Positions 1-64,000 of a stretch of 64,000 bases of DNA are shown one piece after another. The stretch spans positions 1 to 64,000 of the forward strand of contig NZ_JAIUZP010000011.1 in NCBI RefSeq assembly GCF_020171315.1, read 5' to 3'. Made by a program: the position numbers and the translations under genes. Numbering within the stretch: the stretch's first letter is position 1; every line of letters begins with the position of its first letter. Below the pieces are notes generated by a model. It was not told where the DNA came from, ran no database searches, and worked only from the letters and a program-made list of their open reading frames with translations. Origin of the DNA: Pseudooceanicola nanhaiensis (GTDB lineage Bacteria > Pseudomonadota > Alphaproteobacteria > Rhodobacterales > Rhodobacteraceae).

Positions 1-485
1 GCCTTCGCCGCCTTCACGCTGGCGATGGTCGCCTGCGGGTTGGCCCCGATCGACACCACCGAGACCTCGAGAAGGTCGAGCTTCTCCAGCGTCCAGACAT
101 GGGTGTCGGTGTCGACCGAATACTCCCGGATGCGGTAGCCGATGGAGAGCCCGTCGATGTCGCCCTCCTTCAGGAGCGCATAGGCCTCCTGCGCCTGCTG
201 CACCCCCATGTTCAGCTTGCCCCGCATCAGAAGGCCGCGGTCGTCCTCCTCGGCCTCCAGCCACTTGCCGATCGGGCGGCTCGGGTCGTGCTGCCAGAAC
301 ATCTTGGGCATGGTCCCGCGCGCCCTGTGATCCCCGAGGCTGTCGAGGAAAGCCCCGGCCGCGACCACATCGCCGTAACTGTCGGGCTCGCCGCCGAAGG
401 TCGAACCGTAGCCCTCGAACTCGCCCGTCTCCTTCAGCGCCTTGATCTCGAGGACCGGGTTGGCAACCTTGTTAATCGCGTCCAT
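1..485 (-). CDS. HK97-family prohead protease (C-terminus cut by window edge)
   Basis: Phage head maturation protease that cleaves scaffold and capsid precursors inside the prohead. The visible 161 codons carry the family core: the stretch GYGSTFGG near residue 25, the conserved histidine in FWQHDPSRPIG near residue 65, and the serine in GLSIGYR near residue 112. The ATG at 485 overlaps the last codons of the portal gene by 14 bases, so the two are translationally coupled. Order portal then protease is the normal HK97 order. The protein continues beyond position 1, where the major capsid gene is expected. Confidence 0.9.
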   Translation of the reverse strand, partial: MDAINKVANPVLEIKALKETGEFEGYGSTFGGEPDSYGDVVAAGAFLDSLGDHRARGTMPKMFWQHDPSRPIGKWLEAEEDDRGLLMRGKLNMGVQQAQEAYALLKEGDIDGLSIGYRIREYSVDTDTHVWTLEKLDLLEVSVVSIGANPQATIASVKAAK

Positions 486-1698
486 CGCCTGTCTCCATGT
501 TCTGTCCCGCCTCGGTGATCGGCACGTTCTGCATCTGCAGACGCGGCACGTCCCCGCCCTCGACCGGGCCGAGGTTCTCGCGTACCCGCACCTCGTTGAT
601 GGTGAGCCAGCCGTTGCTGAGGCCGGACTGGTAGAAGGCCGAGCGGCTGGCACTGTCCCCGCGCAGCAGCCCCTCGAGGTTGAACTCGACATAGAGGCCG
701 CGCGCGCGGTCGGCCGCGCTGAGGAGCTGCTTGTTCACCGCTTGCTCGATCCGCTTCAGCCGCCGGCGCAGGGTGAACTTCTGGAAGGCCAGCGTCTGCT
801 GCTCCAGCCCGGTACCCCAGCTCGTGCTCTTCTCCGTGTGGCCGATCATGTGCGGCGGCACCCCGAAGAAGCGGCAGATCTCCTCGACCGAGAAACGCCG
901 GCTTTCCAGCATCTGCGCATCTTCCGGGTTGATCGTCAGCGGCGTCCAGGTCGTGTCGCCCTCGAGCACCAGCGGCCGGCCCGTGTTCTGCGCGCCGATG
1001 AAGGTCTCGACCAGCACCGTCTTGGTGATCTCGCGTTGCTCGGCGCTCAACCAGTCCTTGAAGGTCAGCGCCCCCGAGGGCCGCATGCCGTTCTTGAAGG
1101 TGGTCCCGGCCGAGCGGTCGATGGCGCGCGCCAGCCCGAAGGCCTGCCGTCCAAAGTGCAGCGTCGACATGCCGCCCAGCGGGTTGCCCCCGAAGCCCCG
1201 GATGTGCAGCACGCCGCTGTCGGGGCGCACATGGCTCTGCCCGTCTTCCGTCCAGCGGTACTCAAGCGTGCCGCTCTCCCGCCGCCGCACGCTGACCAGG
1301 TCCGGGCGGATCGGCACCAAGGCAATCAGCCGGCCCGAGCTCTCGCGCTCGACCGCCGCATAGGCATTGCCCCAGAGCTCCAGCGAGGCCGCCACGAACT
1401 CCCAGAAGTCGAGTGCGGTCTGATCATAGTTCGGGCTGTCATGGAGCAGCCGGAAGAGCGCGTGGTCGCGCGCGGGCTCCCGGCCCTCCTCCGTGGTCCG
1501 GTAGGTCATCACCGGCAGCGAGCCGATCGAGCCCGCCAGCAGGTTGGTACAGGCCCAGACCGCCGAGAGGCCCAGCACCGTGCTGTCGCTGACGATCTCG
1601 CCGCTGTCGGCCACGGGCCCCGAGGGGCGCCAGCTCTCTGCGTCGGTCAGCGTCACGGGACGCGTGAAGGCCGACTTGATCCAGTGCTTCAGCTTCAA
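472..1698 (-). CDS. Phage portal protein, HK97 family
   Basis: A 408-residue portal protein, the dodecameric ring through which DNA enters the capsid and to which the terminase docks. Family marks are the N-terminal LSAVWACTNLLAGSIGSLP block, the central MRPSGAL block, and the ICRFFGVPPHMIGH segment near residue 270 that is typical of HK97 portals. The length is normal for this family. The start overlaps the large terminase stop by four bases (ATGA) and the gene ends inside the protease start region, so it lies in one leftward late operon. Confidence 0.95.
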   Translation of the reverse strand: MKLKHWIKSAFTRPVTLTDAESWRPSGPVADSGEIVSDSTVLGLSAVWACTNLLAGSIGSLPVMTYRTTEEGREPARDHALFRLLHDSPNYDQTALDFWEFVAASLELWGNAYAAVERESSGRLIALVPIRPDLVSVRRRESGTLEYRWTEDGQSHVRPDSGVLHIRGFGGNPLGGMSTLHFGRQAFGLARAIDRSAGTTFKNGMRPSGALTFKDWLSAEQREITKTVLVETFIGAQNTGRPLVLEGDTTWTPLTINPEDAQMLESRRFSVEEICRFFGVPPHMIGHTEKSTSWGTGLEQQTLAFQKFTLRRRLKRIEQAVNKQLLSAADRARGLYVEFNLEGLLRGDSASRSAFYQSGLSNGWLTINEVRVRENLGPVEGGDVPRLQMQNVPITEAGQNMETGDGRD

Positions 1699-3413
1699 GT
1701 CGAGGCCTCCAGTGCCGCAAAGTAGTCATCCATCCGCGCCGTCGCGGCCGGGTTCAGGCTCATCAGCCAGACGGCATTGAAGAGCGCCATCAGCGGGTCG
1801 ATCTTGCCCGAGCCGCTGACCGCCTTGGTCACGATCACCGCGTTACCGCGGGTCTCGGTCTTGGCGTTGCCGACGCACCAGGTCATGAGCGCCTGGTCCG
1901 CGTGACGCAGCGAGCCGTCGAAGAGCTTGCGCTCGGCCCCCTTGATCGCGCCGTTCAACCGGTAGCCCTGGCTCACCGGCACCAGCATCTCGGTCGGGAT
2001 CCCGTCGAGCTCCAGCGCATCGACGATCGCCGCCACGCCTTCCGGGTCGAGTCCGACGCCTGCCTTCTTCGGCAGGACACCGGCGCGGTGGAGGCTGCCC
2101 ACCAGCGAGACGAGGTCATCCACGTCCTGCGTGGGGTGCTTGCAGATCACCAACTCGCCCGCCTTCTCAAGGTCCTCGAGGATCGGCGCGATGCTCTTGC
2201 GGCGCTCCAGCGCGATCCTGTGCACCCAGGCCCGTGACCAGGACAGCCAGGCCCGGGTCTTCCGCTCGCGCCCCACCACGGTCAGCCCCAGCAGGTCATC
2301 CATGCCGCCGCCGTCGATGCCCGCCACGCAGACCTCGCAGCGCGCGATCAGCTCCTCGAGGGTCAGCCCCTTCACCGTGGCCTCGGCCCAGTAGTCGGCG
2401 CCGATCCAGCGGTCGTCATGAGTGCCGCTGCCGACCTGCACGTTGAAATGCTGGCTGGCGACGAGCGCGAGGGACTCTGTCCCCTCTTCCTCGGCCTTGC
2501 GCAGCTCGTCGCGCAGGTAGTCCATGTCGACACTGCGCCCCATGTGCGGGTTGACCAGTGGCCAGAGCGCCTCGTCCTTCCAGCCGTCCTTGCGCGCGAT
2601 CTCCTCCGGCAGCTCGTAAAGCAGCGGCAGCATCGGCCGCGCCAGCGTGCCGTCGCGCACCGCCCGCGCTGTCTGGATCTCGCTCTTGAAGACCCCGTGC
2701 GGCGCGATCTTCGACTGGGTCGTGATCTGCAGCAGGAAGTGCCGGTTCTTGGGGTGCGAGAGCGCGCCCCGGATCTCGGTGAAGACCCCCTTGGCCGAGG
2801 GCCGGTTGGCGAAGACATGGGTCTCGTCGATCAGCACCGTGGCGTTCTTCAGCCCGGTCACGATGTCGGCGTCGGCCGCTTTGATCATGATCTTCGACGG
2901 GATCTTCGCGTTCAGGTTCTTGATCGTCCGCGTCGATTCCTGCGGCGGAGCGAACAGCGGCCGGATACGCGGCGTCCGCTTGATGATCCCGGCCGCATGA
3001 TCAAACGCCCCGCGCGCCAGTTCGATCGAGGGGGCGATCAGGATGAACTGGGCCTCAGGGCTCATGTTCAGGATGCAGGCGGTGACGATGATGGCCGCGG
3101 CGATGGCCGTCTTCCCGTTCTTCTTCGGGATCATCACGAAGAACTCGCGCAGGTAGCGCTTCTTCACCTCTGGGTCGTAGCTCCCGAAGATCACCCGCAC
3201 CAGGTCGAAGACCCAGTCGTCGCAGACCGCACCATACTCGGGGAAGCCGTCGAGGTCTGGACAGCGCAGCCCCTTGAAGATCGTCAGCGCCTTCTCGGCG
3301 TAGGCGTCGTGGAGCGGCAGCTCGGGGAAGAGCGAACCCCGCGTGCTTATGCGATCCTTCCAATCCGGCACGGCCGTCGACCAGGACAGCGGCAGCGCGA
3401 CCGGGGTGATCAA
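1695..3413 (-). CDS. Terminase large subunit
   Basis: A 572-residue packaging motor. The N-terminal ATPase has a Walker A-like loop in IPKKNGKTAIAAA near residue 95 and a Walker B in ATVLIDETHVF near residue 190. The C-terminal nuclease begins with CVAGIDGGGMDDL near residue 335, which carries the first acidic metal ligands. It cuts concatemeric phage DNA and pumps it through the portal. The gene overlaps its neighbours on both sides by four bases, giving a tight small terminase, large terminase, portal series. The length matches phage terminases of the Terminase_1 type. Confidence 0.95.
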   Translation of the reverse strand: MITPVALPLSWSTAVPDWKDRISTRGSLFPELPLHDAYAEKALTIFKGLRCPDLDGFPEYGAVCDDWVFDLVRVIFGSYDPEVKKRYLREFFVMIPKKNGKTAIAAAIIVTACILNMSPEAQFILIAPSIELARGAFDHAAGIIKRTPRIRPLFAPPQESTRTIKNLNAKIPSKIMIKAADADIVTGLKNATVLIDETHVFANRPSAKGVFTEIRGALSHPKNRHFLLQITTQSKIAPHGVFKSEIQTARAVRDGTLARPMLPLLYELPEEIARKDGWKDEALWPLVNPHMGRSVDMDYLRDELRKAEEEGTESLALVASQHFNVQVGSGTHDDRWIGADYWAEATVKGLTLEELIARCEVCVAGIDGGGMDDLLGLTVVGRERKTRAWLSWSRAWVHRIALERRKSIAPILEDLEKAGELVICKHPTQDVDDLVSLVGSLHRAGVLPKKAGVGLDPEGVAAIVDALELDGIPTEMLVPVSQGYRLNGAIKGAERKLFDGSLRHADQALMTWCVGNAKTETRGNAVIVTKAVSGSGKIDPLMALFNAVWLMSLNPAATARMDDYFAALEAST

Positions 3414-3940
3414 TGGAACCGCTCCGGGTTCAGCAGGTCATCGTCCTCGATCACTGCAGCAGCCTCGGCCGTGAGCTGCTCCTTCTTGCCCTTGGGCAGC
3501 GGCGCCTCCTTCCGCTTCGGAGCATCGTCGCCGACCGCCTGGCGCGCGAGCTCCGCCATGTCCTCCTCGTCGAGGATCGCCTTGATCGCCTTCATTGCCG
3601 AGACGTTGCCCGCATCGGCCGCCTCGTCGAGCCGGAGCAGGATCTTGGCGCGCGCCTGCTTGCGCGCTGCCGCCCGCGCGTCCTTCAGGTTCAGCCGACC
3701 ATTCTGAAAATAATGCTTGTTCAGAGTGGGTTGGCTGATCCCCAGCTCCTCCGCGATCTCCTTCTTCGGCACGCCAGCCACGTGCAACATCCTGACTTTG
3801 TTCAGAGATTTTGCGTTCGGCGTATGCCCGTTCGCCCCCGGCTTGCCGTGGTTCGCCGGGATTGGATCGCCAAGCAGGTCAAAATCGCGGGCCACAGAAA
3901 AAATTCTCCGAGTGAGGGGGGCACGGGGCTTCCGCGCCAA
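3410..3940 (-). CDS. Probable terminase small subunit (HTH DNA-binding)
   Basis: A 176-residue protein with a clear helix-turn-helix (KKEIAEELGISQPTLNKHYF, about residues 60 to 79) followed by a basic helical stretch (ARAAARKQARAKILLRLDEA). It lies directly upstream of the large terminase with a four-base overlap, where the DNA-recognition subunit normally sits. The HTH is what is seen in the sequence; the terminase role is inferred from position and domain type. The acidic and lysine-rich C-terminal third is probably the oligomerisation or large-subunit contact region. Confidence 0.75.
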   Translation of the reverse strand: MARKPRAPLTRRIFSVARDFDLLGDPIPANHGKPGANGHTPNAKSLNKVRMLHVAGVPKKEIAEELGISQPTLNKHYFQNGRLNLKDARAAARKQARAKILLRLDEAADAGNVSAMKAIKAILDEEDMAELARQAVGDDAPKRKEAPLPKGKKEQLTAEAAAVIEDDDLLNPERFH

Positions 3941-3979
3941 AGGCTGTGAAGTTTGGACCCGCCCCCCGCCGTCGCGAGG

Positions 3980-4360
3980 TCAGAGCCCGTCCGAGAGCCA
4001 GCCGGCCTTCTCCTGCCGCTGCTTCTCGCTGTCGTGCCAGGCCTTGCTGACCGACTGCAGGTTCGCCGGATCGAAGAAGAGAGCCTCGTCTCCGCGGTGC
4101 GGGCGGATGTGATCCACCACCGGGCTGTTGGGCGCGGGCGCCTTGCCGGTCAGCCGGACGCCGGTCTGCTGGCAGGTGAAGCCGTCGCGCCGGAGCACCT
4201 CCAGGCGCAGCTGCTTCCAGCGCTTGGTGTTGTAGAGGGCGCGGCCTGGCATGATCGCCGCGCGTTGCTTCGACCGCTCCGCTTCGGTGGATGGCAGGAC
4301 CAGGCGCGCAGGTTGACGCCCGAGGCGCCCGCCGACGCCACGACCGGATAGTCGTCCCAT
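3980..4360 (-). CDS. Phage HNH endonuclease next to terminase
   Basis: A 126-residue HNH nuclease. The core reads TKRWKQLRLEVLRRDGFTC, then VVDHIRPHRGD, then NLQSVSKAWHD, giving the H, N and H of the fold. The zinc-type cysteine pairs are mostly missing, since only one Cys is visible in the core. HNH proteins beside terminases help cos or headful cleavage in HK97-like phages. I chose the ATG at 4360 because an AGGA lies six bases upstream and the N-terminus MGRLSG resembles other phage HNH proteins. An upstream TTG at 4387 is also in frame. Confidence 0.85.
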   Translation of the reverse strand: MGRLSGRGVGGRLGRQPARLVLPSTEAERSKQRAAIMPGRALYNTKRWKQLRLEVLRRDGFTCQQTGVRLTGKAPAPNSPVVDHIRPHRGDEALFFDPANLQSVSKAWHDSEKQRQEKAGWLSDGL

Positions 4361-4508
4361 GAGATGTCCTGAAGATGCGCCAGCCAAGGGCCGGACATGG
4401 AAACGCCCGGCAGCTGATGCTCAGCTCCGGGCGCAGTTCGTGATGATGCCCTATGGGTAAGATCTGGTTAGGCTAACCGTCAAGAGGCTAATTTACGCCC
4501 AGCAGCGA

Positions 4509-4670
4509 TCACTGCCGCAGCTCCCTGATAACGCGCTGGATTTTACGCCAGTCCTCCGCCTCATCTTCCCGTCTCCCGGCTTCGCACGCCCGGATGCGCG
4601 CAGCGGCCTCCGCTTCGGCCGCGGGGCCATGGGCGCGCAGCAGCGCGGACGCCTGTTGGGCGATGTTCAT
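4509..4670 (-). CDS. Small phage-region protein, 53 aa, unknown
   Basis: A short alanine- and glutamate-rich helical protein (starts MNIAQQASALL, ends RVIRELRQ). The reading frame continues upstream, but the ATG at 4670 is preceded by a very strong ribosome site (AAGGAGGA, about eight bases away), so this start is preferred over a 141-residue version. It has no recognisable domain. It is the most upstream gene of the packaging block and lies next to the putative cargo boundary. Confidence 0.6.
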   Translation of the reverse strand: MNIAQQASALLRAHGPAAEAEAAARIRACEAGRREDEAEDWRKIQRVIRELRQ

Positions 4671-5045
4671 CTGTTGGATGGGTCCTCCTTCCGTCGCCCT
4701 CTCCTCTGAGCGACGGCCCGACCATACCATAAGTGGCGGGTATACGCATGTTTGAGGGTAAGAGAACCTGCAGGGAATCGCGCCAGGGACGGGCAAACAG
4801 CTCTTTGCGGAAGGTCGCGCAAGGCTGAGCATGACAACGAGCACCGACACGAAGGGCGGAAAGCGGGCATTCGCTGCGTTGCGGACGGTTGTCGGCGATA
4901 CCGAAGCAGCTGACTTTCGGTTTGCGGACAACATCGCGGAACATAGTACGCCCGGCGTGATTTTAGCGACCAGGGGCTAGATGACAGATGAACCAGTCTC
5001 GATCACTAGTGGCAAAGCTCGGTCAGACACCGATCAACGCCAGGT
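4671..5045. other. Gene-free stretch at left border of the sigma/anti-sigma block
   Basis: About 375 bases with no convincing gene. It lies upstream of the small leftward gene at 4509 to 4670, so it should hold the late-operon promoter, but no clear promoter was identified. It contains one copy of a 12-base direct repeat (5027 to 5038) whose partner is at 10053 to 10064, and AGGGGCTAG at 4972 to 4980, whose inverted copy is at 10036 to 10044. Confidence 0.5.
5027..5038. repeat. 12-base direct repeat, left copy (ACACCGATCAAC)
   Basis: Identical to 10053 to 10064. The two copies bracket the whole sigma/anti-sigma block, one beyond each end. This could be a scar of insertion, or chance: a 12-base match between two regions of about 300 bases is unlikely but not impossible. 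Confidence 0.35.
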
Positions 5046-5753
5046 TCAAATGACTGGATCGTTCGCCCTGCCAACACCCAGGATCGGACCTGTTGGAAGG
5101 TTCGTGGGCGAGCCGCCTGCAGGTTCCAGCGTTATCTCGTAGAGCTGCCGAGCGGTCGGGGCGGTGAGCCCGTGGATGGTCAGTGTCTCCGAGGTTCCAT
5201 CGGCGAGCAACCCCAGAGAGACTGGCGGGCCTGCGTCGTCGGGCTTTGTCCAGACCTGCATGACCTGGCCACTTGGAACGGCAGGCTGCTCCAGCAGGGT
5301 GATGCGGGTGGTGTTGTCCGGTGCGCTCTCCACCAACGCGACGGCGCCGCCGCTTGCATCCAGAAGGACCGTTACCACCAGTGGCGGCGTGGGCGTCAAC
5401 AGGGACCATCCCGTGAGGAAGGCCAGCAGCACCGTTGCCGCAACAGCGCCGTAGGTCGCCCGGCGCCAGCGCGCAAGGCGGGCCCGCACATCGTCAAGCT
5501 CCACGATCTCCGCCGGTGCGGCGGGAACGTCGGGGACGTCGAGCCGGTCGGTGAGGCGGTTCCAGAAACCCTCAGGCAGGGGCTTTGGCGCGGCTGTGTC
5601 ATCAAGTGGGGCAAAGCGCAGGCGGGCGCGCTCCAGCAGGGCTGCGACAGCTGGGTCTTCGGCTGCCATTCGGTCCAGCTTCGCGCAGTCCGCGTCAGAG
5701 GCCAGGCCCAGAACGACCTCGTCGATCATTACTTCAAGAGAATACTCTGTCAT
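5046..5753 (-). CDS. RskA-type anti-sigma factor (pair 1)
   Basis: A 235-residue membrane anti-sigma factor. A cytoplasmic N-terminal sigma-binding region (about 1 to 95) is followed by one membrane span (ATYGAVAATVLLAFLTGW, about 98 to 116) and a periplasmic RskA domain with the family blocks VPSGQVMQVWTKP, PVSLGLL and LYEITLEPAGGSP. It should hold the ECF sigma factor encoded just upstream at the membrane until a signal triggers proteolysis. The ATG at 5753 overlaps the sigma stop by four bases and has GAGGGAG eight bases upstream. A GTG three codons earlier is in frame. No zinc-type HxxxCxxC motif is visible. Confidence 0.88.
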   Translation of the reverse strand: MTEYSLEVMIDEVVLGLASDADCAKLDRMAAEDPAVAALLERARLRFAPLDDTAAPKPLPEGFWNRLTDRLDVPDVPAAPAEIVELDDVRARLARWRRATYGAVAATVLLAFLTGWSLLTPTPPLVVTVLLDASGGAVALVESAPDNTTRITLLEQPAVPSGQVMQVWTKPDDAGPPVSLGLLADGTSETLTIHGLTAPTARQLYEITLEPAGGSPTNLPTGPILGVGRANDPVI

Positions 5754-6427
5754 GACAGACACTCCCTCAGTTTGAGCAATCCGCGCCGCATCCGGGCCTT
5801 GACCGTACCCAGCGGGCTATCGAGGCGACCGGCGATCTCACCGTGACTGTACCCCAGCACATAGGACGCGAGGATGGCGTCACGGGTCGGGCCGTCCAGA
5901 CGGTCAAGACATTGGCGCAGTCCGGTGGCATCGTCCAGACCGCCATAGGCGCTGGCCAAGACTTCGGGTACCGGGGTAAGGTCGACATCCGCCGCATCGC
6001 TGGTGACCTCACGTTCTTCGCTGCGCAGCATGGTCAGGCATCGGTTCCGCAAGATCGTATAGAGCCAGCCCTTGGCACTGCCGCGAGCGGGATCGAACTG
6101 CCCCGCACGACGCCAGACAAGAACAAGAGCATCCTGCACCGCATCTTCCGCCAGATCGGAGCGGCGCAGCATGCGCCGGGCCACGCCCAGCATACGCCCG
6201 CCCTCGGCATCGACAATGGCCTTCAGGGCCGAGCGGTCGCCTGATGCGCAGGCGATGAGCAGCGCGGAATGGTCCGTTTCGATGACTTTCTCTCCCCTCC
6301 CGCCGGGGCGCGCCCCTTCAGTGGATACAGGGCTAGTCAACGATGGATCGGCTGTCAAACCAGATGACGGGACCCGAGGCCGCCGTCCCTCGATCGGGAC
6401 GGCGGGTGATATCGCGCAGTCGCTCAC
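5750..6427 (-). CDS. ECF RNA polymerase sigma factor (pair 1, SigK-like)
   Basis: An ECF sigma factor of up to 225 residues. Region 2 covers GRMLGVARRMLRRSDLAEDA and the following VWRRAGQFDPARGSAKGWL; region 4 carries the HTH in GYSHGEIAGRLDSPLGTVKA. The first 45 residues, before VIETDHS, are proline- and glycine-rich and unlike sigma region 1.2, and no other ATG or GTG lies closer to the domain. I kept the GTG at 6427, which overlaps the stop of the DUF4394 gene. It is coupled to its anti-sigma factor downstream. The likely targets are its own operon and perhaps the FAS1 gene. Confidence 0.9.
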   Translation of the reverse strand: MSDCAISPAVPIEGRRPRVPSSGLTADPSLTSPVSTEGARPGGRGEKVIETDHSALLIACASGDRSALKAIVDAEGGRMLGVARRMLRRSDLAEDAVQDALVLVWRRAGQFDPARGSAKGWLYTILRNRCLTMLRSEEREVTSDAADVDLTPVPEVLASAYGGLDDATGLRQCLDRLDGPTRDAILASYVLGYSHGEIAGRLDSPLGTVKARMRRGLLKLRECLS

Positions 6428-7227
6428 ATCTCGTCTGCGGTCATGAAGGTGATGTCGCGGATCACGTTGTCACCCGCCCCCTTGATGTCCCAGCTTTCCG
6501 TTATCGCACCATCTTCGAGCGACACGGTGTGCAGCTGACCGGCGGCCACCAGCCAGGCGGTGTTGGTGCCCTCTGCATCGGTGGCGATGTCGAAAGCGTA
6601 GCTGTCGGAGGCGTCGATGCCCAGCTTGCCCACAGCGGCCAGCGTACCGTCATTGGGCGAGGTCTGCCGGATCAGCGCCACGATGGTGCTGTCGATGTCG
6701 TACATCGCGGTGCCTTCGGGCTTGCCGTAGCTATTGATGTAGGCGGCAGCGACGATGGCTGGTGCTTCGCCCGCGTGCATGTCCTTCTCCTCGAAGGCAA
6801 GCGAGCCGTCCACGGTCACGGCACCGCTTTCGATGTCGACGCGGTGGTTGGTGGTGCCGGACATGAAGCGCAACTTGTCCGCCATCGGGTTGAAATCGAC
6901 GATCACCGGTGCCCCCTCCATGACCGGCAGTTCGGTATCCATGGTGGAGATCACGGTGGACGCACCGGTCATCGGGTCGATCTCGACGATGTCGAACGTA
7001 TCGGTGACGCCGATCAGCTGGCCGTTGGAGGGGCGCAGATCGATGCCCAGAAGGCGGTCGATGCCGGTCACTTCCATGCTTTCGCCCACGGTGGCCGTGC
7101 CCGCGTCGATCATGTGCAGCATCTTGTCACCGCTCAGGGCAACGGCCTTGAGGCCGTGGTCATCCGCGTGGGCGACGGTTGCGGTCAGGGCCAGCAGGCC
7201 GAGGGTCGCAGTTGCAGTCTTCATCAT
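6424..7227 (-). CDS. Exported DUF4394 domain protein
   Basis: A 267-residue protein with a signal peptide (MMKTATATLGLLALTATVAHA, cut before DDHGLK) and one DUF4394 domain, a beta-propeller-like repeat protein: IDAGTATVGESMEVTGI, LLGIDLRPSNGQLIGV, VIVDFNPMADKLRFMSG. The function is unknown; it is expected in the periplasm or outside the cell. It is the first gene of a three-gene operon with an ECF sigma and an anti-sigma factor and so is a probable sigma target. GAGGAG lies seven bases before the chosen ATG. The motif TGCATCCA lies 77 bases upstream and is shared with the FAS1 gene. Confidence 0.85.
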   Translation of the reverse strand: MMKTATATLGLLALTATVAHADDHGLKAVALSGDKMLHMIDAGTATVGESMEVTGIDRLLGIDLRPSNGQLIGVTDTFDIVEIDPMTGASTVISTMDTELPVMEGAPVIVDFNPMADKLRFMSGTTNHRVDIESGAVTVDGSLAFEEKDMHAGEAPAIVAAAYINSYGKPEGTAMYDIDSTIVALIRQTSPNDGTLAAVGKLGIDASDSYAFDIATDAEGTNTAWLVAAGQLHTVSLEDGAITESWDIKGAGDNVIRDITFMTADEM

Positions 7228-7304
7228 CTTCAATCTCCTCAATGGGCTTCGGCGCGGGGTATTCCGCGGCCTCGCTACCCCCATGACTCCCAGCGGATGC
7301 GGTT

Positions 7305-7312
7305 TGGATGCA
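7305..7312 (-). promoter_or_regulatory. Candidate ECF promoter element TGCATCCA upstream of DUF4394 gene
   Basis: TGCATCCA (minus strand) lies 77 bases before the DUF4394 ATG. TGTATCCA lies 75 bases before the FAS1 ATG at 9130 to 9137, and both follow a T-run a few bases upstream. Equal spacing before the two probable sigma targets suggests a shared -35-like element. No common -10 element is clear. Confidence 0.35.
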
Positions 7313-7400
7313 TGGCGGCAAAATTTTTTCTGATTTTCTTTCGAGGAGATGAGTAGGACGGGATGAAAGGCAGACTGGTACAAACGGCCCTGTCTCTGGA

Positions 7401-7676
7401 TCAACTTGCCACGGCGCGCCTGCGGCCAAGTGAAGGCGCTATCTCGACGGCTGCGAGGATCAGCGTCGACAGCCCGACGATCGGAACGAAGACCCCCGCC
7501 GCCACGGCCGTCACAACCTGGGTGTGCGGGATACGCCAGCCCACTGGATGCTCGGCACGCCCATCGTGCCCTTCGTTGCGCCTTGGGCACGCGTCAACAA
7601 AGTGCAGCCAGTGGACATGAGGTAAGCGTATCTCATCATAGCAAAGTTTCCGACGAGAGCTTCGGCACGAGCTCTC
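7401..7676 (-). pseudogene. Possible remnant of a membrane protein gene
   Basis: An open frame of about 91 codons with no start codon in a sensible place. Its last 50 residues look like a real protein end: a histidine-rich linker (HPVGWRIPHTQ), a strongly hydrophobic span (VVTAVAAGVFVPIVGLSTLI) and a basic tail (GRRRAVAS). The upstream part is arginine-rich and uninformative. It lies between two divergent sigma operons. It may be the 3' end of a lost integral membrane gene; I do not recognise the family. Confidence 0.3.
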
Positions 7677-7859
7677 TCAGGTCGCCTCACCCGATGTAGA
7701 TTGACCGGCTCAAAAATGGCCGGTGTTTCAATGCCATCGCGAACGCTGGCGCAGGGCCCACGGCTTGCCGGCCTTCCGCCGCGGCGATGGCCATCTTCTT
7801 CGCTGGGCTTGACATTGGGCGTGTTTGGCATGCGTCCTGACCTCTCAAGAGGGGGACCC

Positions 7860-8417
7860 ATGACCGAGGAACCGCTGGCTGAGATCCTCTTGCGCATGGC
7901 GCAAGGGGAGCGCGCCGCACTGCGCAACCTCTATTCCGAAGCCGGCCCGAAACTTTTCGGGGTCTGCATTCGTATGCTCAAGGACAGGGCCGAAGCAGAA
8001 GACGCGCTACAAGAGATCTTGGTAAAGCTGTGGAGCAAGGCACATCAGTTCGACCCCAGGCGCGGCCGATCAACGGCCTGGGCCGTGACCATCGCGCGCA
8101 ACCATTGCCTCGATCGCCTGCGCGCGCGCACGGCTGCATTGCAACGTGAAGCCACCGGATCGAATGAGCGGGCCATGTTGGAGGTAGCCGACACCGGGCC
8201 GGGACCGGAAACTCTTGTCGAGATGAAGGACGAGGCGCGGCGCATCTCCGACTGCCTCGCAACGCTCGAAGCCGACCGTGCCACCGCGATCCGGAGCGCC
8301 TATCTTGACGGGCACAGCTATGACGCCATTGCGCGCGCCCTCGGGATCCCGGTGAACACCCTGCGCAGCTGGCTGCACCGTGGCCTGCGCAAACTCAAGG
8401 AGTGCATGGACGCATGA
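7860..8417 (+). CDS. ECF RNA polymerase sigma factor (pair 2)
   Basis: A 185-residue ECF sigma factor. Region 2 runs through KLFGVCIRMLKDRAEAEDA and FDPRRGRSTAWAVTIARNH; region 4 has GHSYDAIARALGIPVNTLRS. It belongs to the same broad type as the sigma factor of pair 1 and is encoded divergently from that operon. The ATG at 7860 is chosen because the sequence before it is a purine-rich ribosome site (AAGAGGGGG) and the protein then begins directly with region 2. It overlaps the anti-sigma gene by four bases and heads an operon that ends with the FAS1 gene. Confidence 0.92.
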   Translation: MTEEPLAEILLRMAQGERAALRNLYSEAGPKLFGVCIRMLKDRAEAEDALQEILVKLWSKAHQFDPRRGRSTAWAVTIARNHCLDRLRARTAALQREATGSNERAMLEVADTGPGPETLVEMKDEARRISDCLATLEADRATAIRSAYLDGHSYDAIARALGIPVNTLRSWLHRGLRKLKECMDA

Positions 8418-9115
8418 CCGAAGACGAGACCCCCGATCTCGCGGCCGACTACGTACTGGGGCTTGCCTCAGCCGAGGAGCGCGCGCGGGCCGAGGACAGG
8501 ATCGCCCGCGATCCGGTCTTTGCGCAGGAGGTCGAGAGCTGGCAGGCGCGTCTTTCGCAGCTGAACACCGAATTCGACGCCGTGACGCCCCCCGCCGCTG
8601 TGCTGGACCGGGCCGAGCGCAGCCTGTTCGGAACACCCCAACGGCGGCGCATTGGCGTGCTGGGCTGGCTGCGCAGGGCCGGCGCAGGTCGCGGTACGAC
8701 CGAGACCACCGTCCGGGGCGTGCCGCGCCCGCGGTTTGCGATCTTGCTGGGGCTGGCCGCAGTAACGACCGTGGCGCTCATGGCGTTCTGGGATATGCCT
8801 CTCTACCGCTCCGGCCCGCCGCTGGCAGACCTGAGCGCGCCGGATCTGCAAATCACCATCCACGGCGACACCCAGCGGCTGATATTCCGCCGCGTTTCAG
8901 CGGCCCCCGACCCCGAGGGGCAATCATACGAGCTGTGGCTGATCCGCGATGGGCAGGTCGCGTCCCTCGGGCTGCTCGCCCCGGAGACGACCGAGGTCCG
9001 CGCAGAGGTGCGCGCGGGCGATGTCCTGGCGGTCAGTCTGGAGCCCTCGGGGGGCTCGCCCCTCGCCGGCCCCAGCGGGCCGGTGCTGGCAACGGCGCAG
9101 ATCCCCAGCCTTTAG
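8414..9115 (+). CDS. RskA-type anti-sigma factor (pair 2)
   Basis: A 233-residue single-span membrane protein. The N-terminal part (DLAADYVLGLASAEERARAE) matches the anti-sigma domain that precedes RskA; the membrane span is FAILLGLAAVTTVALMAFW, about residues 105 to 123; the C-terminal RskA domain has QSYELWLIRDGQVASLGLL and LAVSLEPSGGSPLAGPSGP. It overlaps the sigma gene by ATGA, the usual coupling that keeps sigma and anti-sigma in step. Like the pair-1 protein it lacks a zinc-binding anti-sigma motif. Confidence 0.9.
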   Translation: MTEDETPDLAADYVLGLASAEERARAEDRIARDPVFAQEVESWQARLSQLNTEFDAVTPPAAVLDRAERSLFGTPQRRRIGVLGWLRRAGAGRGTTETTVRGVPRPRFAILLGLAAVTTVALMAFWDMPLYRSGPPLADLSAPDLQITIHGDTQRLIFRRVSAAPDPEGQSYELWLIRDGQVASLGLLAPETTEVRAEVRAGDVLAVSLEPSGGSPLAGPSGPVLATAQIPSL

Positions 9116-9129
9116 CGCCAAGATTTTTC

Positions 9130-9137
9130 TGTATCCA
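9130..9137 (+). promoter_or_regulatory. Candidate ECF promoter element TGTATCCA upstream of FAS1 gene
   Basis: It lies 75 bases before the FAS1 start and matches TGCATCCA, which lies 77 bases before the DUF4394 start. This suggests that the FAS1 gene has its own sigma-dependent promoter in the 97-base gap after the anti-sigma gene. Confidence 0.35.
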
Positions 9138-9212
9138 TGTGCAACGCGGGCGAGCGCGCCTTCGTATCCCCTGTAGCCCCGGACGAAACCGGCGCTTTCA
9201 GGAGGAAACATT

Positions 9213-9776
9213 ATGACCAACATCAAGTTCACCCCCGCCCTGGCACTCGGCCTCGTCGCGGCCCTTGGCACAGCGGCCCCGGCCCTTGCCGCAAACCCGA
9301 TGGTCGGCGGCGCCGCGATGTACGAGACCAAGAACATCGTCGAGAACGCCGTCAACTCGGCCGATCACACGACGCTGGTTGCCGCGGTCAAGGCGGCCGG
9401 CCTGGTCGAGACCCTTCAGGGCCCCGGGCCGTTCACGGTCTTCGCGCCCACCAACGCGGCCTTCGAGATGCTTCCGGCCGGTACGGTCGAAACACTGCTG
9501 AAGCCGGAAAACAAGGCAATGCTGACCAAGGTTCTGACGGCGCATGTGGTGGCCGGCGACTGGACCGCGGCGAAGATCGCACAGAAGGCCCGGGCGAGTT
9601 CGGACGGACTGGCAAACTTCACGACAGTTTCGGGCGACGCCCTTTCGGCGAAAGTGCGCAACGGGATGCTTTACGTCTATGACGAAAGCGGTACGGTTGG
9701 CCGCGTGACGATCGCTGATGTCGATCAGTCGAATGGCGTGATCCACGTGGTCGACCACGTCCTGGTGCCCAAGTAA
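9213..9776 (+). CDS. Secreted fasciclin (FAS1) domain protein
   Basis: A 187-residue exported protein. A signal peptide (residues 1 to about 26, ending PALA) is followed by one complete FAS1 domain with the H1 motif GPFTVFAPTNAAFEMLP and the H2 motif NGVIHVVDHVLVP at the end. FAS1 proteins act in adhesion or at the cell surface. It follows an ECF sigma/anti-sigma pair; in Mycobacterium, SigK and RskA control the FAS1 proteins MPT70 and MPT83, so this is probably a sigma target. The ATG has AGGAGG upstream. This is not a normal phage structural protein. Confidence 0.93.
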   Translation: MTNIKFTPALALGLVAALGTAAPALAANPMVGGAAMYETKNIVENAVNSADHTTLVAAVKAAGLVETLQGPGPFTVFAPTNAAFEMLPAGTVETLLKPENKAMLTKVLTAHVVAGDWTAAKIAQKARASSDGLANFTTVSGDALSAKVRNGMLYVYDESGTVGRVTIADVDQSNGVIHVVDHVLVPK

Positions 9777-10059
9777 GCGTTCTATCGATTGATGTGCCCG
9801 CGACGCCAAGCGTGTCGCGGGGGCAGTCCTTCACTCCCGATCCAGGCCGCTCTCCTGCTCAAGATGCCGTTTCCGGAGAAGCTAACCTTCGCCCCATGCC
9901 CGTTGCGGGTTCTCACAGCGGGCCTTTGGTTGCAACGGCATATGGCACGATGTTCTGGATGACCGCTTCGGGGAAGCTGCAATGCGGCGAGGTCCAACCT
10001 AGCGAGTGTCCGGAGAGGGCCGTTCGTGACACGACCTAGCCCCTCGCCAACAACACCGA
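9777..10059. other. Gene-free border between FAS1 gene and phage early genes
   Basis: This 283-base stretch separates convergent genes. A GC-rich hairpin just after the FAS1 stop (CCCGCGACGC, seven-base loop, then GTGTCGCGGGGG, around 9798 to 9822) may end transcription. Near its right end it carries the inverted CTAGCCCCT and the right copy of the 12-base repeat. No gene was seen. Confidence 0.45.
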
Positions 10060-10064
10060 TCAAC
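10053..10064. repeat. 12-base direct repeat, right copy (ACACCGATCAAC)
   Basis: Partner of 5027 to 5038. It overlaps the stop codon of the last phage gene before the block, so an insertion here would have left that gene complete. Confidence 0.35.
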
Positions 10065-10872
10065 CAGAAACGCGAGCAACCCCTTGCCCTCGCATCCGCT
10101 CCAGCGCCTCTTGGAGTGCTCTGCGGCAGCGCTCAACACTCCCCTGATCCACCGCCCAGCCATGCGCCCGCAGCACCTCGCTGATCGTCATGCCCCCGAT
10201 GCAGACCTGGTCCACCAGCGCCTGGTCGAAGATCGCCTTGCGCTTCTTTGCCCCACCTGGCCGGATGCGGCGCACCGCCTTCGCCAGCCCGCCGCCGATC
10301 CGACGCTCGAAAACACGCAGCCGCTGGAAGTCCCGCAGCATCGCCACCTCGCGATCACCTCCCCCACTGCCCGACACGTTCAGCGTCTCCAGCGAGGAGC
10401 ACTTCACGCCCGAGGAGGCGCAGCGCTCCACCAGCGCGGCGTAATCGCGGCCCACCTCGATCTGACCCACCGTGAACGGCGGCTGAAAGACCGGCACCGG
10501 CTGCCCGGCCTTCTCTGCCTTTGCCACCAGCGCGCGGTGCCGGTTCTGGGCCTGCCGGGTCATGACGTCGAAGGCATCAGCCACCCGGGCAGCCCTGAAC
10601 ATGACCCTGCTCTCGGGGTCGACCCAGCCATCGCGCCGCACCCGAGGCCCGGCGGGCGTCATCTCGGTGTGGCGAGGCATGAAGGCCACCATGGGCCCGC
10701 GCGCCGGGGCCACCGGCATGGCCGGGCAGACGCCTTCGGGCGGTGCCGCGGCTGCCAGTACGGCGGCGATCGAGGCCGCCGTTGCCTCGTTAGCCGCAAG
10801 CGGGAGCCGGCCCACTTGCGCCGTCCCGAGGCGGGAGACGTAGATCACCTGGTCCTTGCGGAGCGCGCTCAT
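10060..10872 (-). CDS. Phage protein, last of the early operon, unknown (possible late-gene regulator)
   Basis: A 270-residue protein without a family I can name. The C-terminal 70 residues are basic and end in a helix-turn-helix-like stretch (MTISEVLRAHGWAVDQGSVE). The middle has a conserved-looking block (VGRDYAALVERCASSGVKCSS). It is the last gene of the leftward early operon, and in related layouts the packaging genes would follow directly; such a position fits a late-gene activator or antiterminator, but that is inference. The start overlaps the preceding gene by ATGA. Confidence 0.7.
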   Translation of the reverse strand: MSALRKDQVIYVSRLGTAQVGRLPLAANEATAASIAAVLAAAAPPEGVCPAMPVAPARGPMVAFMPRHTEMTPAGPRVRRDGWVDPESRVMFRAARVADAFDVMTRQAQNRHRALVAKAEKAGQPVPVFQPPFTVGQIEVGRDYAALVERCASSGVKCSSLETLNVSGSGGGDREVAMLRDFQRLRVFERRIGGGLAKAVRRIRPGGAKKRKAIFDQALVDQVCIGGMTISEVLRAHGWAVDQGSVERCRRALQEALERMRGQGVARVSG

Positions 10873-11480
10873 GCCGCGTCCCCCGCTTCGGCCTGCCGCT
10901 TGTCGATACCCGCCTGCACCATGGCCCGCGCCCGTGCTTCGAGGCCGCGGTACCAGCGCAGCTCCTCACGGGCATGGGCGCCAGGCTCGAAGCCCCGGTG
11001 CAGCTTGTCCTCGGTCACCTCGACCATCCGGGCCAGAGTCTCGCTCCGCTCGGTGATCATGCGCAGTTCGCGCTCGTCGCGCGGAGGGCGCAGCCGCTTC
11101 TCCCACCACAGGAAGGTCGCAACCAGGTTGCCGTTTTGCAGCGCCGCGAGACCGGCGCGCGAGGCGAACCAGCTCGCGGCCCGGGGCAGTTCCTCAAGGC
11201 GGCGCGGCTCGTAGCTGTGCGCCACGCCGATCAGCGAGACGGGCTTCGGCCAGAAGCAGCGGGCCGAGCCCTCGCCATTGCGCAGCAGCCATTCCAGCAG
11301 CGCTGCCAGGGCCGCGTCACCGAGATAGGCCAGGTCATCGCAGATCCGGTCAAGAGCGCGCTTCTGCTCGGCCTCGGGCGTGCCCTTCTTGAACCGCATG
11401 CCGGCTTCGGTCGCGGGCTCGATCAGCATGCGCCGGACCCGGCCGCGGGCGGTTTCGGTGGTGGTCTGCTCGTCGGTCAT
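10869..11480 (-). CDS. Phage early protein, unknown
   Basis: A 203-residue, largely helical protein rich in arginine, glutamate and alanine. The blocks LAYLGDAALAALLEWLLRNG and SWFASRAGLAALQNGNLV are the best ordered parts. It resembles no enzyme I know. It lies between the replication-like gene and the 270-residue protein with a four-base overlap downstream, so it belongs to the early leftward operon. It could be a replication accessory protein; nothing in the sequence proves this. Confidence 0.65.
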   Translation of the reverse strand: MTDEQTTTETARGRVRRMLIEPATEAGMRFKKGTPEAEQKRALDRICDDLAYLGDAALAALLEWLLRNGEGSARCFWPKPVSLIGVAHSYEPRRLEELPRAASWFASRAGLAALQNGNLVATFLWWEKRLRPPRDERELRMITERSETLARMVEVTEDKLHRGFEPGAHAREELRWYRGLEARARAMVQAGIDKRQAEAGDAA

Positions 11481-11493
11481 GGCTTGCCCCTTC

Positions 11494-12261
11494 TCAGCTC
11501 AGCCCGGCTGCCGCACGCTCGTCCGGCGTGAGCAGGTCCGCTGCGATGATGTGATCCCGAACCCATGGCTGCTCGTCGGCGATGGCCTGCATGCGGCCTT
11601 CTCGGAAAGCGGCGACGGCGCGCGCCGCCGCGGCGATGACCATGGGGTTGTCGGAGGGCGCCCGCGCGCGCGCCCGCGCTTCATGGTTCATCCATGGTTT
11701 ATCCTTATTATAGGGACCGGCAGTTTTGCCCCCCTTTCGGCGCAAATTTGCCCCCCTTTCTCCGGCCTCAGGGTTGCATGGATGCCCCCCTTTCGGGCCG
11801 CTAAAGGCTAGCATGTCTGCACCCCTTTCCGGGCCATAGACCGGAAGCTGGCGCCCACGCCACACGCGCACCAGCCGGGTGCTCACCAGGAACCCGAAGC
11901 TGCTGCTGGAGCCCCGATGCTCGCCCGGAACGTGGACAATCCACTCCCCCTCGACCAAGTCTCTCACCGCCCGCCTGACCGTGTCGTCCGACTTGTCAAA
12001 CTGTGCGCCGAGCTGCCGGAACGAGGGCGTGCAGCGAAGGGTCTTGCGCTGGGTGTAGTCGAATGCGAGCGCGTGCAGCAGGACCATCGGGAAGAGCTTC
12101 AGCGTCACGTCGGAGCGGACCATCTCCAGCATCTCGAACCGCGCCCGCTCCCATTCCGTGACCCCGAGCATGCGCCTGCCCGGGCCGACGGCCGCCTCCA
12201 GCTCAGGCTTGCGGGGATCAAATTCCCCCACGTCGGCCCGCTCATTTGCCTCTCTCATCAT
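11494..12261 (-). CDS. Phage winged-helix protein, possible replication initiator
   Basis: A 255-residue protein. Residues 60 to 115 form a winged-helix unit (TLRCTPSFRQLGAQFDKSDD, then TVRRAVRDLVEGEWIVHVPG) of the kind found in phage and plasmid replication initiators and GntR-like DNA-binding domains. The central part is low-complexity and basic (GGHPCNPEAGERGANLRRKG). The C-terminal part is helical (NPMVIAAAARAVAAFREGRM). Its place in the middle of the early operon fits DNA replication. The initiator role is inferred from fold and position. Confidence 0.65.
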   Translation of the reverse strand: MMREANERADVGEFDPRKPELEAAVGPGRRMLGVTEWERARFEMLEMVRSDVTLKLFPMVLLHALAFDYTQRKTLRCTPSFRQLGAQFDKSDDTVRRAVRDLVEGEWIVHVPGEHRGSSSSFGFLVSTRLVRVWRGRQLPVYGPERGADMLAFSGPKGGHPCNPEAGERGANLRRKGGKTAGPYNKDKPWMNHEARARARAPSDNPMVIAAAARAVAAFREGRMQAIADEQPWVRDHIIAADLLTPDERAAAGLS

Positions 12262-12500
12262 CCAACCTCGCTCAGGAACGCCTCGACCGCCGGGCCGAGG
12301 CCCACGAGGTCATGACGGAGTTCATCATCGACCGCCCCAGAGGCGATCGGCGGCCCTGCCGGGCCCGGCATGTCGGCCGACAGGTCGCTGACCCGCAGCG
12401 CCCACCTCCGGGCACCGCACTCCGTAGCGACCAGCTCCAGCCACAGGTGTCCGAAGGGCAGCACGAGGCGGCGCGCAATCGTCAGCGGCGCGGCCGTCAT
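12258..12500 (-). CDS. Small phage early protein, unknown
   Basis: An 80-residue acidic protein with a beta-type N-terminal half (LPFGHLWLELVATECGARRW) and a short acidic tail. It overlaps the genes on both sides by ATGA. No domain was recognised. The conserved overlaps and the antiparallel-strand pattern support a real gene. Confidence 0.6.
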   Translation of the reverse strand: MTAAPLTIARRLVLPFGHLWLELVATECGARRWALRVSDLSADMPGPAGPPIASGAVDDELRHDLVGLGPAVEAFLSEVG

Positions 12501-12649
12501 GCTGCCCTCCGGGTCGGCGCCCGTGAGTGATGACCGGCTACCTCGGCGGGCGCCCCGCCGGTCAGAAGGGCCGGGAGGCCACGTGCACTGCCCCTCTCCG
12601 GGGGCTTGGTGCGGCGGGGCCCGCCTAGGGTCATGCGTTGCCAGGTCAC
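12497..12649 (-). CDS. Very small phage early protein, 50 aa, GTG start
   Basis: A 50-codon frame that fits exactly between its neighbours. A GTG start overlaps the stop of the upstream gene (GTGA) and its own stop overlaps the ATG of the downstream gene (ATGA). The product is arginine- and proline-rich (starts MTWQRMTLGG, ends APTRRAA). There is no separate ribosome site, so it would depend on translational coupling. The double overlap is the only strong support. Confidence 0.45.
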   Translation of the reverse strand: MTWQRMTLGGPRRTKPPERGSARGLPALLTGGAPAEVAGHHSRAPTRRAA

Positions 12650-12849
12650 GGTGGGCCCTCCCACGGCGCAGTGGGCAGCGTGACCGGGCTGCGACTGAAT
12701 TCCCCGCTCACGATCGCGCGGACGGGCACATGGACGATGGTCCTGTCGCCGTGCACGTCGCGAGCCAAGGGTACGGACGCATCCGGATCGCGCGCGGTGA
12801 GCTGGCGCATCTTCGGAGGGCGTCCGAGGAGATCATCGCGCGCGCTCAT
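12646..12849 (-). CDS. Small phage early protein, unknown
   Basis: A 67-residue protein (starts MSARDDLLGRPPKMRQL) with a beta-like centre (DRTIVHVPVRAIVSG). It is coupled by ATGA to the gene before it and by GTGA to the 50-codon gene after it. No family was recognised. Confidence 0.55.
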   Translation of the reverse strand: MSARDDLLGRPPKMRQLTARDPDASVPLARDVHGDRTIVHVPVRAIVSGEFSRSPVTLPTAPWEGPP

Positions 12850-13295
12850 CCGCCCTGCCCCCGCAAGGGTACCGGCCCGGTTGAACGCGCCTCGCAGAGC
12901 GCGGCCATGGCCGCGTGTTTGTCCGCCGCCTCGCGATGTTCGACCGCGGCCTGGGCCCAGTCCTGCGCAGTCTCGGACCGCGCCGCGCGGAGGCTGGCCT
13001 CCAGCGACTCGCCGTGTTCGCGCGAGGTCTCCCCTATGAGTTCGTAGGGACAGGCGTCGCCGGGTGGTTCCGCCACCTGTGCGCGGTAGGCGTCGAAGCA
13101 GGGATTGTGCGTCGCGTCCATCAGCGCCCAGGCCCAGAGCAGCGGCACTTCCGCGTTGCCATTCTCGATCCTGGACAGAGACCCGAGACTAATCGAGTGG
13201 CCAACCGCCGAGGCGATCGTCGCAGCCGCGGCCTCTTTGCCACCTGACTGCGTCACTAGGTTCCTGAACATCTGCGCTGCGACTTTAGGCTGCAT
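12846..13295 (-). CDS. Phage regulator-like protein, first gene of leftward early operon
   Basis: A 149-residue protein. Residues 20 to 60 (AAAATIASAVGHSISLGSLS, then RIENGNAEVPLLWAWALMDA) resemble an HTH of the XRE/CII type, where a recognition helix is followed by RIENG. The C-terminal half is helical (EHGESLEASLRAARSETAQD). Its place as the first gene of the early operon, after the Cro-like gene, matches a CII-type activator. The role is inferred. It overlaps the next gene by ATGA. Confidence 0.6.
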   Translation of the reverse strand: MQPKVAAQMFRNLVTQSGGKEAAAATIASAVGHSISLGSLSRIENGNAEVPLLWAWALMDATHNPCFDAYRAQVAEPPGDACPYELIGETSREHGESLEASLRAARSETAQDWAQAAVEHREAADKHAAMAALCEARSTGPVPLRGQGG

Positions 13296-13409
13296 CAGAA
13301 ACGCCTTTTCCTTGGGGTTCTAGAGGGCACGCCGCAAATTGCCGGCATGGGACATTTAGAGAACGGCCGAGAGAGGCAGACCCGAACGGCGCACCAAGAG
13401 CGAGAGATT

Positions 13410-13631
13410 TCATACGGCGTCTCGCTCTGCCTCTGCGCCAGACGGCGACCTGAGCCCCCGCTGACGCTGAAGGTTCTCGAGAACTTTCGCAGCCGTGTCC
13501 GGCCAAATCCGTCCCCCGTTCCGCAATCTCGGCAGGAGCCGACCGTTGCCCGCCAAGAGGATCCCGACACGATGGTCGGAAAGACCGGTGTCGGCTGCAA
13601 ACTTCTCGATTTCTGGCAACAACGTGTTCAT
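13410..13631 (-). CDS. Cro-like DNA-binding protein
   Basis: A 73-residue protein divergent from the repressor gene. It has the layout of a small HTH regulator: FAADTGLSDHRVGILLAGNG, then RLLPRLRNGGRIWPDTAAKV. The basic tail is QRQRGLRS. The ATG at 13631 lies 14 bases from the first operator-like repeat. The position and size are those of a lambda Cro or antirepressor-type protein that turns off the repressor promoter. The 114 bases between its stop and the next gene hold no gene. Confidence 0.75.
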   Translation of the reverse strand: MNTLLPEIEKFAADTGLSDHRVGILLAGNGRLLPRLRNGGRIWPDTAAKVLENLQRQRGLRSPSGAEAERDAV

Positions 13632-13644
13632 GGGGCATCAAGAT

Positions 13645-13711
13645 GCACGCTTTAGCGTTCAAGTCAATGCACGCCATAACGTTCACGCAACACACGCTAA
13701 CGCGTGTTAGC
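13645..13711. promoter_or_regulatory. Lysis-lysogeny operator region with repeated sites
   Basis: Between the divergent Cro-like and repressor-like genes lie GCACGCTTTAGCGTTCAAG (13645), GCACGCCATAACGTTCACG (13669, 24 bases later) and the perfect dyad GCTAAC-GCGT-GTTAGC (13696 to 13711), which ends ten bases before the repressor ATG. The shared half-site is roughly ACGCTATAACGT. These are the expected operators of the phage switch. Confidence 0.7.
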
Positions 13712-13720
13712 CTGCGTGAC

Positions 13721-14083
13721 ATGAAAGACGATTGGTTTCATAGGCTTGAAGAGCTGATACTGGCCGACGGTCGCAGCTACCGCCAGATAAGCGAGGCCGC
13801 AAAATGCGGCCCGAATTTCGTTCAGCAACTCCTCAAAGAGCGGAAAGACCCGCGTGCGAGTCAGCTCGCGAGGCTCTTCAATGCGCTAGGCCCAAGTGCC
13901 GCGATATACGTTATCACTGGACTAAGGTTGGGCAGCGATGACTTAGAGTTCCTGGCCACGGTTTCCGCGCTGGATATCGACGCTCGTCGAGACGCGCTCT
14001 CCATTCTGCGTCGGCTCGCAACGCCCTCATTTCCTGAAGAAAGATCTCGCGGCGGGCAGAATCGAGACTTCTCCACAAGCTGA
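13721..14083 (+). CDS. Phage repressor-like HTH protein (CI analogue)
   Basis: A 120-residue protein with an N-terminal HTH (ADGRSYRQISEAAKCGPNFV, then QQLLKERKDPRASQLARLFN, about residues 15 to 55) and a helical C-terminal part (TVSALDIDARRDALSILRRL). It lacks the LexA-like autocleavage domain of long CI proteins, so induction would not work by simple self-cleavage. The ATG at 13721 is used because the frame before it runs through the operators. It is transcribed away from the Cro-like gene. Confidence 0.78.
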   Translation: MKDDWFHRLEELILADGRSYRQISEAAKCGPNFVQQLLKERKDPRASQLARLFNALGPSAAIYVITGLRLGSDDLEFLATVSALDIDARRDALSILRRLATPSFPEERSRGGQNRDFSTS

Positions 14084-14436
14084 ACATCTCAGCAATTTCG
14101 TCGTCCATAGAGCACCCACCGTTCGCGTTCCGTTCACGTTAGGCGGCTCGGGCACGCAGGGTCAAGCCAATGCGCCCCCGCTATTTCGGAGGGCTGCTTC
14201 CTACCAAGAGGATGCGGGAGGCCCGCGTCCCCCGGCATTTGTCGTGACCAGCCTCGCCCGCAATTGAGACTTGGCCCAGAGAGGCTCGCGAGCATCGCCA
14301 CGCCCGTCAGCGCTTCCGCCTTGTAACGATTCGTCATCCACTCGGAAACCGCGGTCGAACGCTATTACGTTCACAACATTGACGCGCACGCCATAGCGTG
14401 CAATGCTTCGCCCCATCCCATGATGGAGGAAACACA
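14084..14436. other. Gene-free stretch before the rightward early operon
   Basis: This is 353 bases. The right end holds a second operator cluster (14358 to 14404). Weak antisense frames are present on the minus strand but lack ribosome sites. CGTTCCGTTCACGTTAG near 14123 also resembles an operator half-site. Confidence 0.5.
14358..14404. promoter_or_regulatory. Second operator cluster upstream of the rightward early operon
   Basis: AACGCTATTACGTTCAC (14358) and GCACGCCATAGCGTGCAAT (14386) match the operators near 13645 to 13687, and the second contains the near-perfect dyad GCACGC-CATA-GCGTGC. The site lies 33 bases before the ATG at 14437, so the same repressor probably controls this operon too. 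Confidence 0.65.
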
Positions 14437-14727
14437 ATGTCCAACGTTCACGTCCTCACGGCCCGCAGTCGCGTCCTGCACGCAGGAAAATACCTCGGAC
14501 AGCCCGCCCTGATCACCGACGCCTGGCTCCAGCTGAAAGAGCAGCAGGGCTATCCCATCACGGTTGATCGCCTCGCGCGGATCGAAACCGGTCAGCCCTC
14601 GGCGGGCCCCACACTGGTCGCGCCGCCTGTGCGCGCCACGTCGATGCTGGCGCGCCTGCACGGATCACAGCCCCTCTTCCACTTCACCCTCCCAGACGAC
14701 GGCGATTGCGGGGGCGACGCGGCATGA
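14437..14727 (+). CDS. Phage early protein, unknown
   Basis: A 96-residue protein (starts MSNVHVLTARSRVLHAG). The stretch LITDAWLQLKEQQGYPITVD, then RLARIETG, is HTH-like but weak. AGGA lies nine bases before the ATG. It is the first gene of a rightward five-gene series that ends with the excisionase-like gene, under operators shared with the switch region. Confidence 0.6.
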   Translation: MSNVHVLTARSRVLHAGKYLGQPALITDAWLQLKEQQGYPITVDRLARIETGQPSAGPTLVAPPVRATSMLARLHGSQPLFHFTLPDDGDCGGDAA

Positions 14728-14849
14728 GTCCCCGCCCCGCCCCTGCCCGCCAGCCGGACATCGCGACGCTGATGACCCGATGGATGATTGCTTCCGCGCT
14801 TATTACCTCCGGCAGCCTCGCCGCGACCCTCGTGGCCCTGTGGTTCTAA
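14724..14849 (+). CDS. Small single-span membrane protein, 41 aa
   Basis: A 41-residue frame (starts MSPRPAPARQPDIATLMTR) that consists of a basic head and one hydrophobic span (MIASALITSGSLAATLVALW). It overlaps the preceding gene by ATGA. Small membrane proteins of this type occur in phage early regions; the function is unknown. Confidence 0.5.
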   Translation: MSPRPAPARQPDIATLMTRWMIASALITSGSLAATLVALWF

Positions 14850-14895
14850 GCCCACGCCCCGCCACCGGGGCTGCGACGGATGACAGGAGACTGAC

Positions 14896-15135
14896 ATGAA
14901 GAACAAGCTCTCTGACCTGAACAACCACCTCTTCGCGCAGATGGAGCGCCTCTCGGTCGACGACATGAGCGCCGAGCAGCTGGAGATCGAGGTGAAGCGC
15001 GCCGACGCCATGGTGTCGATCGCAGACCAGATCACGGGGAACGCCGAACTCCAACTGAAGGCGGCGAAACTCTTCGCCGAGCACGGCAACAACGTGCTGC
15101 CCATGCTCCCGCAGATCGGAGGCAAGGCGGAATGA
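14896..15135 (+). CDS. Small phage early protein, helical, unknown
   Basis: A 79-residue, almost wholly helical protein (MKNKLSDLNNHLFAQMERLS, then EQLEIEVKRADAMVSIADQI). It is preceded by a GGAGACTGAC ribosome site. This kind of short coiled protein is common beside phage HNH genes, but I cannot name a function. Its stop lies inside a tandem 15-base duplication at the junction with the HNH gene. Confidence 0.65.
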   Translation: MKNKLSDLNNHLFAQMERLSVDDMSAEQLEIEVKRADAMVSIADQITGNAELQLKAAKLFAEHGNNVLPMLPQIGGKAE

Positions 15136-15150
15136 GGCAAGGCGGAATGA
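15121..15150 (+). repeat. 15-base tandem duplication at a gene junction
   Basis: GGCAAGGCGGAATGA occurs twice without a gap (15121 to 15135 and 15136 to 15150). Each unit holds a GGCGGA ribosome site and an ATG. The first ATG overlaps the upstream stop; the second begins MKGQRIAYG, the usual N-terminus of such HNH proteins. The duplication adds five codons in frame. Confidence 0.85.
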
Positions 15151-15779
15151 AGGGCCAAAGGATCGCCTATGGCCCCGAAGAGATGGCCTGGCTCGAAGCG
15201 AACCGCACGATGGTCATCAGCGACTATCACCGCGCCTTCGTGGAGGCCTTCGGCCGCGAGGACGTGTCGGCTGCGAACCTGCATGCTCTCCGCAAGCGCA
15301 ACGGCTGGAAGACCGGGCGCACCGGGCACTTCGTCAGGGGAGGTGAGCCGCACAACAAGGGGAAGCCCTTCAATCCTCCAGGCAGCGAGAAGGGCCGTTT
15401 CAAGAAGGGGAACCTGCCCCACAACCACCGCGGCGCCGGCCACGAACGGGTCGACAGCAAGGACGGCTACGTCTTCCTGATCATCGATGAGACGAACCCG
15501 CACACCGGCGCCGATACGCGGCCCGTTCTGAAGCACAAGTACCTCTGGGAAAAGGCCAATGGCCCTGTCCCGGAAGGCCACCGTCTCAAGTGCCTGGATG
15601 GCGACAAGACCAACTGCGATCCGTCGAACTGGGAGGCCATCCCCATGGCGCTCGCCCCGCGGCTCAATGGGCGTTTCGGTCGGGGCTACGACGACGCACC
15701 CGCGGAACTGAAGCACACCATCATGGCGACGGCGAAACTGGAGCACGCACTGCGCGAGAAGAAGAAGGCTAAGGTATGA
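15147..15779 (+). CDS. Phage HNH endonuclease (homing-type HNH_3)
   Basis: A 210-residue protein. The N-terminal half is a DNA-binding region (GPEEMAWLEANRTMVISDYH, then ANLHALRKRNGWKTGR). The C-terminal half is an HNH_3 nuclease with KHKYLWEKANGPVPEGHRLK and the terminal NCDPSNWEAI. Such genes are common in phage early regions, either as free-standing homing nucleases or as accessory nucleases. The start at 15147 follows the family pattern; an in-frame ATG at 15132, created by the tandem duplication, overlaps the previous gene. Confidence 0.88.
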   Translation: MKGQRIAYGPEEMAWLEANRTMVISDYHRAFVEAFGREDVSAANLHALRKRNGWKTGRTGHFVRGGEPHNKGKPFNPPGSEKGRFKKGNLPHNHRGAGHERVDSKDGYVFLIIDETNPHTGADTRPVLKHKYLWEKANGPVPEGHRLKCLDGDKTNCDPSNWEAIPMALAPRLNGRFGRGYDDAPAELKHTIMATAKLEHALREKKKAKV

Positions 15780-16027
15780 CCGATCACCCGCAATTCGCAC
15801 TGGTCCCCTTCGAGGAACTCCGCGCCCTCACCGCCGAGGTCAGAGCGTTGCGCGATGCCGTGGAGCGCGCGACGATCACGCCGATGCCAGAGTGGGTCAC
15901 CATCCCGCAGGCCGCGGCCACCCTCGGGTGTTCCGTCCCCACCATCAGGCGCCGGATCGACAGCGGTGAGCTGGAGGCGAAGGGCAATGGGAAGCTGCGC
16001 CGCGTCCGCGTCAGTCGAGCCGCCTAG
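15776..16027 (+). CDS. Excisionase-like HTH protein
   Basis: An 83-residue protein with a MerR/excisionase-type HTH_17 domain in the C-terminal half: EWVTIPQAAATLGCSVPTIR, then RRIDSGELEAKGNG. The N-terminal half is a short helix. It overlaps the HNH gene by four bases, and its 3' end overlaps the convergent integrase gene by 17 bases. Size and position fit the directionality factor that helps the integrase excise the prophage. Confidence 0.8.
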   Translation: MTDHPQFALVPFEELRALTAEVRALRDAVERATITPMPEWVTIPQAAATLGCSVPTIRRRIDSGELEAKGNGKLRRVRVSRAA

Positions 16028-16973
16028 CCAGCTCCTCAGCTGTCGCGTCGTAGTACCGCTGAAGCATCTTGATGTCGCGATGGCCCACCATCTTGGCAAG
16101 CGCCAGGACATCGAGCTTGCGGCTGAGACGGGTGATGGCCTCGTGACGGCTGTCATGGAAGTTCAGCCCCTCGATCGCGGCCTTGTCCCGCATCTTCCTG
16201 AAGAGCGCGTCCAGGTTCTGGCTCGAGAGCTGGAAGACCGGTTCACCCTCCGGAAGCGCCCGGAGCAGCCGCACGGCCTCAGACGACAGCGGCACCTGCC
16301 GAGCGTCCCCGTTCTTCGTCATCGGAAGCGTCACCACTCGCCGCTCTAGATCGACCGCATCCGAACGCATCCCCACGATCTCGCCAGCGCGCATCCCGGT
16401 CTCAATCGCGAACAGGAAAGCATGCACTGCGCGTGCCTGGCTCTTCGACAGATCGTCACCGGCAACATAGAGCAGGCGCTCGATCTCATCATCGCTCGGA
16501 CGCCGGGAGCGCTTCGGTGGTTCCTTCGGCCGGCGTACATCGGACATCGGGTTGACGCTGACCATCCGCCATTCGCGGCGTGCCTGCGTGAAGATCGCGC
16601 TGACCAGCACCATTTCCCGCCGCACGGTTCCGGCCGAGACGTCGCGCAGCCTGCGATCCCGCCAGCCGGCCAGGTCGGTTGCGGTGATCTCCGAGATAGG
16701 TTTCCGCGCCAGCGGGTCTTTCTGGAGACGGCGGATCTGCAGATCCTCCCAGCGGTGTCCCCGCTTCGCTGGAGATACTTCCCGCACATACCGATCGAGG
16801 ACATCCGTGAAGAGCGTCGAGGCGGCGAGCTGCTCGCCGTTCGCCAACTCATACTCCTGACGAGCCGCCCAATCCTGCGCTTCCCTCTTCGTTGGAAGCA
16901 CCTTCGAGCGACGCACGCCCTGGCGGAAGATCTCCGCCCGCCAACCCGACTTGAGCTTTCTGAAAGTCGCCAT
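16011..16973 (-). CDS. int: Tyrosine recombinase, phage integrase
   Basis: A 320-residue integrase. It has an N-terminal SAM-like core-binding domain (about 55 to 140) and a C-terminal catalytic domain with Arg195 (TGMRAGE), His273 and Arg276 (FHDSRHE), His298 (VGHRD) and Tyr308 (RYYDAT). It catalyses site-specific insertion at attB, here probably the 3' end of the adjacent tRNA-Leu. Direct repeats that look like arm-type sites lie just upstream of its start. The gene points away from the tRNA and is convergent with the excisionase gene. Confidence 0.95.
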   Translation of the reverse strand: MATFRKLKSGWRAEIFRQGVRRSKVLPTKREAQDWAARQEYELANGEQLAASTLFTDVLDRYVREVSPAKRGHRWEDLQIRRLQKDPLARKPISEITATDLAGWRDRRLRDVSAGTVRREMVLVSAIFTQARREWRMVSVNPMSDVRRPKEPPKRSRRPSDDEIERLLYVAGDDLSKSQARAVHAFLFAIETGMRAGEIVGMRSDAVDLERRVVTLPMTKNGDARQVPLSSEAVRLLRALPEGEPVFQLSSQNLDALFRKMRDKAAIEGLNFHDSRHEAITRLSRKLDVLALAKMVGHRDIKMLQRYYDATAEELARRLD

Positions 16974-16984
16974 AGAATCGCACC

Positions 16985-17037
16985 ATGCGTAATTTTCCGC
17001 ACATCGTGCGTAGATTATGCGTAATCGTATGCGCGTT
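16985..17037. repeat. Direct repeats upstream of the integrase (arm-type sites)
   Basis: ATGCGTAAT at 16985 and 17017, with variants GTGCGTAGA at 17006 and ATGCGCGTT at 17029. The unit starts are 21, 11 and 12 bases apart, near whole helical turns. They lie between the integrase start and the tRNA, as expected for integrase arm sites or an autoregulatory region. Confidence 0.6.
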
Positions 17038-17101
17038 CTTGGACGTCACAGGCAACGCCAAACTCATGCAGCAACCGTAACTACTTTGTTTTGATTGATT
17101 T

Positions 17102-17120
17102 TGACGTTCAGACAACGTCA
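17102..17120. repeat. Inverted repeat TGACGTT-N5-AACGTCA near att site
   Basis: A perfect seven-base inverted repeat, 15 bases from the tRNA 3' end on the phage side. It may be an integrase or host-factor binding site of the attachment region. Confidence 0.5.
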
Positions 17121-17134
17121 CCTGAATTCAGGGA

Positions 17135-17219
17135 TGGTACCCGCGGCCGGACTCGAACCGGCACGGCACAAGGCCTAGGGATTTTAAGTCCCCTGTGTCT
17201 ACCATTCCACCACGCGGGC
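17135..17219 (-). tRNA. tRNA-Leu (anticodon UAA)
   Basis: An 85-base gene with an encoded CCA end, discriminator A, D-loop GGAATGGTAGACAC, anticodon loop with TAA (ACTTAAAAT), a long variable arm typical of leucine tRNA, and the T-loop GGTTCGAGTCC. The acceptor stem GCCCGCG pairs with CGCGGGT, with a G-U first pair. Its 3' end faces the integrase gene and probably forms the phage attachment site. Confidence 0.95.
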
Positions 17220-17361
17220 GACGGGGCCGACATTAGCGAAAGGCCGGGCCGTGTAAAGCAATGGCAGGGGCTGTTGCCGCACCGGCACTTTCCCGAGGCG
17301 GGGGCCCTTCGGGCCGCAGGCCGCGCTTGACGCTGGCGCGCTTTGCGCAGAGCGTCGGGGC

Positions 17362-18108
17362 ATGTTTCCATTACGTGACCATAATCCATCGGGGCGCACG
17401 CCCTACGTGACCTACCTGCTCATCGCGGCCAATGTGCTGGTCTTCGTGAGCTACCTCACGCTTTTCGCCGACGAGGCCGCGCTGATGGCCTTCTTCGACC
17501 AATGGGCGATGATCCCCGCGCATATCGTGAGCGGCGAAGACTACCACACGCTCGTCACCTCCATGTTCCTGCACGGGGGCTTCCTGCACCTTGCGGGCAA
17601 CATGCTCTTCCTGTGGATCTTCGGCGACAACCTCGAGGACGAGATGGGCCCGCTGCGCTACCTCGCCTTCTACCTCGCCTGCGGGGTGGCGGCGGCGCTG
17701 GTGCAGCTGGTCTCGGCCCCCTATTCCACCGTGCCGGTAGTCGGCGCCTCGGGCGCCATCGCGGGCGTCATGGGGGCCTACCTGCTGCTCTACCCCAAGG
17801 CGCGGGTCGATATCCTCATCATCTTCATCGTTTTCTTCAAGGTCTTCCCGGTGCCCGCCTGGATCATGCTGGGGCTGTGGTTCGCCCTGCAGCTGCTGAA
17901 CGGCGTGGGGGCGGATGCCACCATGGGCGGCGTGGCCTACTGGGCGCATTCCGGCGGGTTTATCGTGGGCCTTCTGCTGGCGTTGCCGACCTTCCGGCGG
18001 CTTGGCGGGCGGGCGTTCTGGAACCAGACCCACGGCCAGCCGCCCCACCCCGCCGCGACCTACAAGCTGAGCCACACGCGGGTGCCCGCGGTCCGCCGGC
18101 GCAAGTGA
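17362..18108 (+). CDS. Rhomboid family intramembrane serine protease
   Basis: A 248-residue membrane protease with about six spans. The catalytic serine is Ser130 in GASGAIAGVMGAY and the catalytic histidine is His196 in WAHSGGFIVG. HGGFLHLAGNMLFLWIFGDN carries the conserved HxxxN-type motif of the first transmembrane region. It cleaves single-span membrane substrates; the natural substrate here is unknown. It is the first chromosomal gene beyond the prophage and is convergent with the next gene across a shared terminator. Confidence 0.95.
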   Translation: MFPLRDHNPSGRTPYVTYLLIAANVLVFVSYLTLFADEAALMAFFDQWAMIPAHIVSGEDYHTLVTSMFLHGGFLHLAGNMLFLWIFGDNLEDEMGPLRYLAFYLACGVAAALVQLVSAPYSTVPVVGASGAIAGVMGAYLLLYPKARVDILIIFIVFFKVFPVPAWIMLGLWFALQLLNGVGADATMGGVAYWAHSGGFIVGLLLALPTFRRLGGRAFWNQTHGQPPHPAATYKLSHTRVPAVRRRK

Positions 18109-18120
18109 GGCGCAAAGAGA

Positions 18121-18150
18121 AACGCCCGGACCATCGGCCCGGGCGTTTTC
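18121..18150. terminator. Bidirectional terminator between convergent genes
   Basis: Stem AACGCCCGG (18121 to 18129) and CCGGGCGTT (18139 to 18147), nine-base loop, followed by T residues on the plus strand and preceded by A residues. It lies between the rhomboid stop and the inositol phosphatase stop. Confidence 0.85.
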
Positions 18151-18174
18151 TGACATCTCGACGGTGCAGCCGGA

Positions 18175-18963
18175 TCAGCTGTTCCGGATCACCTTGGCGA
18201 AGTTGTTGAAGATCGCCTCGTTGCCGCAGACCAGATCCCCCGCCAGCGGGTCATGCTCGGGGTTGATCCCCTCGACGAAGCCACCGGCCTCGCGGACGAT
18301 GACGATGCCCGCGGCGATATCCCAGGAATTCAGCCCACGCTCCCAGTAGCCCTCGTAGCGACCGGCGGCCACATAGGCCATGTCCAGCGCGGCAGAGCCG
18401 AAGCGGCGCACACCGGCACAGGCGGGCAGCACGCGGGCCAGATCCTGCAGCGACCGCGGCAGATGGGGGCTGGTGGCGAAGGGAAGGCCCGTGGCGAAGA
18501 TCGACTCGATCATCCGGCCGCGGCCCGACACCCGCAGGCGGCTCTCGTTCATCCAGGCGCCCTCGCCCTTTTCGGCAAAGAACATCTCGTCCTTGGCAGC
18601 GTCGTAGATCACGCCGGCGACGATCTGGCCCTTGTGCTCCAGCGCGATGGAAATCGCCCAGTGCGGCAGCCCGTGCAGGAAGTTCGTCGTGCCATCGAGC
18701 GGGTCCACGATCCAGCGCCGGGTCGGGTCCTGCCCCTCGATGGTTTCCTTTCCCTCTTCGGCGACCCAGCCATAGGTCGGACGCGCGCCCATCAACTCGC
18801 CCTTGAGGATCTCCTGCGCCGCCACGTCGGCCCGGCTGACGAAGTCGCCCGCGCCTTTCATGGAGACCTGGAGGTTCTCCACCTCGCGGAAATCCTTGAC
18901 GAGAGAGCGGCCCGCCTTGCGGGCGGCCTTGAGCATGATGTTGAGATTTGCGCTGCCGGGCAT
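18175..18963 (-). CDS. suhB: Inositol monophosphatase family protein
   Basis: A 262-residue metal-dependent phosphatase of the IMPase/SuhB family. The signature WIVDPLDGTTNFLHGLPHWA (about residues 81 to 100) and the second motif NSWDIAAGIVIVREAGG (about 210 to 226) supply the magnesium ligands. Likely substrates are inositol-1-phosphate or related sugar phosphates; SuhB also has a role in rRNA transcription in other bacteria. The ATG at 18963 has CAGGAG eight bases upstream, which rules out longer in-frame starts. Confidence 0.93.
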   Translation of the reverse strand: MPGSANLNIMLKAARKAGRSLVKDFREVENLQVSMKGAGDFVSRADVAAQEILKGELMGARPTYGWVAEEGKETIEGQDPTRRWIVDPLDGTTNFLHGLPHWAISIALEHKGQIVAGVIYDAAKDEMFFAEKGEGAWMNESRLRVSGRGRMIESIFATGLPFATSPHLPRSLQDLARVLPACAGVRRFGSAALDMAYVAAGRYEGYWERGLNSWDIAAGIVIVREAGGFVEGINPEHDPLAGDLVCGNEAIFNNFAKVIRNS

Positions 18964-19231
18964 GGGAAAGGCTCCTGTATCAGGCCGCGCGTATAGACGC
19001 TGTATCCCTGCTTGCCAAGCCTTGCGCGTGCCTCTGCGCGCCCGGCGTCCCCTGCAGGGATGCCGAAAGGACGCAGCGTCACCGCGCGTCGCCCCGCCCC
19101 GGCCCGGCAAAACCGTGGCCCGACGGTGCCTTGTCACCAGCTTGTCATGGCGCCGTCATGGATTTTTCATTTCTTATCAGGCAGTGTTTCGTTTAGAAAT
19201 TCCGAAAAGAAGTTTCAGGAAAGCCGAAAAG

Positions 19232-20446
19232 ATGACTCTCCCGCCGAACGTCTACGACGCCGAGCCCATCCCCGAAGCCGCCCGTGCCGAGATCGAGCGC
19301 CTGCTCCAGACCGGTGACCTCTTCCGCTATACCGCCCCCGAGGATGCGCCCGTCGCCCTGCTGGAGCGTGAGTTCGCGGATATGCTGGGGTCGAAATACG
19401 CGCTCGCCGTCAGCTCCTGCTCCGCGGCGCTCTTCCTGTCGCTTCTGGCCCTCGACCTGAAGCCCGGGGCAAAGGTCATGATCCCCGCCTTCACCTTTGC
19501 CGCCGTTCCCTCCTCCATCGTCCACGCCAACTGCGTGCCGGTGCTCTGCGAGGTGGGCGACAACTACCGCATCGACATGGCCGACTTCGAGGCCAAGCTG
19601 GACAGTGTCGAGGCAGTGATCATCAGCCATATGCGCGGCCACACCTCGGACATGGACGCGATCATGGCGCTCTGCACCGAACGCGGCATCCCCGTGATCG
19701 AGGACGCGGCCCACAGCCTCGGCACCACCTGGCACGGCCGGAACATCGGCACCATCGGCCGGATCGGCTGCTTCTCCTTCCAGTCCTACAAGCTGGTGAA
19801 CTCCGGCGAAGGCGGCATCCTGATCACCGACGACGCCGAGGTGCTGGCCCGCGCCGTGATCATGTCCGGCGCCTACGAGCACAACTGGCGCAAGCACAAG
19901 GGCCCGCGCGGCGAGAACACCGCCGACCTCGAACAGGCCTTTGCCAAATGGCAGAACCGCCTGCCGCTCTACAACCTGCGCCTCTCCAACCTCGCCGCCG
20001 CCATCATCCGCCCGCAGCTGGGGGAAGTGCCCCGCCGGGTGCGCGACGGGCGCAGCAACCACGACTACGTGGCCGGCCTGCTGGAAAGCTCGCCCTGGAT
20101 CGAGGTGCCCGCGAAACTCGCCCCCGAGGACCGCGCCCCCGACAGCCTGCAGTTCAACCTCAAGGGCCTCGACGAGGCGCAGACCCGCGCCTTCGCCAAG
20201 GCGGCAGAGGCGCGCGGCGTGAAGGTGCAGGTCTTCGGCCTCTCCACCGACAATGCCCGGGCCTTCTGGAACTGGCAGTTCCTCGGCGAGACGCCCGAAC
20301 TGCCCCAGACCCGCGCCATGCTGATGAAGGCCTGCGACACCCGCCTGCCCGCCCGGCTGACCCGGCCCGAACTCGACCTGATCGCCGGCGCCCTGATCGG
20401 CGCGGCAGAAGACGTGATGGGCGAAACCCTCGCCTACGGGACCTGA
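19232..20446 (+). CDS. DegT/DnrJ/EryC1/StrS-family aminotransferase
   Basis: A 404-residue PLP enzyme. The lysine that holds PLP is in CFSFQSYKLVNSGEGG (about residue 189); EDAAHSLGTTWHG supplies the aspartate that pairs with the PLP nitrogen. Enzymes of this family transaminate keto-sugars for polysaccharides and antibiotics. There are no other sugar genes next to it, so the substrate cannot be named. The ATG at 19232 is the first good start after an AT-rich promoter region. The gene is convergent with preA. Confidence 0.9.
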   Translation: MTLPPNVYDAEPIPEAARAEIERLLQTGDLFRYTAPEDAPVALLEREFADMLGSKYALAVSSCSAALFLSLLALDLKPGAKVMIPAFTFAAVPSSIVHANCVPVLCEVGDNYRIDMADFEAKLDSVEAVIISHMRGHTSDMDAIMALCTERGIPVIEDAAHSLGTTWHGRNIGTIGRIGCFSFQSYKLVNSGEGGILITDDAEVLARAVIMSGAYEHNWRKHKGPRGENTADLEQAFAKWQNRLPLYNLRLSNLAAAIIRPQLGEVPRRVRDGRSNHDYVAGLLESSPWIEVPAKLAPEDRAPDSLQFNLKGLDEAQTRAFAKAAEARGVKVQVFGLSTDNARAFWNWQFLGETPELPQTRAMLMKACDTRLPARLTRPELDLIAGALIGAAEDVMGETLAYGT

Positions 20447-20487
20447 GGCAAGACCCGGGGCGCAGCCCCGGACCCCGGGATACTTCG

Positions 20488-20548
20488 GGCAAGAAAATGA
20501 GACAGGGCGCGCCACCGACGGGAGGCGCGCCCTGTGCATTTTCTTGCC
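20488..20548. terminator. Long nested inverted repeat, bidirectional terminator
   Basis: Outer arms GGCAAGAAAATG (20488) and CATTTTCTTGCC (20537), inner arms ACAGGGCGCGCC (20502) and GGCGCGCCCTGT (20524), all perfect. It lies between convergent genes and gives a T-rich or A-rich flank in both directions. Confidence 0.8.
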
Positions 20549-20657
20549 GCAAATATCCCCGCCGGAGGCCGGCCCCCGCAGGGGGCCCAACGCGGCCCGG
20601 GGACCGGGCCGCAGGTATCGAGTGGCGCGTCAGCGCCTCCGCCCGGTCAGACCCGGC

Positions 20658-21962
20658 TCACTCCGCGGCGAGATTGGCGGAGGGGTTGTTCGGGTGGGTC
20701 GTCCAGTTGGCGTAATCCCCCACTTCGCGGCCCGTGCGCGGATCCACAGCGCCCTGCGCCATCTCCACCATGGTGATGCAATTCTCCACCGGGCAGACGT
20801 TGACGCAGAGGTTGCAGGCCACGCATTCCTCGTCCTTCACGGTGAAGGTCCGGTCCGCCGACATGGCAATCGCCTGGTGCGAGGTGTCCTCGCAGGCGGC
20901 GTAGCAGCGGCCGCACTTGATGCAGTCGTCCTGGCTGATCTGCGCCTTGGTGACGTAGTTCAGGTTCAGGTATTGCCAGTCGGTCACATTGGGCACCGCC
21001 TTGCCGATGAAGTCGGAGGTTGCGGTATAGCCCTTCTCGTCCATCCACTGGCTGAGGCCCGAGATCATCTCCTGCACGACCTTGAAGCCATAGGTCATGG
21101 CGGCGGTGCAGACCTGCACGTTGCCAGCCCCCAGCGCCATGAACTCCGCCGCGTCGCGCCAGGTGGTCACCCCGCCGATGCCCGAGATCGGCAGCCCGTG
21201 GGTCTGGGGATCGCGGGCGATCTCGGCCACCATGTTCATGGCGATCGGCTTCACCGCCGGGCCGCAGTAGCCGCCGTGGGTGCCCTTGCCGTCGATCATC
21301 GGTTCGGGCGACATGGCGTCGAGGTTCACCGAGGTGATCGAGTTGATCGTGTTGATCAGCGAGACCGCATCCGCCCCGCCCGCGAAGGCTGCCCGCGCGG
21401 GGTTGCGGATGTCGGTGATGTTCGGCGTCAACTTCACGATCACCGGCTTGGAGTAGTACTTCTTGCACCACTCGGTCACCATCTGGATGTACTCGGGCAC
21501 CTGCCCCACGGCCGAGCCCATGCCGCGCTCCGCCATCCCGTGCGGACAGCCGAAGTTCAGCTCGATCCCGTCGGCGCCGGTCTCTTCCACCAGCGGCAGG
21601 ATCGCCTTCCAACTCTCCTCGTCGCAGGGCACCATGATAGAGACGATCAGCGCCCGGTCAGGGTAGTCCTTCTTGACCCGCGTGATCTCCTCGAGGTTCG
21701 TGAAGAGATCGCGGTCGGTGATCAGTTCGATGTTGTTGAGCCCCAGCAGGCGCCGGTCCGCGCCCCAGATCGCACCGTATCGCGGCCCGTTCACGTTCAC
21801 CACCGGCGGCCCTTCCGAGCCCAGCGTCTTCCACACCACGCCGCCCCATCCCGCCTCGAAGGCGCGGCGGACGTTGTATTCCTTGTCGGTCGGCGGCGCC
21901 GAGGCCAGCCAGAAGGGGTTCGGGCTCTTGATGCCCAGAAAATCGGTCGTCAGATCGGCCAT
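20658..21962 (-). CDS. preA: NAD-dependent dihydropyrimidine dehydrogenase, PreA subunit
   Basis: A 434-residue enzyme that reduces uracil and thymine to their dihydro forms. It has an FMN-binding dihydroorotate dehydrogenase-like barrel (about 1 to 320; substrate region ELNFGCPHGMAERGMG) followed by two [4Fe-4S] clusters (CIKCGRCYAAC and CVACNLCVNVCPVENC). It works with PreT, encoded 71 bases upstream on the same strand. Later enzymes of the pathway are not next to it. The gene is convergent with the DegT gene across a terminator. Confidence 0.95.
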   Translation of the reverse strand: MADLTTDFLGIKSPNPFWLASAPPTDKEYNVRRAFEAGWGGVVWKTLGSEGPPVVNVNGPRYGAIWGADRRLLGLNNIELITDRDLFTNLEEITRVKKDYPDRALIVSIMVPCDEESWKAILPLVEETGADGIELNFGCPHGMAERGMGSAVGQVPEYIQMVTEWCKKYYSKPVIVKLTPNITDIRNPARAAFAGGADAVSLINTINSITSVNLDAMSPEPMIDGKGTHGGYCGPAVKPIAMNMVAEIARDPQTHGLPISGIGGVTTWRDAAEFMALGAGNVQVCTAAMTYGFKVVQEMISGLSQWMDEKGYTATSDFIGKAVPNVTDWQYLNLNYVTKAQISQDDCIKCGRCYAACEDTSHQAIAMSADRTFTVKDEECVACNLCVNVCPVENCITMVEMAQGAVDPRTGREVGDYANWTTHPNNPSANLAAE

Positions 21963-22033
21963 GTCAGCCTCCCGTTGGTTTGCTTGAAGGAGGCGCGTCT
22001 TGCGGCGCCCCTCTGTTGGCTTTGGCAGGCCCG

Positions 22034-23368
22034 TCAGCCCATCAGCGTGGCATGGATGTCCTCGGCGGCGTCACGCCCCTCGGCCACGGCGGTCACGGTC
22101 AGGTCCTCGCCGCCAAGGGCACAGTCGCCGCCGGCCCAGACACCGGGCAGCGTGGTGCGCCCCGGCCCGCTGACGGTGATCTTGCCGCGGGTGATCTCCA
22201 GCCCCTCGGGCGCGCCCTCCAGCGTCTGGCCGATGGCCTTGAAGACCTGATCGGCCTTCAGGCGGAAGGTCTCGCCGGTGCCCACGAGGGCGCCATCCTC
22301 GGTCTTGGTGTACTCCAGCTCGATCTCGACGGCCTTTCCGTTGCCATGCACCGCCACCGGACGCACGTCGGTCAGCAGCCGCACGCCCTTGGAGGCCGCG
22401 AGGTCCTTCTCGAAGTCGGAGGCACCCATGGCCTCGCGGTCGCGGCGATAGGCGATGGTGACGTTTTCGGCCCCAAGCAGCTTGGACTGCACGGCGGCAT
22501 CCACGGCGGTCATCCCGCCGCCGATCACCACCACGTCGCGCCCCACGGGCAGGGTGGACAGGTCGTCGGACTGGCGCAGGGTGGCGATGAAATCCACCGC
22601 GTCCTCGACACCCTCCCGGTCCTCGCCGTCGCAGCGCAGGGCGTTCACGCCGGCCAGACCGATGGCGAGGAAGACCGCGTCATAGTCCGCCGTCAGCCCC
22701 TCCAGCGTCAGCCCCGCGCCCAGCTTCTGGCCGGTCTCCACGGTGATCCCGCCAATCTGCAACAGCCAGTCGACCTCGGCCTGCGCGAAATTCTCGGGCG
22801 CCTTGTAGGAGGCGATGCCGAATTCGTTCAGCCCGCCCGGCTTGGGGCGCGCATCGTAGAGCACCACGTCGTGGCCCTTCATCGCCAGCCGGTGCGCGGC
22901 GGAGAGGCCCGCGGGCCCCGCCCCCACCACCGCGATGCGCTTGCCCGTGGGGGCCGCGCGGGTGAAGGGATGGTCGTTCTTCGCCATCAGCGTATCGGTG
23001 GCATAGCGTTGCAGCCGCCCGATCTCGACCGGCTTGCCCTCTGCCGTCTCGCGCACGCAGGCCTCTTCGCAGAGCGTCTCGGTCGGGCAGACGCGGGCGC
23101 ACATCCCGCCGAGGATGTTCTGCTGCAGGATCGTGCGGGCCGCCGCCTCGGGCGTGCCGGTCGCGATCTGGCGAATAAAGAGCGGAATGTCGATCGACGT
23201 CGGACAGGCCGTCATGCAGGGCGCATCGTGGCAGAAGTAGCAGCGATCCGCGGCGACATGGGCCTCGTGGCGTTCCAGCGGCGGATGCAGGTCGCCGAAA
23301 TTCTCGGCCAGCACCTCGGCTCCGAGGCGGCCGGCAGCGATTCCGGGCGTCTTGGGGGACAGGGTCAT
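22034..23368 (-). CDS. preT: NAD(P)-dependent dihydropyrimidine dehydrogenase, PreT subunit
   Basis: A 444-residue FAD protein that passes electrons from NAD(P)H to PreA. The N-terminal part carries iron-sulfur cysteines (CYFCHDAPCMTACPTSIDIP and CARVCPTETLCEEAC). The FAD site is VVGAGPAGLSAAHRL and a second nucleotide site is VVVIGGGMTAVDAA. The length matches bacterial PreT. The ATG at 23368 is used because longer versions have no family similarity. An AT-rich dyad lies about 60 bases upstream. Confidence 0.95.
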   Translation of the reverse strand: MTLSPKTPGIAAGRLGAEVLAENFGDLHPPLERHEAHVAADRCYFCHDAPCMTACPTSIDIPLFIRQIATGTPEAAARTILQQNILGGMCARVCPTETLCEEACVRETAEGKPVEIGRLQRYATDTLMAKNDHPFTRAAPTGKRIAVVGAGPAGLSAAHRLAMKGHDVVLYDARPKPGGLNEFGIASYKAPENFAQAEVDWLLQIGGITVETGQKLGAGLTLEGLTADYDAVFLAIGLAGVNALRCDGEDREGVEDAVDFIATLRQSDDLSTLPVGRDVVVIGGGMTAVDAAVQSKLLGAENVTIAYRRDREAMGASDFEKDLAASKGVRLLTDVRPVAVHGNGKAVEIELEYTKTEDGALVGTGETFRLKADQVFKAIGQTLEGAPEGLEITRGKITVSGPGRTTLPGVWAGGDCALGGEDLTVTAVAEGRDAAEDIHATLMG

Positions 23369-23427
23369 GGTTGGCTCCCGTTGGTGGCTTTTCTTGGTTT
23401 TCGTTGGCATCAGCGTGCCACAGGTCG

Positions 23428-23451
23428 AAATTTTATCAAATGGTAAATTTT
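23428..23451. promoter_or_regulatory. AT-rich dyad upstream of preT
   Basis: Arms AAATTTTA and TAAATTTT around an eight-base centre (one mismatch), about 60 bases before the preT ATG, in an otherwise GC-rich region. It is a possible operator of a pyrimidine-responsive regulator or an UP element. Confidence 0.4.
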
Positions 23452-23589
23452 TGACGGAAGGTCGAAGCGGTGCTTTCAGCCCGAACTGCTGAAAATCCGG
23501 GCAAAGGGGGTGTCCGCGCCGGGGCTGCGATTGACTCCCCGCGCCGCCGCACGCCTTCTCACCCCCGCGACACAAGGCAGGAGAAGCCC

Positions 23590-24810
23590 ATGAGCATCCG
23601 GATCGAAGGCGCGCAGGTCGTTCTGCCCGACGGCATCGAGGAGACCTCTGTCACGCTGGAAGAGGGCCGCATTGCAGAGATCGGCAGCGACGCCCGGGCC
23701 GAGACGGTGCTGGACGCGCGCGGACAGATGCTGGCGCCGGCCATGATCGACGTGCACGGCGATGCCTTCGAGCGGCAGTTGATGCCCCGGCCCAATGTCT
23801 TTTTCCCGGTCGACGCCGCCATTCTGGATACCGACCGGCAATTGGCGGGAAATGGCATTGCCACCGCCTACCACGCGCTGACGCTGAGCTGGGAACCGGG
23901 ATTGCGGGCCGTCACGGCGGGGCGCCGCTTTATCGAGACGCTGCATCGGCTGGCCCCCCGGCTGATTGCCGAGAACCGTGTGCAATTGCGGTGGGAAACC
24001 TATGCCGAAGACGCGCTGCCCCTGATCGAAGAGATGCTGGAAGGCCCTCTGACGCCCTCGCTTGCCTTCAATGATCACCTTTCAATGACGATGCGCGGGT
24101 TCGAGGTTCCGATCCAGGAACGCGCCTTCGAATTCAGCCCCGCCTTCGTCGTCGCCGATCCCGACGATCCCCGAATGCTGGGCCGGATCGACACCAAGGC
24201 AAAACGCTCGGGCCTCGATCAGGGGGCGTTTCTCGATCTGATGAAACGCACCTGGGCCACCCGGCCCGAGATACCGGCGCGCATTGCGGCGATTGCCGAA
24301 ACGGCGCGCAAACACGGCGCCCCGATGCTGAGCCACGACGATACCCAGCACGAAACCCGGAATTACTTCCGCGGGATCGGGGCGCGTATCTCTGAATTCC
24401 CCATGTCGGTGGATGTCGCAAAGGCGGCCAAGGCGGCGGGCGACCTCGTGATCTTTGGCGCGCCCAATGTCATGCGGGGCGGCAGCCATATCGGATCGCC
24501 GGGCGCGGCAGAGATGGTCGAAGCCGGGCTCTGCGATATTCTCGCCTCGGATTACTTCTATCCCGCCATGCTGGCGGCGGTGGCGCGGCTGCACCACGAA
24601 AAGCGGGCTCCGTTGGCGCAATTGTGGAAGCTGGTCACCTCGGGCCCCGCGACGGCGATGGGCCTGTCGGACCGGGGCCAGATCGCGCAGGGGCTGCGGG
24701 CCGACCTCATTCTGGTGGATTGGCCGGAGGCGGCGCAGGGGCCAGCCACGCCCGCGGTCACACGGATGTTCCGGTCAGGCCGCCAAGTCTACGTCGGCCA
24801 ATCTGCGTAG
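23590..24810 (+). CDS. phnM: Alpha-D-ribose 1-methylphosphonate 5-triphosphate diphosphatase
   Basis: A 406-residue amidohydrolase-fold enzyme of the PhnM type. Metal ligands are visible in PAMIDVHGDAFERQ (about residue 55) and LSHDDTQHETRNYF; the aspartate near the end is in ILASDYFYPAM. It removes pyrophosphate from the ribosyl-phosphonate triphosphate intermediate in C-P lyase phosphonate use. No other phn gene is in view, so the rest of the pathway must lie elsewhere. AGGAGAAG lies before the ATG at 23590. Confidence 0.93.
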   Translation: MSIRIEGAQVVLPDGIEETSVTLEEGRIAEIGSDARAETVLDARGQMLAPAMIDVHGDAFERQLMPRPNVFFPVDAAILDTDRQLAGNGIATAYHALTLSWEPGLRAVTAGRRFIETLHRLAPRLIAENRVQLRWETYAEDALPLIEEMLEGPLTPSLAFNDHLSMTMRGFEVPIQERAFEFSPAFVVADPDDPRMLGRIDTKAKRSGLDQGAFLDLMKRTWATRPEIPARIAAIAETARKHGAPMLSHDDTQHETRNYFRGIGARISEFPMSVDVAKAAKAAGDLVIFGAPNVMRGGSHIGSPGAAEMVEAGLCDILASDYFYPAMLAAVARLHHEKRAPLAQLWKLVTSGPATAMGLSDRGQIAQGLRADLILVDWPEAAQGPATPAVTRMFRSGRQVYVGQSA

Positions 24811-24828
24811 GAGAAAGTGTGCAGGCCA

Positions 24829-24868
24829 GTCTATCTCGGCCAGATGACCCAATCCGGTCGAGATAGAC
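24829..24868. terminator. Stem-loop between phnM and the H-NS gene
   Basis: Perfect ten-base arms GTCTATCTCG and CGAGATAGAC with a 20-base spacer, between convergent genes. There is no strong T-run, so termination may be weak or Rho-assisted. Confidence 0.5.
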
Positions 24869-24921
24869 TTGTGCTGGCAGTGGCGCGGGAATGTCATTCG
24901 AGGCCCCGCGCCCCATTCGTT

Positions 24922-25239
24922 TCAGCTGATCAGGCAGGCGTCCAGATCGCCTTCGCTGGCCAGAATCTCTTTCACCCAGCCCGGCTGACGGCCACGGCCG
25001 CTCCAGGTTTGAGTGGCATCTTGCGGATTGCGGTATTTCGGCGGGTTCACCTTGCGGCTCTTGACGGCGCCGCCGGTCAGCTCCGACAGGCTGAAGCCCA
25101 TTTCCTGTGCCTTGGCCTCAATCGCGGCGATCGCCTTTTTCCGCTCGCGGTCCTGGTAGGATTTGATTGCCGCGTCCGTTTCCCGTTGCAGCTTCTTCAG
25201 CTGATCGAGGGACATGTCTTCCAGTACAAACTCAGACAT
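24922..25239 (-). CDS. H-NS family DNA-binding protein (HvrA-like)
   Basis: A 105-residue nucleoid protein. Residues 1 to 55 form the coiled oligomerisation helix (SLDQLKKLQRETDAAIKSYQ). The C-terminal DNA-binding motif is PKYRNPQDATQTWSGRGRQP, then GW, the AT-hook-like signature of H-NS, StpA and HvrA. In Rhodobacter relatives HvrA tunes photosynthesis and nitrogen genes; the role here is unknown. It has a good sigma-70 promoter in the AT-rich upstream region. Confidence 0.93.
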   Translation of the reverse strand: MSEFVLEDMSLDQLKKLQRETDAAIKSYQDRERKKAIAAIEAKAQEMGFSLSELTGGAVKSRKVNPPKYRNPQDATQTWSGRGRQPGWVKEILASEGDLDACLIS

Positions 25240-25317
25240 CTTGCAGTTTCCTTATCTTTCCCACCCGGTCGTATGCGTTAAGGTTAGAGTGTATTGCCGG
25301 GTTTACAGCATCTGGAT

Positions 25318-25346
25318 TAATATTATTTTGCGCAATTGGAAGTCAA
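25318..25346 (-). promoter_or_regulatory. Sigma-70-type promoter of the H-NS gene
   Basis: TTGACT (25341 to 25346) and TATTAA (25318 to 25323), 17-base spacer, minus strand, about 80 bases before the ATG. The rest of the 25240 to 25600 gap is AT-rich and holds no gene. Confidence 0.6.
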
Positions 25347-25600
25347 TGAACGCAATTGTGACAGGTCGCGAAAACCCGCTCGTCACGGCCGACAAGCACC
25401 GGAAATAGCTTCACGTTCTCCGAATAGTTGCGCGATTTCCAAGTCTGAATTGCAAAACCCGGCAGTTCCCGGGAAATGACCTATACGAATGAGATAGGCC
25501 TGACGCGCACCAGCGTCAAAAGTTATCAAATCGATATTGCATGATTACCGCAACAATTCCCAAGCTAATTAACTTTTAGGGAGTATGCCGAAAATAAGAC

Positions 25601-25628
25601 GGGCGCAGATTGGCTCCAATCTGCGCCC
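25601..25628 (-). terminator. Terminator of the anthranilate synthase gene
   Basis: Arms GGGCGCAGATTG and CAATCTGCGCCC, perfect, with a short loop, followed on the minus strand by GTCTTATTTT. It lies 25 bases after the stop codon. Confidence 0.9.
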
Positions 25629-25653
25629 GCATATCTTTACGAAGCGTCAACGC

Positions 25654-27828
25654 CTACTCTGCGGCGCTTCTCCGGGCGGTGCCCTTGCCGAGGCGCGACA
25701 CCACGTTCTCGATCAGCTTGATGCCCGCATCCTGCCCCATGGACATGATCGATTCCGGGTGGAATTGCACCGCGGCGACGGGCAGCGTCTGGTGCTCGAT
25801 CCCCATAACGATGCCATCCGCGGTGGAAGCCGTCACGGTCACGTCGTTGGGCAGGCTCTCGCGGCGGATATGCAGCGAGTGGTAGCGCCCGACGGTGACC
25901 TGCTCAGGCAGATCGGCAAAGACGCAGCCCGGCTCATGTACCGTGATCCGCGAGGGCTTACCGTGCACCGGCTCGCCCAGTTGGTCCAGCGTGCCGCCGA
26001 AGTATTCCCCGATGGCCTGAAGCCCGAGGCAGACGCCGAAGACCGGCAGGTCGCGCGACAGCGCCGTGTCGATGGTCGCCCGGCAGTCGAAGTCCGACGG
26101 GTTGCCCGGACCGGGGGAGAGCACGACGAGATCGGGGGCGAAGTCATCCACCAGCTCCGGCGCAACGGGCGAGCGCGTGGTCAGCACCTCGGCCCCGGTC
26201 TGGCGGAAATAGTTCGCCAGCGTGTGCACGAAGCTGTCCTCGTGATCGACCAGCAGGATGCGACGCCCCTGCCCGACCTGCAGGCGGGTGCCGTCGCCGG
26301 CCCCTTCGTTGGTCCGCACATCGCCGCGCACGGCGGCCCGCATGGCGCTTGCCTTCAATTCGGTCTCTGCCTCTTCATCCTCGGGGTCGCTGTCGTTCAG
26401 CAACGTCGCACCGGCGCGCACCTCGGCGATGCCGTCCTTGATGCGGATCGTCCGCAGGGTCAGGCCGGTGTTCATGTCGCCGTTGAACTGCATCGCGCCC
26501 ACGGCGCCACCATACCATTTCCGGGTCGATTTCTCGTGCTTCTCGATGAAGCGCATGGCCCAGAGTTTCGGTGCGCCGGTCACCGTCACGGCCCAGGCGT
26601 GGGACAGGAAGGCGTCGAAGGCATCCATGCCCGCGCGCAGCCGCCCCTCGATATGGTCGACAGTGTGGATCAGGCGCGAATACATCTCGATCTGGCGCCG
26701 CCCGATGACCCGGACAGAGCCCGGCTCGCAGACGCGGGACTTGTCGTTGCGGTCCACGTCGGAACACATGGTCAGCTCGCTCTCGTCCTTCTTGGACTGG
26801 AGCAGCTTGAGGATCTGTTCGCTGTCCTCGATCGCATCGGCGCCACGCTTGATCGTGCCCGAGATCGGGCAGGTCTCGACCCGGCGGCCGGTGACGCGCA
26901 CGAACATCTCGGGGCTGGCACCCACAAGGTATTCCTGCTCGCCGAGGTTCATGAGGAAGCCGAAGGGCGCGGGGTTGATCTTCTGCAACCGGCGGAAGAT
27001 CGCGGCGGGGCTGTCCTTGCAGGGCTCGTAGAAGACCTGGCCGGGCACCACCTCGAAGAGGTCGCCACGGCGGAAGCTGGCCTTGGCGGCGCGCACCAGT
27101 TCGGCATATTCGCCGGGCACGTGGTCGCCGCGCGGGACCTCCTGCGGGCCGGGGGTGAAAGGCTCGGCCGGGGTTGCGCCCGACAGGCCCTCGGTGGTCA
27201 GCGGACCTTGCGCGAAATCGTAGGTATAGCGATGCGCCCGGGCCGAGTAGTGATCCGAGACGAGGATGTCATCGGCGAGGAAGAGCACGAGGTCGCGCTG
27301 ATCCTCGGGACGATCGAGATGGTATTCGATCGGCTCGAACTGGAAGGCGAGGTCATAGCCGAAGGCGCCGTAAAGCCCGAGGTGGCCATCCTCTTCCGTG
27401 GCGAAGAGCGCCACGATCTCCCGCAGGACCGAGAAGACGGAGGGCGCGCGCGAGCGCTCTTCCTCGTTGTAGAGCCGTTCAGGTGTGCGGATCTGCAGGT
27501 CCAGCACCTTGGCGTCGCCGCTCATGCTCTCCACCGCGGCGAGGTCTTCCAGCGCCGGGCGGATGATCTGCATCAGCACTTCACCGCGGGCGTTCAACGC
27601 CTTCAGGCGCAAGGCGCGGCCACGGCTTTCCACCATCAGCGGCGGCTCGGCAAAGCCGAACTCCCACCGGGTGTAACGGCCGGGATATTCGTAGTTGGAG
27701 CTGAAGAGCGCGCCCCGCTGGCCATCCAGCCGGTCGATCAGCGTTTCGCTGTCGGCCATGTAGGTTGCGGGAAATTCGCGGCGCGTCACGCGCACCTTGC
27801 CTTTGGTTTCAAAGGTCAGATCGGTCAT
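25654..27828 (-). CDS. trpEG: Fused anthranilate synthase (TrpE-TrpG)
   Basis: A 724-residue fusion that makes anthranilate from chorismate and glutamine, the first step of tryptophan synthesis. Residues 1 to about 510 are the TrpE part ([56 protein letters not shown]). From about 535 follows the TrpG glutaminase ([14 protein letters not shown]; nucleophile Cys in [11 protein letters not shown]; His and Glu in QFHPESIMS). The fusion is typical of many alphaproteobacteria. A candidate Trp-rich leader peptide and promoter lie upstream, so attenuation is possible. Confidence 0.96.
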
Positions 27829-27925
27829 TTTATATGTCTCGTCTCACGGGTGGCGCCTGCGAGATCTGTACAGGATAATTCCTCGGGGCGCCTGTCATCG
27901 GTGGGTCCCTCAGGGGGACGGCATG

Positions 27926-28003
27926 TCAGTTGGACGAGGGGCTACGCCATCGTCCGGTGCTCCACCGGCACCGCCATCGCTGTCCAAGGGGGGCCGCGTG
28001 CAT
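27926..28003 (-). CDS. Candidate trp leader peptide (25 aa, three Trp codons)
   Basis: A 25-codon frame upstream of trpEG with TGG at codons 10, 14 and 19 (centre RWRCRWSTGRW). AGGAAAG lies eight bases before its ATG. A promoter with TTTACA and TAATGC lies just upstream, and the stop is 98 bases before the trpEG ATG. Trp-rich leaders before trpE occur in other alphaproteobacteria. CCGGTG-GAG-CACCGG overlaps the Trp codons. I see no classical T-rich terminator, so the attenuation mechanism is uncertain. Confidence 0.45.
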   Translation of the reverse strand: MHAAPLGQRWRCRWSTGRWRSPSSN

Positions 28004-28036
28004 GGCCAAGACTTTCCTGCGTTCAGACAGGCGAAG

Positions 28037-28065
28037 GCATTAGCAAGCAACGCCCATTTTGTAAA
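28037..28065 (-). promoter_or_regulatory. Promoter of the trpEG transcript
   Basis: TTTACA (28060 to 28065) and TAATGC (28037 to 28042), 17-base spacer, minus strand. Transcription would start near 28030, about 27 bases before the leader peptide ATG and 200 bases before trpEG. Confidence 0.55.
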
Positions 28066-28202
28066 CCTCCCCTGACGCCCGGGGCGGATTTGCCGCGCAC
28101 CACCGGTCCGGGGGCCTTCTCTCCCCCGCCCCTGCCGCCTAGTCTGCGCGCAAATCGCCCCGGCCCCTCCGGCTTGGGCTTCCTGCAAGCAAAGGCCCCC
28201 TC

Positions 28203-29246
28203 ATGACAGATCTGCCCCCCCTTCCCGACCGCCCGCTCAACGTCTGCTTCGTGGGCGTCGGCGCCATCGGCGGGGCCATCGCCGCGCCGCTCGCCCAGGC
28301 CGCCGCCGCCGGAACCCTGCCCGAACTGGGCCAGCTGACGCTCGTGGCGCGCGGTCCGCATCTCGCCGCGATGCAGACCGAGGGGCTGCGCCTGACATCG
28401 CCCGAGATCGACCCGCCCGTGGCCATCCCCGTGACCGCGGTCGAGGATCTTGCCGGCCTGCCGCCGCAGGACGTGGTGATCACTGCGCTGAAGGGCCACC
28501 AGGTGCCCGCCATGGCCGAGGCCCTCGCGGCCCTGCTCGCCCCCCATGGCCGCATCGTGCCGATCGTGAACGGTGTGCCGTGGTGGTATCCCCTGCCCGA
28601 CGCCTCCGCCCCCGGCGGCTATCGCGGCGCGACCGAGGTCGACCCCGAGGGCAAGCTCTGGTCGCTGATCGGGCCGGAGCGCGCCATCGGCGCCGTGGCC
28701 TTCATGGGCGCCTCTGTGCCCGAACCCGGGCTGATCCACGTCGAACTGCCGGGCTTCCTCGAACTCGGGCGCCTTTCGGGTCAGGACCGCAGCGACGTGG
28801 CCCGGATCGCCGATCTGCTGCGCAAGGGCGGCGTCACCGTGAAGGAGACCGAACCCTTCGAGGAGGTGATCTGGACCAAGCTGCTGGCCAACTGCTCGAT
28901 GAACTCCACCACCGCGATCTGCCGCGCGTCGATGTCCTCGATCGTGCAGGACCCGGTGCTCGCCTCCTTCGTCGAAGGCATCATGACCGAGATCATCGCC
29001 ATTGCCGGCGCGCAGGGCGTGACCATCGACCCGGCCCTGCCGCGTCAGCGCCTCGAGAAGGCCAAGGGCAACCGCGGCTTCAAGACCTCGACCCTGCAGG
29101 ACCTCGAAAAGGGCCGCCCGATGGAGATCGAACCGATCTTCGCCGCCACCTGCTCGGTCGCAGCTGCGCTCGACATCCCCACGCCCAACCTCTCGCTCGC
29201 CACGGCGATCCTGCGCTCGGTGGAACGCGACCGCTTCCCGGCCTGA
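28203..29246 (+). CDS. Ketopantoate reductase (PanE/ApbA) family protein
   Basis: A 347-residue NADP-dependent dehydrogenase. The nucleotide site is VCFVGVGAIGGAIAAPLAQA (about residues 14 to 33); the second domain has VIWTKLLANCSMNSTTAICR, the ApbA C-terminal signature with the catalytic lysine. The family includes 2-dehydropantoate 2-reductase of pantothenate synthesis and other 2-keto acid reductases. No pantothenate gene is next to it, so the substrate is open. The gene is divergent from trpEG. Confidence 0.85.
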   Translation: MTDLPPLPDRPLNVCFVGVGAIGGAIAAPLAQAAAAGTLPELGQLTLVARGPHLAAMQTEGLRLTSPEIDPPVAIPVTAVEDLAGLPPQDVVITALKGHQVPAMAEALAALLAPHGRIVPIVNGVPWWYPLPDASAPGGYRGATEVDPEGKLWSLIGPERAIGAVAFMGASVPEPGLIHVELPGFLELGRLSGQDRSDVARIADLLRKGGVTVKETEPFEEVIWTKLLANCSMNSTTAICRASMSSIVQDPVLASFVEGIMTEIIAIAGAQGVTIDPALPRQRLEKAKGNRGFKTSTLQDLEKGRPMEIEPIFAATCSVAAALDIPTPNLSLATAILRSVERDRFPA

Positions 29247-29330
29247 CCCCATATCCCCCGGAGGCTTTCATCTTTCCTGAAGTACTCCGGGGGCATTGCC
29301 CCGTCCCGCGGGGCAAGAGGGCAGAGCCCC

Positions 29331-29484
29331 CCGGACTTTTCGAAAAGTCCGGTCCGGAAAATTCGAATTTTCCGGGGACCGCCGCAGCCGGGCACAGCCC
29401 CTGCAGCGGATCACCTAGCTCACCGGGCGCGCCGAAAAGTCTTGAAACAAGACTTTTCCCAAGAATTTTCCTTAAAATTCTTGG
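29331..29484. repeat. Two pairs of back-to-back palindromes after a convergent gene end
   Basis: First pair: CCGGACTTTTCGAAAAGTCC plus GG (29331 to 29352) and a 22-base perfect palindrome centred on TTCGAA (29354 to 29375). Second pair: GAAAAGTCTTG-AAA-CAAGACTTTTC (29434 to 29458) and CCAAGAATTTT-CCTT-AAAATTCTTGG (29459 to 29484). The last arm contains the AAGAATTTT theme seen also near 45580. They lie between convergent genes and may act as terminators. Confidence 0.85.
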
Positions 29485-29493
29485 CCGCCCGCC

Positions 29494-30075
29494 TCAGCGG
29501 AGCCCGTCCATCTTGGCAATCTGCGAGACCTCGAGCCCGCCCATCCGCGCATGGACCCGCCCACCGCGCGACATGGCGAGGGCAAACATCAGCTCATCCG
29601 CCCGCGGCCCGTCCGGCAGCCCCACTTCCATGGCGTCGAAATGGCTGCGCACATAGGCGGCGTTGATATGCCCCAGCGGCACGTCGATCCGCGTGCCCGG
29701 ACCGCCCTGCTTCATGGCGGAGGGTACGATGGCCAGCGCCTCGCCCAGCCTTTCGCGCATGGAATAGCCACCCGGCACATGCCAGAGCGCGGTATGCTCC
29801 AGCTCGCCCGCCTCGCCGCACATGGCGGCCTTGCCGTAGCCATCGATGCCCTCGATCCCGCCCATGGCCGCGATCAGCCGGTCGGTCATCATCAGGCCCA
29901 GCGGTTTCAGCGCGTCCATGTGGCTGGTCAGGTCCTCGACGTATTGCCCCGCGAAGGGGTTCTTCACGAGCGCCACGATGGCACCGCGCTGACGCGGCAC
30001 CTCCGGTGCGGGGCCGCCGTCATGGGCGATGTCTTCCAGAAAGATCATCGTCTTGCGCAAGGTGAATTCAGGCAT
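29494..30075 (-). CDS. DUF1185 'amino acid synthesis' family protein
   Basis: A 193-residue protein of the PF06684 family. Visible family blocks are RGAIVALVKNPFAGQYVEDL and the ending ADELMFALAMSRGGRVHARM. Despite the family name the reaction is unknown. It is the last gene of a leftward operon with molybdenum hydroxylase, 6-hydroxynicotinate reductase-like and UPF0280 genes, and it overlaps the UPF0280 gene by eight bases. The context points to catabolism of an N-heterocycle or its amide products. Confidence 0.85.
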   Translation of the reverse strand: MPEFTLRKTMIFLEDIAHDGGPAPEVPRQRGAIVALVKNPFAGQYVEDLTSHMDALKPLGLMMTDRLIAAMGGIEGIDGYGKAAMCGEAGELEHTALWHVPGGYSMRERLGEALAIVPSAMKQGGPGTRIDVPLGHINAAYVRSHFDAMEVGLPDGPRADELMFALAMSRGGRVHARMGGLEVSQIAKMDGLR

Positions 30076-30931
30076 CTTCCGTCTCCTCCAGTGCCAATGC
30101 GCCGCCCGGGGCCATCGCGCCCACAGCCGTGCTCTGCCCGCGAAGGGCCAGGTGCGCGCCGCCGATCAGGCCGCGTGCAAGATATCTCTGCGCCCGTGCC
30201 CGCCCCGCCGCAAGGGCGCGGTCGATCTCGTCGGGCGCCAGCGGGCCGAGGTCGGTGACCACCAGCCGCGTGCCAAGGTCGCTGTCGGGGGCAAGATCAC
30301 AAGCGGGCGCCCGGCGGATCGCCGGATGGCCGGGCAGGTTCACCGCGTTGGCGATCATCGTGGCCGCCGCATCGGCCTCCCCCGCCGTGCGCGCCACCAC
30401 GGTCACCGCATCGGCGATGCCCAGCGAATGGGAGCGTCCGCCGCGTCCCGAGGTGGCGATCCCGCGCCAGGGCCCGGCCGCCGTCAGCGTGACCGTCCCG
30501 CCCAGCATCGCGGCAGAGAAGCCCTGCCCTGGTCCCAGCACCAGCGCGATGTCGCCGCCGTTGTTGACCCAGGCCTTCCGCGCCCCCGTTCGCGCCATCG
30601 CCCCCGCCACGTGATCGGCCACCGCGCCCGCCACCGCCGCCATGGGCGTGACGAAGGCAGGCCGGAAGGGCGCCACGGCCCGCTCCATCGCCTGCGCAAC
30701 AGGATGGCACAGCGGGCCGGGGGTCTCGCTCCGCAAGGCGGGCAGTTCCGCCACGAGGTCCTCCAGCAGCCCGTCGAAGGCCATTGCGGCAGCGGCATAG
30801 GCCGCCCCGCGCACTGCCTCGTCGGCCCAGAGGATCAGGTCGATCGGCCCGTGGTTCAGGTGCAGCCGCACCCCGTCGGGCAGGAGGCGGGACTGGATCA
30901 CCGCCCGGTTTCCCGCGGCAGGGCGCGCCAC
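30068..30931 (-). CDS. UPF0280 family protein
   Basis: A 287-residue protein of the UPF0280 family, distantly like the FMN transferase ApbE. Family marks are VTPMAAVAGAVADHV, KAWVNNGGDIALVL and GIATSGRGGRSHSLGIADAV. Function unknown. In some genomes UPF0280 genes occur with reductase and hydroxylase genes, as here, which suggests flavinylation or maturation of a partner such as the adjacent reductase; that is inference. It overlaps the upstream reductase gene by 34 bases. Confidence 0.85.
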   Translation of the reverse strand: MARPAAGNRAVIQSRLLPDGVRLHLNHGPIDLILWADEAVRGAAYAAAAMAFDGLLEDLVAELPALRSETPGPLCHPVAQAMERAVAPFRPAFVTPMAAVAGAVADHVAGAMARTGARKAWVNNGGDIALVLGPGQGFSAAMLGGTVTLTAAGPWRGIATSGRGGRSHSLGIADAVTVVARTAGEADAAATMIANAVNLPGHPAIRRAPACDLAPDSDLGTRLVVTDLGPLAPDEIDRALAAGRARAQRYLARGLIGGAHLALRGQSTAVGAMAPGGALALEETEDA

Positions 30932-32358
30932 TCGGCCCCGTATTCGCCGCCGTTTTCCAGCACGTCCGACAGCGCCCGGATCGCGCCCTCATGCCCGCCG
31001 AGCGCCACGTAATCCGCCCGCGGCATGGTGAACTCCAGCGGGGCCACCAGCGCGGGCGTGGGCACGTAGCCAAAGCTCTGCGCGGGCATCTGCGTCACAT
31101 CCGCCATCAGGGTGATCCCGCCGCCGGGCCAGACGAAACATTCCGCCCCGCCCACGGTCACCGTGGCGCGCCGCCCCTGTACCGCGCGGGTCAGCCGCAC
31201 CGGGTTGCGCGTCACGCCCGAGCGCAGCGATCCCCCCGCGCCCCCGGTGAACATCACCGTGCAGAGCGCCGGTTCGCAGTTCTCGGCGATCAGGTCCACC
31301 GTCTCCTGCACCTCCGGAGACATCGGCATCGGCTGCGGGCGCAGCTCCGCGTCCAGCCGGTAGGCTGCCGCATGTTCGCCGGTGGTCGAGACCATGAGCA
31401 GCGTCATGCCCTCCTTGGCCCCCTTGGCTGCGCGCCACTCGCCGAGGATCGAGAGCGGATCCTCGATATCGGTCCCGCCCCAGCCGAGGCCCGGCTCGGC
31501 CACCTGGAAATACCGTCCGGGCGTCGAGCGCCGCCCGTTGATGCGGATGCCGGTGTCGGGCCAGCCGATCACCTTGCCTGCCTGATGTTCGCTGACGACG
31601 CCGGTGATGTGGTCATCGACCACCACCACCTCGTCCACCAGCCCCTGCCAGTGACCCGCGAACATCCCGATGGTGGCCGAGCCGCAGCCGACCCGCATCC
31701 GTTCCTCGCGCTTGCCATCGACGATGGGCGGCTGCCCGGCCTGCACGACGACCGTGGCACCGTCTTCGATCTCCAGTTCCACCGCCTCGCGGTTGCACAG
31801 CGCCATGAGCGTGTCGCAGGTCACCCGGCCCTCGGACTTGGAGCCGCCGGTCAGGTGGTCCACGCCGCCCAGCGACAGCATCTGCGAGCCGTATTCGGAG
31901 GTGATGACCAGCCCCACGACCTCGCCCTTGGCGCGCACCTTCGCGCCCTCGTGGCCAAGGTGCCGGTCGGTGTCGATCTTCACCTTCACGCCGCAGTAGG
32001 AATAGATCGCCTCGGTCACCACGGTGACCGTGTCCACGCCCTCGACCTCGCGCGAGACGATGAAGGGCGCGGGCTTGAAGTCGGGATAGGTCGTCCCCGC
32101 CCCCACGGCCGAGACGAAGAGGTCATCGCCCGCCAGAACGCTGCCGTCCCAGTCGTCCTTCAGGAAGGGCCGGATCTCGCCGCCCGCCTCCAGCCGCCGG
32201 TCCAGCACGGTGATCGGATCGCAGCGCACGATCTTGCCGCCCTCGTTGGCATAGCGGTCGCAGGCGCCGGTGCGGCCTTCGGCCACGAAACACATGACCG
32301 GGCAGGCATCACAGCGGATTTTTTCTGATTTCGCAGCGGGTTGCACGGGGGAGTTCAT
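30898..32358 (-). CDS. 6-hydroxynicotinate reductase-like iron-sulfur protein
   Basis: A 486-residue protein. The N-terminus has a four-cysteine cluster motif (CDACPVMC, then GACDRY, about residues 16 to 33). The long remainder is typical of proteins annotated as 6-hydroxynicotinate reductase, which reduces the ring of 6-hydroxynicotinate in anaerobic and some alphaproteobacterial nicotinate routes. It follows a molybdenum hydroxylase gene with a four-base overlap; a hydroxylase followed by a ring reductase is the order of steps in that route. The true substrate is not shown by sequence. Confidence 0.75.
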   Translation of the reverse strand: MNSPVQPAAKSEKIRCDACPVMCFVAEGRTGACDRYANEGGKIVRCDPITVLDRRLEAGGEIRPFLKDDWDGSVLAGDDLFVSAVGAGTTYPDFKPAPFIVSREVEGVDTVTVVTEAIYSYCGVKVKIDTDRHLGHEGAKVRAKGEVVGLVITSEYGSQMLSLGGVDHLTGGSKSEGRVTCDTLMALCNREAVELEIEDGATVVVQAGQPPIVDGKREERMRVGCGSATIGMFAGHWQGLVDEVVVVDDHITGVVSEHQAGKVIGWPDTGIRINGRRSTPGRYFQVAEPGLGWGGTDIEDPLSILGEWRAAKGAKEGMTLLMVSTTGEHAAAYRLDAELRPQPMPMSPEVQETVDLIAENCEPALCTVMFTGGAGGSLRSGVTRNPVRLTRAVQGRRATVTVGGAECFVWPGGGITLMADVTQMPAQSFGYVPTPALVAPLEFTMPRADYVALGGHEGAIRALSDVLENGGEYGAEWRALPRETGR

Positions 32359-35108
32359 AGGCCGGCCTCTCTGAGAGCCGCCCGCAGGCGGTGCGGCAGG
32401 ACGGGGGTGCGGGTGACCCGCACACCGGTGGCATGGGCGATGGCATTCAGGATCGCGGGCGCGGTGGGGATCAGCACATGTTCCCCCAGCCCCTTGGCCC
32501 CCATCGGGCCCTCCGGGTCGGGCACCTCGATCAGGATCGGGTCGATCTGCGGCATGTCGCCGGTGGTGGGGATCAAGTAATCGTGCAGGTTCTCGGTGCG
32601 GCCGGGGAGGTATTCCTCCATCAGCGCCATGCCGAGGCCCTGCGCGATCCCGCCCTCGATCTGGCCCTCCGCCAGCAGCGGGTTCACCACCCGGCCAAGG
32701 TCATGGGCGGCGGTGATCCGGGTGACCTTGGTGGTGCCGAGTTCGACATCCACCGTCACCTCCGCCACCTGCGCGCCGTAGCCATAGACCGCATAGGGCA
32801 CGCCCTGCCCGTTCTCATCCAGCGGCGCGGTCGGCGGGTCATAGCTCTCCTCAGCCACCAGCACGTAATCACCCTCCTCGGGCAGCTCCGCGAGGTCGAT
32901 GACGCTCTCTCCAGCGGCATCCCGCACGATCAGGCGCGATCCTTCCAGCGTCAGCACGGCCTCCTCGGCGCGGTTCGCCCGCATGAGGATCTGCGCCCTC
33001 AGCGCCTGCCCCGCCAGCATCGCCGCCTTGCCCGAGACATAGGTCTGCCGCGAGGCAGAGGTCTTGCCGCCATCCGGCGTGAGCGCGGTATCGGCGCCGA
33101 TGGTCTCCAGCTGCGCGATCGGCAGGCCGAGCGCATCGGCACATATTTGCGGGATCACGGTGTTGGAGCCCTGCCCGATGTCCGTCGCCCCCTGATGCAG
33201 CACCAGCCGCCCCTGCGCCGTCAGCCCCAGCCGCATGGTCGAGGGGTTGGGCAGTGCGGTGTTCCCGCAGCCGTACCAGCAGGAGGCCACGCCAACGCCA
33301 TGACGCAGGCGCCCGCCCTCGGTGTCCATGGCCGCCGCCCGATCGAGCGCCGCCTGCCACGGCGCCTCAAGCGCCTCAAGGCAAGCGCCGATGCCCACGC
33401 CGCCCAGCTTTTGCCCGCAGACCGTCGGCTCGCCATCCTTCAGCGCGTTGATCCGGCGGAAGGCCAGCCGGTCGATCCCCGCCGTTTCGGCCAGCATGTC
33501 ATAGAGCGTTTCCTGCACCAGCGCCGCCTGCGGCACGCCGAAGCCCCGGAAGGCGCCGGACACCGGCCCGTTGGTATGCACCGCCACCGTCTCGGCCCGG
33601 TAGTTCGGCGTCCGGTAAGGCCCGGAGGCATGGACCGGCACCCGGTTCGCCACCGTCGGCCCCCAGGAGGCATAGGCCCCGGTGTTGAAAATCCCGTCGA
33701 AGGCCATCCCCGTCAGGCGGCCCTCCCCGTCGCAGCCGATCCGCGCCCGCATGGTGGCCGGGTGCCGCTTGGTGGACGAGGTCAGCGATTCCGCCCGGGT
33801 CAGCACCATCCGCGCGGGCCGGCCGGTCTTCAGCGCCACCAAGCCGATCAGCGGCTGGATGTTCACGTCAAGCTTGGAGCCGAAGCCCCCGCCCACGCCG
33901 GAGGGGCGGATGCGCACCTTCTCCAGCGGCAGGGCGAGGAGCTTGGCCACGTCCTCCTGATCCATCACCGGCGCCTGGGTCGAGGCGCGGATGTTCAGCA
34001 CATCACCCTCCATCCAGGCGATCCCGGCCTCGGGCTCGATATAGGCGTGTTCGACATAGGCGGTGGTGATTTCCACCTCGGCAAGGTGAGTGGCCTGCGC
34101 CAGCCCCTCCTCCGCATCGCCCTGCGCCACGCGGCCCCGGGTCAGCACGTTGTCGGGGCGCTGGTCCTGCACGGGACGTGCACCGATGGCCTTAGCCGGG
34201 TCGAGCACGGCCTCAAGCTCGGTCCAGACCACCGGCGCCGTGCGCAGGTCCAGCGGCTCCAGCACGTCGCGCGGGCCTGCCAGCAGCGCCACCGCCTCGC
34301 CCCGGAACCGCGCCTCGCGCTCGGCCAAAGCAGGCTGGTCCGCGAAGGGCGGGATGACCCCGTGGGCGTTGATCCCCGGCAGGTCGGCGGCGGTGAAGGT
34401 CATGAGGCCCCGCGCCTTTGCCCAGCTGGTCAGCGCGGTGAGATCGAAGGCCGCAGCAGCATGGGGCGAGCGGATCGCCCGGACCCAAAGCTCGCCCTCC
34501 ATCCGGTAATCGGCGCCGAAGACCTCGGTGCCCGCCACCTTGGGCGCCCCATCGCGGCGCGGCATCCGCGCGCCGACCGCCCGGCCCTGCGCGGGGGCCT
34601 GCACAAGCGCCCCTGCCGGGGTCTCGCCCGCCGTCCCCGGCACTCCGCCGGGCAGCGCGTCACAGACGGCGTCAATGATCTTCGCATAGCCCGTGCAGCG
34701 GCAGAGCACACCGCCAAGCGCCGCCTCGGCCTGTGCGCGGCTCGGCATCGGCACCTCGCGCAGCAAGGCCGTCGCCGCCACCAGCATCCCCGGTGTGCAA
34801 ATCCCGCATTGGGCGGCTCCGTGGCGCAGGAAGCTTTCCTGCAGCGCGCGGCCCGCCTCGGCCTCGGATAGGCCCTCGACCGTGGTGATCTCACGCCCGG
34901 CCACCTGTCCCAAGGGCGTCAAGCAGGCACAGACCGGCGCACCATCCAGCAGGACGGTGCAGGCACCGCAGTCGCCCGCGTCGCAGCCCACCTTGGTGCC
35001 GGTCAGACCGATATCCTCGCGCAGCACGTCCGACAGCCGCGTCAGCGGCGCGGCTTCGACATCGCGGGCGGCGCCATTCACGCGCAGGCTCATCCGTGGC
35101 AAGGTCAT
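32355..35108 (-). CDS. Xanthine dehydrogenase family protein: fused 2Fe-2S and molybdopterin subunits
   Basis: A 917-residue fusion. Residues 1 to about 155 are the small iron-sulfur subunit, with plant-type ligands in CDAGDCGACTVLLDG and the second cluster in CGICTPGMLVAAT and CRCTGYAKI. From about 170 follows the molybdopterin subunit (GVGGGFGSKLDVN, AFRGFGVPQ). The usual catalytic Glu loop is in GPMGAKGLGEH. It hydroxylates a heterocycle or aldehyde with water as oxygen source. The FAD subunit is encoded just upstream. In most relatives the small and large parts are separate genes. Confidence 0.9.
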   Translation of the reverse strand: MTLPRMSLRVNGAARDVEAAPLTRLSDVLREDIGLTGTKVGCDAGDCGACTVLLDGAPVCACLTPLGQVAGREITTVEGLSEAEAGRALQESFLRHGAAQCGICTPGMLVAATALLREVPMPSRAQAEAALGGVLCRCTGYAKIIDAVCDALPGGVPGTAGETPAGALVQAPAQGRAVGARMPRRDGAPKVAGTEVFGADYRMEGELWVRAIRSPHAAAAFDLTALTSWAKARGLMTFTAADLPGINAHGVIPPFADQPALAEREARFRGEAVALLAGPRDVLEPLDLRTAPVVWTELEAVLDPAKAIGARPVQDQRPDNVLTRGRVAQGDAEEGLAQATHLAEVEITTAYVEHAYIEPEAGIAWMEGDVLNIRASTQAPVMDQEDVAKLLALPLEKVRIRPSGVGGGFGSKLDVNIQPLIGLVALKTGRPARMVLTRAESLTSSTKRHPATMRARIGCDGEGRLTGMAFDGIFNTGAYASWGPTVANRVPVHASGPYRTPNYRAETVAVHTNGPVSGAFRGFGVPQAALVQETLYDMLAETAGIDRLAFRRINALKDGEPTVCGQKLGGVGIGACLEALEAPWQAALDRAAAMDTEGGRLRHGVGVASCWYGCGNTALPNPSTMRLGLTAQGRLVLHQGATDIGQGSNTVIPQICADALGLPIAQLETIGADTALTPDGGKTSASRQTYVSGKAAMLAGQALRAQILMRANRAEEAVLTLEGSRLIVRDAAGESVIDLAELPEEGDYVLVAEESYDPPTAPLDENGQGVPYAVYGYGAQVAEVTVDVELGTTKVTRITAAHDLGRVVNPLLAEGQIEGGIAQGLGMALMEEYLPGRTENLHDYLIPTTGDMPQIDPILIEVPDPEGPMGAKGLGEHVLIPTAPAILNAIAHATGVRVTRTPVLPHRLRAALREAGL

Positions 35109-35929
35109 TGGCCCGCCTCCCCGATCAGGCGGCGCATCAGCGTCACGGCCGCCTCGTTGCGATAGGTCTCATCGGCGCGCGGATCGCTCAGCGGCGACAG
35201 CGCCCCGGTCACCAGAGCCGGATCGAAGCCCGCCGCCTCTGCCGGGCGCAGGCCCGTCACCGCCGTCTCCAGCGCCGTCAGCCGCCGGGCGACGGGCGAG
35301 GCCGCGCCCATGGCGAGGGCGGCCTGCGCGATGCGCCCGTCCTCCAGCACGATCCGCGCCGCGCCCATGACGATGGAGATCACCAGATACTTGCGCGCGC
35401 CCAGTTTCAGGAAACGGCCCTGCCCCTGTACCTCGGGGATCAGCACCGCCGTCAGGATCTCGCCCGGGGCAAGCGCCACCCGGCGCGGTCCCAGCACGAA
35501 ATCCTGCAGCGCCAGCACCCGCAGCCCCGCAGTCCCCGCCACTTCGACCGAGGCCCCCAGCGTCAACAGCGGCGGCAGGCCGTCCGCCGCGGGGGAGGCA
35601 TTGCAGAGGTTACCGCCAATGGTGCCCGAGGTCTGGATCTGCACCGATCCCACCTCCCGCGCCGCCGCCTGCAGCCCGGCAAAGGCCGCCGGCAGATCGG
35701 CCCGCGCGATCTCGGCCCAGGAGGCGCCCGCCCCGATGCGCCAGCCCGCCGCGTCGCGGGTGATCCCCTTCAGCGCCGCGATGCCGGTCAGGTCCAGCAC
35801 CGGCCCCGCGAGGGCCTGCGCAGAACGCGCCGGGAAGAGATCAGTGCAGCCAGCCGCAACGACGCAGCCACCATCGGCCGCGATCCGCAGCGCCGCATCC
35901 AGCGTGTCGGGCCTGTGGTAGGCAGTCAC
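35105..35929 (-). CDS. FAD-binding subunit of a xanthine dehydrogenase-type enzyme
   Basis: A 274-residue medium subunit. The FAD-binding block is VVAAGCTDLFPARSAQALAG (about residues 20 to 40), and TSGTIGGNLCNASPAADGLP (about 95 to 115) is the second FAD motif. It forms the electron-transfer unit of the fused hydroxylase downstream, with which it overlaps by four bases. GTG is the start codon. A GTGCAC-centred dyad lies 17 bases before it, so this is the operon head. Confidence 0.93.
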   Translation of the reverse strand: MTAYHRPDTLDAALRIAADGGCVVAAGCTDLFPARSAQALAGPVLDLTGIAALKGITRDAAGWRIGAGASWAEIARADLPAAFAGLQAAAREVGSVQIQTSGTIGGNLCNASPAADGLPPLLTLGASVEVAGTAGLRVLALQDFVLGPRRVALAPGEILTAVLIPEVQGQGRFLKLGARKYLVISIVMGAARIVLEDGRIAQAALAMGAASPVARRLTALETAVTGLRPAEAAGFDPALVTGALSPLSDPRADETYRNEAAVTLMRRLIGEAGQ

Positions 35930-35945
35930 GGCAGGGCTCCTTTAT

Positions 35946-35961
35946 TGTTGGTGCACAAACA
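35946..35961. promoter_or_regulatory. Operator-like dyad TGTTGGTGCACAAACA
   Basis: Arms TGTT and AACA around N-GTGCAC-N. It lies 17 bases before the hydroxylase operon and 84 bases before the divergent MarR gene. A related dyad, CATT-T-GTGCAC-G-AATG, lies 17 bases before hydantoinase A (52051 to 52066). Confidence 0.6.
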
Positions 35962-36044
35962 GAAGCGTGCCGCTCCCGCCCCAGTCCTGTCAATCATGCA
36001 TTTCAGCCCTTGCCAGCGGAACAGGGGACTCCCACAAAGAAGCG

Positions 36045-36473
36045 ATGAAAAATGAGCACGAGACCGGCGACTACCGCCTCGACCTCCAGGTGGGCTACCT
36101 GCTGCGCCGCGCGACGCAGCGGCACCTGTCCATCTTCTCGCAGCATATCCCGCAGCTGACCTCGACCCAGTTCGCGGCGCTTGCCAAGCTCTGCGAACTG
36201 GGCCCCACGTCGCAGAACGCGCTTGGCCGGGCGACGTCGATGGATGCCGCGACGATCAAGGGCGTGGCGGATCGACTGCGCGCCAAGGGCCTGCTCGTCT
36301 CCACCCCCGACCCCGATGACCGGCGCCGCATCCACCTGACCCCCACCGAGCAGGGCCGCGCGCTCTACGAGGCGACCTTCCCCAAGGCGCACCGGGTGAC
36401 GATGGACACGCTGGAACCGCTGACCGCGGAGGAACGCAGCCAGTTCCTCGACCTGCTGCTCAAGCTCACCTGA
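36045..36473 (+). CDS. MarR family transcriptional regulator
   Basis: A 142-residue winged-helix regulator. The recognition region is TSQNALGRATSMDAATIKGV (about residues 55 to 75) and the wing is STPDPDDRRRIHLT (about 86 to 99). It is divergent from the hydroxylase/reductase operon and is its likely repressor, with a pathway intermediate as ligand. The start MKNEHETGDYR at 36045 is chosen over a longer frame that has no MarR similarity. NicR, the nicotinate regulator of Pseudomonas, is also a MarR protein. Confidence 0.9.
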   Translation: MKNEHETGDYRLDLQVGYLLRRATQRHLSIFSQHIPQLTSTQFAALAKLCELGPTSQNALGRATSMDAATIKGVADRLRAKGLLVSTPDPDDRRRIHLTPTEQGRALYEATFPKAHRVTMDTLEPLTAEERSQFLDLLLKLT

Positions 36474-37261
36474 AGCCCGTTTCCCGTGTCATGGCCCCGG
36501 CGCACCGGGGCCGACATGGCCCATTGGGCTGTGCCTCGGCCGCCGTTGCAAATTGACATGCGGCGACGCGGACGGCCCGCCCGATGGGGCGCATTGCACC
36601 AGAATTAGGCAAGCACACGGGACAGCGCCGCCAATGGCGCCCTTCGGAATGTTTTCCCTTCCTCCGATCAACAGAACCAGAAATAGAATTCGCGCGCCGC
36701 ACAGCCAAGCTTTGGCCACGCCTGACGCAAAGGCCCCGGGGCCTCCCCCGCGATCCATTTCGAATCCCCTTCACGAATACGGGCCGCGCAACCCGATCAC
36801 GGCAACCACCGAGCCATTTTCAAACCAATTCGGACAGCAGGTTTGCACCAGCACCACAGGGCCGCCACCCTGGCCCCGCGCGTCCCGGTAAAAGCCTGAC
36901 AGCGCAGCCGAATCTCCGCGCGAGTTCCGACAGCGAGACCTGCTCTCGGTCGGCGGCAGCGCGCGAAGGGCGCTCGCGGCCTTTGGTATATGATCCAAAT
37001 CCATTCCGCCGCCGACATGTCTTTTGACAATAGAGATTAAAATTGAGGCGCAATGCGACGGACAAATCTTCACCCATAGAGTGTGAAAGAGACGCAGAAT
37101 TGCACTCCAAGGGTGAGTTGCGACCAAATCCTCGGCACAACGCTACACCTTGTCTGTTTTGGCGCCGATATCGCAAGGGATCGTTGCGAAGCCCCCGACC
37201 CTATGCGAATTAACGATTCAATTCGTTATCGCCTTCTTTTCTCTCTCAAGGGGCACCCAAA
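36474..37261. other. Long gene-free region before the cellulose operon
   Basis: This is 788 bases with only weak, GC-driven frames on both strands. The left part is GC-rich; from about 36990 it becomes AT-rich, as in promoter regions, with TTGACA near 37023. The perfect inverted repeat TAACGA-TTCAAT-TCGTTA lies at 37211 to 37228. A long 5' leader of the cellulose transcript could lie here. No RNA family was recognised. Confidence 0.5.
37211..37228. promoter_or_regulatory. Inverted repeat upstream of the cellulose operon
   Basis: TAACGA and TCGTTA separated by six bases, 33 bases before the bcsN start. It is a possible operator for the cellulose operon. Confidence 0.4.
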
Positions 37262-37942
37262 TTGCTGCGCGGAATTTTCGCTATTAGACTCAGCCCGAAG
37301 CGTATTCTCAAATTTGCGATCGGCCTGACCGGCATCGCCACGCTTTCGGCCTGTCATTCCTTCCCGCTCGCGCCCAGCGAGTACGTGCAACGGCTCGACC
37401 AGACGCCCTTCGTGATGCAGAACCGCTCCGAGGCCTGGGTCGCGACGCCGACCGCTCAGCTTGTGCTGGAACGGCGCTTCCGGAACGTGTCGGAACAGCG
37501 GATCTCGCTGCCGAACCGCACCTCGATCCCGGGCGAGAACCTGATCCTGCTGCAGGCCCACGGTACGCGCTATGCGAACGTCAGCCGCTTCATGCCGGTG
37601 GAATTGCTCAAGATCGTGGGCGGGGTGCCCGCCCCCTTCACCTCCTTCGATGATCTCACGCTGATGTCGGAACAGGATGCCCTCGGCACGCTGACCTGGG
37701 CCGTCTGGACCAACAACGCCAACCTCAACTGCGTGCTGGCCTTCCGCCGCTTCGACGGGACCAACCGCACGGTGCCCCTTGGGGCAATGGCAATGGACAT
37801 GGCTCTGCGCAACTGTGTCTACGGTACCGTTGAAGAGGCGCTTGAACCGATCGGGCCCGGGGTCACGGGCTATTCCGCCATGAGCGTGGGGCTGGGGCAA
37901 CGGCCCCAGATGCTCTCGCCGCTGGCCGGACCGCTGCCATGA
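37262..37942 (+). CDS. bcsN: BcsN-like cellulose biosynthesis lipoprotein
   Basis: A 226-residue lipoprotein; the lipobox is LSAC with the lipid cysteine at residue 31. The mature part begins HSFPLAPSEYVQRL and matches the BcsN type found at the head of cellulose operons in alphaproteobacteria. The exact role is unknown; it probably acts at the outer membrane. TTG is the only sensible start, with AAGGGG nine bases before it. It overlaps bcsA by four bases. A weak start codon suggests low expression relative to bcsA. Confidence 0.75.
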   Translation: MLRGIFAIRLSPKRILKFAIGLTGIATLSACHSFPLAPSEYVQRLDQTPFVMQNRSEAWVATPTAQLVLERRFRNVSEQRISLPNRTSIPGENLILLQAHGTRYANVSRFMPVELLKIVGGVPAPFTSFDDLTLMSEQDALGTLTWAVWTNNANLNCVLAFRRFDGTNRTVPLGAMAMDMALRNCVYGTVEEALEPIGPGVTGYSAMSVGLGQRPQMLSPLAGPLP

Positions 37943-40320
37943 GCGGCGGGCGTCTGCTCTCCGCGCTCGGCGCCCCGTTGATGTTCCTGCTGTGGATCGT
38001 TGCGCTGGTCCCGGTCGTGTTCCTCGCCTCCGTGCCCACCTCCGTGGGCACGCAGGGTCTGGTCGCCTTCGCCTCCTGCTGCGTCATCTACCTGCTGAAG
38101 CCGGCGGTGCATTCCAACATGATCGTACGCTTCGTCGTGCTGTCGGTCGCGGGCACCTTCGTGCTGCGCTACTGGCTGTGGCGCCTTTTCGAGACCCTGC
38201 CCTCGGCCGAGGATCCCGTGTCTCTGGGCGCCGCGCTGGTGCTCTTTGCCGCCGAGACCTTCACCGTCGGGGTGTTCTTCCTGACCGCGCTGATCTCGGC
38301 CGATCCCATCGACCACCCCAAGCCCGCCCCGGTGCGGCTGGAGGATGTGCCGACGGTCGATATCCTCGTGCCCAGCTACGACGAAAGCCCGGAGCTTCTG
38401 GCGGTGACGCTCGAAGCGGCCAAGCAGGTGTCCTACCCCGAGGGCAAGAAGACCGTCGTCCTTTGCGATGACGGCGGGACCGAGCAACGCTGCAACAGCA
38501 CGGACCCGGCGCTGCGCGAGGCCTCGCGCCTGCGGCGGGCGACGCTGCAGAAGCTCTGCGCCGATCTCGGCGTGGTCTACACGACGCGGGAGCGCAACGA
38601 ACACGCCAAGGCGGGCAACCTCAACGCCGCGATGGAGAAGCTCCACGGCGACCTCGTGCTGGTGCTGGACGCCGACCACGTGCCGACGCGGGACATCCTG
38701 ACCCGGACGGTGGGCTATTTCGCGGAGAACCCCAAGCTGTTCCTCGTGCAGACGCCGCACTTCTTCACCAACCGGGACCCGATCGAGCGCAACCTCCGCC
38801 TGCCGGAAACTGCCCCGTCCGAGAACGAGATGTTCTATTCCCAGATCCACCGCGGGCTGGACCGTCTGGGGGGCGCCTTCTTCTGCGGATCGGCCGCGAT
38901 CCTGCGGCGTCAGGCGCTTGACGAAGTCGGCGGCATCTCGGGCGAGACGATCACCGAGGACGCCGAGACCGCGCTGGACATCCATTCGCGCGGCTGGGAG
39001 AGCATGTACCTCGATCACGCCATGGTGGCCGGTCTCCAGCCCGAGACCTTCGCCTCCTTCATCCAGCAGCGCGGACGCTGGGCCACCGGCATGATCCAGA
39101 TGCTGATCCTCAAGAACCCGCTGTTCCGGCCCGGGCTCTCGTTCATGCAGCGGATGTGCTACCTCAACTCGATGAGCTTCTGGCTCTTCCCTGTGATCCG
39201 CATCATCTTCCTGCTGAGCCCCCTGCTCTACCTCTTCTTCGGGCTCGAGATCTTCGTCGTCTCCACGCAGGAGGTCATGGCCTATATCGTGCCCTACCTG
39301 CTGGTTGGCATGATGGTGCAGAACGCGCTTTTCGGCGGGGTCCGCTGGCCGCAGATCTCGGAAACCTACGAGATCGCCCAGACCCCCTACCTGCTGAAGG
39401 CCGTCTTCTCGACCATGCTGCGCCCGCGCGGCGCGACCTTCAAGGTGACCGCCAAGGACGACAGCGTCGACAACGCCTTCCTGTCGCCGATCTTCGGCCC
39501 GCTGACGGCGCTGGTGGCGCTGCTGGTGGCGGGCCTTGCCGCCGCTGTCTTCCGCTGGATCGCCTTCCCCGGTGACCGGGTCGTGGTGGAGATCGTGGGC
39601 GCGTGGAACCTCTACAACTTCCTGCTGGCGGCCTATGCGCTGCGTGCCGTCTTCGAACGCCCCTCCCGTCTGGTGCGTCCGCGCACGGCCGCGGCGGCGC
39701 CGGCCCATCTGAGCTGGGAAAAGACCACCCTCGGCGACGAGGAAGAGCGCCCCGAACTGGACGCCACGATCGTCTCCGCCAGCCCGCGCCAGATCGTCCT
39801 GAAACTGCCGCCCCACGTCAGCTCGCAGCGCGAACGCAGCCTGCGCGAAGGCGCCGCCACGGGCATCAAGGCCGTGCTGACGGCCTCGCTGCCCAAGGCA
39901 CCGGACCTCGAGGCACCGCTTACGGTCAGCGTGCGCTCTGTCCATGCCGATCCCAGCGGCACCCACGTGGAACTGGCCGTCGCGCCGGAAGAAATGGTCG
40001 CCGCCAGCCGCCTGACCGCCCATGTGGTCTATGGCGACAGCCTGCGGTGGCACTTCTTCCGCAAGGTGCAGCCCCAGAGCAGCACCCTGCTGGGCGGCGT
40101 GATCTACGTGCTGGGCCAGAGCCTCATGTCGCTGCCCAAGACCCTCTTCGACTTCCTGCGCGAGCCGACCCGCCGCGAACGCAGCATCGAGGACGATGTC
40201 TACAACCCGGATACCGCCTTCATGGCCTCCTCGGAGGAGCGCCGCCCCACCGCGGCCGCCGCGGCGCAGGCACGGCCCCAGCCGGTCAAGCCGTCGGAAT
40301 ACCTGACGGTGGAGGAGTGA
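37939..40320 (+). CDS. bcsA: Cellulose synthase catalytic subunit (UDP-forming)
   Basis: A 793-residue membrane GT2 enzyme that polymerises glucose from UDP-glucose and exports the chain. Catalytic marks: DDGG at 177 to 180, DAD at 244 to 246, FFCGS near 315, TED at 339 to 341, and QQRGRW at 376 to 381. The N-terminal and central spans are present. The C-terminal part (about 570 to 700) is where a PilZ domain should bind cyclic di-GMP, but the second PilZ motif, normally D/NxSxxG, appears as IVSASPRQ without the glycine. The gene is coupled to bcsN and bcsB. Confidence 0.95.
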   Translation: MSGGRLLSALGAPLMFLLWIVALVPVVFLASVPTSVGTQGLVAFASCCVIYLLKPAVHSNMIVRFVVLSVAGTFVLRYWLWRLFETLPSAEDPVSLGAALVLFAAETFTVGVFFLTALISADPIDHPKPAPVRLEDVPTVDILVPSYDESPELLAVTLEAAKQVSYPEGKKTVVLCDDGGTEQRCNSTDPALREASRLRRATLQKLCADLGVVYTTRERNEHAKAGNLNAAMEKLHGDLVLVLDADHVPTRDILTRTVGYFAENPKLFLVQTPHFFTNRDPIERNLRLPETAPSENEMFYSQIHRGLDRLGGAFFCGSAAILRRQALDEVGGISGETITEDAETALDIHSRGWESMYLDHAMVAGLQPETFASFIQQRGRWATGMIQMLILKNPLFRPGLSFMQRMCYLNSMSFWLFPVIRIIFLLSPLLYLFFGLEIFVVSTQEVMAYIVPYLLVGMMVQNALFGGVRWPQISETYEIAQTPYLLKAVFSTMLRPRGATFKVTAKDDSVDNAFLSPIFGPLTALVALLVAGLAAAVFRWIAFPGDRVVVEIVGAWNLYNFLLAAYALRAVFERPSRLVRPRTAAAAPAHLSWEKTTLGDEEERPELDATIVSASPRQIVLKLPPHVSSQRERSLREGAATGIKAVLTASLPKAPDLEAPLTVSVRSVHADPSGTHVELAVAPEEMVAASRLTAHVVYGDSLRWHFFRKVQPQSSTLLGGVIYVLGQSLMSLPKTLFDFLREPTRRERSIEDDVYNPDTAFMASSEERRPTAAAAAQARPQPVKPSEYLTVEE

Positions 40321-40324
40321 CGTC

Positions 40325-42541
40325 ATGAAGAAGCCCCTTGCCGGTATCACCCTGCTTGCCGCGCTGCAGATCGCCGCGCCCGAGCGTCTGCCCGCGCAGC
40401 AGATCCTCCTCAACGACAGCGAGGCGGCCCCGGTTGAGCCAGAAGTCGCCCCGCCGTCTGCCCCCTCGGGCCTGCCGGTGATGCAATGGCGCACGCCCAC
40501 CGCCGACGAGGCCACTCCGGCCGAGGCCGAGCCGATCCGCCTGCCGCTGCGCCCGCTGACGCCGCAGGCCGGTGGCGCGGGCACGCACCGCATTCAGGGC
40601 CAGTTCGCGGACGCGCGGTTCCTCATGTTCCTGCCCGAGGGCGTGGACGGCGCGGAGCTGGACCTGACGACCATCAGCTCGATCAACGTGCTGCCCGAAC
40701 GCTCGCAGATCGACGTGACGGTGAACGGCCTCGCCGTGGGATCGATCACCCCCGACAACTTCGACGGGGCCCGGAGCGACGCGCTGTCGGTGCCGCCCGG
40801 GGTGCTGAAGGCGGGGCGCAATGTCATCACGCTCAAGGCTCGCCACGTGCACCGCGTCTTCTGCAGCCCCGAGGCCTCCTTCGGGGTCTGGACCGACGTG
40901 CTGCTGTCGGACAGCGGTGTCACGGTCATGCCCGACATGCTGCAGGCCGATCCGCTGGGGTTCCTCGCGGCGGTTTCGGCACAGATCGGCCAGTCCGAGC
41001 CGATCATCGTGAACAACGCCGGGACCGAATCCCATCTGGCGCAGGGCGCGGCCTTCATTGCCCATATCGAACATCTCTTCGAGGGCCTGCCGCCGCAGAT
41101 CGCGGTCGAAGACCTCTACACCGTCGCCTACGACCGCCCGCAGCTGGCGCGGGTGACGGCCTTCCCGGATGACTTCGGCGCCGGCGACCTGCCGCAGTTC
41201 CGCCGTGGCGGGGATGGCGCCATCGTGCTGCTGGCCAACGCCGAGCATCCCGATGCGGTCGAGAAACTGCTGATCGACGCGGTTGGCGAAAGCGGGCTGG
41301 ACTGGACCGCCCCGGACCTCGCCCCCGGCACGGCGCAATCGCTCTCCGATCTGGGTTTCGAACGGCTCGTGGGACGCGGGCGCTATATCCGCGAGACAGT
41401 GCCCTTCCGGCTGCCCCCGCAATGGCTGCTCCTGTCCGAGGAACGGGCGGAACTGCGCCTCGACTACGCCTTTGCCCGCAACCTGCCCGAGGGCGCGCTG
41501 CTGCTGGTGAAGATCAACGGCGAGACCGTGCGCCTGCTGCCGCTGGATGACCCCGAACAGGCGGGCCGGCGGGTCGATACCCTACAGGTGCCCTTCCCGG
41601 TCAACATGCTGGGGCCGGGCACCAACCGGCTGACCTTCGAAGCGCTGGTGCCGGGCGATCCCCCGGACGAAGCCTGCGTGCCCCGCGAGGATCCGATCTT
41701 CGAGGTCTTCGAGACCACGCAGCTCTCCGTGCCGGAGGCGCCGCGCATGTCGGTTCCGCGCATCGACCGCGTGCTCGACGGGCTGTCGCCCGATCAGATC
41801 CGGTTCAGCGCGGCGGGACAGGCAACCCTGCCCCTCGGGCTGCTGCCGCAGGTCGCCTCGGTCTTCGTGAACGAGGATACCTCGATGGCCACGGGCCAGG
41901 GCCCGGTGACCCTGACCATCGGCGTGCCCGCCGACCTCTCGACACTCGAGGGCAACATCGTCGACGGCAACGCCACGGTGCTGCAGGAGGCGATGCTGAA
42001 CACGCCGAGCACGCGGGCCGCCGACATTGACACCTGGGCCGAGATCGACAACGGCCGCTGGTGGGCGGCCTTCGCGGATCGCGACCGGGCGATCGAGACA
42101 CTGGGCCGGTTCAAGCAGCAGCTGGTCTCGCTCTGGCGCGGGCCGCAGTCCGAACTGAACACATGGATGGCCGGACGCTCTGCCGAGGCGATGATCCTGC
42201 AACCCGACATGAAGCGCCCGGATGACCTGTGGCTGATCGTGCGCCCCAACGCGCCCGACGACCGGGTCGTGGCCTCGCTGATCTCCATGCGGCAGTCGCT
42301 GGAAGGCCCGGGCGGTCAGCTGTCGCTCTTCTCCGCCGACACCGGCTGGCAGAGCTGGCGGGCCTCCACCCTGCCCCTGCGGCTGCATGAACCGATCACC
42401 TGGCGCAACGCCCGCAGCGTGGCGGGCAATTATGCCTCGCTGACGCCGGGCGGCTTCCTTGTGCCGATCTTCTTCTTCACGCTGATCGCGGCGGTCGTCG
42501 CTTTGGGCTACATGATCGCCAGCCGCCGGGGGAAAAAATGA
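40325..42541 (+). CDS. bcsB: Cellulose synthase regulatory subunit BcsB
   Basis: A 738-residue periplasmic protein anchored by one C-terminal span (FLVPIFFFTLIAAVVALGYM). It starts with a signal peptide (MKKPLAGITLLAALQIAAPE). It has the alternating carbohydrate-binding and flavodoxin-like domains of BcsB (FADARFLMFLPEGVDGAELD near the start, CVPREDPIFEVFE near 460). It guides the glucan through the periplasm and is needed for BcsA activity. The start is four bases after bcsA and the end overlaps bcsZ. Confidence 0.93.
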   Translation: MKKPLAGITLLAALQIAAPERLPAQQILLNDSEAAPVEPEVAPPSAPSGLPVMQWRTPTADEATPAEAEPIRLPLRPLTPQAGGAGTHRIQGQFADARFLMFLPEGVDGAELDLTTISSINVLPERSQIDVTVNGLAVGSITPDNFDGARSDALSVPPGVLKAGRNVITLKARHVHRVFCSPEASFGVWTDVLLSDSGVTVMPDMLQADPLGFLAAVSAQIGQSEPIIVNNAGTESHLAQGAAFIAHIEHLFEGLPPQIAVEDLYTVAYDRPQLARVTAFPDDFGAGDLPQFRRGGDGAIVLLANAEHPDAVEKLLIDAVGESGLDWTAPDLAPGTAQSLSDLGFERLVGRGRYIRETVPFRLPPQWLLLSEERAELRLDYAFARNLPEGALLLVKINGETVRLLPLDDPEQAGRRVDTLQVPFPVNMLGPGTNRLTFEALVPGDPPDEACVPREDPIFEVFETTQLSVPEAPRMSVPRIDRVLDGLSPDQIRFSAAGQATLPLGLLPQVASVFVNEDTSMATGQGPVTLTIGVPADLSTLEGNIVDGNATVLQEAMLNTPSTRAADIDTWAEIDNGRWWAAFADRDRAIETLGRFKQQLVSLWRGPQSELNTWMAGRSAEAMILQPDMKRPDDLWLIVRPNAPDDRVVASLISMRQSLEGPGGQLSLFSADTGWQSWRASTLPLRLHEPITWRNARSVAGNYASLTPGGFLVPIFFFTLIAAVVALGYMIASRRGKK

Positions 42542-43605
42542 AGCGCCGCGCCTTTCTGTCCCGCCTCGCCGCCCTCAGCGGCAGCGCCGCCCTCACAGGT
42601 TCTCCTCTCATGGCACAGCAAATCGAGATCCGGTCGCGTATCGAAGACGTCTGGTCGGCGTGGCGCGATGCCCACATGGATGCCAACGGCCGGGTGATTG
42701 ACGGACCGCAGCAGAACGCCAGCCACTCCGAGGGCCAGGGCTACGGGATGCTTCTCGCCGCAACGGCAGGGGATCGCTCTGCCTTCGACCGGATGGATGC
42801 CTGGTGCCGGTTCAACCTCGAGATCCGCGAAGACCGCCTGATGGCCTGGCGCTGGCTGCCCGATGCGCGCATCCGGGTGCCCGACCTGAACAATGCCACC
42901 GACGGCGATCTCTTCCGGGCCTGGGCCCTGTTGCGGGCCGCGCAACGCTTCGACGCGCCCGGCTACATGCAGGCAGCCCGCGATATCGTCAGCGACCTCG
43001 TGACCCGCTGCATCGCGCAGGGCCCCGATGCGCAGCCGCTGCTGATGCCCGCCGTCCACGGGTTCGAGACCACCGACGGCTTCGTCTACAACCCCTGCTA
43101 TGCCATGCCGCTGGCCATGACCGAACTGGCGCGCGCCTTTGACCAGCCCCGGCTCGCCGCCGCGGCCAAGGGCGCGGTCGAGGTCTCGCGCCAGCTGGCC
43201 CTGCGCGGCGTCGTGCCCGACTGGGTCGAGGTGACCTCCTCCGGGCTGCGCGCCGCCGAGGGCTTCTCCTTCGATGCGGGCTACGAGGCGATGCGCATTC
43301 CGCTCTACTACGTCTGGTCGGGGCTGTCCGACCACCCTGCCCTCCTGCGTTACACCGAAGCCCAGTCCCGCGTCCCCGCGGGCACGGCGGCGGTCGTTAT
43401 CGAAAGGCAGACCGGCCACCCACGCGCCACCAGCACCGAAGCGGGCTACCGCTCCATCGCGGCGCTGACCTCCTGCGTGGTGACCGGGCAGGTGGGCGCC
43501 ATCATACCGCCTTTCGATCCACGCGCGGAGTATTACCCCGCGACCCTGCAAATGTTCGCCATGATTGCCCAGGCCGAAGCAGCCCCGATGTGTGTGCCGA
43601 TATGA
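42538..43605 (+). CDS. bcsZ: Periplasmic endoglucanase, glycosyl hydrolase family 8
   Basis: A 355-residue exported cellulase. A Tat-like N-terminus (KRRAFLSRLAALSGSAALTG) is followed by the GH8 fold; the catalytic acids lie in SEGQGYGMLLAATAGD (Glu about residue 64) and NNATDGDLFRAWALL (Asp about residue 123). It trims mis-ordered glucan during synthesis. It overlaps bcsB and the following TPR gene by four bases each, so all five genes of the operon are coupled. Confidence 0.93.
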   Translation: MKRRAFLSRLAALSGSAALTGSPLMAQQIEIRSRIEDVWSAWRDAHMDANGRVIDGPQQNASHSEGQGYGMLLAATAGDRSAFDRMDAWCRFNLEIREDRLMAWRWLPDARIRVPDLNNATDGDLFRAWALLRAAQRFDAPGYMQAARDIVSDLVTRCIAQGPDAQPLLMPAVHGFETTDGFVYNPCYAMPLAMTELARAFDQPRLAAAAKGAVEVSRQLALRGVVPDWVEVTSSGLRAAEGFSFDAGYEAMRIPLYYVWSGLSDHPALLRYTEAQSRVPAGTAAVVIERQTGHPRATSTEAGYRSIAALTSCVVTGQVGAIIPPFDPRAEYYPATLQMFAMIAQAEAAPMCVPI

Positions 43606-44972
43606 AAAAAGCCAAACTGACCCTCGCCGCCCTCCTGTTCTCGCAAGCGACCTTCGCCTTGCCGGTCCATGCGCAGAGCCCGAACAACAGCGACCTTCAG
43701 GCGCTGCGGTTCTACCTTGCCGAAGACAATCAGGAGGCCGTGCGCTCCGAGATCCGGCGCCTGCAGCTGCGCTATCCCGACTGGGTGGTGCCCGAGGACC
43801 TGAGCGAACTGGAGGCCCAGAACGCCGGCGACGCGATCGACCGCATCTATGCCCAGATCGAGGCCGGGAACTTCTCTGTCGCGCGGGACCTGATCGAACA
43901 GACGCGGCGGGATTTCCCCAGCTGGACGCCCTCCGACTCGCTGATGTCCGATCTCACCATCGCCGAGGCGCAGCAGAACTTCGACCAGGTCGTGGGCCTG
44001 GGCGACGCCAACGCGGCGATCCGCATCGCCAACGACTCGCCCGAGCTTCTGCGCTGCGAACGGATCAACAACGCCTGGCTGCTAGCCGAGCAATACATCG
44101 CCATCGGGGATACCGATGCCGCGATGCGCATTCAGAACGGTGTAGTGCGCAGCTGCAATGACCCCGACATCCTCGTGGCGACGCTGGAAAAATCCGCCTC
44201 CATCGCAAGCGCCTCGGACCTTTCGGCCATGGCCGACACCGCCCGGGCACAGGCCCCCGTCGCCGCAGACCGGCTGACCGCCGTGGAAAACCGGCTGCTG
44301 GCCGGCATGGGGGCCAGTGCCCGCGATGGCAGTTCCGCCAGCACGGACACGGCCTCTGCCGGAAGCACGCGGCCGGGCGGCAGCACCTCCACCACCCGTC
44401 CGCCCTCCTCCGGTGGCGGCAGTTCGGCGGGCCTGAGCGCAGCCGCGCGGGCCGCGGCCCGCGGCGACTGGCAAAGCTGCCTGGCCGCGACGGCCGGGGG
44501 CGGCAGCGCCTCGGTCCTCTCCCAACGCGGCTGGTGTGCCCTGAACTCGGGCCGTCCGATGCAGGCGCTGACCGATTTCCGCGATGCCGCAGCGCGCGGC
44601 AACGGCACCACCCGGCGCGATGCGAGCTATGGCCTCGCGCTCACGCTGCTGAACCTGAACATGGTGAACGAAGCCGCCAGCGTCGCGGCCAGCACCCGGT
44701 TCACCGCCCAGCAGCGCCTCGATATCGAGAGCCAGATCCTCGACAAGCGCGGGGTCGCCGCCTTCGAGCGCAAGGACTTCCGCCGCGCCATCGCCTACTT
44801 CAACGAATTGGAGCGCCTGACCGGTGTCGTGCGGCGCGACCTCGCCCTGCTGCGGGGCTACGCCTACCTCAATTCCGGTGACCGGACCGAGGCGCGCCGC
44901 CAGTTCCTCGCGCTGCACAATCAGCTCGCCACCCCCGCTTCGCGCCGGGCTCTGGCCTCTATTGGCGATTAA
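43602..44972 (+). CDS. TPR protein in the cellulose operon (BcsC-like, no barrel)
   Basis: A 456-residue exported protein with a signal peptide (ends LPVHAQ) and TPR-like helical repeats (AVRSEIRRLQLRYPDWVVPE, ALTDFRDAAARGNGTTRRDA, RAIAYFNELERLTGV). A serine/glycine/threonine-rich linker lies at about 245 to 285. BcsC normally has over 1000 residues, with TPRs and an outer-membrane barrel; the barrel is absent here. The gene order puts it where bcsC would be. The export pore must be encoded elsewhere or be of another kind. Confidence 0.8.
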   Translation: MKKAKLTLAALLFSQATFALPVHAQSPNNSDLQALRFYLAEDNQEAVRSEIRRLQLRYPDWVVPEDLSELEAQNAGDAIDRIYAQIEAGNFSVARDLIEQTRRDFPSWTPSDSLMSDLTIAEAQQNFDQVVGLGDANAAIRIANDSPELLRCERINNAWLLAEQYIAIGDTDAAMRIQNGVVRSCNDPDILVATLEKSASIASASDLSAMADTARAQAPVAADRLTAVENRLLAGMGASARDGSSASTDTASAGSTRPGGSTSTTRPPSSGGGSSAGLSAAARAAARGDWQSCLAATAGGGSASVLSQRGWCALNSGRPMQALTDFRDAAARGNGTTRRDASYGLALTLLNLNMVNEAASVAASTRFTAQQRLDIESQILDKRGVAAFERKDFRRAIAYFNELERLTGVVRRDLALLRGYAYLNSGDRTEARRQFLALHNQLATPASRRALASIGD

Positions 44973-45013
44973 TTCCGAGAAACGATTCGCCCTCTTTTGA
45001 AGGGCTTACGCTG

Positions 45014-45060
45014 CAATTGTGTCCCACCCCTCAACATTAGGTTGAAGTGGGGCGCAATTG
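45014..45060 (+). terminator. Stem-loop after the cellulose operon
   Basis: CAATTG (45014) and CAATTG (45055) flank an imperfect stem that includes CCCAC/GTGGG and CTCAAC/GTTGAAG around ATTAG. It lies 40 bases after the operon end. The U-run is absent, so the strength is uncertain. Confidence 0.45.
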
Positions 45061-45165
45061 CGGCCACTGCCTTAATTTGGCGCAAATTTTAAAATCCTTA
45101 CAGTGTATGGACTTAGCCCGTTTCAACAGGCCAATGCTGCGTTTGCACATCGAAAAAAGGCAAGA

Positions 45166-45180
45166 TTAAGGCTAGGTTAA
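45166..45180. promoter_or_regulatory. CtrA-type site TTAA-N7-TTAA
   Basis: TTAAGGCTAGGTTAA is a perfect match to the full CtrA consensus. It lies 76 bases before the 43-residue peptide gene. CtrA controls motility, cell-cycle and gene-transfer-agent genes in alphaproteobacteria. Confidence 0.6.
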
Positions 45181-45256
45181 AGATGCAGGGTCGTCGGCAC
45201 CCGCTGCCAGCCGAGCTTGTTAATCTGGTAAAATTTTTTCTGTCAGGATTTTCATT

Positions 45257-45388
45257 ATGACCAAGCAAGAAATCGAAACCAAACGTTTCCAGAATACCCG
45301 CCGCCGCCGTCGTGCACAGGCGCTCGAACTGCTGATCGGTCTGGCCGTCATGGCCTGGATTGTCGGCACGCTGGGCGTCGCGGCCTAA
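45257..45388 (+). CDS. Small membrane peptide, 43 aa
   Basis: A 43-codon frame, not linked to other genes. The head is charged and very arginine-rich (KRFQNTRRRRRAQALE) and the tail is one hydrophobic span (LLIGLAVMAWIVGTLGVAA). AGGA lies nine bases before the ATG. A CtrA-type box lies 76 bases upstream and a strong terminator lies about 90 bases downstream. The topology would place the arginine cluster in the cytoplasm. Function unknown; a membrane-bound regulator or adaptor is possible. Confidence 0.7.
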   Translation: MTKQEIETKRFQNTRRRRRAQALELLIGLAVMAWIVGTLGVAA

Positions 45389-45480
45389 AGACCTGCCTGT
45401 TGGCAGGCCCGCTGGGGGGTGGGCCTGTCGCGAAGTCCTCTAACACACAGGCGGTCCAATGTTACTGAGTACCTCTTAGG

Positions 45481-45514
45481 CCACGGCGTCCCCCCGACGC
45501 CGTGGTTTCCTTTT
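45481..45514 (+). terminator. Strong intrinsic terminator
   Basis: CCACGGCGTC (45481) pairs with GACGCCGTGG (45496), five-base loop, then TTTCCTTTT. It ends the transcript of the small peptide or of a separate short RNA between 45389 and 45514; the intervening bases include another hairpin (GGCAGGCCC with GGGCCTGTC). Confidence 0.85.
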
Positions 45515-45577
45515 GGGCCATCGCTGTCGTCAGGCAGGCGCCTCGCCCATGGCTAGAGCGCCGCTCCCGGCGAGGTA

Positions 45578-45624
45578 CCCAAGAGTTTTCGAAAATTCTT
45601 GGGAAGATTCTTCGAAGAATTTTC
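45578..45624. repeat. Paired back-to-back palindromes
   Basis: CCCAAGAGTTTTC-GAAAATTCTTGGG (45578 to 45603, one mismatch pair) followed by GAAGATTCTTC-GAAGAATTTTC (45603 to 45624). They lie just after the end of the importer operon and before the small-peptide terminator, the same layout as near 29434 to 29484 and 55930 to 55974. Confidence 0.8.
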
Positions 45625-45641
45625 TGCGCGGACGGCGGGCG

Positions 45642-46340
45642 TCAGACCCCCAGATGCGCCCGCAGGCGCCCGGGATCGGCCCTCAGCGTGGCGCGGTCCA
45701 TCTCGTCCCGGTTCGCGCCCATCTCGATGACGAAGACCCGGTCGGCCATGTCCAGCACCGCGTCCACCCTCTGCTCCACCAGCAGGACGGCGACACCGCG
45801 GTCACGCATGGTCAGCACCACCTGCCGGATCACCTCGATCATCGAGGGCTGCAGGCCCTCCGTCGGCTCGTCCAGCAGCAGGAGCTTCGGCCTCAGGGCA
45901 AGCGCCCGGGCCGTGGCCAGCATCTGCTGTTCCCCGCCCGAAAGCGTATCGGCGCGCTGTCCCAGCCGCTCGCGCAGGCGCGGGAAAATCTCCAGCAACT
46001 CCTCGCGCAGCGCGGCATCCCCGCCCCGGGTCATCAGGCCGATCTCGATGTTCTGGGCCACCGTCAGCTCGCCAAAGAGCCGCCTGCCCTGCGGGATATA
46101 GCCGACGCCCTGTTTCGGCACCTCGTGGGGCGGCAGGTCGGACAGCAATGTGCCCTCCAGCGCGATGGAGCCCGCCCCCGGGGGCAGCAGCCCCATGATC
46201 GCCTTCATCAGCGTCGTCTTGCCCGCACCGTTGCGGCCCATCAGGCAGGTGATCTGCCCGGCCTGCGCCGTCAGCGAGACTCCGCGCAGCACCTGTGCCG
46301 CGCCATAGGAGACGTCCAGCCCTTCGATCTTCAGCATCAC
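45642..46340 (-). CDS. Branched-chain amino acid-type ABC transporter, ATPase (LivF-like)
   Basis: A 232-residue ATPase. Walker A: GRNGAGKTTLMKAI; signature: LSGGEQQMLATARALALRP; Walker B: LLLLDEPTEGL. The length and the spacing match LivF. It is the last gene of a five-gene importer operon and overlaps the LivG-like gene by four bases. Confidence 0.93.
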   Translation of the reverse strand: MMLKIEGLDVSYGAAQVLRGVSLTAQAGQITCLMGRNGAGKTTLMKAIMGLLPPGAGSIALEGTLLSDLPPHEVPKQGVGYIPQGRRLFGELTVAQNIEIGLMTRGGDAALREELLEIFPRLRERLGQRADTLSGGEQQMLATARALALRPKLLLLDEPTEGLQPSMIEVIRQVVLTMRDRGVAVLLVEQRVDAVLDMADRVFVIEMGANRDEMDRATLRADPGRLRAHLGV

Positions 46341-47065
46341 GCCTCCTCCGTCCCGGTGCCGAGGTAGGCCGCCTGTACCGCGCGGCTGGCGTGGATCCCC
46401 TGCGGCGTGCCCTCGGCCAGCACCTCGCCAAAGTTCAGCACCGTCACCCGGTCGGCCAGTTCCATCACCACGGACATGTTGTGTTCGATCAGGAGGATCG
46501 TCGTCTCGGCCTTGAGTGCCCGGATCAGCGCCTTGAAATCGGCGATCTCGCTCTCGGCCAGCCCCTGTGTCGGCTCGTCGAGGATCAGCAGGCGCGGGCG
46601 CTGTGCCAGCCCCATGGCGATCTCCAGCAGCCGCTGGTGGCCGTAGGAGAGGTCTCCCGCCACGTCCGCCGCCCGGTCGGCCAGACCCACGCGGGTCAGC
46701 GCCTCGCGCACCTCGGCCTCCACGGCCTTGGCATCCCCGCCAAGGCGGCGCATGGCGGCCAGGGCCACATTCTCGTGGCAGGTCAGCTTGCCGAAGACCG
46801 AGGTAATCTGGAACGTATAGGCCATCCCCAGCCCGACGCGCTTGGGCGCGGGCAGCGCGGTCACGTCGCGCCCCTCGAAGGTGATGGAGCCCGAAGACGG
46901 CGGCAGCCGCCCGATCAGCATCGAGACAAAGGTGGTCTTGCCGGCCCCGTTCGGGCCGATGAGCGCCCGGATCTCATGCTGCGGCAGGTCGAAATCCACC
47001 TCGTGTACGGCAGGCAGGCCCGAGAAGCTGCGCGAGAGGCCGCGGGTCTGGAGGATCACGCTCAT
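46337..47065 (-). CDS. Branched-chain amino acid-type ABC transporter, ATPase (LivG-like)
   Basis: A 242-residue ATPase. Walker A: GPNGAGKTTFVSMLIG; signature region: LSYGHQRLLEIAMGLAQRP; Walker B: LLILDEPTQGLAESE; the longer C-terminal tail is the LivG type. It pairs with the LivF-like ATPase under the two permeases. ATGA overlaps are present on both sides. Confidence 0.93.
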   Translation of the reverse strand: MSVILQTRGLSRSFSGLPAVHEVDFDLPQHEIRALIGPNGAGKTTFVSMLIGRLPPSSGSITFEGRDVTALPAPKRVGLGMAYTFQITSVFGKLTCHENVALAAMRRLGGDAKAVEAEVREALTRVGLADRAADVAGDLSYGHQRLLEIAMGLAQRPRLLILDEPTQGLAESEIADFKALIRALKAETTILLIEHNMSVVMELADRVTVLNFGEVLAEGTPQGIHASRAVQAAYLGTGTEEA

Positions 47066-48003
47066 GGCAGGTCCCTCCAGAGGCGGCGCTTCACCTCGCC
47101 CACCAGTCCGTGGGGCAGGAACAGCGTCAGCAGCACCAGCGCCACGCCCGCGATCAGCATGTAGGCGTCGGTCACGCCCGAGGAGAGGTCGATCAGGTAG
47201 AACATGAAGAGCGCGCCCACGAAGGGCCCCAGCACCGTGCCCGCCCCGCCGAGAAGGACCCAGAGCAGCGGGAAGATGGAATATTGCACGCCCGCAAAGG
47301 TCGCCCCGGCATAGCCGAAGAGCAGCGCATAGGCCGCGCCCGAAAGCGCCGAGATCGTGCCCGAGATCACCAGCGCCCCCAGCTTGGTGCGGAAGGCGTC
47401 ATAGCCCAGCAGGCTGGCGCGTTCCTCGTTCTCGCGCAGGGCCACGAAGACGCGGCCCCAGCGGTGGCGCACCAGCCAGAGGGTGAAGATCAGCACGACG
47501 GAGAAGAGCGCCCAGGCGATCAGGTAGCGATGCGCCTCATCCGAGAGGTCCATGCCCCAGAGCCGCCGCGTGGCGGAGGGGATGACGAAGCCTTCGTCGC
47601 CCCGCGTGATGTCGCGGAAGTAGACCAGCGTCATGGCCAGCGCCTGCGAGAACATCAGCGTCACGATCATGAAGCTGACGCCTGCCGTGCGCAGCGCCAG
47701 CAGCCCCACGACCAGCGACAGCACCACCCCCGCCACGATGCCCGCAGCCATCGCCGGCAGCGCGCCCGCGTCGAAGTGGTAGGAGAGCAGCCCCATCCCG
47801 TACATGCCCGCGCCGAAGAACATCGCATGGCCGAGGCTCAGCAGCCCGGTGTAGCCGAAAGCGATGTTGTAGCCCATGGCATAGACCGCCAGCACCATGA
47901 TGCGGGCGACATTGCCGTGCTGGTAGGCGGGCAGGACGAAATGCCCGGCGAACAGCAGTGCGATCAGGCCCAGGTGCAGGCCCCAGTAGTAGCGCGCGGT
48001 CAT
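47062..48003 (-). CDS. Branched-chain amino acid-type ABC transporter, permease (LivM-like)
   Basis: A 313-residue permease with about eight to nine spans. The family block GYTGLLSLGHAMFFGAGMYG (about residues 50 to 70) is clear. The ATG at 48003 overlaps the stop of the LivH-like gene; longer in-frame starts would run deep into that gene and are rejected. The substrate is set by the binding protein, which is not a typical leucine binder. Confidence 0.92.
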   Translation of the reverse strand: MTARYYWGLHLGLIALLFAGHFVLPAYQHGNVARIMVLAVYAMGYNIAFGYTGLLSLGHAMFFGAGMYGMGLLSYHFDAGALPAMAAGIVAGVVLSLVVGLLALRTAGVSFMIVTLMFSQALAMTLVYFRDITRGDEGFVIPSATRRLWGMDLSDEAHRYLIAWALFSVVLIFTLWLVRHRWGRVFVALRENEERASLLGYDAFRTKLGALVISGTISALSGAAYALLFGYAGATFAGVQYSIFPLLWVLLGGAGTVLGPFVGALFMFYLIDLSSGVTDAYMLIAGVALVLLTLFLPHGLVGEVKRRLWRDLP

Positions 48004-48926
48004 CGGCCCTTGCCCCCGAACAGGCCCTGCGGACGGAAGACCAGCACCAGCGCCACGGCCAGCGTGGCGAGGATCTTGGCCAGCGTGGGCGAGAAGAAGA
48101 CCGAGATAATGCCATCGGACATGCCGATCAGCACGGCCGCCACGATGGTGCCCGCCAGCGACCCGAGCCCGCCGATGATCACGACGATGAAGGACAGCAG
48201 CAGCGCGTCGCCCCCCATCAGGTAGTGCGCCTGCTGGATCGGCACGATCAGCACGCCCGCCAGAGCAGCGAGCCCCGCGCCCACGCCGAAGACAGCGGCA
48301 TAGACCCGTTCGACCGGGATGCCGAAGGCGGTGGCCATCTCGCCGTCCAGCTGGGTGGCGCGCATGATCAGCCCGGCCTTGGAGCGCGTCATGAAGAGTC
48401 GCAGCGCGGCGATCAGCACCACGGCGGCCCCGATGACGAAGAGCTTGTAGGAGGTCGTGGACAGCCCCCAGGGGAAGTAGAAGGACAGCCCGCCCTCGCC
48501 CCATTCGACCCATGGCAGCGCGATGCGGTGGTTGAACGGCGGCACCACGGGGCGCGCGTCGGCGCCATAGGTCATCAGCGTGGCCTGCTGCAGGATGTAG
48601 AGCAGCCCGATGGTGGCAACGATCGTCCTCTCGGGGTCGTAGTTCAGCCTCTTGAGGATCACCATGTCGGCCACGGCGGCCAGCCCGCCCACCAGAAGCG
48701 GCGCGAGGATCGCGGCAGCGATGAAGGCCAGGGCCGGGCCGCCGCCGATGAAGGAGGTCACCGCCCAGGCCATGACCGCGCCCAGCATGTAGAATTCGCC
48801 ATGCGCCACGTTGACCACGCGCATCACGCCGAAGACGAGGCTGAGCCCCGAGGCCATCAGCGCCAGCACCGAGGCCAGCACCGCGCCCTCCAGCATGGCG
48901 AGCATCAGGTAAGGTCCGAAATCCAT
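48000..48926 (-). CDS. Branched-chain amino acid-type ABC transporter, permease (LivH-like)
   Basis: A 308-residue permease. Family marks are ASGLSLVFGVMRVVNVAHGE (about residues 25 to 45) and the loop TRSKAGLIMRATQLDGEMAT with the EAA-like contact to the ATPases. It is encoded after the binding protein, from which it is separated by a strong hairpin that probably lowers expression of the downstream membrane genes. Confidence 0.93.
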   Translation of the reverse strand: MDFGPYLMLAMLEGAVLASVLALMASGLSLVFGVMRVVNVAHGEFYMLGAVMAWAVTSFIGGGPALAFIAAAILAPLLVGGLAAVADMVILKRLNYDPERTIVATIGLLYILQQATLMTYGADARPVVPPFNHRIALPWVEWGEGGLSFYFPWGLSTTSYKLFVIGAAVVLIAALRLFMTRSKAGLIMRATQLDGEMATAFGIPVERVYAAVFGVGAGLAALAGVLIVPIQQAHYLMGGDALLLSFIVVIIGGLGSLAGTIVAAVLIGMSDGIISVFFSPTLAKILATLAVALVLVFRPQGLFGGKGR

Positions 48927-48980
48927 GAAGTCCGTCGCGTCTTGAGCTCTCGCGCCGCCCGGGATCGGGCGGACGCAGGG

Positions 48981-49016
48981 GACAGCCCCCGGCAGCAGAC
49001 TGCCGGGGGGACTGTC
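48981..49016 (-). terminator. Hairpin between binding protein and permease genes
   Basis: GACAG-C-CCCCGGCAG, four-base loop, then CTGCCGGGG-GGA-CTGTC. Such hairpins stabilise the binding protein message and reduce read-through into the transporter genes. Confidence 0.7.
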
Positions 49017-49102
49017 AGGTGCCCTCTGTGCCGGTCGGGGCCGGGCGCCGGTTGTCCGACACCCGCCCCGTCCCGGTCAGAAGTGCGTTCCGATCCGCCC
49101 GA

Positions 49103-50416
49103 TCAGAACGACATCGTGGTGTAGTCGACCTCGTCGGGGTACATCGTGTCCTCGATCGAGGCGGTGTGGACTTTCACCAGCTTGCCGCCCTCGACCTTGG
49201 AAATGTACTGCTGCCCGAAGGTCTGGTGGGTCTTGCCGTTGAACTTCTTCGGCCCCTGCGGATGGTCGAAGCCCTCGGGCATGTCGGTCATCGCCTCGAC
49301 CGCTTCGATCAGCGCCTGCCGGTCCTCGATGCCCTTGTAATCGCAGGCTTCCATCCCGGCCTTGATGATGTGCAGCGTTTCCCAGCAGCCGAACATGTGG
49401 GCATAGGTCGCCACGTCCTTCGGATCGGCCAGGCTGGCGCCGTTGGCATCACAGCCGACGGCCGCGCGGTAGGCGGTGGAATACTCGGTATCATCCGCCT
49501 GCGCGTAGCGCGGCATGCCTTCCCAGAAGTAGGTGCCGTCCAGGAACTCGAGGCCCGGCGAGGTCAGGTCGGTGGCCTCGATCGAGTCGACGAAGCCGAA
49601 GATCTCGGGCCGCGAGGGGCCGAAGAATTCGCCCAGTTCCTTGACGAAGGTCAGCACGCCGGGGCCGATCATGACGTGGTAGATCACTTCCGTCTCGCGC
49701 GGGATGCGCGGGAAGTACTTCGTATATGAGGTTTCGCTCGGCGGGATGGCGATCTTCTCGATCACCTCGCCGCCCGCGGCCTCGATGGCCGGCGCGAGGT
49801 TGTCGCGGTGGTCGTAGCCGAAGGCGTAATCCGGGAAGATCATGGTGACCTTCTTGCCCAGCACATCCGTGATGAAGGGCGCCATGGCCTGGATCTGGCT
49901 CTTCACGTCGGTGATGCCCGGCTGCAGCGTCCAGCGGTTCAGCGCACCCGAGGCGACGTGGTGGCCTTCGGAGACCACGAAATAGGGCAGCTTCAGCTCT
50001 GCCGCGCGGGGGGCGGAGCCCATGACCACGTGGCTGAAGAGCGTGCCATAGGCCACGTCGCAGTTCGACTGGTTGGCGAATTTCTCCAGCACCTCGGCGC
50101 CGCGCTTGGGATCGGTGCCGTCATCCTCGGTCACGATCTCCACCGGGCGGCCGTTGATGCCGCCTTCGCCGTTGATCTTCTCGACCGCGGCCAGGGTGGC
50201 GCGTTCGTACCAGCGCCCGTAGGCAGCACCGATGCCGGTGGCGTGCTTCTGGAAGCCGATGCGGATGGGGGCCGCGCTCTGCGCCGAGGCATAGCGCCCC
50301 AGCAGCGGCATCGTGGCCGCGGCGACGCCGCCGGCAGCCAGTGTTTTCAGTGCTTTACGACGACCGGGGGAGTGCAGCTTGGCGCCCTCTCCCGCGGGCA
50401 GGATCAGCTTGGTCAT
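49103..50416 (-). CDS. ABC transporter substrate-binding protein (LivK/urea-amide type)
   Basis: A 437-residue periplasmic protein with a Tat-type signal (GRRKALKTLAAGGVAAATMP, cut after ASAQ). The mature part has the type-I periplasmic fold (IRIGFQKHATGIGAAYGRWY, ALNRWTLQPGITD). The family covers branched-chain amino acids, amides, urea and aromatic compounds; the ligand cannot be read from sequence. Location beside hydantoinase genes suggests a cyclic amide or its product. It heads the importer operon. Confidence 0.88.
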   Translation of the reverse strand: MTKLILPAGEGAKLHSPGRRKALKTLAAGGVAAATMPLLGRYASAQSAAPIRIGFQKHATGIGAAYGRWYERATLAAVEKINGEGGINGRPVEIVTEDDGTDPKRGAEVLEKFANQSNCDVAYGTLFSHVVMGSAPRAAELKLPYFVVSEGHHVASGALNRWTLQPGITDVKSQIQAMAPFITDVLGKKVTMIFPDYAFGYDHRDNLAPAIEAAGGEVIEKIAIPPSETSYTKYFPRIPRETEVIYHVMIGPGVLTFVKELGEFFGPSRPEIFGFVDSIEATDLTSPGLEFLDGTYFWEGMPRYAQADDTEYSTAYRAAVGCDANGASLADPKDVATYAHMFGCWETLHIIKAGMEACDYKGIEDRQALIEAVEAMTDMPEGFDHPQGPKKFNGKTHQTFGQQYISKVEGGKLVKVHTASIEDTMYPDEVDYTTMSF

Positions 50417-50480
50417 CTCGGTATCCCTGTTGGTTGGACGTGTCGCGGGTCTTATAGGGTGACCCTTGGAATCAAGTCTT

Positions 50481-50549
50481 TAGGCACGCAAACGACTTGT
50501 CCAGTTTTTCCGCACGTCGGCGCGGGATCACTCGTAGGTACACAAACAA
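50481..50549. promoter_or_regulatory. Two direct repeats TAGGYACRCAAACRA upstream of the importer
   Basis: TAGGCACGCAAACGA (50481 to 50495) and TAGGTACACAAACAA (50535 to 50549), 54 bases apart. The complementary strand reads TTTGTGTACCTA, close to TTTGTGCACCAA of the hydroxylase operator. They lie 65 and 119 bases before the binding protein gene. Confidence 0.5.
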
Positions 50550-50601
50550 ACTGCTCAGAGCTTCGGCGCAGATGCCCCTGCGGCAGCCCCGTTTGCCCGG
50601 G

Positions 50602-51960
50602 TCAGATGCCGCGCGGCGAGGCCAGCAGCCACAGGCCGAAGAGCGTGTAGAGCACCATGAACGCCGCCAGCGGCAGTTGCGAGACAGCGGCGCGGGCGTG
50701 ATTGCCCGTCAGCCGCAGCGCGATCAGGTGCGACATCAGGATGGCGATGACATGGCCCAGCACCACCGCCCCCGCCTGCGACAGCCAGATCGCCTGCACC
50801 GTCGCCCGCGTGTTGAAGAAGCCGGTGGTCACATGCCACTCCCAAAGACCCGTCAGATGGCCGAGCGCCTCCCAGACGTTCTGCCCCTCCACAAGCGCCG
50901 AGGGCAGGTAATGGGCGATATGATAGCCAAGGGCGATCGGCAGGATCGCTGGCGCCAGCAGGCAATAACCCGCGCGCAGGTCCAGCGGCAGCCGCGCCAG
51001 CCGCAGCCCCAGCCAGACGCAGAGCGTATAGGCCCCGATCAGCAGGCCCACCGCGACAACCATGCCCGCCGCGCTCTGCCAGACCACGGCAGAGCGCCCG
51101 GGGAATTCCAGTGGGTTGATCCCGATGCGGCCGAACCACCAGAAGGTCTCGTTCAGCCCGTCGAAGGAGCCGATCCCGAGGGCCGTCAGCATGAAGGTCG
51201 CCTGCGCCAGCGCGGGCCGGGGCATCTGCAACGCCTGCCAGCCCGGCAGGCCGAGGCTCAGCGCCCTGCCCCGCCGCGCCAGCAGGGCGATCTGGCCGTA
51301 GAGCCGCAGCAGCGTGCCCAGACCCTCCGCCCGGCGCAGCCACGTGGGGCCGAAGACCAGCGTGCCAGCCATGTGCAGGCCCCAGTAGCTCAGCACCATC
51401 AGCGCCAGCCGCTCCGGATCGGCCGGGGCGGGATGCGCCAGCAGCACGGCGGCGAAGGCGAGGAAACTGGCCAGCGCCAGCCAGCTGCCCAGCGCCCGCG
51501 GCAGGTGCGCCAGCCGCCGCCAGCCCAGCCCATGGGCCAGCGCCCAGACCCCGCGCCACGGATCCGCCAGACGCCAGAGACCGCCCGCGATCAAGGTGAG
51601 CGAGACGAGGAAGATCCAGAAGACGCTCCATATCCCCAGCGGCAGCAGGTTCTCCGTCGGGTCATGGGGGCCTGTCAGGCCCAGCGCCACCAGCCCCATC
51701 AGCGCGGCCGTCAGCGCAAGGCTGATCCGCGCCCGCCCCGGCAGGGGCCGCACCCGCGCCAGCCCGACAGGCCGGAACAGCGCCGCCGCCCAAGACGGGG
51801 GCACCAGCGCGATCAGCAGCACCGTCAGCGCCACGCTGGCCGCGCCGCCCGCGACATAGAGGTCCGTGGGCAGCAGCAGGACGAACCCCTGCTCGGAGGC
51901 ATGGGCCAGCGCTGTCGAGGGCAGCAGCAGAAGAAGCGGGAGGAGCGGCAGGGATCTCAT
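50602..51960 (-). CDS. Polytopic membrane protein, unknown
   Basis: A 452-residue integral membrane protein with a signal peptide-like start (ends STALA) followed by HASEQGFVLLLPTDLYVAGG and about eleven spans. Loops contain conserved-looking histidines and tryptophans (SYWGLHMAGTLVFGPTW, NETFWWFGRIGINPLEFPGR, GYHIAHYLPSALVEGQNVWE), suggesting metal or haem binding. Similar proteins are annotated without function, sometimes as fenitrothion hydrolase on weak grounds. It is divergent from hydantoinase A and upstream of the importer operon. Confidence 0.7.
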   Translation of the reverse strand: MRSLPLLPLLLLLPSTALAHASEQGFVLLLPTDLYVAGGAASVALTVLLIALVPPSWAAALFRPVGLARVRPLPGRARISLALTAALMGLVALGLTGPHDPTENLLPLGIWSVFWIFLVSLTLIAGGLWRLADPWRGVWALAHGLGWRRLAHLPRALGSWLALASFLAFAAVLLAHPAPADPERLALMVLSYWGLHMAGTLVFGPTWLRRAEGLGTLLRLYGQIALLARRGRALSLGLPGWQALQMPRPALAQATFMLTALGIGSFDGLNETFWWFGRIGINPLEFPGRSAVVWQSAAGMVVAVGLLIGAYTLCVWLGLRLARLPLDLRAGYCLLAPAILPIALGYHIAHYLPSALVEGQNVWEALGHLTGLWEWHVTTGFFNTRATVQAIWLSQAGAVVLGHVIAILMSHLIALRLTGNHARAAVSQLPLAAFMVLYTLFGLWLLASPRGI

Positions 51961-52050
51961 GCCGCCAAACTGCCCCTTTCCTGATCGCGCGCACAGGGAA
52001 AATTCGCCGCAGGACGCAGCGCCGTTGACTTTTGGTCAGCCCATGGAAAT

Positions 52051-52066
52051 CATTTGTGCACGAATG
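52051..52066. promoter_or_regulatory. Operator-like dyad CATTTGTGCACGAATG
   Basis: Arms CATT and AATG around N-GTGCAC-N, 17 bases before the hydantoinase A ATG. It shares the core and the distance to the start with the dyad before the hydroxylase operon at 35946 to 35961. TTTGTGCACGAA and TTTGTGCACCAA differ by one base. Confidence 0.6.
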
Positions 52067-52083
52067 GTTTTCAGGAGGCTGTC

Positions 52084-54156
52084 ATGGCGGGCACCAGCAG
52101 GGCCGAGGCAACAGGGCGCGTGATCGGCGTCGATGTGGGCGGGACGTTCACCGATCTGGTGCTGACCGATCCGGCCACGGGCCGGGTGCGGCTGGCCAAG
52201 GTGCCCTCGACCCTCGACAATCAGGCACGCGGCGTGATGAACGCGGTGACCGTGGCCGAGGCCGACCTCGCCACGGTGGACCTCATCGTCCATGGCACGA
52301 CCACGACCACCAATGCCGTGCTGGAGCGCAAGCTGGCCCGCACCGGGCTGATCACCACCGCCGGTTTCCGCGACGTGCTGGAACTGGGCCGCCGGACCCG
52401 CCCGCAGGCCTATGGGATGAAGGGCAGCTTCACACCGCTGATCCCCCGCGACCTGCGCCTAGAGGTGCCCGAACGGATGGATGCACAGGGCCGCGTCGTC
52501 ACCGCGCTGGATGAGGACGCCCTGCGCGCCGCCGCGGCGCAGCTGCTGGAGGCAGGCTGTGTCTCGGTCGTGGTGCACTTCCTCCATGCCTATGCCAACA
52601 ACGCCCATGAACTGCGCGCGGGCGAGATCCTCGCCGAGGTCTGGCCCAACGATCACGTCACCCTCGGCCATGCGCTGCTCTCGGAAAGCCGGGAGTTCGA
52701 GCGCGGGGTGACGGCGGCGGTGAATGCCTCGGTCCAGCCTTTGCTGGAACGCTATGTCTCGCGCCTGACGGGCGAGCTGGAGGCGGGCGGCTACGGCGGC
52801 GACCTCCTGGTGATGAACGGCAACGGCGGCATGGTCTCAGCCCGCGCGGTGTCGCGCGAGGCGGCCAAGACGGTGATGTCGGGCCCCGCCTCGGGCGTCA
52901 TGGCCGCGGCCTTCACCGGCCGGGCGGCCGGGCTGGAGAACCTGCTGACCTACGACATGGGCGGCACCTCCACCGATGTGGCGCTGATCCGCGATGCCCA
53001 GCCCGCCGTCAGCAACGAGATCGAGGTGGAATATGCCATGCCGATCCACGTCCCCATGGTGGACGTGCGCACCGTGGGCGCGGGCGGCGGCTCCATCGCC
53101 AAGGTGAATGCCGCAGGCCTGCTGGAGGTCGGCCCCGAAAGCGCGGGCGCCACGCCCGGCCCGATCTGCTATGGCCGCGGCGGCACAAGGCCCACGATCT
53201 CGGACGCGAACCTGCTGCTGGGGCGGCTCGACCCGGGCAAGCTCGCCTCTGTCGAGGGCGGCGTGACGCTGGAGGACGTGCGCGCGATCTTCGCTTCCGA
53301 ACTGGGCGAACCGCTGGGGCTGACGCCGGAAGAGGCCGCCGAGGCGGTGATCCGCCTTGCCAACGTCAAGATGTCGGGTGCGATCCGCATGGTTTCGCTC
53401 TCGCTTGGCGCCGATCCGCGGGACTTCGCGCTCTTCGCCTTTGGCGGCGCCGGGCCGCTCCATGCCTGCGCGCTTGCGCGGGAGTTGGGCGTGCCCAAGG
53501 TCCTCGTCCCTGCCCGCCCCGGCATCACCAATGCGCTTGGCTGCGTCGTGGCCGACCTGCGTCACGACTTCGTCACCACCCTGAACCGCCCGCTCGACGC
53601 CCTGCCGATGGAGGACCTCGCCGCGGTGCTGCGCGCGCAGGAGGCCGAGGGCCGCGCCCTCATCGCCCGCGAGACGGTGCCGCTGAGCGAGGTGCGCGCG
53701 GTCTTCTCGCTCGATATGCAGTTCATGGGCCAGACCCACCTGCTGCGCGTGCCCCTCGACGGGGCCGAGATCACCGCCGAGGCGCTGCTGGCGCGGTTCG
53801 AAGAGGTCTATTTCAACCGCTTCCGCGTGCGGCTGGAGACGATCCGCGCCGCGGTCGTCAACGCCAACTGCTCGGTCATAGGCACCCGCCAGCCGCTCGA
53901 CCTGACGATCCTGCTGGACCCGGCCGAGCGGCGCGCCACGCTGGCCGAGGCACAGCGCGGCACGCGGTCGGTCTGTTTCGACGGCGCGTGGCACGACACG
54001 CCGCTCTACTGGCGCGATCACCTGCCCACGGGCGCGGTGATCCCCGGCCCCGCCATCGTCGAGCAGATGGACACCACCCTGCTGATCCCGCCCGGCGACC
54101 GGGCCGAGGCGGATGCCATGGGCAACCTGATCGTTCACATCGGAGGTGCGGCATGA
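52084..54156 (+). CDS. hyuA: Hydantoinase/oxoprolinase family protein, subunit A
   Basis: A 690-residue ATP-dependent ring-opening enzyme subunit. The N-terminal actin-like ATP site is IGVDVGGTFTDLVL (about residues 14 to 27); the central TYDMGGTSTDVALI and the later FGGAGPLHACALARELG complete the fold. The family opens five-membered cyclic amides such as N-methylhydantoin, 5-oxoproline or acetone-like substrates for carboxylation. AGGAGG lies five bases before the ATG. It is translationally coupled to subunit B. Confidence 0.92.
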   Translation: MAGTSRAEATGRVIGVDVGGTFTDLVLTDPATGRVRLAKVPSTLDNQARGVMNAVTVAEADLATVDLIVHGTTTTTNAVLERKLARTGLITTAGFRDVLELGRRTRPQAYGMKGSFTPLIPRDLRLEVPERMDAQGRVVTALDEDALRAAAAQLLEAGCVSVVVHFLHAYANNAHELRAGEILAEVWPNDHVTLGHALLSESREFERGVTAAVNASVQPLLERYVSRLTGELEAGGYGGDLLVMNGNGGMVSARAVSREAAKTVMSGPASGVMAAAFTGRAAGLENLLTYDMGGTSTDVALIRDAQPAVSNEIEVEYAMPIHVPMVDVRTVGAGGGSIAKVNAAGLLEVGPESAGATPGPICYGRGGTRPTISDANLLLGRLDPGKLASVEGGVTLEDVRAIFASELGEPLGLTPEEAAEAVIRLANVKMSGAIRMVSLSLGADPRDFALFAFGGAGPLHACALARELGVPKVLVPARPGITNALGCVVADLRHDFVTTLNRPLDALPMEDLAAVLRAQEAEGRALIARETVPLSEVRAVFSLDMQFMGQTHLLRVPLDGAEITAEALLARFEEVYFNRFRVRLETIRAAVVNANCSVIGTRQPLDLTILLDPAERRATLAEAQRGTRSVCFDGAWHDTPLYWRDHLPTGAVIPGPAIVEQMDTTLLIPPGDRAEADAMGNLIVHIGGAA

Positions 54157-55889
54157 TCGACCCGATCACCCTCAGCGTCATCCAGGCGGGCCTGCAACAG
54201 GTCTGCGACGAGATGGACCTCAGCTTCTCCCGCGCGGCCTTCTCGCCCGTGATCGCCGAGGCCAACGACCGCTCCGACGGGATCTATGCCGCCGAGGATG
54301 GCGCGCTGATCGCACAGGGCGCGGGCGGCCTGCCGGTCTTCGTGGGCACGATGCAATATTCCACCCGCGTGCTGGTGGAGCGTATCCGCGACGGGCTGAC
54401 CCCGGCGCCGGTCGAGGGCGACATCTACATCGTCAACGATCCCTACCTCGGCGGGACGCACCTGATGGACGTGCGCTTTGCCATGCCCTTCTACCGGAAC
54501 GGCGAAATCTTCTGCTGGCTCTCGAACACCGGCCACTGGCCCGATACCGGCGGCGCTGTGCCGGGCGGCTTCTCGGCCTCCGCCACCTCGGTGGAGCAGG
54601 AGGGCCTGCGGCTGCCGCCGGTGCGGCTCTTCAAGCAGGGCGTGCTCGATCCGGAGATCTACGCGATCATCTGTTCCAACATCCGCGTGGCGGATCAGCG
54701 GATCGGGGATGTGCAGGCGCAGGCGGCGGCGCTGAAGGTCGGGGCGGAACGGCTCTCGGCCCTGCTCGACCGCTATGGAGACGACGTGGTGGCTGGGGCG
54801 ATTGCCGAGTTGCGCGCCCGCGCCGCCCAGCAGATGCGCGCCTGCATCGCGCTGATCCCTAAGGGATTGCACGAGGCGGTGGCCTGGATCGACAGCGATG
54901 GCGTGGTGAACGAACCGCTGGCGATCCGGCTGGCGGTGACCCGGCAGGGCGACGGGCTGCGCTTCGACTTCACCGGCTCCTCCGCGCCCTGTGTCGGGCC
55001 GATGAACTCGGTCCTCGCCACGACGCTCTCCTCGGTCTACCTCGCCATACGGCATCTCTTCCCGGAGGTGCCGATTTCTGCCGGCGCCTTCGAGCCGCTT
55101 GAGGTGACAGGCATTGCGGGCACCTTCCTCGATGCGCAATACCCCCGCCCCGTGTCGGGCTGCGCGGCCGAGGTCAGCCAGCGGATCGCCGAGGCGGTCT
55201 TTGCCGCCCTTGCCCCCGCCTTGCCCGACCGGGCCACGGCGGCCCCTGCGGGCACCTCGGGCAACTTCGCCCTTGGCGGACACGACCCCGAGAAGGGGCG
55301 CGACTTCGTCATGTACCAGCTCTCGGGTGGCGGCTACGGCGGCAGCGCGGGCGAGGACGGGCTGGCCAATGGCTGTTCCACCATCGGCATCTCCAAGGCC
55401 CCGCCGGTGGAGATCATGGAGCAGCAGTTCCCGGTGCTCTACCACCACTACGCCTTGCACGAAGGCTCCGGCGGGGCCGGTGCCCATCGCGGCGGCTTCG
55501 GGCTGGATTACAAGCTGGAGCTGCGGCGCGGATCGGCGCGGGCGAGCTTTGTCATGGACCACGGGCGGTACGGGCCGCAAGGCGCCATGGGCGGCGCGGA
55601 CGGCGCGATGAACCGGGTCGAGGTGATCCGGAACGGCGCGGTCCATGTGCCGGAGCATCTGTCGAAGGAGCAGGACATCCCGCTGGCTCCCGGCGACGTG
55701 GTCCATGTGCGCACGCCCGGCGGCGGCGGCTGGGGCGATCCGATGCGCCGCGACCCGGCGCTGGTGGCACAGGACGTGCGGCTGGGGCGTTACACGGCGG
55801 CGCAGGCAGAGGCGCTCTTCGGCGTGGTGCTGGCGGGGGTCGAGGTGGACGCCGAGGCCACGGCGCCGCGCCGCGGGGCCGGCGTCTAG
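54153..55889 (+). CDS. hyuB: Hydantoinase/oxoprolinase family protein, subunit B
   Basis: A 578-residue partner of subunit A with the family blocks RSDGIYAAEDGALIAQGAGG, DIYIVNDPYLGGTHLMD (metal-binding HxMD type), GAGAHRGGFGLDYKLELR and VVHVRTPGGGGWGDP at the C-terminus. The length is typical for HyuB. It overlaps hyuA by ATGA. Together they would hydrolyse a cyclic amide with ATP. It ends at a paired palindrome and is convergent with a molybdenum hydroxylase gene. Confidence 0.92.
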   Translation: MIDPITLSVIQAGLQQVCDEMDLSFSRAAFSPVIAEANDRSDGIYAAEDGALIAQGAGGLPVFVGTMQYSTRVLVERIRDGLTPAPVEGDIYIVNDPYLGGTHLMDVRFAMPFYRNGEIFCWLSNTGHWPDTGGAVPGGFSASATSVEQEGLRLPPVRLFKQGVLDPEIYAIICSNIRVADQRIGDVQAQAAALKVGAERLSALLDRYGDDVVAGAIAELRARAAQQMRACIALIPKGLHEAVAWIDSDGVVNEPLAIRLAVTRQGDGLRFDFTGSSAPCVGPMNSVLATTLSSVYLAIRHLFPEVPISAGAFEPLEVTGIAGTFLDAQYPRPVSGCAAEVSQRIAEAVFAALAPALPDRATAAPAGTSGNFALGGHDPEKGRDFVMYQLSGGGYGGSAGEDGLANGCSTIGISKAPPVEIMEQQFPVLYHHYALHEGSGGAGAHRGGFGLDYKLELRRGSARASFVMDHGRYGPQGAMGGADGAMNRVEVIRNGAVHVPEHLSKEQDIPLAPGDVVHVRTPGGGGWGDPMRRDPALVAQDVRLGRYTAAQAEALFGVVLAGVEVDAEATAPRRGAGV

Positions 55890-56196
55890 GCGCGCCGGTC
55901 GAGAGGGTATCGCGCGGGGGCGGTGACGCCCGTTTTCTTCAAAGAAAACGGACCGGAATTTTTGAAAATTCCGGGCAAGGTTGAGAGGTTTGCGCCGGGG
56001 GAAAAGCGACCGGGAGCCGGCATGCCCCCGGAGTGCGCCTTCTCAATCGCCGGACACTATGCACGAAGGGCGGCGCCGTCCCGCGGGGTGGCGCGCGAGC
56101 GCCGCCCCATGGGGGCGGGTCGGCGCTGCCCGGCCTGACGGCCGGGCGGGACAGATCGAGAGGTCAGCAGGGCGCCGCAAGACGCCCCGCCCCACG
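55890..56196. other. Gene-free convergent gap with hairpins
   Basis: About 307 bases. It contains the paired palindromes (55930 to 55974) and several GC-rich hairpins, among them CCCGGC-CTGAC-GGCCGGG near 56130. No gene was seen. Confidence 0.55.
55930..55974. repeat. Paired back-to-back palindromes after hyuB
   Basis: CCGTTTTCTT-CA-AAGAAAACGG (55930 to 55951) and CCGGAATTTT-TG-AAAATTCCGG (55953 to 55974), both with perfect ten-base arms. This is the same two-hairpin layout as near 29331 and 45578. Confidence 0.85.
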
Positions 56197-58497
56197 TCAG
56201 CCCTTCGCGGCGTCCAGTGCGGCCCAGACCCGACCCGGGCTCGCGGGCATCGCGAAATCTTCGACGCCGCGCTGCGCGAGTGCATCGCAGACCGCCGACA
56301 TGCCGGCCGCCATGCCGCCGACGGAGCCAGCCTCGCCCACGCCCTTCACCTTCAGAGGGTTCAGCGACGTCGGCACCTCGTGGAAGCCGCAGTTGAAGAG
56401 CGGCATGTCCTCGGCGCGCGGCATGGCGTAATCCATGAAGGTCCCGGTCAGCAGCTGCCCGTCGCCTTCGCCATAGCGCATCTCTTCCAGGAAGACCTGC
56501 CCCAGAGCCTGCACCGCGCCGCCGTGGATCTGCCCCTCGGCCAGCTGCGGGTTCAGCACGATGCCGATGTCCTCGATGGCGGAATAGCGGTCGAGGCGGG
56601 CCTGCCCGGTCTCGGGGTCGATCTCCACCTCGGCCACGTGGCAGCCGTTCGGGAAGGTCGGCCCGTCGGTCTCGAAGATACCGCGCCCGATCAGCTGCAC
56701 GCCGCTCTCGGCGGCCAGCTTCGCGACCTCGGTCATCTCGATCTCGCGGTCGGTGCCGGCGATGCGGAAGGTGCCCGCGTCATACTCGATGTCGGCGGCA
56801 TCCGCCTCCAGCGCGTCGCCCGCGATCTCCTTGGCCTGGGCGATCACCCGCGACACGCCGTCCTGCAGCGCGGAGCCGCCCAGGATCATCGCCGAGGAGC
56901 CGCCCATGCCCTTGCCGCGCTTCACCGTCTCGGTGTCGCCCTGCACGTAGCGGATGCGATCCGGGCTCAGCCCCAGCTCGGCGGCGGCGAGGTCGATCAT
57001 CGCCGTCTCCAGGCCCTGCCCCGCCGAGAAGGCGCCCACGGCCACGGTCACCGTGCCGTCCGCGTTGAAAGAGATGTCGGTGGCATCATCGGACTTGCGC
57101 CCATAGGGCCCGCCCGAGGTCTCGACGCAGAGCGCGAGGCCGAAGCCGCGCAGCAGGCCCTTGGCCTCGCTCTCGGCCTTGCGGGCGGCAAAGCCCTCCG
57201 CGTCGGCCTTCTTCAGCCCGGCTTCGAGGATCGCGGGAAAATCGCCGCTGTCGTAATCGAAGATGAAGGGCGAGGTCCAAGGCATCTGCTCGGGCTGGAT
57301 CAGGTTCCGGCGCCGCAGCTCGATCGGGTCGAGGCCCAGCTGCCGTGCGGCCTTGTCCACCAGCTGTTCGATGATGAAAGTCGCCTCGGGACGGCCCGCG
57401 CCACGGTAGGCGGTCACCGGCACGGTATTGGTCAGCACCAGCTCGATCCGGGCGGCGACGGAGGGGGTGCGATAGACCCCGGCGATGCCGCCGATGTTCA
57501 GGATCGCGGGCATCGAGCGGCCCGTGGCATAGGCGCCGATGTTCTGGAACACCTCGACCGAGAGCGCGGTGAAATTGCCCTCGGCATCCAGCCCGAGGCT
57601 GGCGTCGAAGACCATGTCGCGGCCACCCTCGTCGGAGATGAAATCCTCCGAGCGATCGGCGCGCCAGCGCACCGGCTGGCCCAGCATCTTGGCGGCCCAG
57701 AAGACCAGCATCTCCTCGCGGAGCGGCCCGTGCTTCATGCCGAAGGCCCCGCCCACGTCCTTGGCCACGACGCGGATGCTCTCCGGCTCCATGCCGAAGC
57801 AATTCGCGAGGTCGGCGCGCAGCGAAACCGGGTGCTGGTAGGAGGCATAGAGCGCCAGCCGCCCGCCCTCTTCCTCGTAGGCGAAGGCGTTGCGCGGCTC
57901 CATCGCCACGGCGGTCACGCGGCTGATCGGCAGGCGCAGCTGCACGACCTTGTCGGAGGCCTCCAGTGCAGCGGCGGTGGCATCCCAGTCGCCCCGGCCC
58001 CAGATCGCGCCGATGTTGCCCGGCCGTTCGTCATGGACCAGCGGCGCGCCCTCGGCGCGGGCGTCGGTGACATGCACCACGGCGTCCAGATCGTCGAAAT
58101 CCACCTCGATTGCCTCGGCGGCATCCATGGCCTCGGCAAGGCTTTCGGCCACGATCATCGCCAGCGGCTCGCCGAGGTAGCGGATACGCTCCGAGACCAG
58201 CAGCGGACGCTCGGTCGCGGTGTACTTGGTCCCGTCCGGCCCCTCGACATTCAGCGGGGCCTGATAGGGCGCCACGCCATCGGCGACGAGGTCCGCCGCC
58301 GTGAAGATCGCCACAACGCCCGGCATCTCGCGGGCGTCCTCGACATTCAGCGTGGTGACGGTGCCGTTGGCGATGCTGGCGCGCAGGAAATAGGCCTTCA
58401 ATGCGCCGGGCTGCGGCAGGTCGTCGGTGTAGCGACCCTGACCGGTGATCAGCCTGTCATCCTCGATTCGTCCGAGGCGGGGGGGCATTGCGGTCAT
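56197..58497 (-). CDS. Xanthine dehydrogenase family protein, molybdopterin subunit alone
   Basis: A 766-residue large subunit. The block GGAFGMKHGPLREE, the AYRGAGRPEA loop and the catalytic Glu in VKGVGEAGSVGG are present. There is no FAD or iron-sulfur subunit next to it, so it must use partners from elsewhere, perhaps the operon at 32355 to 35929. It lacks the carbon monoxide dehydrogenase loop AYRCSFR. AGGAGA lies before the ATG. The gene is convergent with hyuB. Confidence 0.9.
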   Translation of the reverse strand: MTAMPPRLGRIEDDRLITGQGRYTDDLPQPGALKAYFLRASIANGTVTTLNVEDAREMPGVVAIFTAADLVADGVAPYQAPLNVEGPDGTKYTATERPLLVSERIRYLGEPLAMIVAESLAEAMDAAEAIEVDFDDLDAVVHVTDARAEGAPLVHDERPGNIGAIWGRGDWDATAAALEASDKVVQLRLPISRVTAVAMEPRNAFAYEEEGGRLALYASYQHPVSLRADLANCFGMEPESIRVVAKDVGGAFGMKHGPLREEMLVFWAAKMLGQPVRWRADRSEDFISDEGGRDMVFDASLGLDAEGNFTALSVEVFQNIGAYATGRSMPAILNIGGIAGVYRTPSVAARIELVLTNTVPVTAYRGAGRPEATFIIEQLVDKAARQLGLDPIELRRRNLIQPEQMPWTSPFIFDYDSGDFPAILEAGLKKADAEGFAARKAESEAKGLLRGFGLALCVETSGGPYGRKSDDATDISFNADGTVTVAVGAFSAGQGLETAMIDLAAAELGLSPDRIRYVQGDTETVKRGKGMGGSSAMILGGSALQDGVSRVIAQAKEIAGDALEADAADIEYDAGTFRIAGTDREIEMTEVAKLAAESGVQLIGRGIFETDGPTFPNGCHVAEVEIDPETGQARLDRYSAIEDIGIVLNPQLAEGQIHGGAVQALGQVFLEEMRYGEGDGQLLTGTFMDYAMPRAEDMPLFNCGFHEVPTSLNPLKVKGVGEAGSVGGMAAGMSAVCDALAQRGVEDFAMPASPGRVWAALDAAKG

Positions 58498-58701
58498 GGG
58501 GCGTCTCCTGTCCTTGCGTCATCGGGCGGTGGCCCGGCGCGGCGAGGGAACAGGGGATCGGCGCAGGTTGCAAGAGGTGATCCTGCAATCCTGCCATTCA
58601 TTCACGCCGTATAGCGCCGCACGCCCGTCCCGCGGGCAGCAGGACGGCGCCCGCCCCCCGGCCCCATGCGAAAGCGGGCCCGGTGGCGGGCCCGCGCAGG
58701 G

Positions 58702-59007
58702 TCAGATGACCTCTTCGAAGCCGATCTTGCGGCCGATCTCGACCAGTTTGCCCGCTTCGTCGTGATAGTCGTTCACGGCTTTCTTGTAGAATTCGAGCTG
58801 CGCCTGGTAGAGCTCTGCCGGCGTGCGGCAATGCAGCATCGTGTGGGTGAAATCCACGTCTTCCTTCATCCGCGCCGCGGTGAAGGTGGAGAGTTCCGAC
58901 CCGAACTCCATCAATGTTTCAAAGAACTGCGCCGCTGGCCAGACCGGCATGTCTTTGCTGTCCATGAAGCCCGCAGGCTTGGCAGCGGTGGTTTTGGTGG
59001 CGCACAT
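58702..59007 (-). CDS. phaP: Phasin family protein
   Basis: A 101-residue helical protein. After a disordered start (MCATKTTAAKPAGF) come the phasin helices (WPAAQFFETLMEFGSELSTF, LYQAQLEFYKKAVNDYHDEA). Phasins coat polyhydroxyalkanoate granules. The ATG at 59007 has AAGGGATG upstream. An FNR-type box lies 62 bases before the ATG. No polymerase gene is adjacent, but the neighbours handle acetyl-CoA. Confidence 0.85.
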   Translation of the reverse strand: MCATKTTAAKPAGFMDSKDMPVWPAAQFFETLMEFGSELSTFTAARMKEDVDFTHTMLHCRTPAELYQAQLEFYKKAVNDYHDEAGKLVEIGRKIGFEEVI

Positions 59008-59068
59008 GGCACATCCCTTCAAACTAGTTACCCCGGCGGGAATCATAGCAGAGAGATAAAACGCCGAT

Positions 59069-59082
59069 TTGACCGGGATCAA
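59069..59082 (-). promoter_or_regulatory. FNR/FnrL-type site TTGACCGGGATCAA
   Basis: It fits the FNR consensus TTGAT-N4-ATCAA with one change. It lies 62 bases before the phasin ATG, a distance that allows activation when oxygen is low. Confidence 0.6.
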
Positions 59083-59344
59083 TTTCCCGGCGCTTCCGGG
59101 ACAAATCACCCCACGTTTGTCCGCTTACGCCCATTTCATCGGCGATTCTTTGCCAACGCGGTGTAAATTTCACCTGTGCATGAATAAAGACGCCCACGCC
59201 GATTGCGGTGCCCGATGCCCATCCCGGGCCGCGTTCTCCCCATCCTGAGCCGCCTCCCACGACCGTCCTGCCGAACTTCGCGGCACTGCGGCATGATCCA
59301 GCGCAAATTCGCCCGGTTCATGGACGGCTATGGTGTCACCGCAG

Positions 59345-59356
59345 CGTCACGTGACG
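59345..59356. promoter_or_regulatory. Perfect palindrome CGTCACGTGACG upstream of the MaoC-Pta gene
   Basis: A twelve-base perfect dyad, 73 bases before the ATG at 59429. It is a possible operator; the regulator is unknown, and the TetR gene 2.6 kb downstream is one candidate. Confidence 0.45.
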
Positions 59357-59428
59357 GTAGCAGCTTGTCCGGCGAGACAGGCACGGGCTAGGCAGGTACC
59401 GTCGCGTAAAGGTCAGGAGTGTTGCACT

Positions 59429-60820
59429 ATGATGATCGAGAACCGGACATTCGACGAGCTCGCCCCGGGGGATACGTCCCAGATCCGGCGGCTGTGCACC
59501 CAGGATGACCTGATCGCCTTTGCGAATGTCTCGGGCAACCATAACCCGCTGCACCTGCATGACTATGACGGGGACGGCGACGGCCTGCAGGAGGCCGTGG
59601 CCCCCGGCATGTTCCTGGGCTCGCTGATCTCGGCCGTTCTCGGCAACGTTTTGCCCGGGGCGGGCACCCGCTACCGTGCGCAGCAGTTCACCTTCCACGA
59701 ACGCGCCCATGCGGGCGAGGAGCTGGTCTCGACCGTGACGGTCCTCTCCAAGGAGGCCGACACCGGAACCGTCACGCTGGAGACGACGATCCGCCGGGTC
59801 TCGGACGACGCGCTGATCCTCAGCGGAGAGGCCCTTGTCGAGGCGCCCAAGCGCAAGCTGCATTATTCCACCGTCGACCTGCCGGGCCTCATCGTCCAGC
59901 GCCACCGCCACTTCGAGGCGCTGCTGGCCAAGGCCGAACCCCTCCCCGCGCTGCGCACCGCCGTGGTTTGCCCGGAGGAGCCGAATTCCCTTGGCGGGGC
60001 CCTGCTGGGCCGCGATCACACGCTGATCGAGCCGATCCTCGTGGGCTGTGCCCGCAAGATTGCCGCCTGCGCCGAGGAGATGGGCCGCTCCCTCGACGGG
60101 ATCGAGGTGATCGACCTGCCCGACCACCACGCCGCCGCCGAGAAGGGCGTGGCACTGGTGAACGAGGGCCGGGCCCATGCGGTGATGAAAGGGCACCTGC
60201 ACACCGACGTCCTGCTGCGGGCCGCGCTCGACAAGGCCCATGGCCTGCGCACCGGGCGGCGGCTGACCCATGTCTTCGTGATGGATGTGCCGGGGCTCAA
60301 CCATCCGCTGCTGGTCACCGATGCGGCGATCAACATCCAGCCCGACCTCAAGACCAAGGTCGACATCGTCCAGAACGCCATCGACCTCGCGCTGTCGCTG
60401 GGGATCGAACAGCCCAAGGTGGGCGTGCTCTCGGCGGTGGAGACAGTGAACCCCGACCTGCCCTCTTCCATCGACGCGGCGCTGCTCTCCAAGATGGCGG
60501 ACCGGGGGCAGATCACCGGCGGGCTGGTGGACGGGCCGCTGGCGATGGACAACGCCGTGGATCTCGCCGCCGCGCGGACCAAGGGGATCACCTCCCCCGT
60601 GGCGGGCCGGGCCGAGGTGCTGGTCGTGCCCAACCTCGACGCGGGCAACATGCTGGCGAAACAGCTGACCTATATCTCCCACGCCGAGGGCGCGGGGCTG
60701 GTGCTGGGGGCCAAGGTGCCCTTCATCCTGAACTCCCGCGCCGATGACGACATGGCGCGCCTCGCCTCCTGCGCGGTGGCGGCGCTGCACCATGCCCGCA
60801 TCTCCGGGGGCGGCGCATGA
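59429..60820 (+). CDS. Bifunctional MaoC-like hydratase / phosphate acetyltransferase
   Basis: A 463-residue fusion. Residues 1 to about 140 are a MaoC hot-dog domain with the active-site loop FANVSGNHNPLHLHDYDGDG. Residues about 150 to 463 are a phosphate acetyl/butyryltransferase domain (NSLGGALLGRDHTLIEPILV, VMKGHLHTDVLLRA, PFILNSRADD). It would convert acyl-CoA to acyl phosphate for the acetate kinase encoded next, with which it overlaps by four bases. AGGAG lies about ten bases before the first of two adjacent ATGs. The link to the phasin gene hints at crotonyl/acyl-CoA use. Confidence 0.92.
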   Translation: MMIENRTFDELAPGDTSQIRRLCTQDDLIAFANVSGNHNPLHLHDYDGDGDGLQEAVAPGMFLGSLISAVLGNVLPGAGTRYRAQQFTFHERAHAGEELVSTVTVLSKEADTGTVTLETTIRRVSDDALILSGEALVEAPKRKLHYSTVDLPGLIVQRHRHFEALLAKAEPLPALRTAVVCPEEPNSLGGALLGRDHTLIEPILVGCARKIAACAEEMGRSLDGIEVIDLPDHHAAAEKGVALVNEGRAHAVMKGHLHTDVLLRAALDKAHGLRTGRRLTHVFVMDVPGLNHPLLVTDAAINIQPDLKTKVDIVQNAIDLALSLGIEQPKVGVLSAVETVNPDLPSSIDAALLSKMADRGQITGGLVDGPLAMDNAVDLAAARTKGITSPVAGRAEVLVVPNLDAGNMLAKQLTYISHAEGAGLVLGAKVPFILNSRADDDMARLASCAVAALHHARISGGGA

Positions 60821-61980
60821 GCCACCTGCTGACGCTGAACGCGGGCTCCTCCTCGCTGAAGTTCGCGCTCTATGCCACGGCGACGGGCGACCCCGTCCCG
60901 CGCGCCGTCGGCAAGGTGGAAAGGATCGGCTCTGCCCCCGTCCTGTCGCTGAAGGACAGCGCCAGCGGGCGCAGCATCGCGAAGGAAGAGCGCATCGCCG
61001 CCACCAGCCACGCCGGCGCGCTGCAGGCCGCCCTTGCCGCGTTGGAGGGCGCCTATCCGAGCGCGAAAGTCCGCGCCGTGGGCCACCGCGTCGTCCATGG
61101 CGGGCGCAAGCATTCCGCCCCGGCCCTGCTGACGCCGGAGGTCATCACCGATCTCGACCGGCTTTCGCCCTTCGCGCCGCTGCACCAGCCGCACAACCTC
61201 GCCGGTGTCCGCGCCGCGGTGGAGGCCTTCCCGGAGGCGCTTCAGGTGGCCTGTTTCGACACCGCCTTCCACCGCTCGCATCCCTTCGTGAACGACACCT
61301 TCGCGCTGCCGAAGGAATATTACGACAAGGGCGTGCGCCGCTACGGCTTCCACGGGCTGAGCTACGACTACATCACCGGCGTGCTGGACGCGGAGTATCC
61401 CGACCTCCACGAGGGGCGCGTCGCCGTCGCCCACCTTGGCAACGGGGCGTCGCTCTGCGCGATCCGGCAGGGGCGGTCGCTGGCCTCGACCATGGGATTC
61501 TCGGCGCTGGACGGGCTGCCGATGGGCACACGCTCGGGCCAGCTCGATCCCGGCGTGGTGCTCTACATGCTCCAGCAGGAGAAGCTTTCGCCCGACCGGA
61601 TCGCGGAAATCCTCTATACGAAATCGGGCCTTGCCGGAATTTCAGGCATCAGCCACGACATGCGCGACCTGCTCGACTCCGACAGTACGGATGCAAAGAA
61701 CGCGGTGGATTACTTCACCTTCCGCATCCGGCGCGAACTGGGGGCCATGGCCGCCGCGCTGGAGGGGCTGGACGGCATCGTCTTCTGCGGCGGCATCGGG
61801 GAAAACGCGGCCCCCGTGCGGCAGATGATCTGCGATCCCATGGGCTGGCTGGGGGTTTCCGTCGATCCGAAGGCCAACGCTGCCAACGCGCGGGAGATCG
61901 GAACCGGCAAGATCCGCGTGCTCGTCATCCCCACGGATGAGGAGATCGTGATCGCACGCGCGGCAGCAGCACTTCTGTAG
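60817..61980 (+). CDS. ackA: Acetate kinase
   Basis: A 387-residue kinase of the ASKHA fold. LTLNAGSSSLKFALY at the N-terminus, GHRVVHGGRKHS near residue 90, FDTAFHRSHP near 145, AHLGNGASLCAIRQGRSLAS near 205 and FCGGIGENAAPVRQMI near 325 are all present. It turns acetyl phosphate and ADP into acetate and ATP, or the reverse. It is coupled to the MaoC-Pta fusion; together they handle overflow or fermentative acyl-CoA. Confidence 0.96.
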   Translation: MSHLLTLNAGSSSLKFALYATATGDPVPRAVGKVERIGSAPVLSLKDSASGRSIAKEERIAATSHAGALQAALAALEGAYPSAKVRAVGHRVVHGGRKHSAPALLTPEVITDLDRLSPFAPLHQPHNLAGVRAAVEAFPEALQVACFDTAFHRSHPFVNDTFALPKEYYDKGVRRYGFHGLSYDYITGVLDAEYPDLHEGRVAVAHLGNGASLCAIRQGRSLASTMGFSALDGLPMGTRSGQLDPGVVLYMLQQEKLSPDRIAEILYTKSGLAGISGISHDMRDLLDSDSTDAKNAVDYFTFRIRRELGAMAAALEGLDGIVFCGGIGENAAPVRQMICDPMGWLGVSVDPKANAANAREIGTGKIRVLVIPTDEEIVIARAAAALL

Positions 61981-62002
61981 GGGCAATCACGTCCGCCCTG
62001 CG

Positions 62003-62030
62003 TTGACGCTGCCAAGACCCACCATATACT
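62003..62030 (+). promoter_or_regulatory. Promoter of the TetR gene, nearly leaderless transcript
   Basis: TTGACG (62003 to 62008) and TATACT (62025 to 62030), 16-base spacer. Transcription would start about seven bases after TATACT, at or next to the ATG at 62038, so the message may have no leader. Confidence 0.6.
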
Positions 62031-62037
62031 CCGCCGC

Positions 62038-62667
62038 ATGACACGCCGCGCCGATGCCGTTAGAAACCGCGCCCGCCTGCTTCAGGCCGCGCATGAGGTC
62101 TTCCTGAACGAGGGGATCACCGCACCGCTGGATCATATCCGGCAGGTGGCCGGTGTCGGGCGCGCAACGCTCTACCGCAATTTCCCCGACAGGGGGGCGC
62201 TGGTGGAGGCGCTGCTCGAACGCTCCTTCCGGCGGATCGAGACGCTGGTCGAGGGGCGGCAGGATCCGCACGCCTTCTTCGATCTGCTGAGCGCGACGGT
62301 CAGCGAGATAGCCGACAATTGCACGCTCTACGATTTCTGGCGCGCCCAGACGGCTGAACCGCAGGCGGTGGAACGCCTGCAGGAGCGGCTGATGCGCTGC
62401 TTCGAGCCGCCGATCGGCGCCGCCAAGGGCGCGGGCCTGCTGCGCGAGGACATGACCGCCGCGGACATGGCGCTCGGCCTGCGGATGATCGGCTCGATGC
62501 TGAGCGGCCAGCCCCCCGAGGACCGCCCGGCGCAGGCCTGGCGCGCGGTGCACCTGATCATCCACGGCATGATCACCCCCGAAGGCGCCGAACAAGTGGG
62601 CCCCTGCCCGCAGCCCGGCGTGCTGATGCAAAACGGGGACGCCCAGAAGGACGCCCCCGCCGCCTGA
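62038..62667 (+). CDS. TetR family transcriptional regulator
   Basis: A 209-residue regulator. The HTH is DHIRQVAGVGRATLYRNFPD (about residues 33 to 52). The C-terminal ligand domain is of the SBP type seen in TetR proteins (MALGLRMIGSMLSGQPPEDR). It lies after ackA and is convergent with the iron alcohol dehydrogenase gene. Its targets may be either operon. No ribosome site precedes the ATG, in line with a leaderless message. Confidence 0.92.
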   Translation: MTRRADAVRNRARLLQAAHEVFLNEGITAPLDHIRQVAGVGRATLYRNFPDRGALVEALLERSFRRIETLVEGRQDPHAFFDLLSATVSEIADNCTLYDFWRAQTAEPQAVERLQERLMRCFEPPIGAAKGAGLLREDMTAADMALGLRMIGSMLSGQPPEDRPAQAWRAVHLIIHGMITPEGAEQVGPCPQPGVLMQNGDAQKDAPAA

Positions 62668-62682
62668 TCCCGTCTGCCGCGG

Positions 62683-63828
62683 TCAGATGACCGCTTCGAA
62701 GAGCGCCTTGGTGTTCTCGACCGTCATCGCAACCGGATTGCCGCCCACCGAGGGATCGGTCAGGGCCATTTCGGTCAGCAGGTCGATCTTGTCGGTTCCC
62801 ACGCCAAGTGCCGAGAGCTTCGCCGGGATGCCCAGCATCTCGTTCAGCTCCACCACGCGGGCGCAGAAGCCCTCGTAGCCGCCCGCGATGCCCATGTAGG
62901 CCGCGGCCTTGTCCAGCCGGTCCTCGATCTCGGGCCGGTTGAAGTCGAGGCAGGCGGGCATGACGACGGCATTCGTGGTGCCGTGGTGCGTGTTGTAGAG
63001 CGCGCCGACCGGGTGGCTCAGCGCATGGATCACGCCGAGGCCCTTCTGGAAGGCCACCGCCCCCATCATCGCCGCCGACATCATATGCGCCCGCGCCTCA
63101 AGGTCCGTGCCATCGGCATAGGCCCGCGGCAGATACTCGTTCACCAGCCGCAGCCCTTCCAGTGCAACGCCCTGGCTCATCGGGTGGTAGAAGGGCGAGG
63201 AATAGGCCTCGAGGCAATGGGCGAAAGCATCCATGCCGGTGCCCGCGGTGATCATCCTGGGCATGCCCACCGTCAGCTCGGGGTCGCAGATCACGACCGC
63301 GGGCAGCATCTTGGGGTGGAAGATGATCTTCTTGTAATGGGTCTCGGAGTTGGTGAGCACCGTGGCGCGGCCCACTTCCGAGCCTGTCCCGGCGGTGGTG
63401 GGCACGGCGACGATGGGCGCGATCTTCGAGGCATCCGCGCGGGTCCACCAATCGCCGATGTCCTCGAAATCCCAGACCGGGCGGGTCTGGCCCGCCATGA
63501 AGGCAATCGTCTTGGCCAGGTCGAGGCCAGAGCCGCCGCCGAAGGCGATCACGCCATCATGGCCGCCGGCCTTGTAGGCCGCGATCCCGGCGGCGAGGTT
63601 GATCTCGGTCGGGTTCGGATCGACCTCGGCAAAGAGCGCGGCGCCAAGGCCCGCAGCCTCCATGATCGCCAGCGTGTCCTGCGTGATCGGCAGCGCGGCG
63701 AGGCCCTTGTCCGTCACCAGCAGGGGCTTGGAGATCCCCGCCTGCTTGCAGGCTTCGGGCAGTTCCTTGATCCGGCCTGCGCCGAACTTGATCGCCGTGG
63801 GATAGGACCAGTTTCCAACGAGGTTCAT
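62683..63828 (-). CDS. Iron-containing alcohol dehydrogenase
   Basis: A 381-residue group III alcohol dehydrogenase. The NAD loop is FGGGSGLDLAKTIAF (about residues 95 to 109), and metal ligands lie in ITAGTGMDAFAHCLEAY and GVIHALSHPVGALYNTHHG. It reduces aldehydes or oxidises primary alcohols. The ATG at 63828 overlaps the aldehyde dehydrogenase stop by four bases, so the pair probably works on one alcohol-aldehyde-acid route. The longer in-frame start is rejected because it lies inside that gene. Confidence 0.93.
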   Translation of the reverse strand: MNLVGNWSYPTAIKFGAGRIKELPEACKQAGISKPLLVTDKGLAALPITQDTLAIMEAAGLGAALFAEVDPNPTEINLAAGIAAYKAGGHDGVIAFGGGSGLDLAKTIAFMAGQTRPVWDFEDIGDWWTRADASKIAPIVAVPTTAGTGSEVGRATVLTNSETHYKKIIFHPKMLPAVVICDPELTVGMPRMITAGTGMDAFAHCLEAYSSPFYHPMSQGVALEGLRLVNEYLPRAYADGTDLEARAHMMSAAMMGAVAFQKGLGVIHALSHPVGALYNTHHGTTNAVVMPACLDFNRPEIEDRLDKAAAYMGIAGGYEGFCARVVELNEMLGIPAKLSALGVGTDKIDLLTEMALTDPSVGGNPVAMTVENTKALFEAVI

Positions 63829-64000
63829 GCTTTCACCTTTCTGAAATGGTAGGAGCGCGGCCGGGTCAGGGCGTGGAAGCCCAGAACCGAGAGCGAGGCG
63901 CCCCGCCCGGTATCCTTGCAGCCGGTCCAGCACATGGCCGGATCGAGGTAATCGGCGCGGTTGAGGAAGACGGTGCCCGTCTCGATCCTGCGCCCCAGCG
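63825..64000 (-). CDS. Aldehyde dehydrogenase (C-terminus only; continues beyond window)
   Basis: Only the last 57 residues are visible: IETGTVFLNRADYLDPAMCW, then GCKDTGRGASLSVLGFHALT, then RPRSYHFRK. This is the typical end of NAD-dependent aldehyde dehydrogenases (substrate-exit loop and oligomerisation strand). It is coupled by ATGA to the alcohol dehydrogenase gene. Confidence 0.85.
   Translation of the reverse strand, partial: LGRRIETGTVFLNRADYLDPAMCWTGCKDTGRGASLSVLGFHALTRPRSYHFRKVKA

Follow-up and report, generated by a model that had tools for sequence, protein, structure and literature searches.

Why does a prophage carry two ECF sigma/anti-sigma switches, a kind of regulator usually treated as a fixed part of the chromosome? 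The locus lies in the window, which is the whole 64,000-nucleotide stretch that we analyzed. The contig of the window is called C11 here, and C1, C2, and C3 are other contigs of the same genome. Our answer is that both self-contained switches probably belong to a 5.17-kb mobile block of host-type DNA, which is cargo in this prophage and occupies two unrelated sites elsewhere in marine bacteria.

The block extends from 4852 to 10022 (no strand assigned). It begins with AAGGGCGG, ends with GGGCCG, and has these same ends in three places. An initial annotation had set its edges at 5027 and 10064, which is close, but the repeated unit is the one given here. It contains six bacterial genes in two divergent operons. 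Module 1 reads leftward on the minus strand and consists of D, encoding a DUF4394 protein (6424..7227; DUF4394 E value, 6.6e-60), the ECF sigma factor gene S1 (5750..6283), and A1, encoding an RskA-type anti-sigma factor (5046..5753; RskA_C E value, 3.5e-20). Module 2 reads rightward on the plus strand, with the ECF sigma factor gene S2 (7860..8417), the RskA-type anti-sigma factor gene A2 (8414..9115; RskA_C E value, 1.3e-15), and F, encoding a FAS1 (fasciclin) protein (9213..9776; Fasciclin E value, 1.2e-32). Both sigma factors have Sigma70_r2 and Sigma70_r4 domains, and every Pfam hit was above the curated cut-offs. In each module, the RskA_C-domain anti-sigma gene is directly downstream of the sigma gene, and its ATG overlaps the sigma stop codon (ATGA). 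Gene starts were chosen by reading the sequence; for S1, a survey of starts pointed to ATC at 6281-6283, and the longest open reading frame extends to 6427. In 1-kb steps, the G+C content within the block ranges from 0.62 to 0.69 and is unremarkable, and a generic scan of the sequence found no terminators. Judging signal peptides by eye, D and F are probably exported. An AlphaFold2 model of D was all-beta (pLDDT 88), and its Foldseek matches were largely beta-propellers, so the model suggests an all-beta, propeller-like protein. No paper on DUF4394 was found in the literature covered.

The closest solved structure for both sigma factors was SigK of the SigK-RskA complex (4nqw_A; E values of 4.1e-24 for S1 and 5.5e-25 for S2). 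The two SigK cysteines, numbered 133 and 183 in PMC7509140, align by eye in both. Even so, S1 and S2 fall short of the curated NCBIfam SigK model PRK09646, scoring 124.1 and 142.9 bits where the cut-off is 226. The anti-sigma factors score 81.8 and 95.3 bits against an NCBIfam anti-sigma cut-off of 100, and the match of the N-terminal part of A2 to the RskA chain (4nqw_B, with an A2 profile) was not significant (E value, 0.39). The Pfam domains and the shared best structure support the initial annotation in describing two ECF/RskA-type modules. RskA_C is above its curated cut-off in both A1 and A2, which that annotation had called RskA-type, and the Pfam domains and flanking phage genes confirm its placing of two divergent operons between phage early and packaging genes.

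Each module appears to have its own promoters. Reading the sequence upstream of S1-A1 gave a sigma70-like promoter at 6330..6358 on the minus strand (TTGACA-17-TAGCCC), and 22 of 40 loci have TTGACA in the 140 nucleotides that precede S1 (0.019 expected). A sigma70-like stretch that is kept in Alloyangia/Salipiger precedes S2 (7808..7837, plus strand). A generic promoter scan gave three hits, none of them these sigma70-like sites. Upstream of D is an ECF-type promoter (7285..7312, minus strand; TGCATCC...GAGTC). Of 43 loci, 42 have TGCATCC there (0.033 expected per stretch), and 34 have both boxes (0.012 expected). The ECF-type promoter of F (9140..9169, plus strand) reads TGCAACG...CGTATCC, and both boxes were present in the A2-F gap in all 16 rows compared (0.03 expected per stretch).

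When the genome that contains the window was searched, the F-promoter pattern had one further hit, and a reversed control also gave two. The D-promoter pattern occurred at two sites only, the two copies of the block, and the control gave none. Therefore, the module 1 switch looks local rather than host-wide. The motif does not support a host-wide S1 regulon, although a looser motif could hide targets. The initial annotation had also proposed that a lysogen would gain a surface program. As a host-wide program this was not supported, because the D-promoter pattern is nowhere else in the genome and a second copy of the block is already present on C1.

In the scheme that we infer, a housekeeping promoter would supply a little of each sigma factor together with its membrane-spanning anti-sigma factor, which would hold the sigma factor inactive. 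An outside signal would loosen the anti-sigma factor, and the freed sigma factor would then start transcription at the ECF-type promoter in front of the exported partner in its own module. The output of module 1 would be DUF4394, with transcription reading through into S1-A1; that of module 2 would be FAS1, with F as the putative sigma target. Read-through from D cannot be general, because D points away from S1-A1 in 11 of the 40 loci that hold all three genes. The two ECF-type promoters differ, and cross-activation between the switches is therefore improbable.

To the left of the block are minus-strand phage genes (472..4387). PHROGs identified portal (472-1698), TerL (1695-3413), and HNH (3980-4387) genes, and another gene is in the terS position. 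On the right, minus-strand early genes (10060..12261) are common to a sister prophage piece on C2 and to IMG/VR phages. A minus-strand tyrosine integrase gene (16011..16973) lies beside tRNA-Leu(TAA) (17135-17219). We compared 16 related IMG/VR loci, of which only 9 have a recognizable HNH gene and hence a visible insertion site. None of the 16 had any of the six block proteins. In five of the 16, homologues of the early proteins precede HNH by 0.2-1.2 kb, and TerL and portal come next. The homologue is that of the 10060-10872 protein in L170 and L174 and that of the next early protein in L168, L173, and L176. In L174, a gap of 163 bases separates the early gene from HNH (open reading frames 7957-8775 and 8939-9364), and the block is absent. 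Because this gene order is also found in related phages that lack the block, the prophage is a single element. The suggestion that the packaging and integrase regions are two separate elements was therefore ruled out, and the view of the block as prophage cargo stood. The sister prophage pieces on C2 and C3 carry other cargo.

The block also occurs outside this phage; the initial annotation had proposed a search for it outside phages in Rhodobacteraceae. The second copy is on C1, a 1.0-Mb contig, beside an insertion sequence (98.3% identity by blastn). The third is in Maritimibacter alkaliphilus SY-2-18, another species of the genus (98.4% identity), in an insertion at a tRNA-Ser gene. It begins 375 bases from the tRNA-Ser 3' end, where synteny with the studied genome stops, and the insertion also holds integrase-like (probably partial) and ParB-like genes. 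All three copies have identical ends and unrelated flanks. They are about equidistant: the window copy is 98.28% identical to the C1 copy and 98.41% identical to the SY-2-18 copy, and the remaining pair are 98.10% identical. This rules out a recent duplication inside the studied genome. Differences private to one copy number 36 in the window copy and 52 and 45 in the other two. Core stretches of the two host species are only 90-92% alike, whereas the block copies are far more similar. All six reading frames are intact in all three copies, and a pooled pN/pS of 0.15-0.19 indicates purifying selection.

The same ends in the prophage and at two other sites suggest that the block moves as a unit. 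The case for this is made by the three copies only, because no transposase was found among the six block proteins (two sigma factors, two anti-sigma factors, DUF4394, and FAS1, which are the block open reading frames that the family search covered), no target-site duplication was seen when the letters flanking the three copies were compared by eye, and the block ends showed no perfect terminal inverted repeat. With neither a transposase nor a target duplication, a classic transposon was rejected. The block ends do resemble or coincide with repeats dispersed in the genus. A bolder version of our reading, which we offer as speculation, is that a transposase-less 5.2-kb unit bounded by these genus-wide repeat ends hops among phages, tRNA-linked insertions, and other sites, carrying two complete, mutually insulated switches with their own promoters as a self-contained module.

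The same repeats also make it quite possible, if not our favored view, that the block is not a mobile unit. It might have entered the phage passively, by one homologous recombination at a dispersed repeat, with the other copies arising by separate ordinary recombination. Consistent with this, the C3 sister prophage piece has the beginning of the same repeat at the matching position and lacks the block. However, to the left of the copies in C1 and SY-2-18 there is no repeat arm past the block, as judged by eye, and so recombination between flanking repeats is not an easy explanation. Another view, that the phage keeps the block as a moron with a true lysogenic-conversion role, its switches reshaping the lysogen surface on a signal, would fit a block with its own promoters between early and packaging genes, purifying selection, and probably exported products. 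We consider it unlikely, because this genome and that of another species also have the block at sites outside the phage, its proteins are absent from the 16 related IMG/VR loci (9 of which show the site), and the phage collections searched have no DUF4394 or A2 match. The selection may also act on the block rather than on the phage.

Our placing of the window copy depends on the assembly as deposited, and a phage contig misjoined through a copy located elsewhere must be considered. C11 starts at window position 1, within phage genes and close to sequence that is repeated on C3 (window 422-2414), and the longest identical run between the window and C1 copies is 354 bases. Still, both block junctions are inside one contig, and the 36 private differences make the window copy a separate one, so such an artifact is very improbable. 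That a fixed chromosomal locus was later surrounded by phage genes, as the initial annotation had allowed, is hardly credible even though the modules are common in genomes of relatives, because only 2 of 22 genus genomes (the studied one included) have the complete block and other phages keep the surrounding gene order without it.

Across Rhodobacterales, each module is widespread in the genomes of relatives, on plasmids too. Alloyangia/Salipiger loci (NZ_CP154654.1, NZ_CP022191.1, and L192-L194) have both modules side by side, with the same six gene families at 58-91% protein identity. However, their order is head-to-tail (S2-A2-F-D-S1-A1) rather than divergent, and two are annotated plasmid stretches without phage genes nearby. 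The block DNA had no match among 50,697 phage records. Protein searches of phage collections with DUF4394 and A2 gave no match. Two IMG/VR loci with FAS1 matches (L165 and L166) had no sigma or anti-sigma relative in the retrieved DNA. The sole phage-collection record with FAS1 plus a sigma factor was MT838434.1, an unverified human-fecal scaffold that also encodes an RskA-like protein; we set it aside as bacterial DNA, since reading its open reading frames revealed no phage gene. With the modules common in Rhodobacterales and the block also outside this phage, on C1 and in SY-2-18, a phage-specific invention was ruled out, and the idea of a phage-specific SigK/RskA-FAS1 logic was not supported. 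No description of such a sigma/anti-sigma pair on a phage was found in the literature covered, which included passages of PMC7509140, PMC7406223, and PMC6180224 and took in little from subscription journals.

Two complete switches, each with a recognizable promoter, occur as one packet at three sites in two species, one site being in a prophage. This natural case lets one test whether alternative sigma circuits travel as ready-made, insulated modules and whether phages contribute to their spread. DUF4394 also gains a probable controlling sigma factor and a predicted propeller-like, all-beta fold.

The block can be compared with three known kinds of system. MITE-flanked cassettes are transposase-less, repeat-bounded mobile units. 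The block is like them in having constant ends over several sites, no internal transposase, and ends that resemble dispersed repeats, but a target duplication and perfect inverted ends were not found. Phage morons are host-type genes with their own promoters set into conserved phage gene order. The block likewise sits in a gene order that related phages keep without it, but it also exists, with identical ends, outside the studied phage. Module 2 resembles the mpt83-sigK-rskA cassette in its SigK-like ECF sigma factor with aligned cysteines, its adjacent RskA_C anti-sigma factor, and its FAS1 neighbor, MPT83 being a FAS1 protein. That cassette pairs SigK with RskA in mycobacteria and Yersinia (PMC7509140). 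In contrast, the sigma factors described here are below the curated SigK cut-off, module 1 has DUF4394 in the place of FAS1, and the two cassettes lie back to back in a repeated block, one copy of which is on a prophage.

The block, prophage cargo at window 4852-10022 (5.17 kb), contains six genes, all confirmed by their domain families with hmmscan. Module 1 runs leftward and encodes D (DUF4394), S1 (an ECF sigma factor), and A1 (an RskA_C anti-sigma factor), and module 2 runs rightward and encodes S2 (ECF sigma), A2 (RskA_C anti-sigma), and F (FAS1). In both S1-A1 and S2-A2 the sequence reads ATGA where the sigma stop overlaps the anti-sigma start. PHROGs identified portal, TerL, a small gene at the terS position, and HNH to the left of the block. 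To its right are early genes, two without a PHROG and one weakly replication-like, and beyond them an integrase gene adjoining tRNA-Leu(TAA). Window position 1 is the first base of contig C11 in the 4.8-Mb genome. From 17116 onward the window is syntenic with Maritimibacter alkaliphilus SY-2-18 at 92%, the same tRNA-Leu included, and 16900-17115 has no match in that genome. Window 20477-20583 is an imperfect palindrome (82%), and the letters of 20536-20583 resemble short stretches at about a dozen genome places.

A TerL search of viral contigs (IMG/VR) yielded 16 relatives. A homologue of the window 10060-10872 protein sits 0.2 to 1.2 kb upstream of HNH in loci L170 and L174, as does a homologue of 10869-11480 in L168, L173, and L176. 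TerL and portal then come in window order in all five, and terS was found in four of them. In L174, ORFs 7957-8775 and 8939-9364 are separated by 163 bases. The order of early gene, HNH, TerL, and portal kept in these five loci argues that the phage flanks are one element, not two. None of the six block proteins was found in the 16 related loci at E ≤ 1e-4, and HNH was recognisable in only nine. The initial annotation, which described two sigma/anti-sigma operons as prophage cargo, was right, with good support for cargo status. A sister prophage lies in pieces in the same genome: contig C3 carries counterparts of window 422-2414 and 3589-4876, and those of 10124-13321 and 14447-15135 are at the end of contig C2. 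Beyond the matching point, C3 bears an RTX calcium-binding gene and a DDE transposase gene (L012:40-1185 and 3023-3622). Given this other cargo, the block's site in the phage may be a hotspot for cargo.

C1:588753-593922, on another contig of the genome, matches the whole block at 98.3%. On one side is an insertion-sequence transposase gene (integrase core domain), in a stretch found again in other genus genomes, and on the other are aminotransferase, amidase, and peptide-transporter genes. There were no phage packaging or structural genes among the flanking ORFs tested (10 + 1 by Pfam and 4 of locus L004 by PHROGs); one HNH gene there had weak PHROG matches. The full block occurs in 2 of 22 genus genomes, this one (two copies) and SY-2-18 (one copy). 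Some block match was present in 289 of 394 family genomes, and among the matches listed outside the own genome these were to block parts only, mostly the FAS1 gene. In SY-2-18, synteny with the own genome breaks off exactly at the 3' end of a tRNA-Ser, and the block copy begins 375 bases from that end. The inserted side, seen from tRNA-Ser with the far end outside the contig, also includes a ParB-like gene and a gene of 261 aa that is integrase-like and probably partial.

Recent local duplication might account for two copies in one genome. However, window-C1 identity (98.28%) does not exceed window-SY-2-18 identity (98.41%), with C1-SY-2-18 at 98.10%, so we rejected it. The two species share 92, 91, and 90% identity over three core stretches (3.3, 3.3, and 7.3 kb), whereas the copies are 98% alike. 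Therefore, the block crossed between the lineages after their split. The copies have 36 (window), 52 (C1), and 45 (SY-2-18) specific differences. Pooled pN/pS values were 0.154, 0.189, and 0.162, and none of the six frames is disrupted in any copy, so the genes have been under selection.

All three copies start with AAGGGCGG and end with GGGCCG, with unrelated letters outside. The left end is part of a degenerate dispersed repeat; its 23-letter pattern (≤3 mismatches) matches in 18 of 22 genus genomes, with 66 matches among those listed and 1 for the control pattern, and we viewed the contexts of 30 loci. The family starts AAGGGCGG.AAGCGG.CATTCGC (C1:588753, C11:4852, and L123-L152). At the right end, the last 80 or so bases resemble dispersed stretches, 10 of them listed, whose ends fall near the same point. 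In the sister prophage piece on C3, this left-end repeat starts exactly where likeness to the window stops, suggesting a dispersed repeat as the block's point of entry into the phage. Recombination alone does not readily explain the other two copies, because no repeat arm was seen by eye in their left flanks outside the block. No target duplication was seen by eye at the flanks of the three copies.

We surveyed 43 loci with DUF4394 in named genomes. D, S1, and A1 occur together in 40, co-directional in 29 and with D facing away from S1-A1 in 11. S2-A2-F also lies inside the fetched DNA in four: SY-2-18, Alloyangia pacifica (L192), A. mangrovi, and Salipiger mangrovisoli. The order is head-to-tail (S2-A2-F-D-S1-A1) in the last three and in two A. 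pacifica plasmids; for A. pacifica L196, the fetched stretch includes module 1 but not module 2. The window's module 1 is nearest Tropicimonas and Mangrovicoccus (D, 95 and 91%) and module 2 nearest Alloyangia/Salipiger (F, 90 to 91%). Because their nearest relatives differ, the block may be a composite of separate modules.

None of 50,697 phage records matched block DNA. We searched those records with DUF4394, A2, FAS1, and S2 proteins, and IMG/VR with block proteins too, in scans that start from short peptide patterns and may miss relatives. DUF4394 and A2 had no match there or in IMG/VR. FAS1 had one phage-record match (36%), and S2 had ten (23 to 30%). The uncultured phages cr50_1 and cr10_1 have annotated sigma or sigma-W-like factors with 23 to 26% identity to S2. 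IMG/VR gave one 21% sigma match and two FAS1 matches, whose fetched DNA included no sigma relative. MT838434.1, labelled Bacteriophage sp., has a FAS1-sigma-RskA-like cassette with no phage gene seen and is probably bacterial DNA. The pair of operons that the initial annotation took to be phage-borne is better described as a host-derived, mobile two-switch block carried incidentally by a prophage. The surprising part is that complete sigma circuits appear to be mobile.

In 42 of 43 loci (0.033 expected per stretch), the 320 bases upstream of D contain TGCATCC; the 43rd has CGCATCC. A second GAGTC/GTGTC box follows 14 to 19 bases on in 34 of 43 (0.012 expected); of the nine rows lacking this strict pattern, seven have a variant box by eye (for example, AAGTC, CGTGT, or CGTC). 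The pattern is at window 7285-7312, and TGCATCCAAA-N(10-16)-GWGTC occurs at exactly two places genome-wide, both block copies (control, 0). The A2-F gap contains (C/T)G(A/C)AAC-N(14-20)-CGT in 16 of 16 rows (0.03 expected per stretch), a pattern picked after viewing rows that are not independent (two block copies and four near-identical Alloyangia/Salipiger rows are included). A tighter version matches the two block copies and one other place (control, 2). The D and F -35 boxes differ, and from position and conservation we infer which sigma factor would pair with which promoter. At 22 of 40 loci, TTGACA is present within 140 bases upstream of S1 (0.019 expected), which points to a housekeeping promoter in the D-S1 gap that would serve S1-A1. 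A TTGACA stretch before S2 is conserved in Alloyangia/Salipiger. At the S1 start (window 6281-6283, minus strand), the window, C1, and SY-2-18 copies and L215, L187, and L186 have no ATG/GTG near the conserved start. In these six, a GGAG-like stretch precedes an ATC; the GTG of other relatives is one codon downstream of that position. L215 has an in-frame TAG upstream of the ATC with no ATG/GTG/TTG between. S1 may start at ATC.

A DUF4394 model from 30 sequences (pLDDT 88) is all-beta, and beta-propellers such as LRP6 and NHL make up most of its best matches in the PDB (8 to 15% identity, TM by query length 0.32 to 0.57). Our guess is that D binds or senses something outside the cytoplasm. For both S1 and S2, the closest PDB sequence is Mycobacterium tuberculosis SigK from the SigK-RskA complex, and the two SigK cysteines align in each. 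Both score below the NCBIfam SigK cut-off, and the two anti-sigma factors miss NCBIfam's general anti-sigma cut-off (95.3 and 81.8 versus 100). Because the curated SigK model is not passed, we do not claim SigK cassette membership for module 2. By analogy with the mpt83-sigK-rskA cassette, which PMC7509140 describes also in Yersinia, module 2 would work alike.
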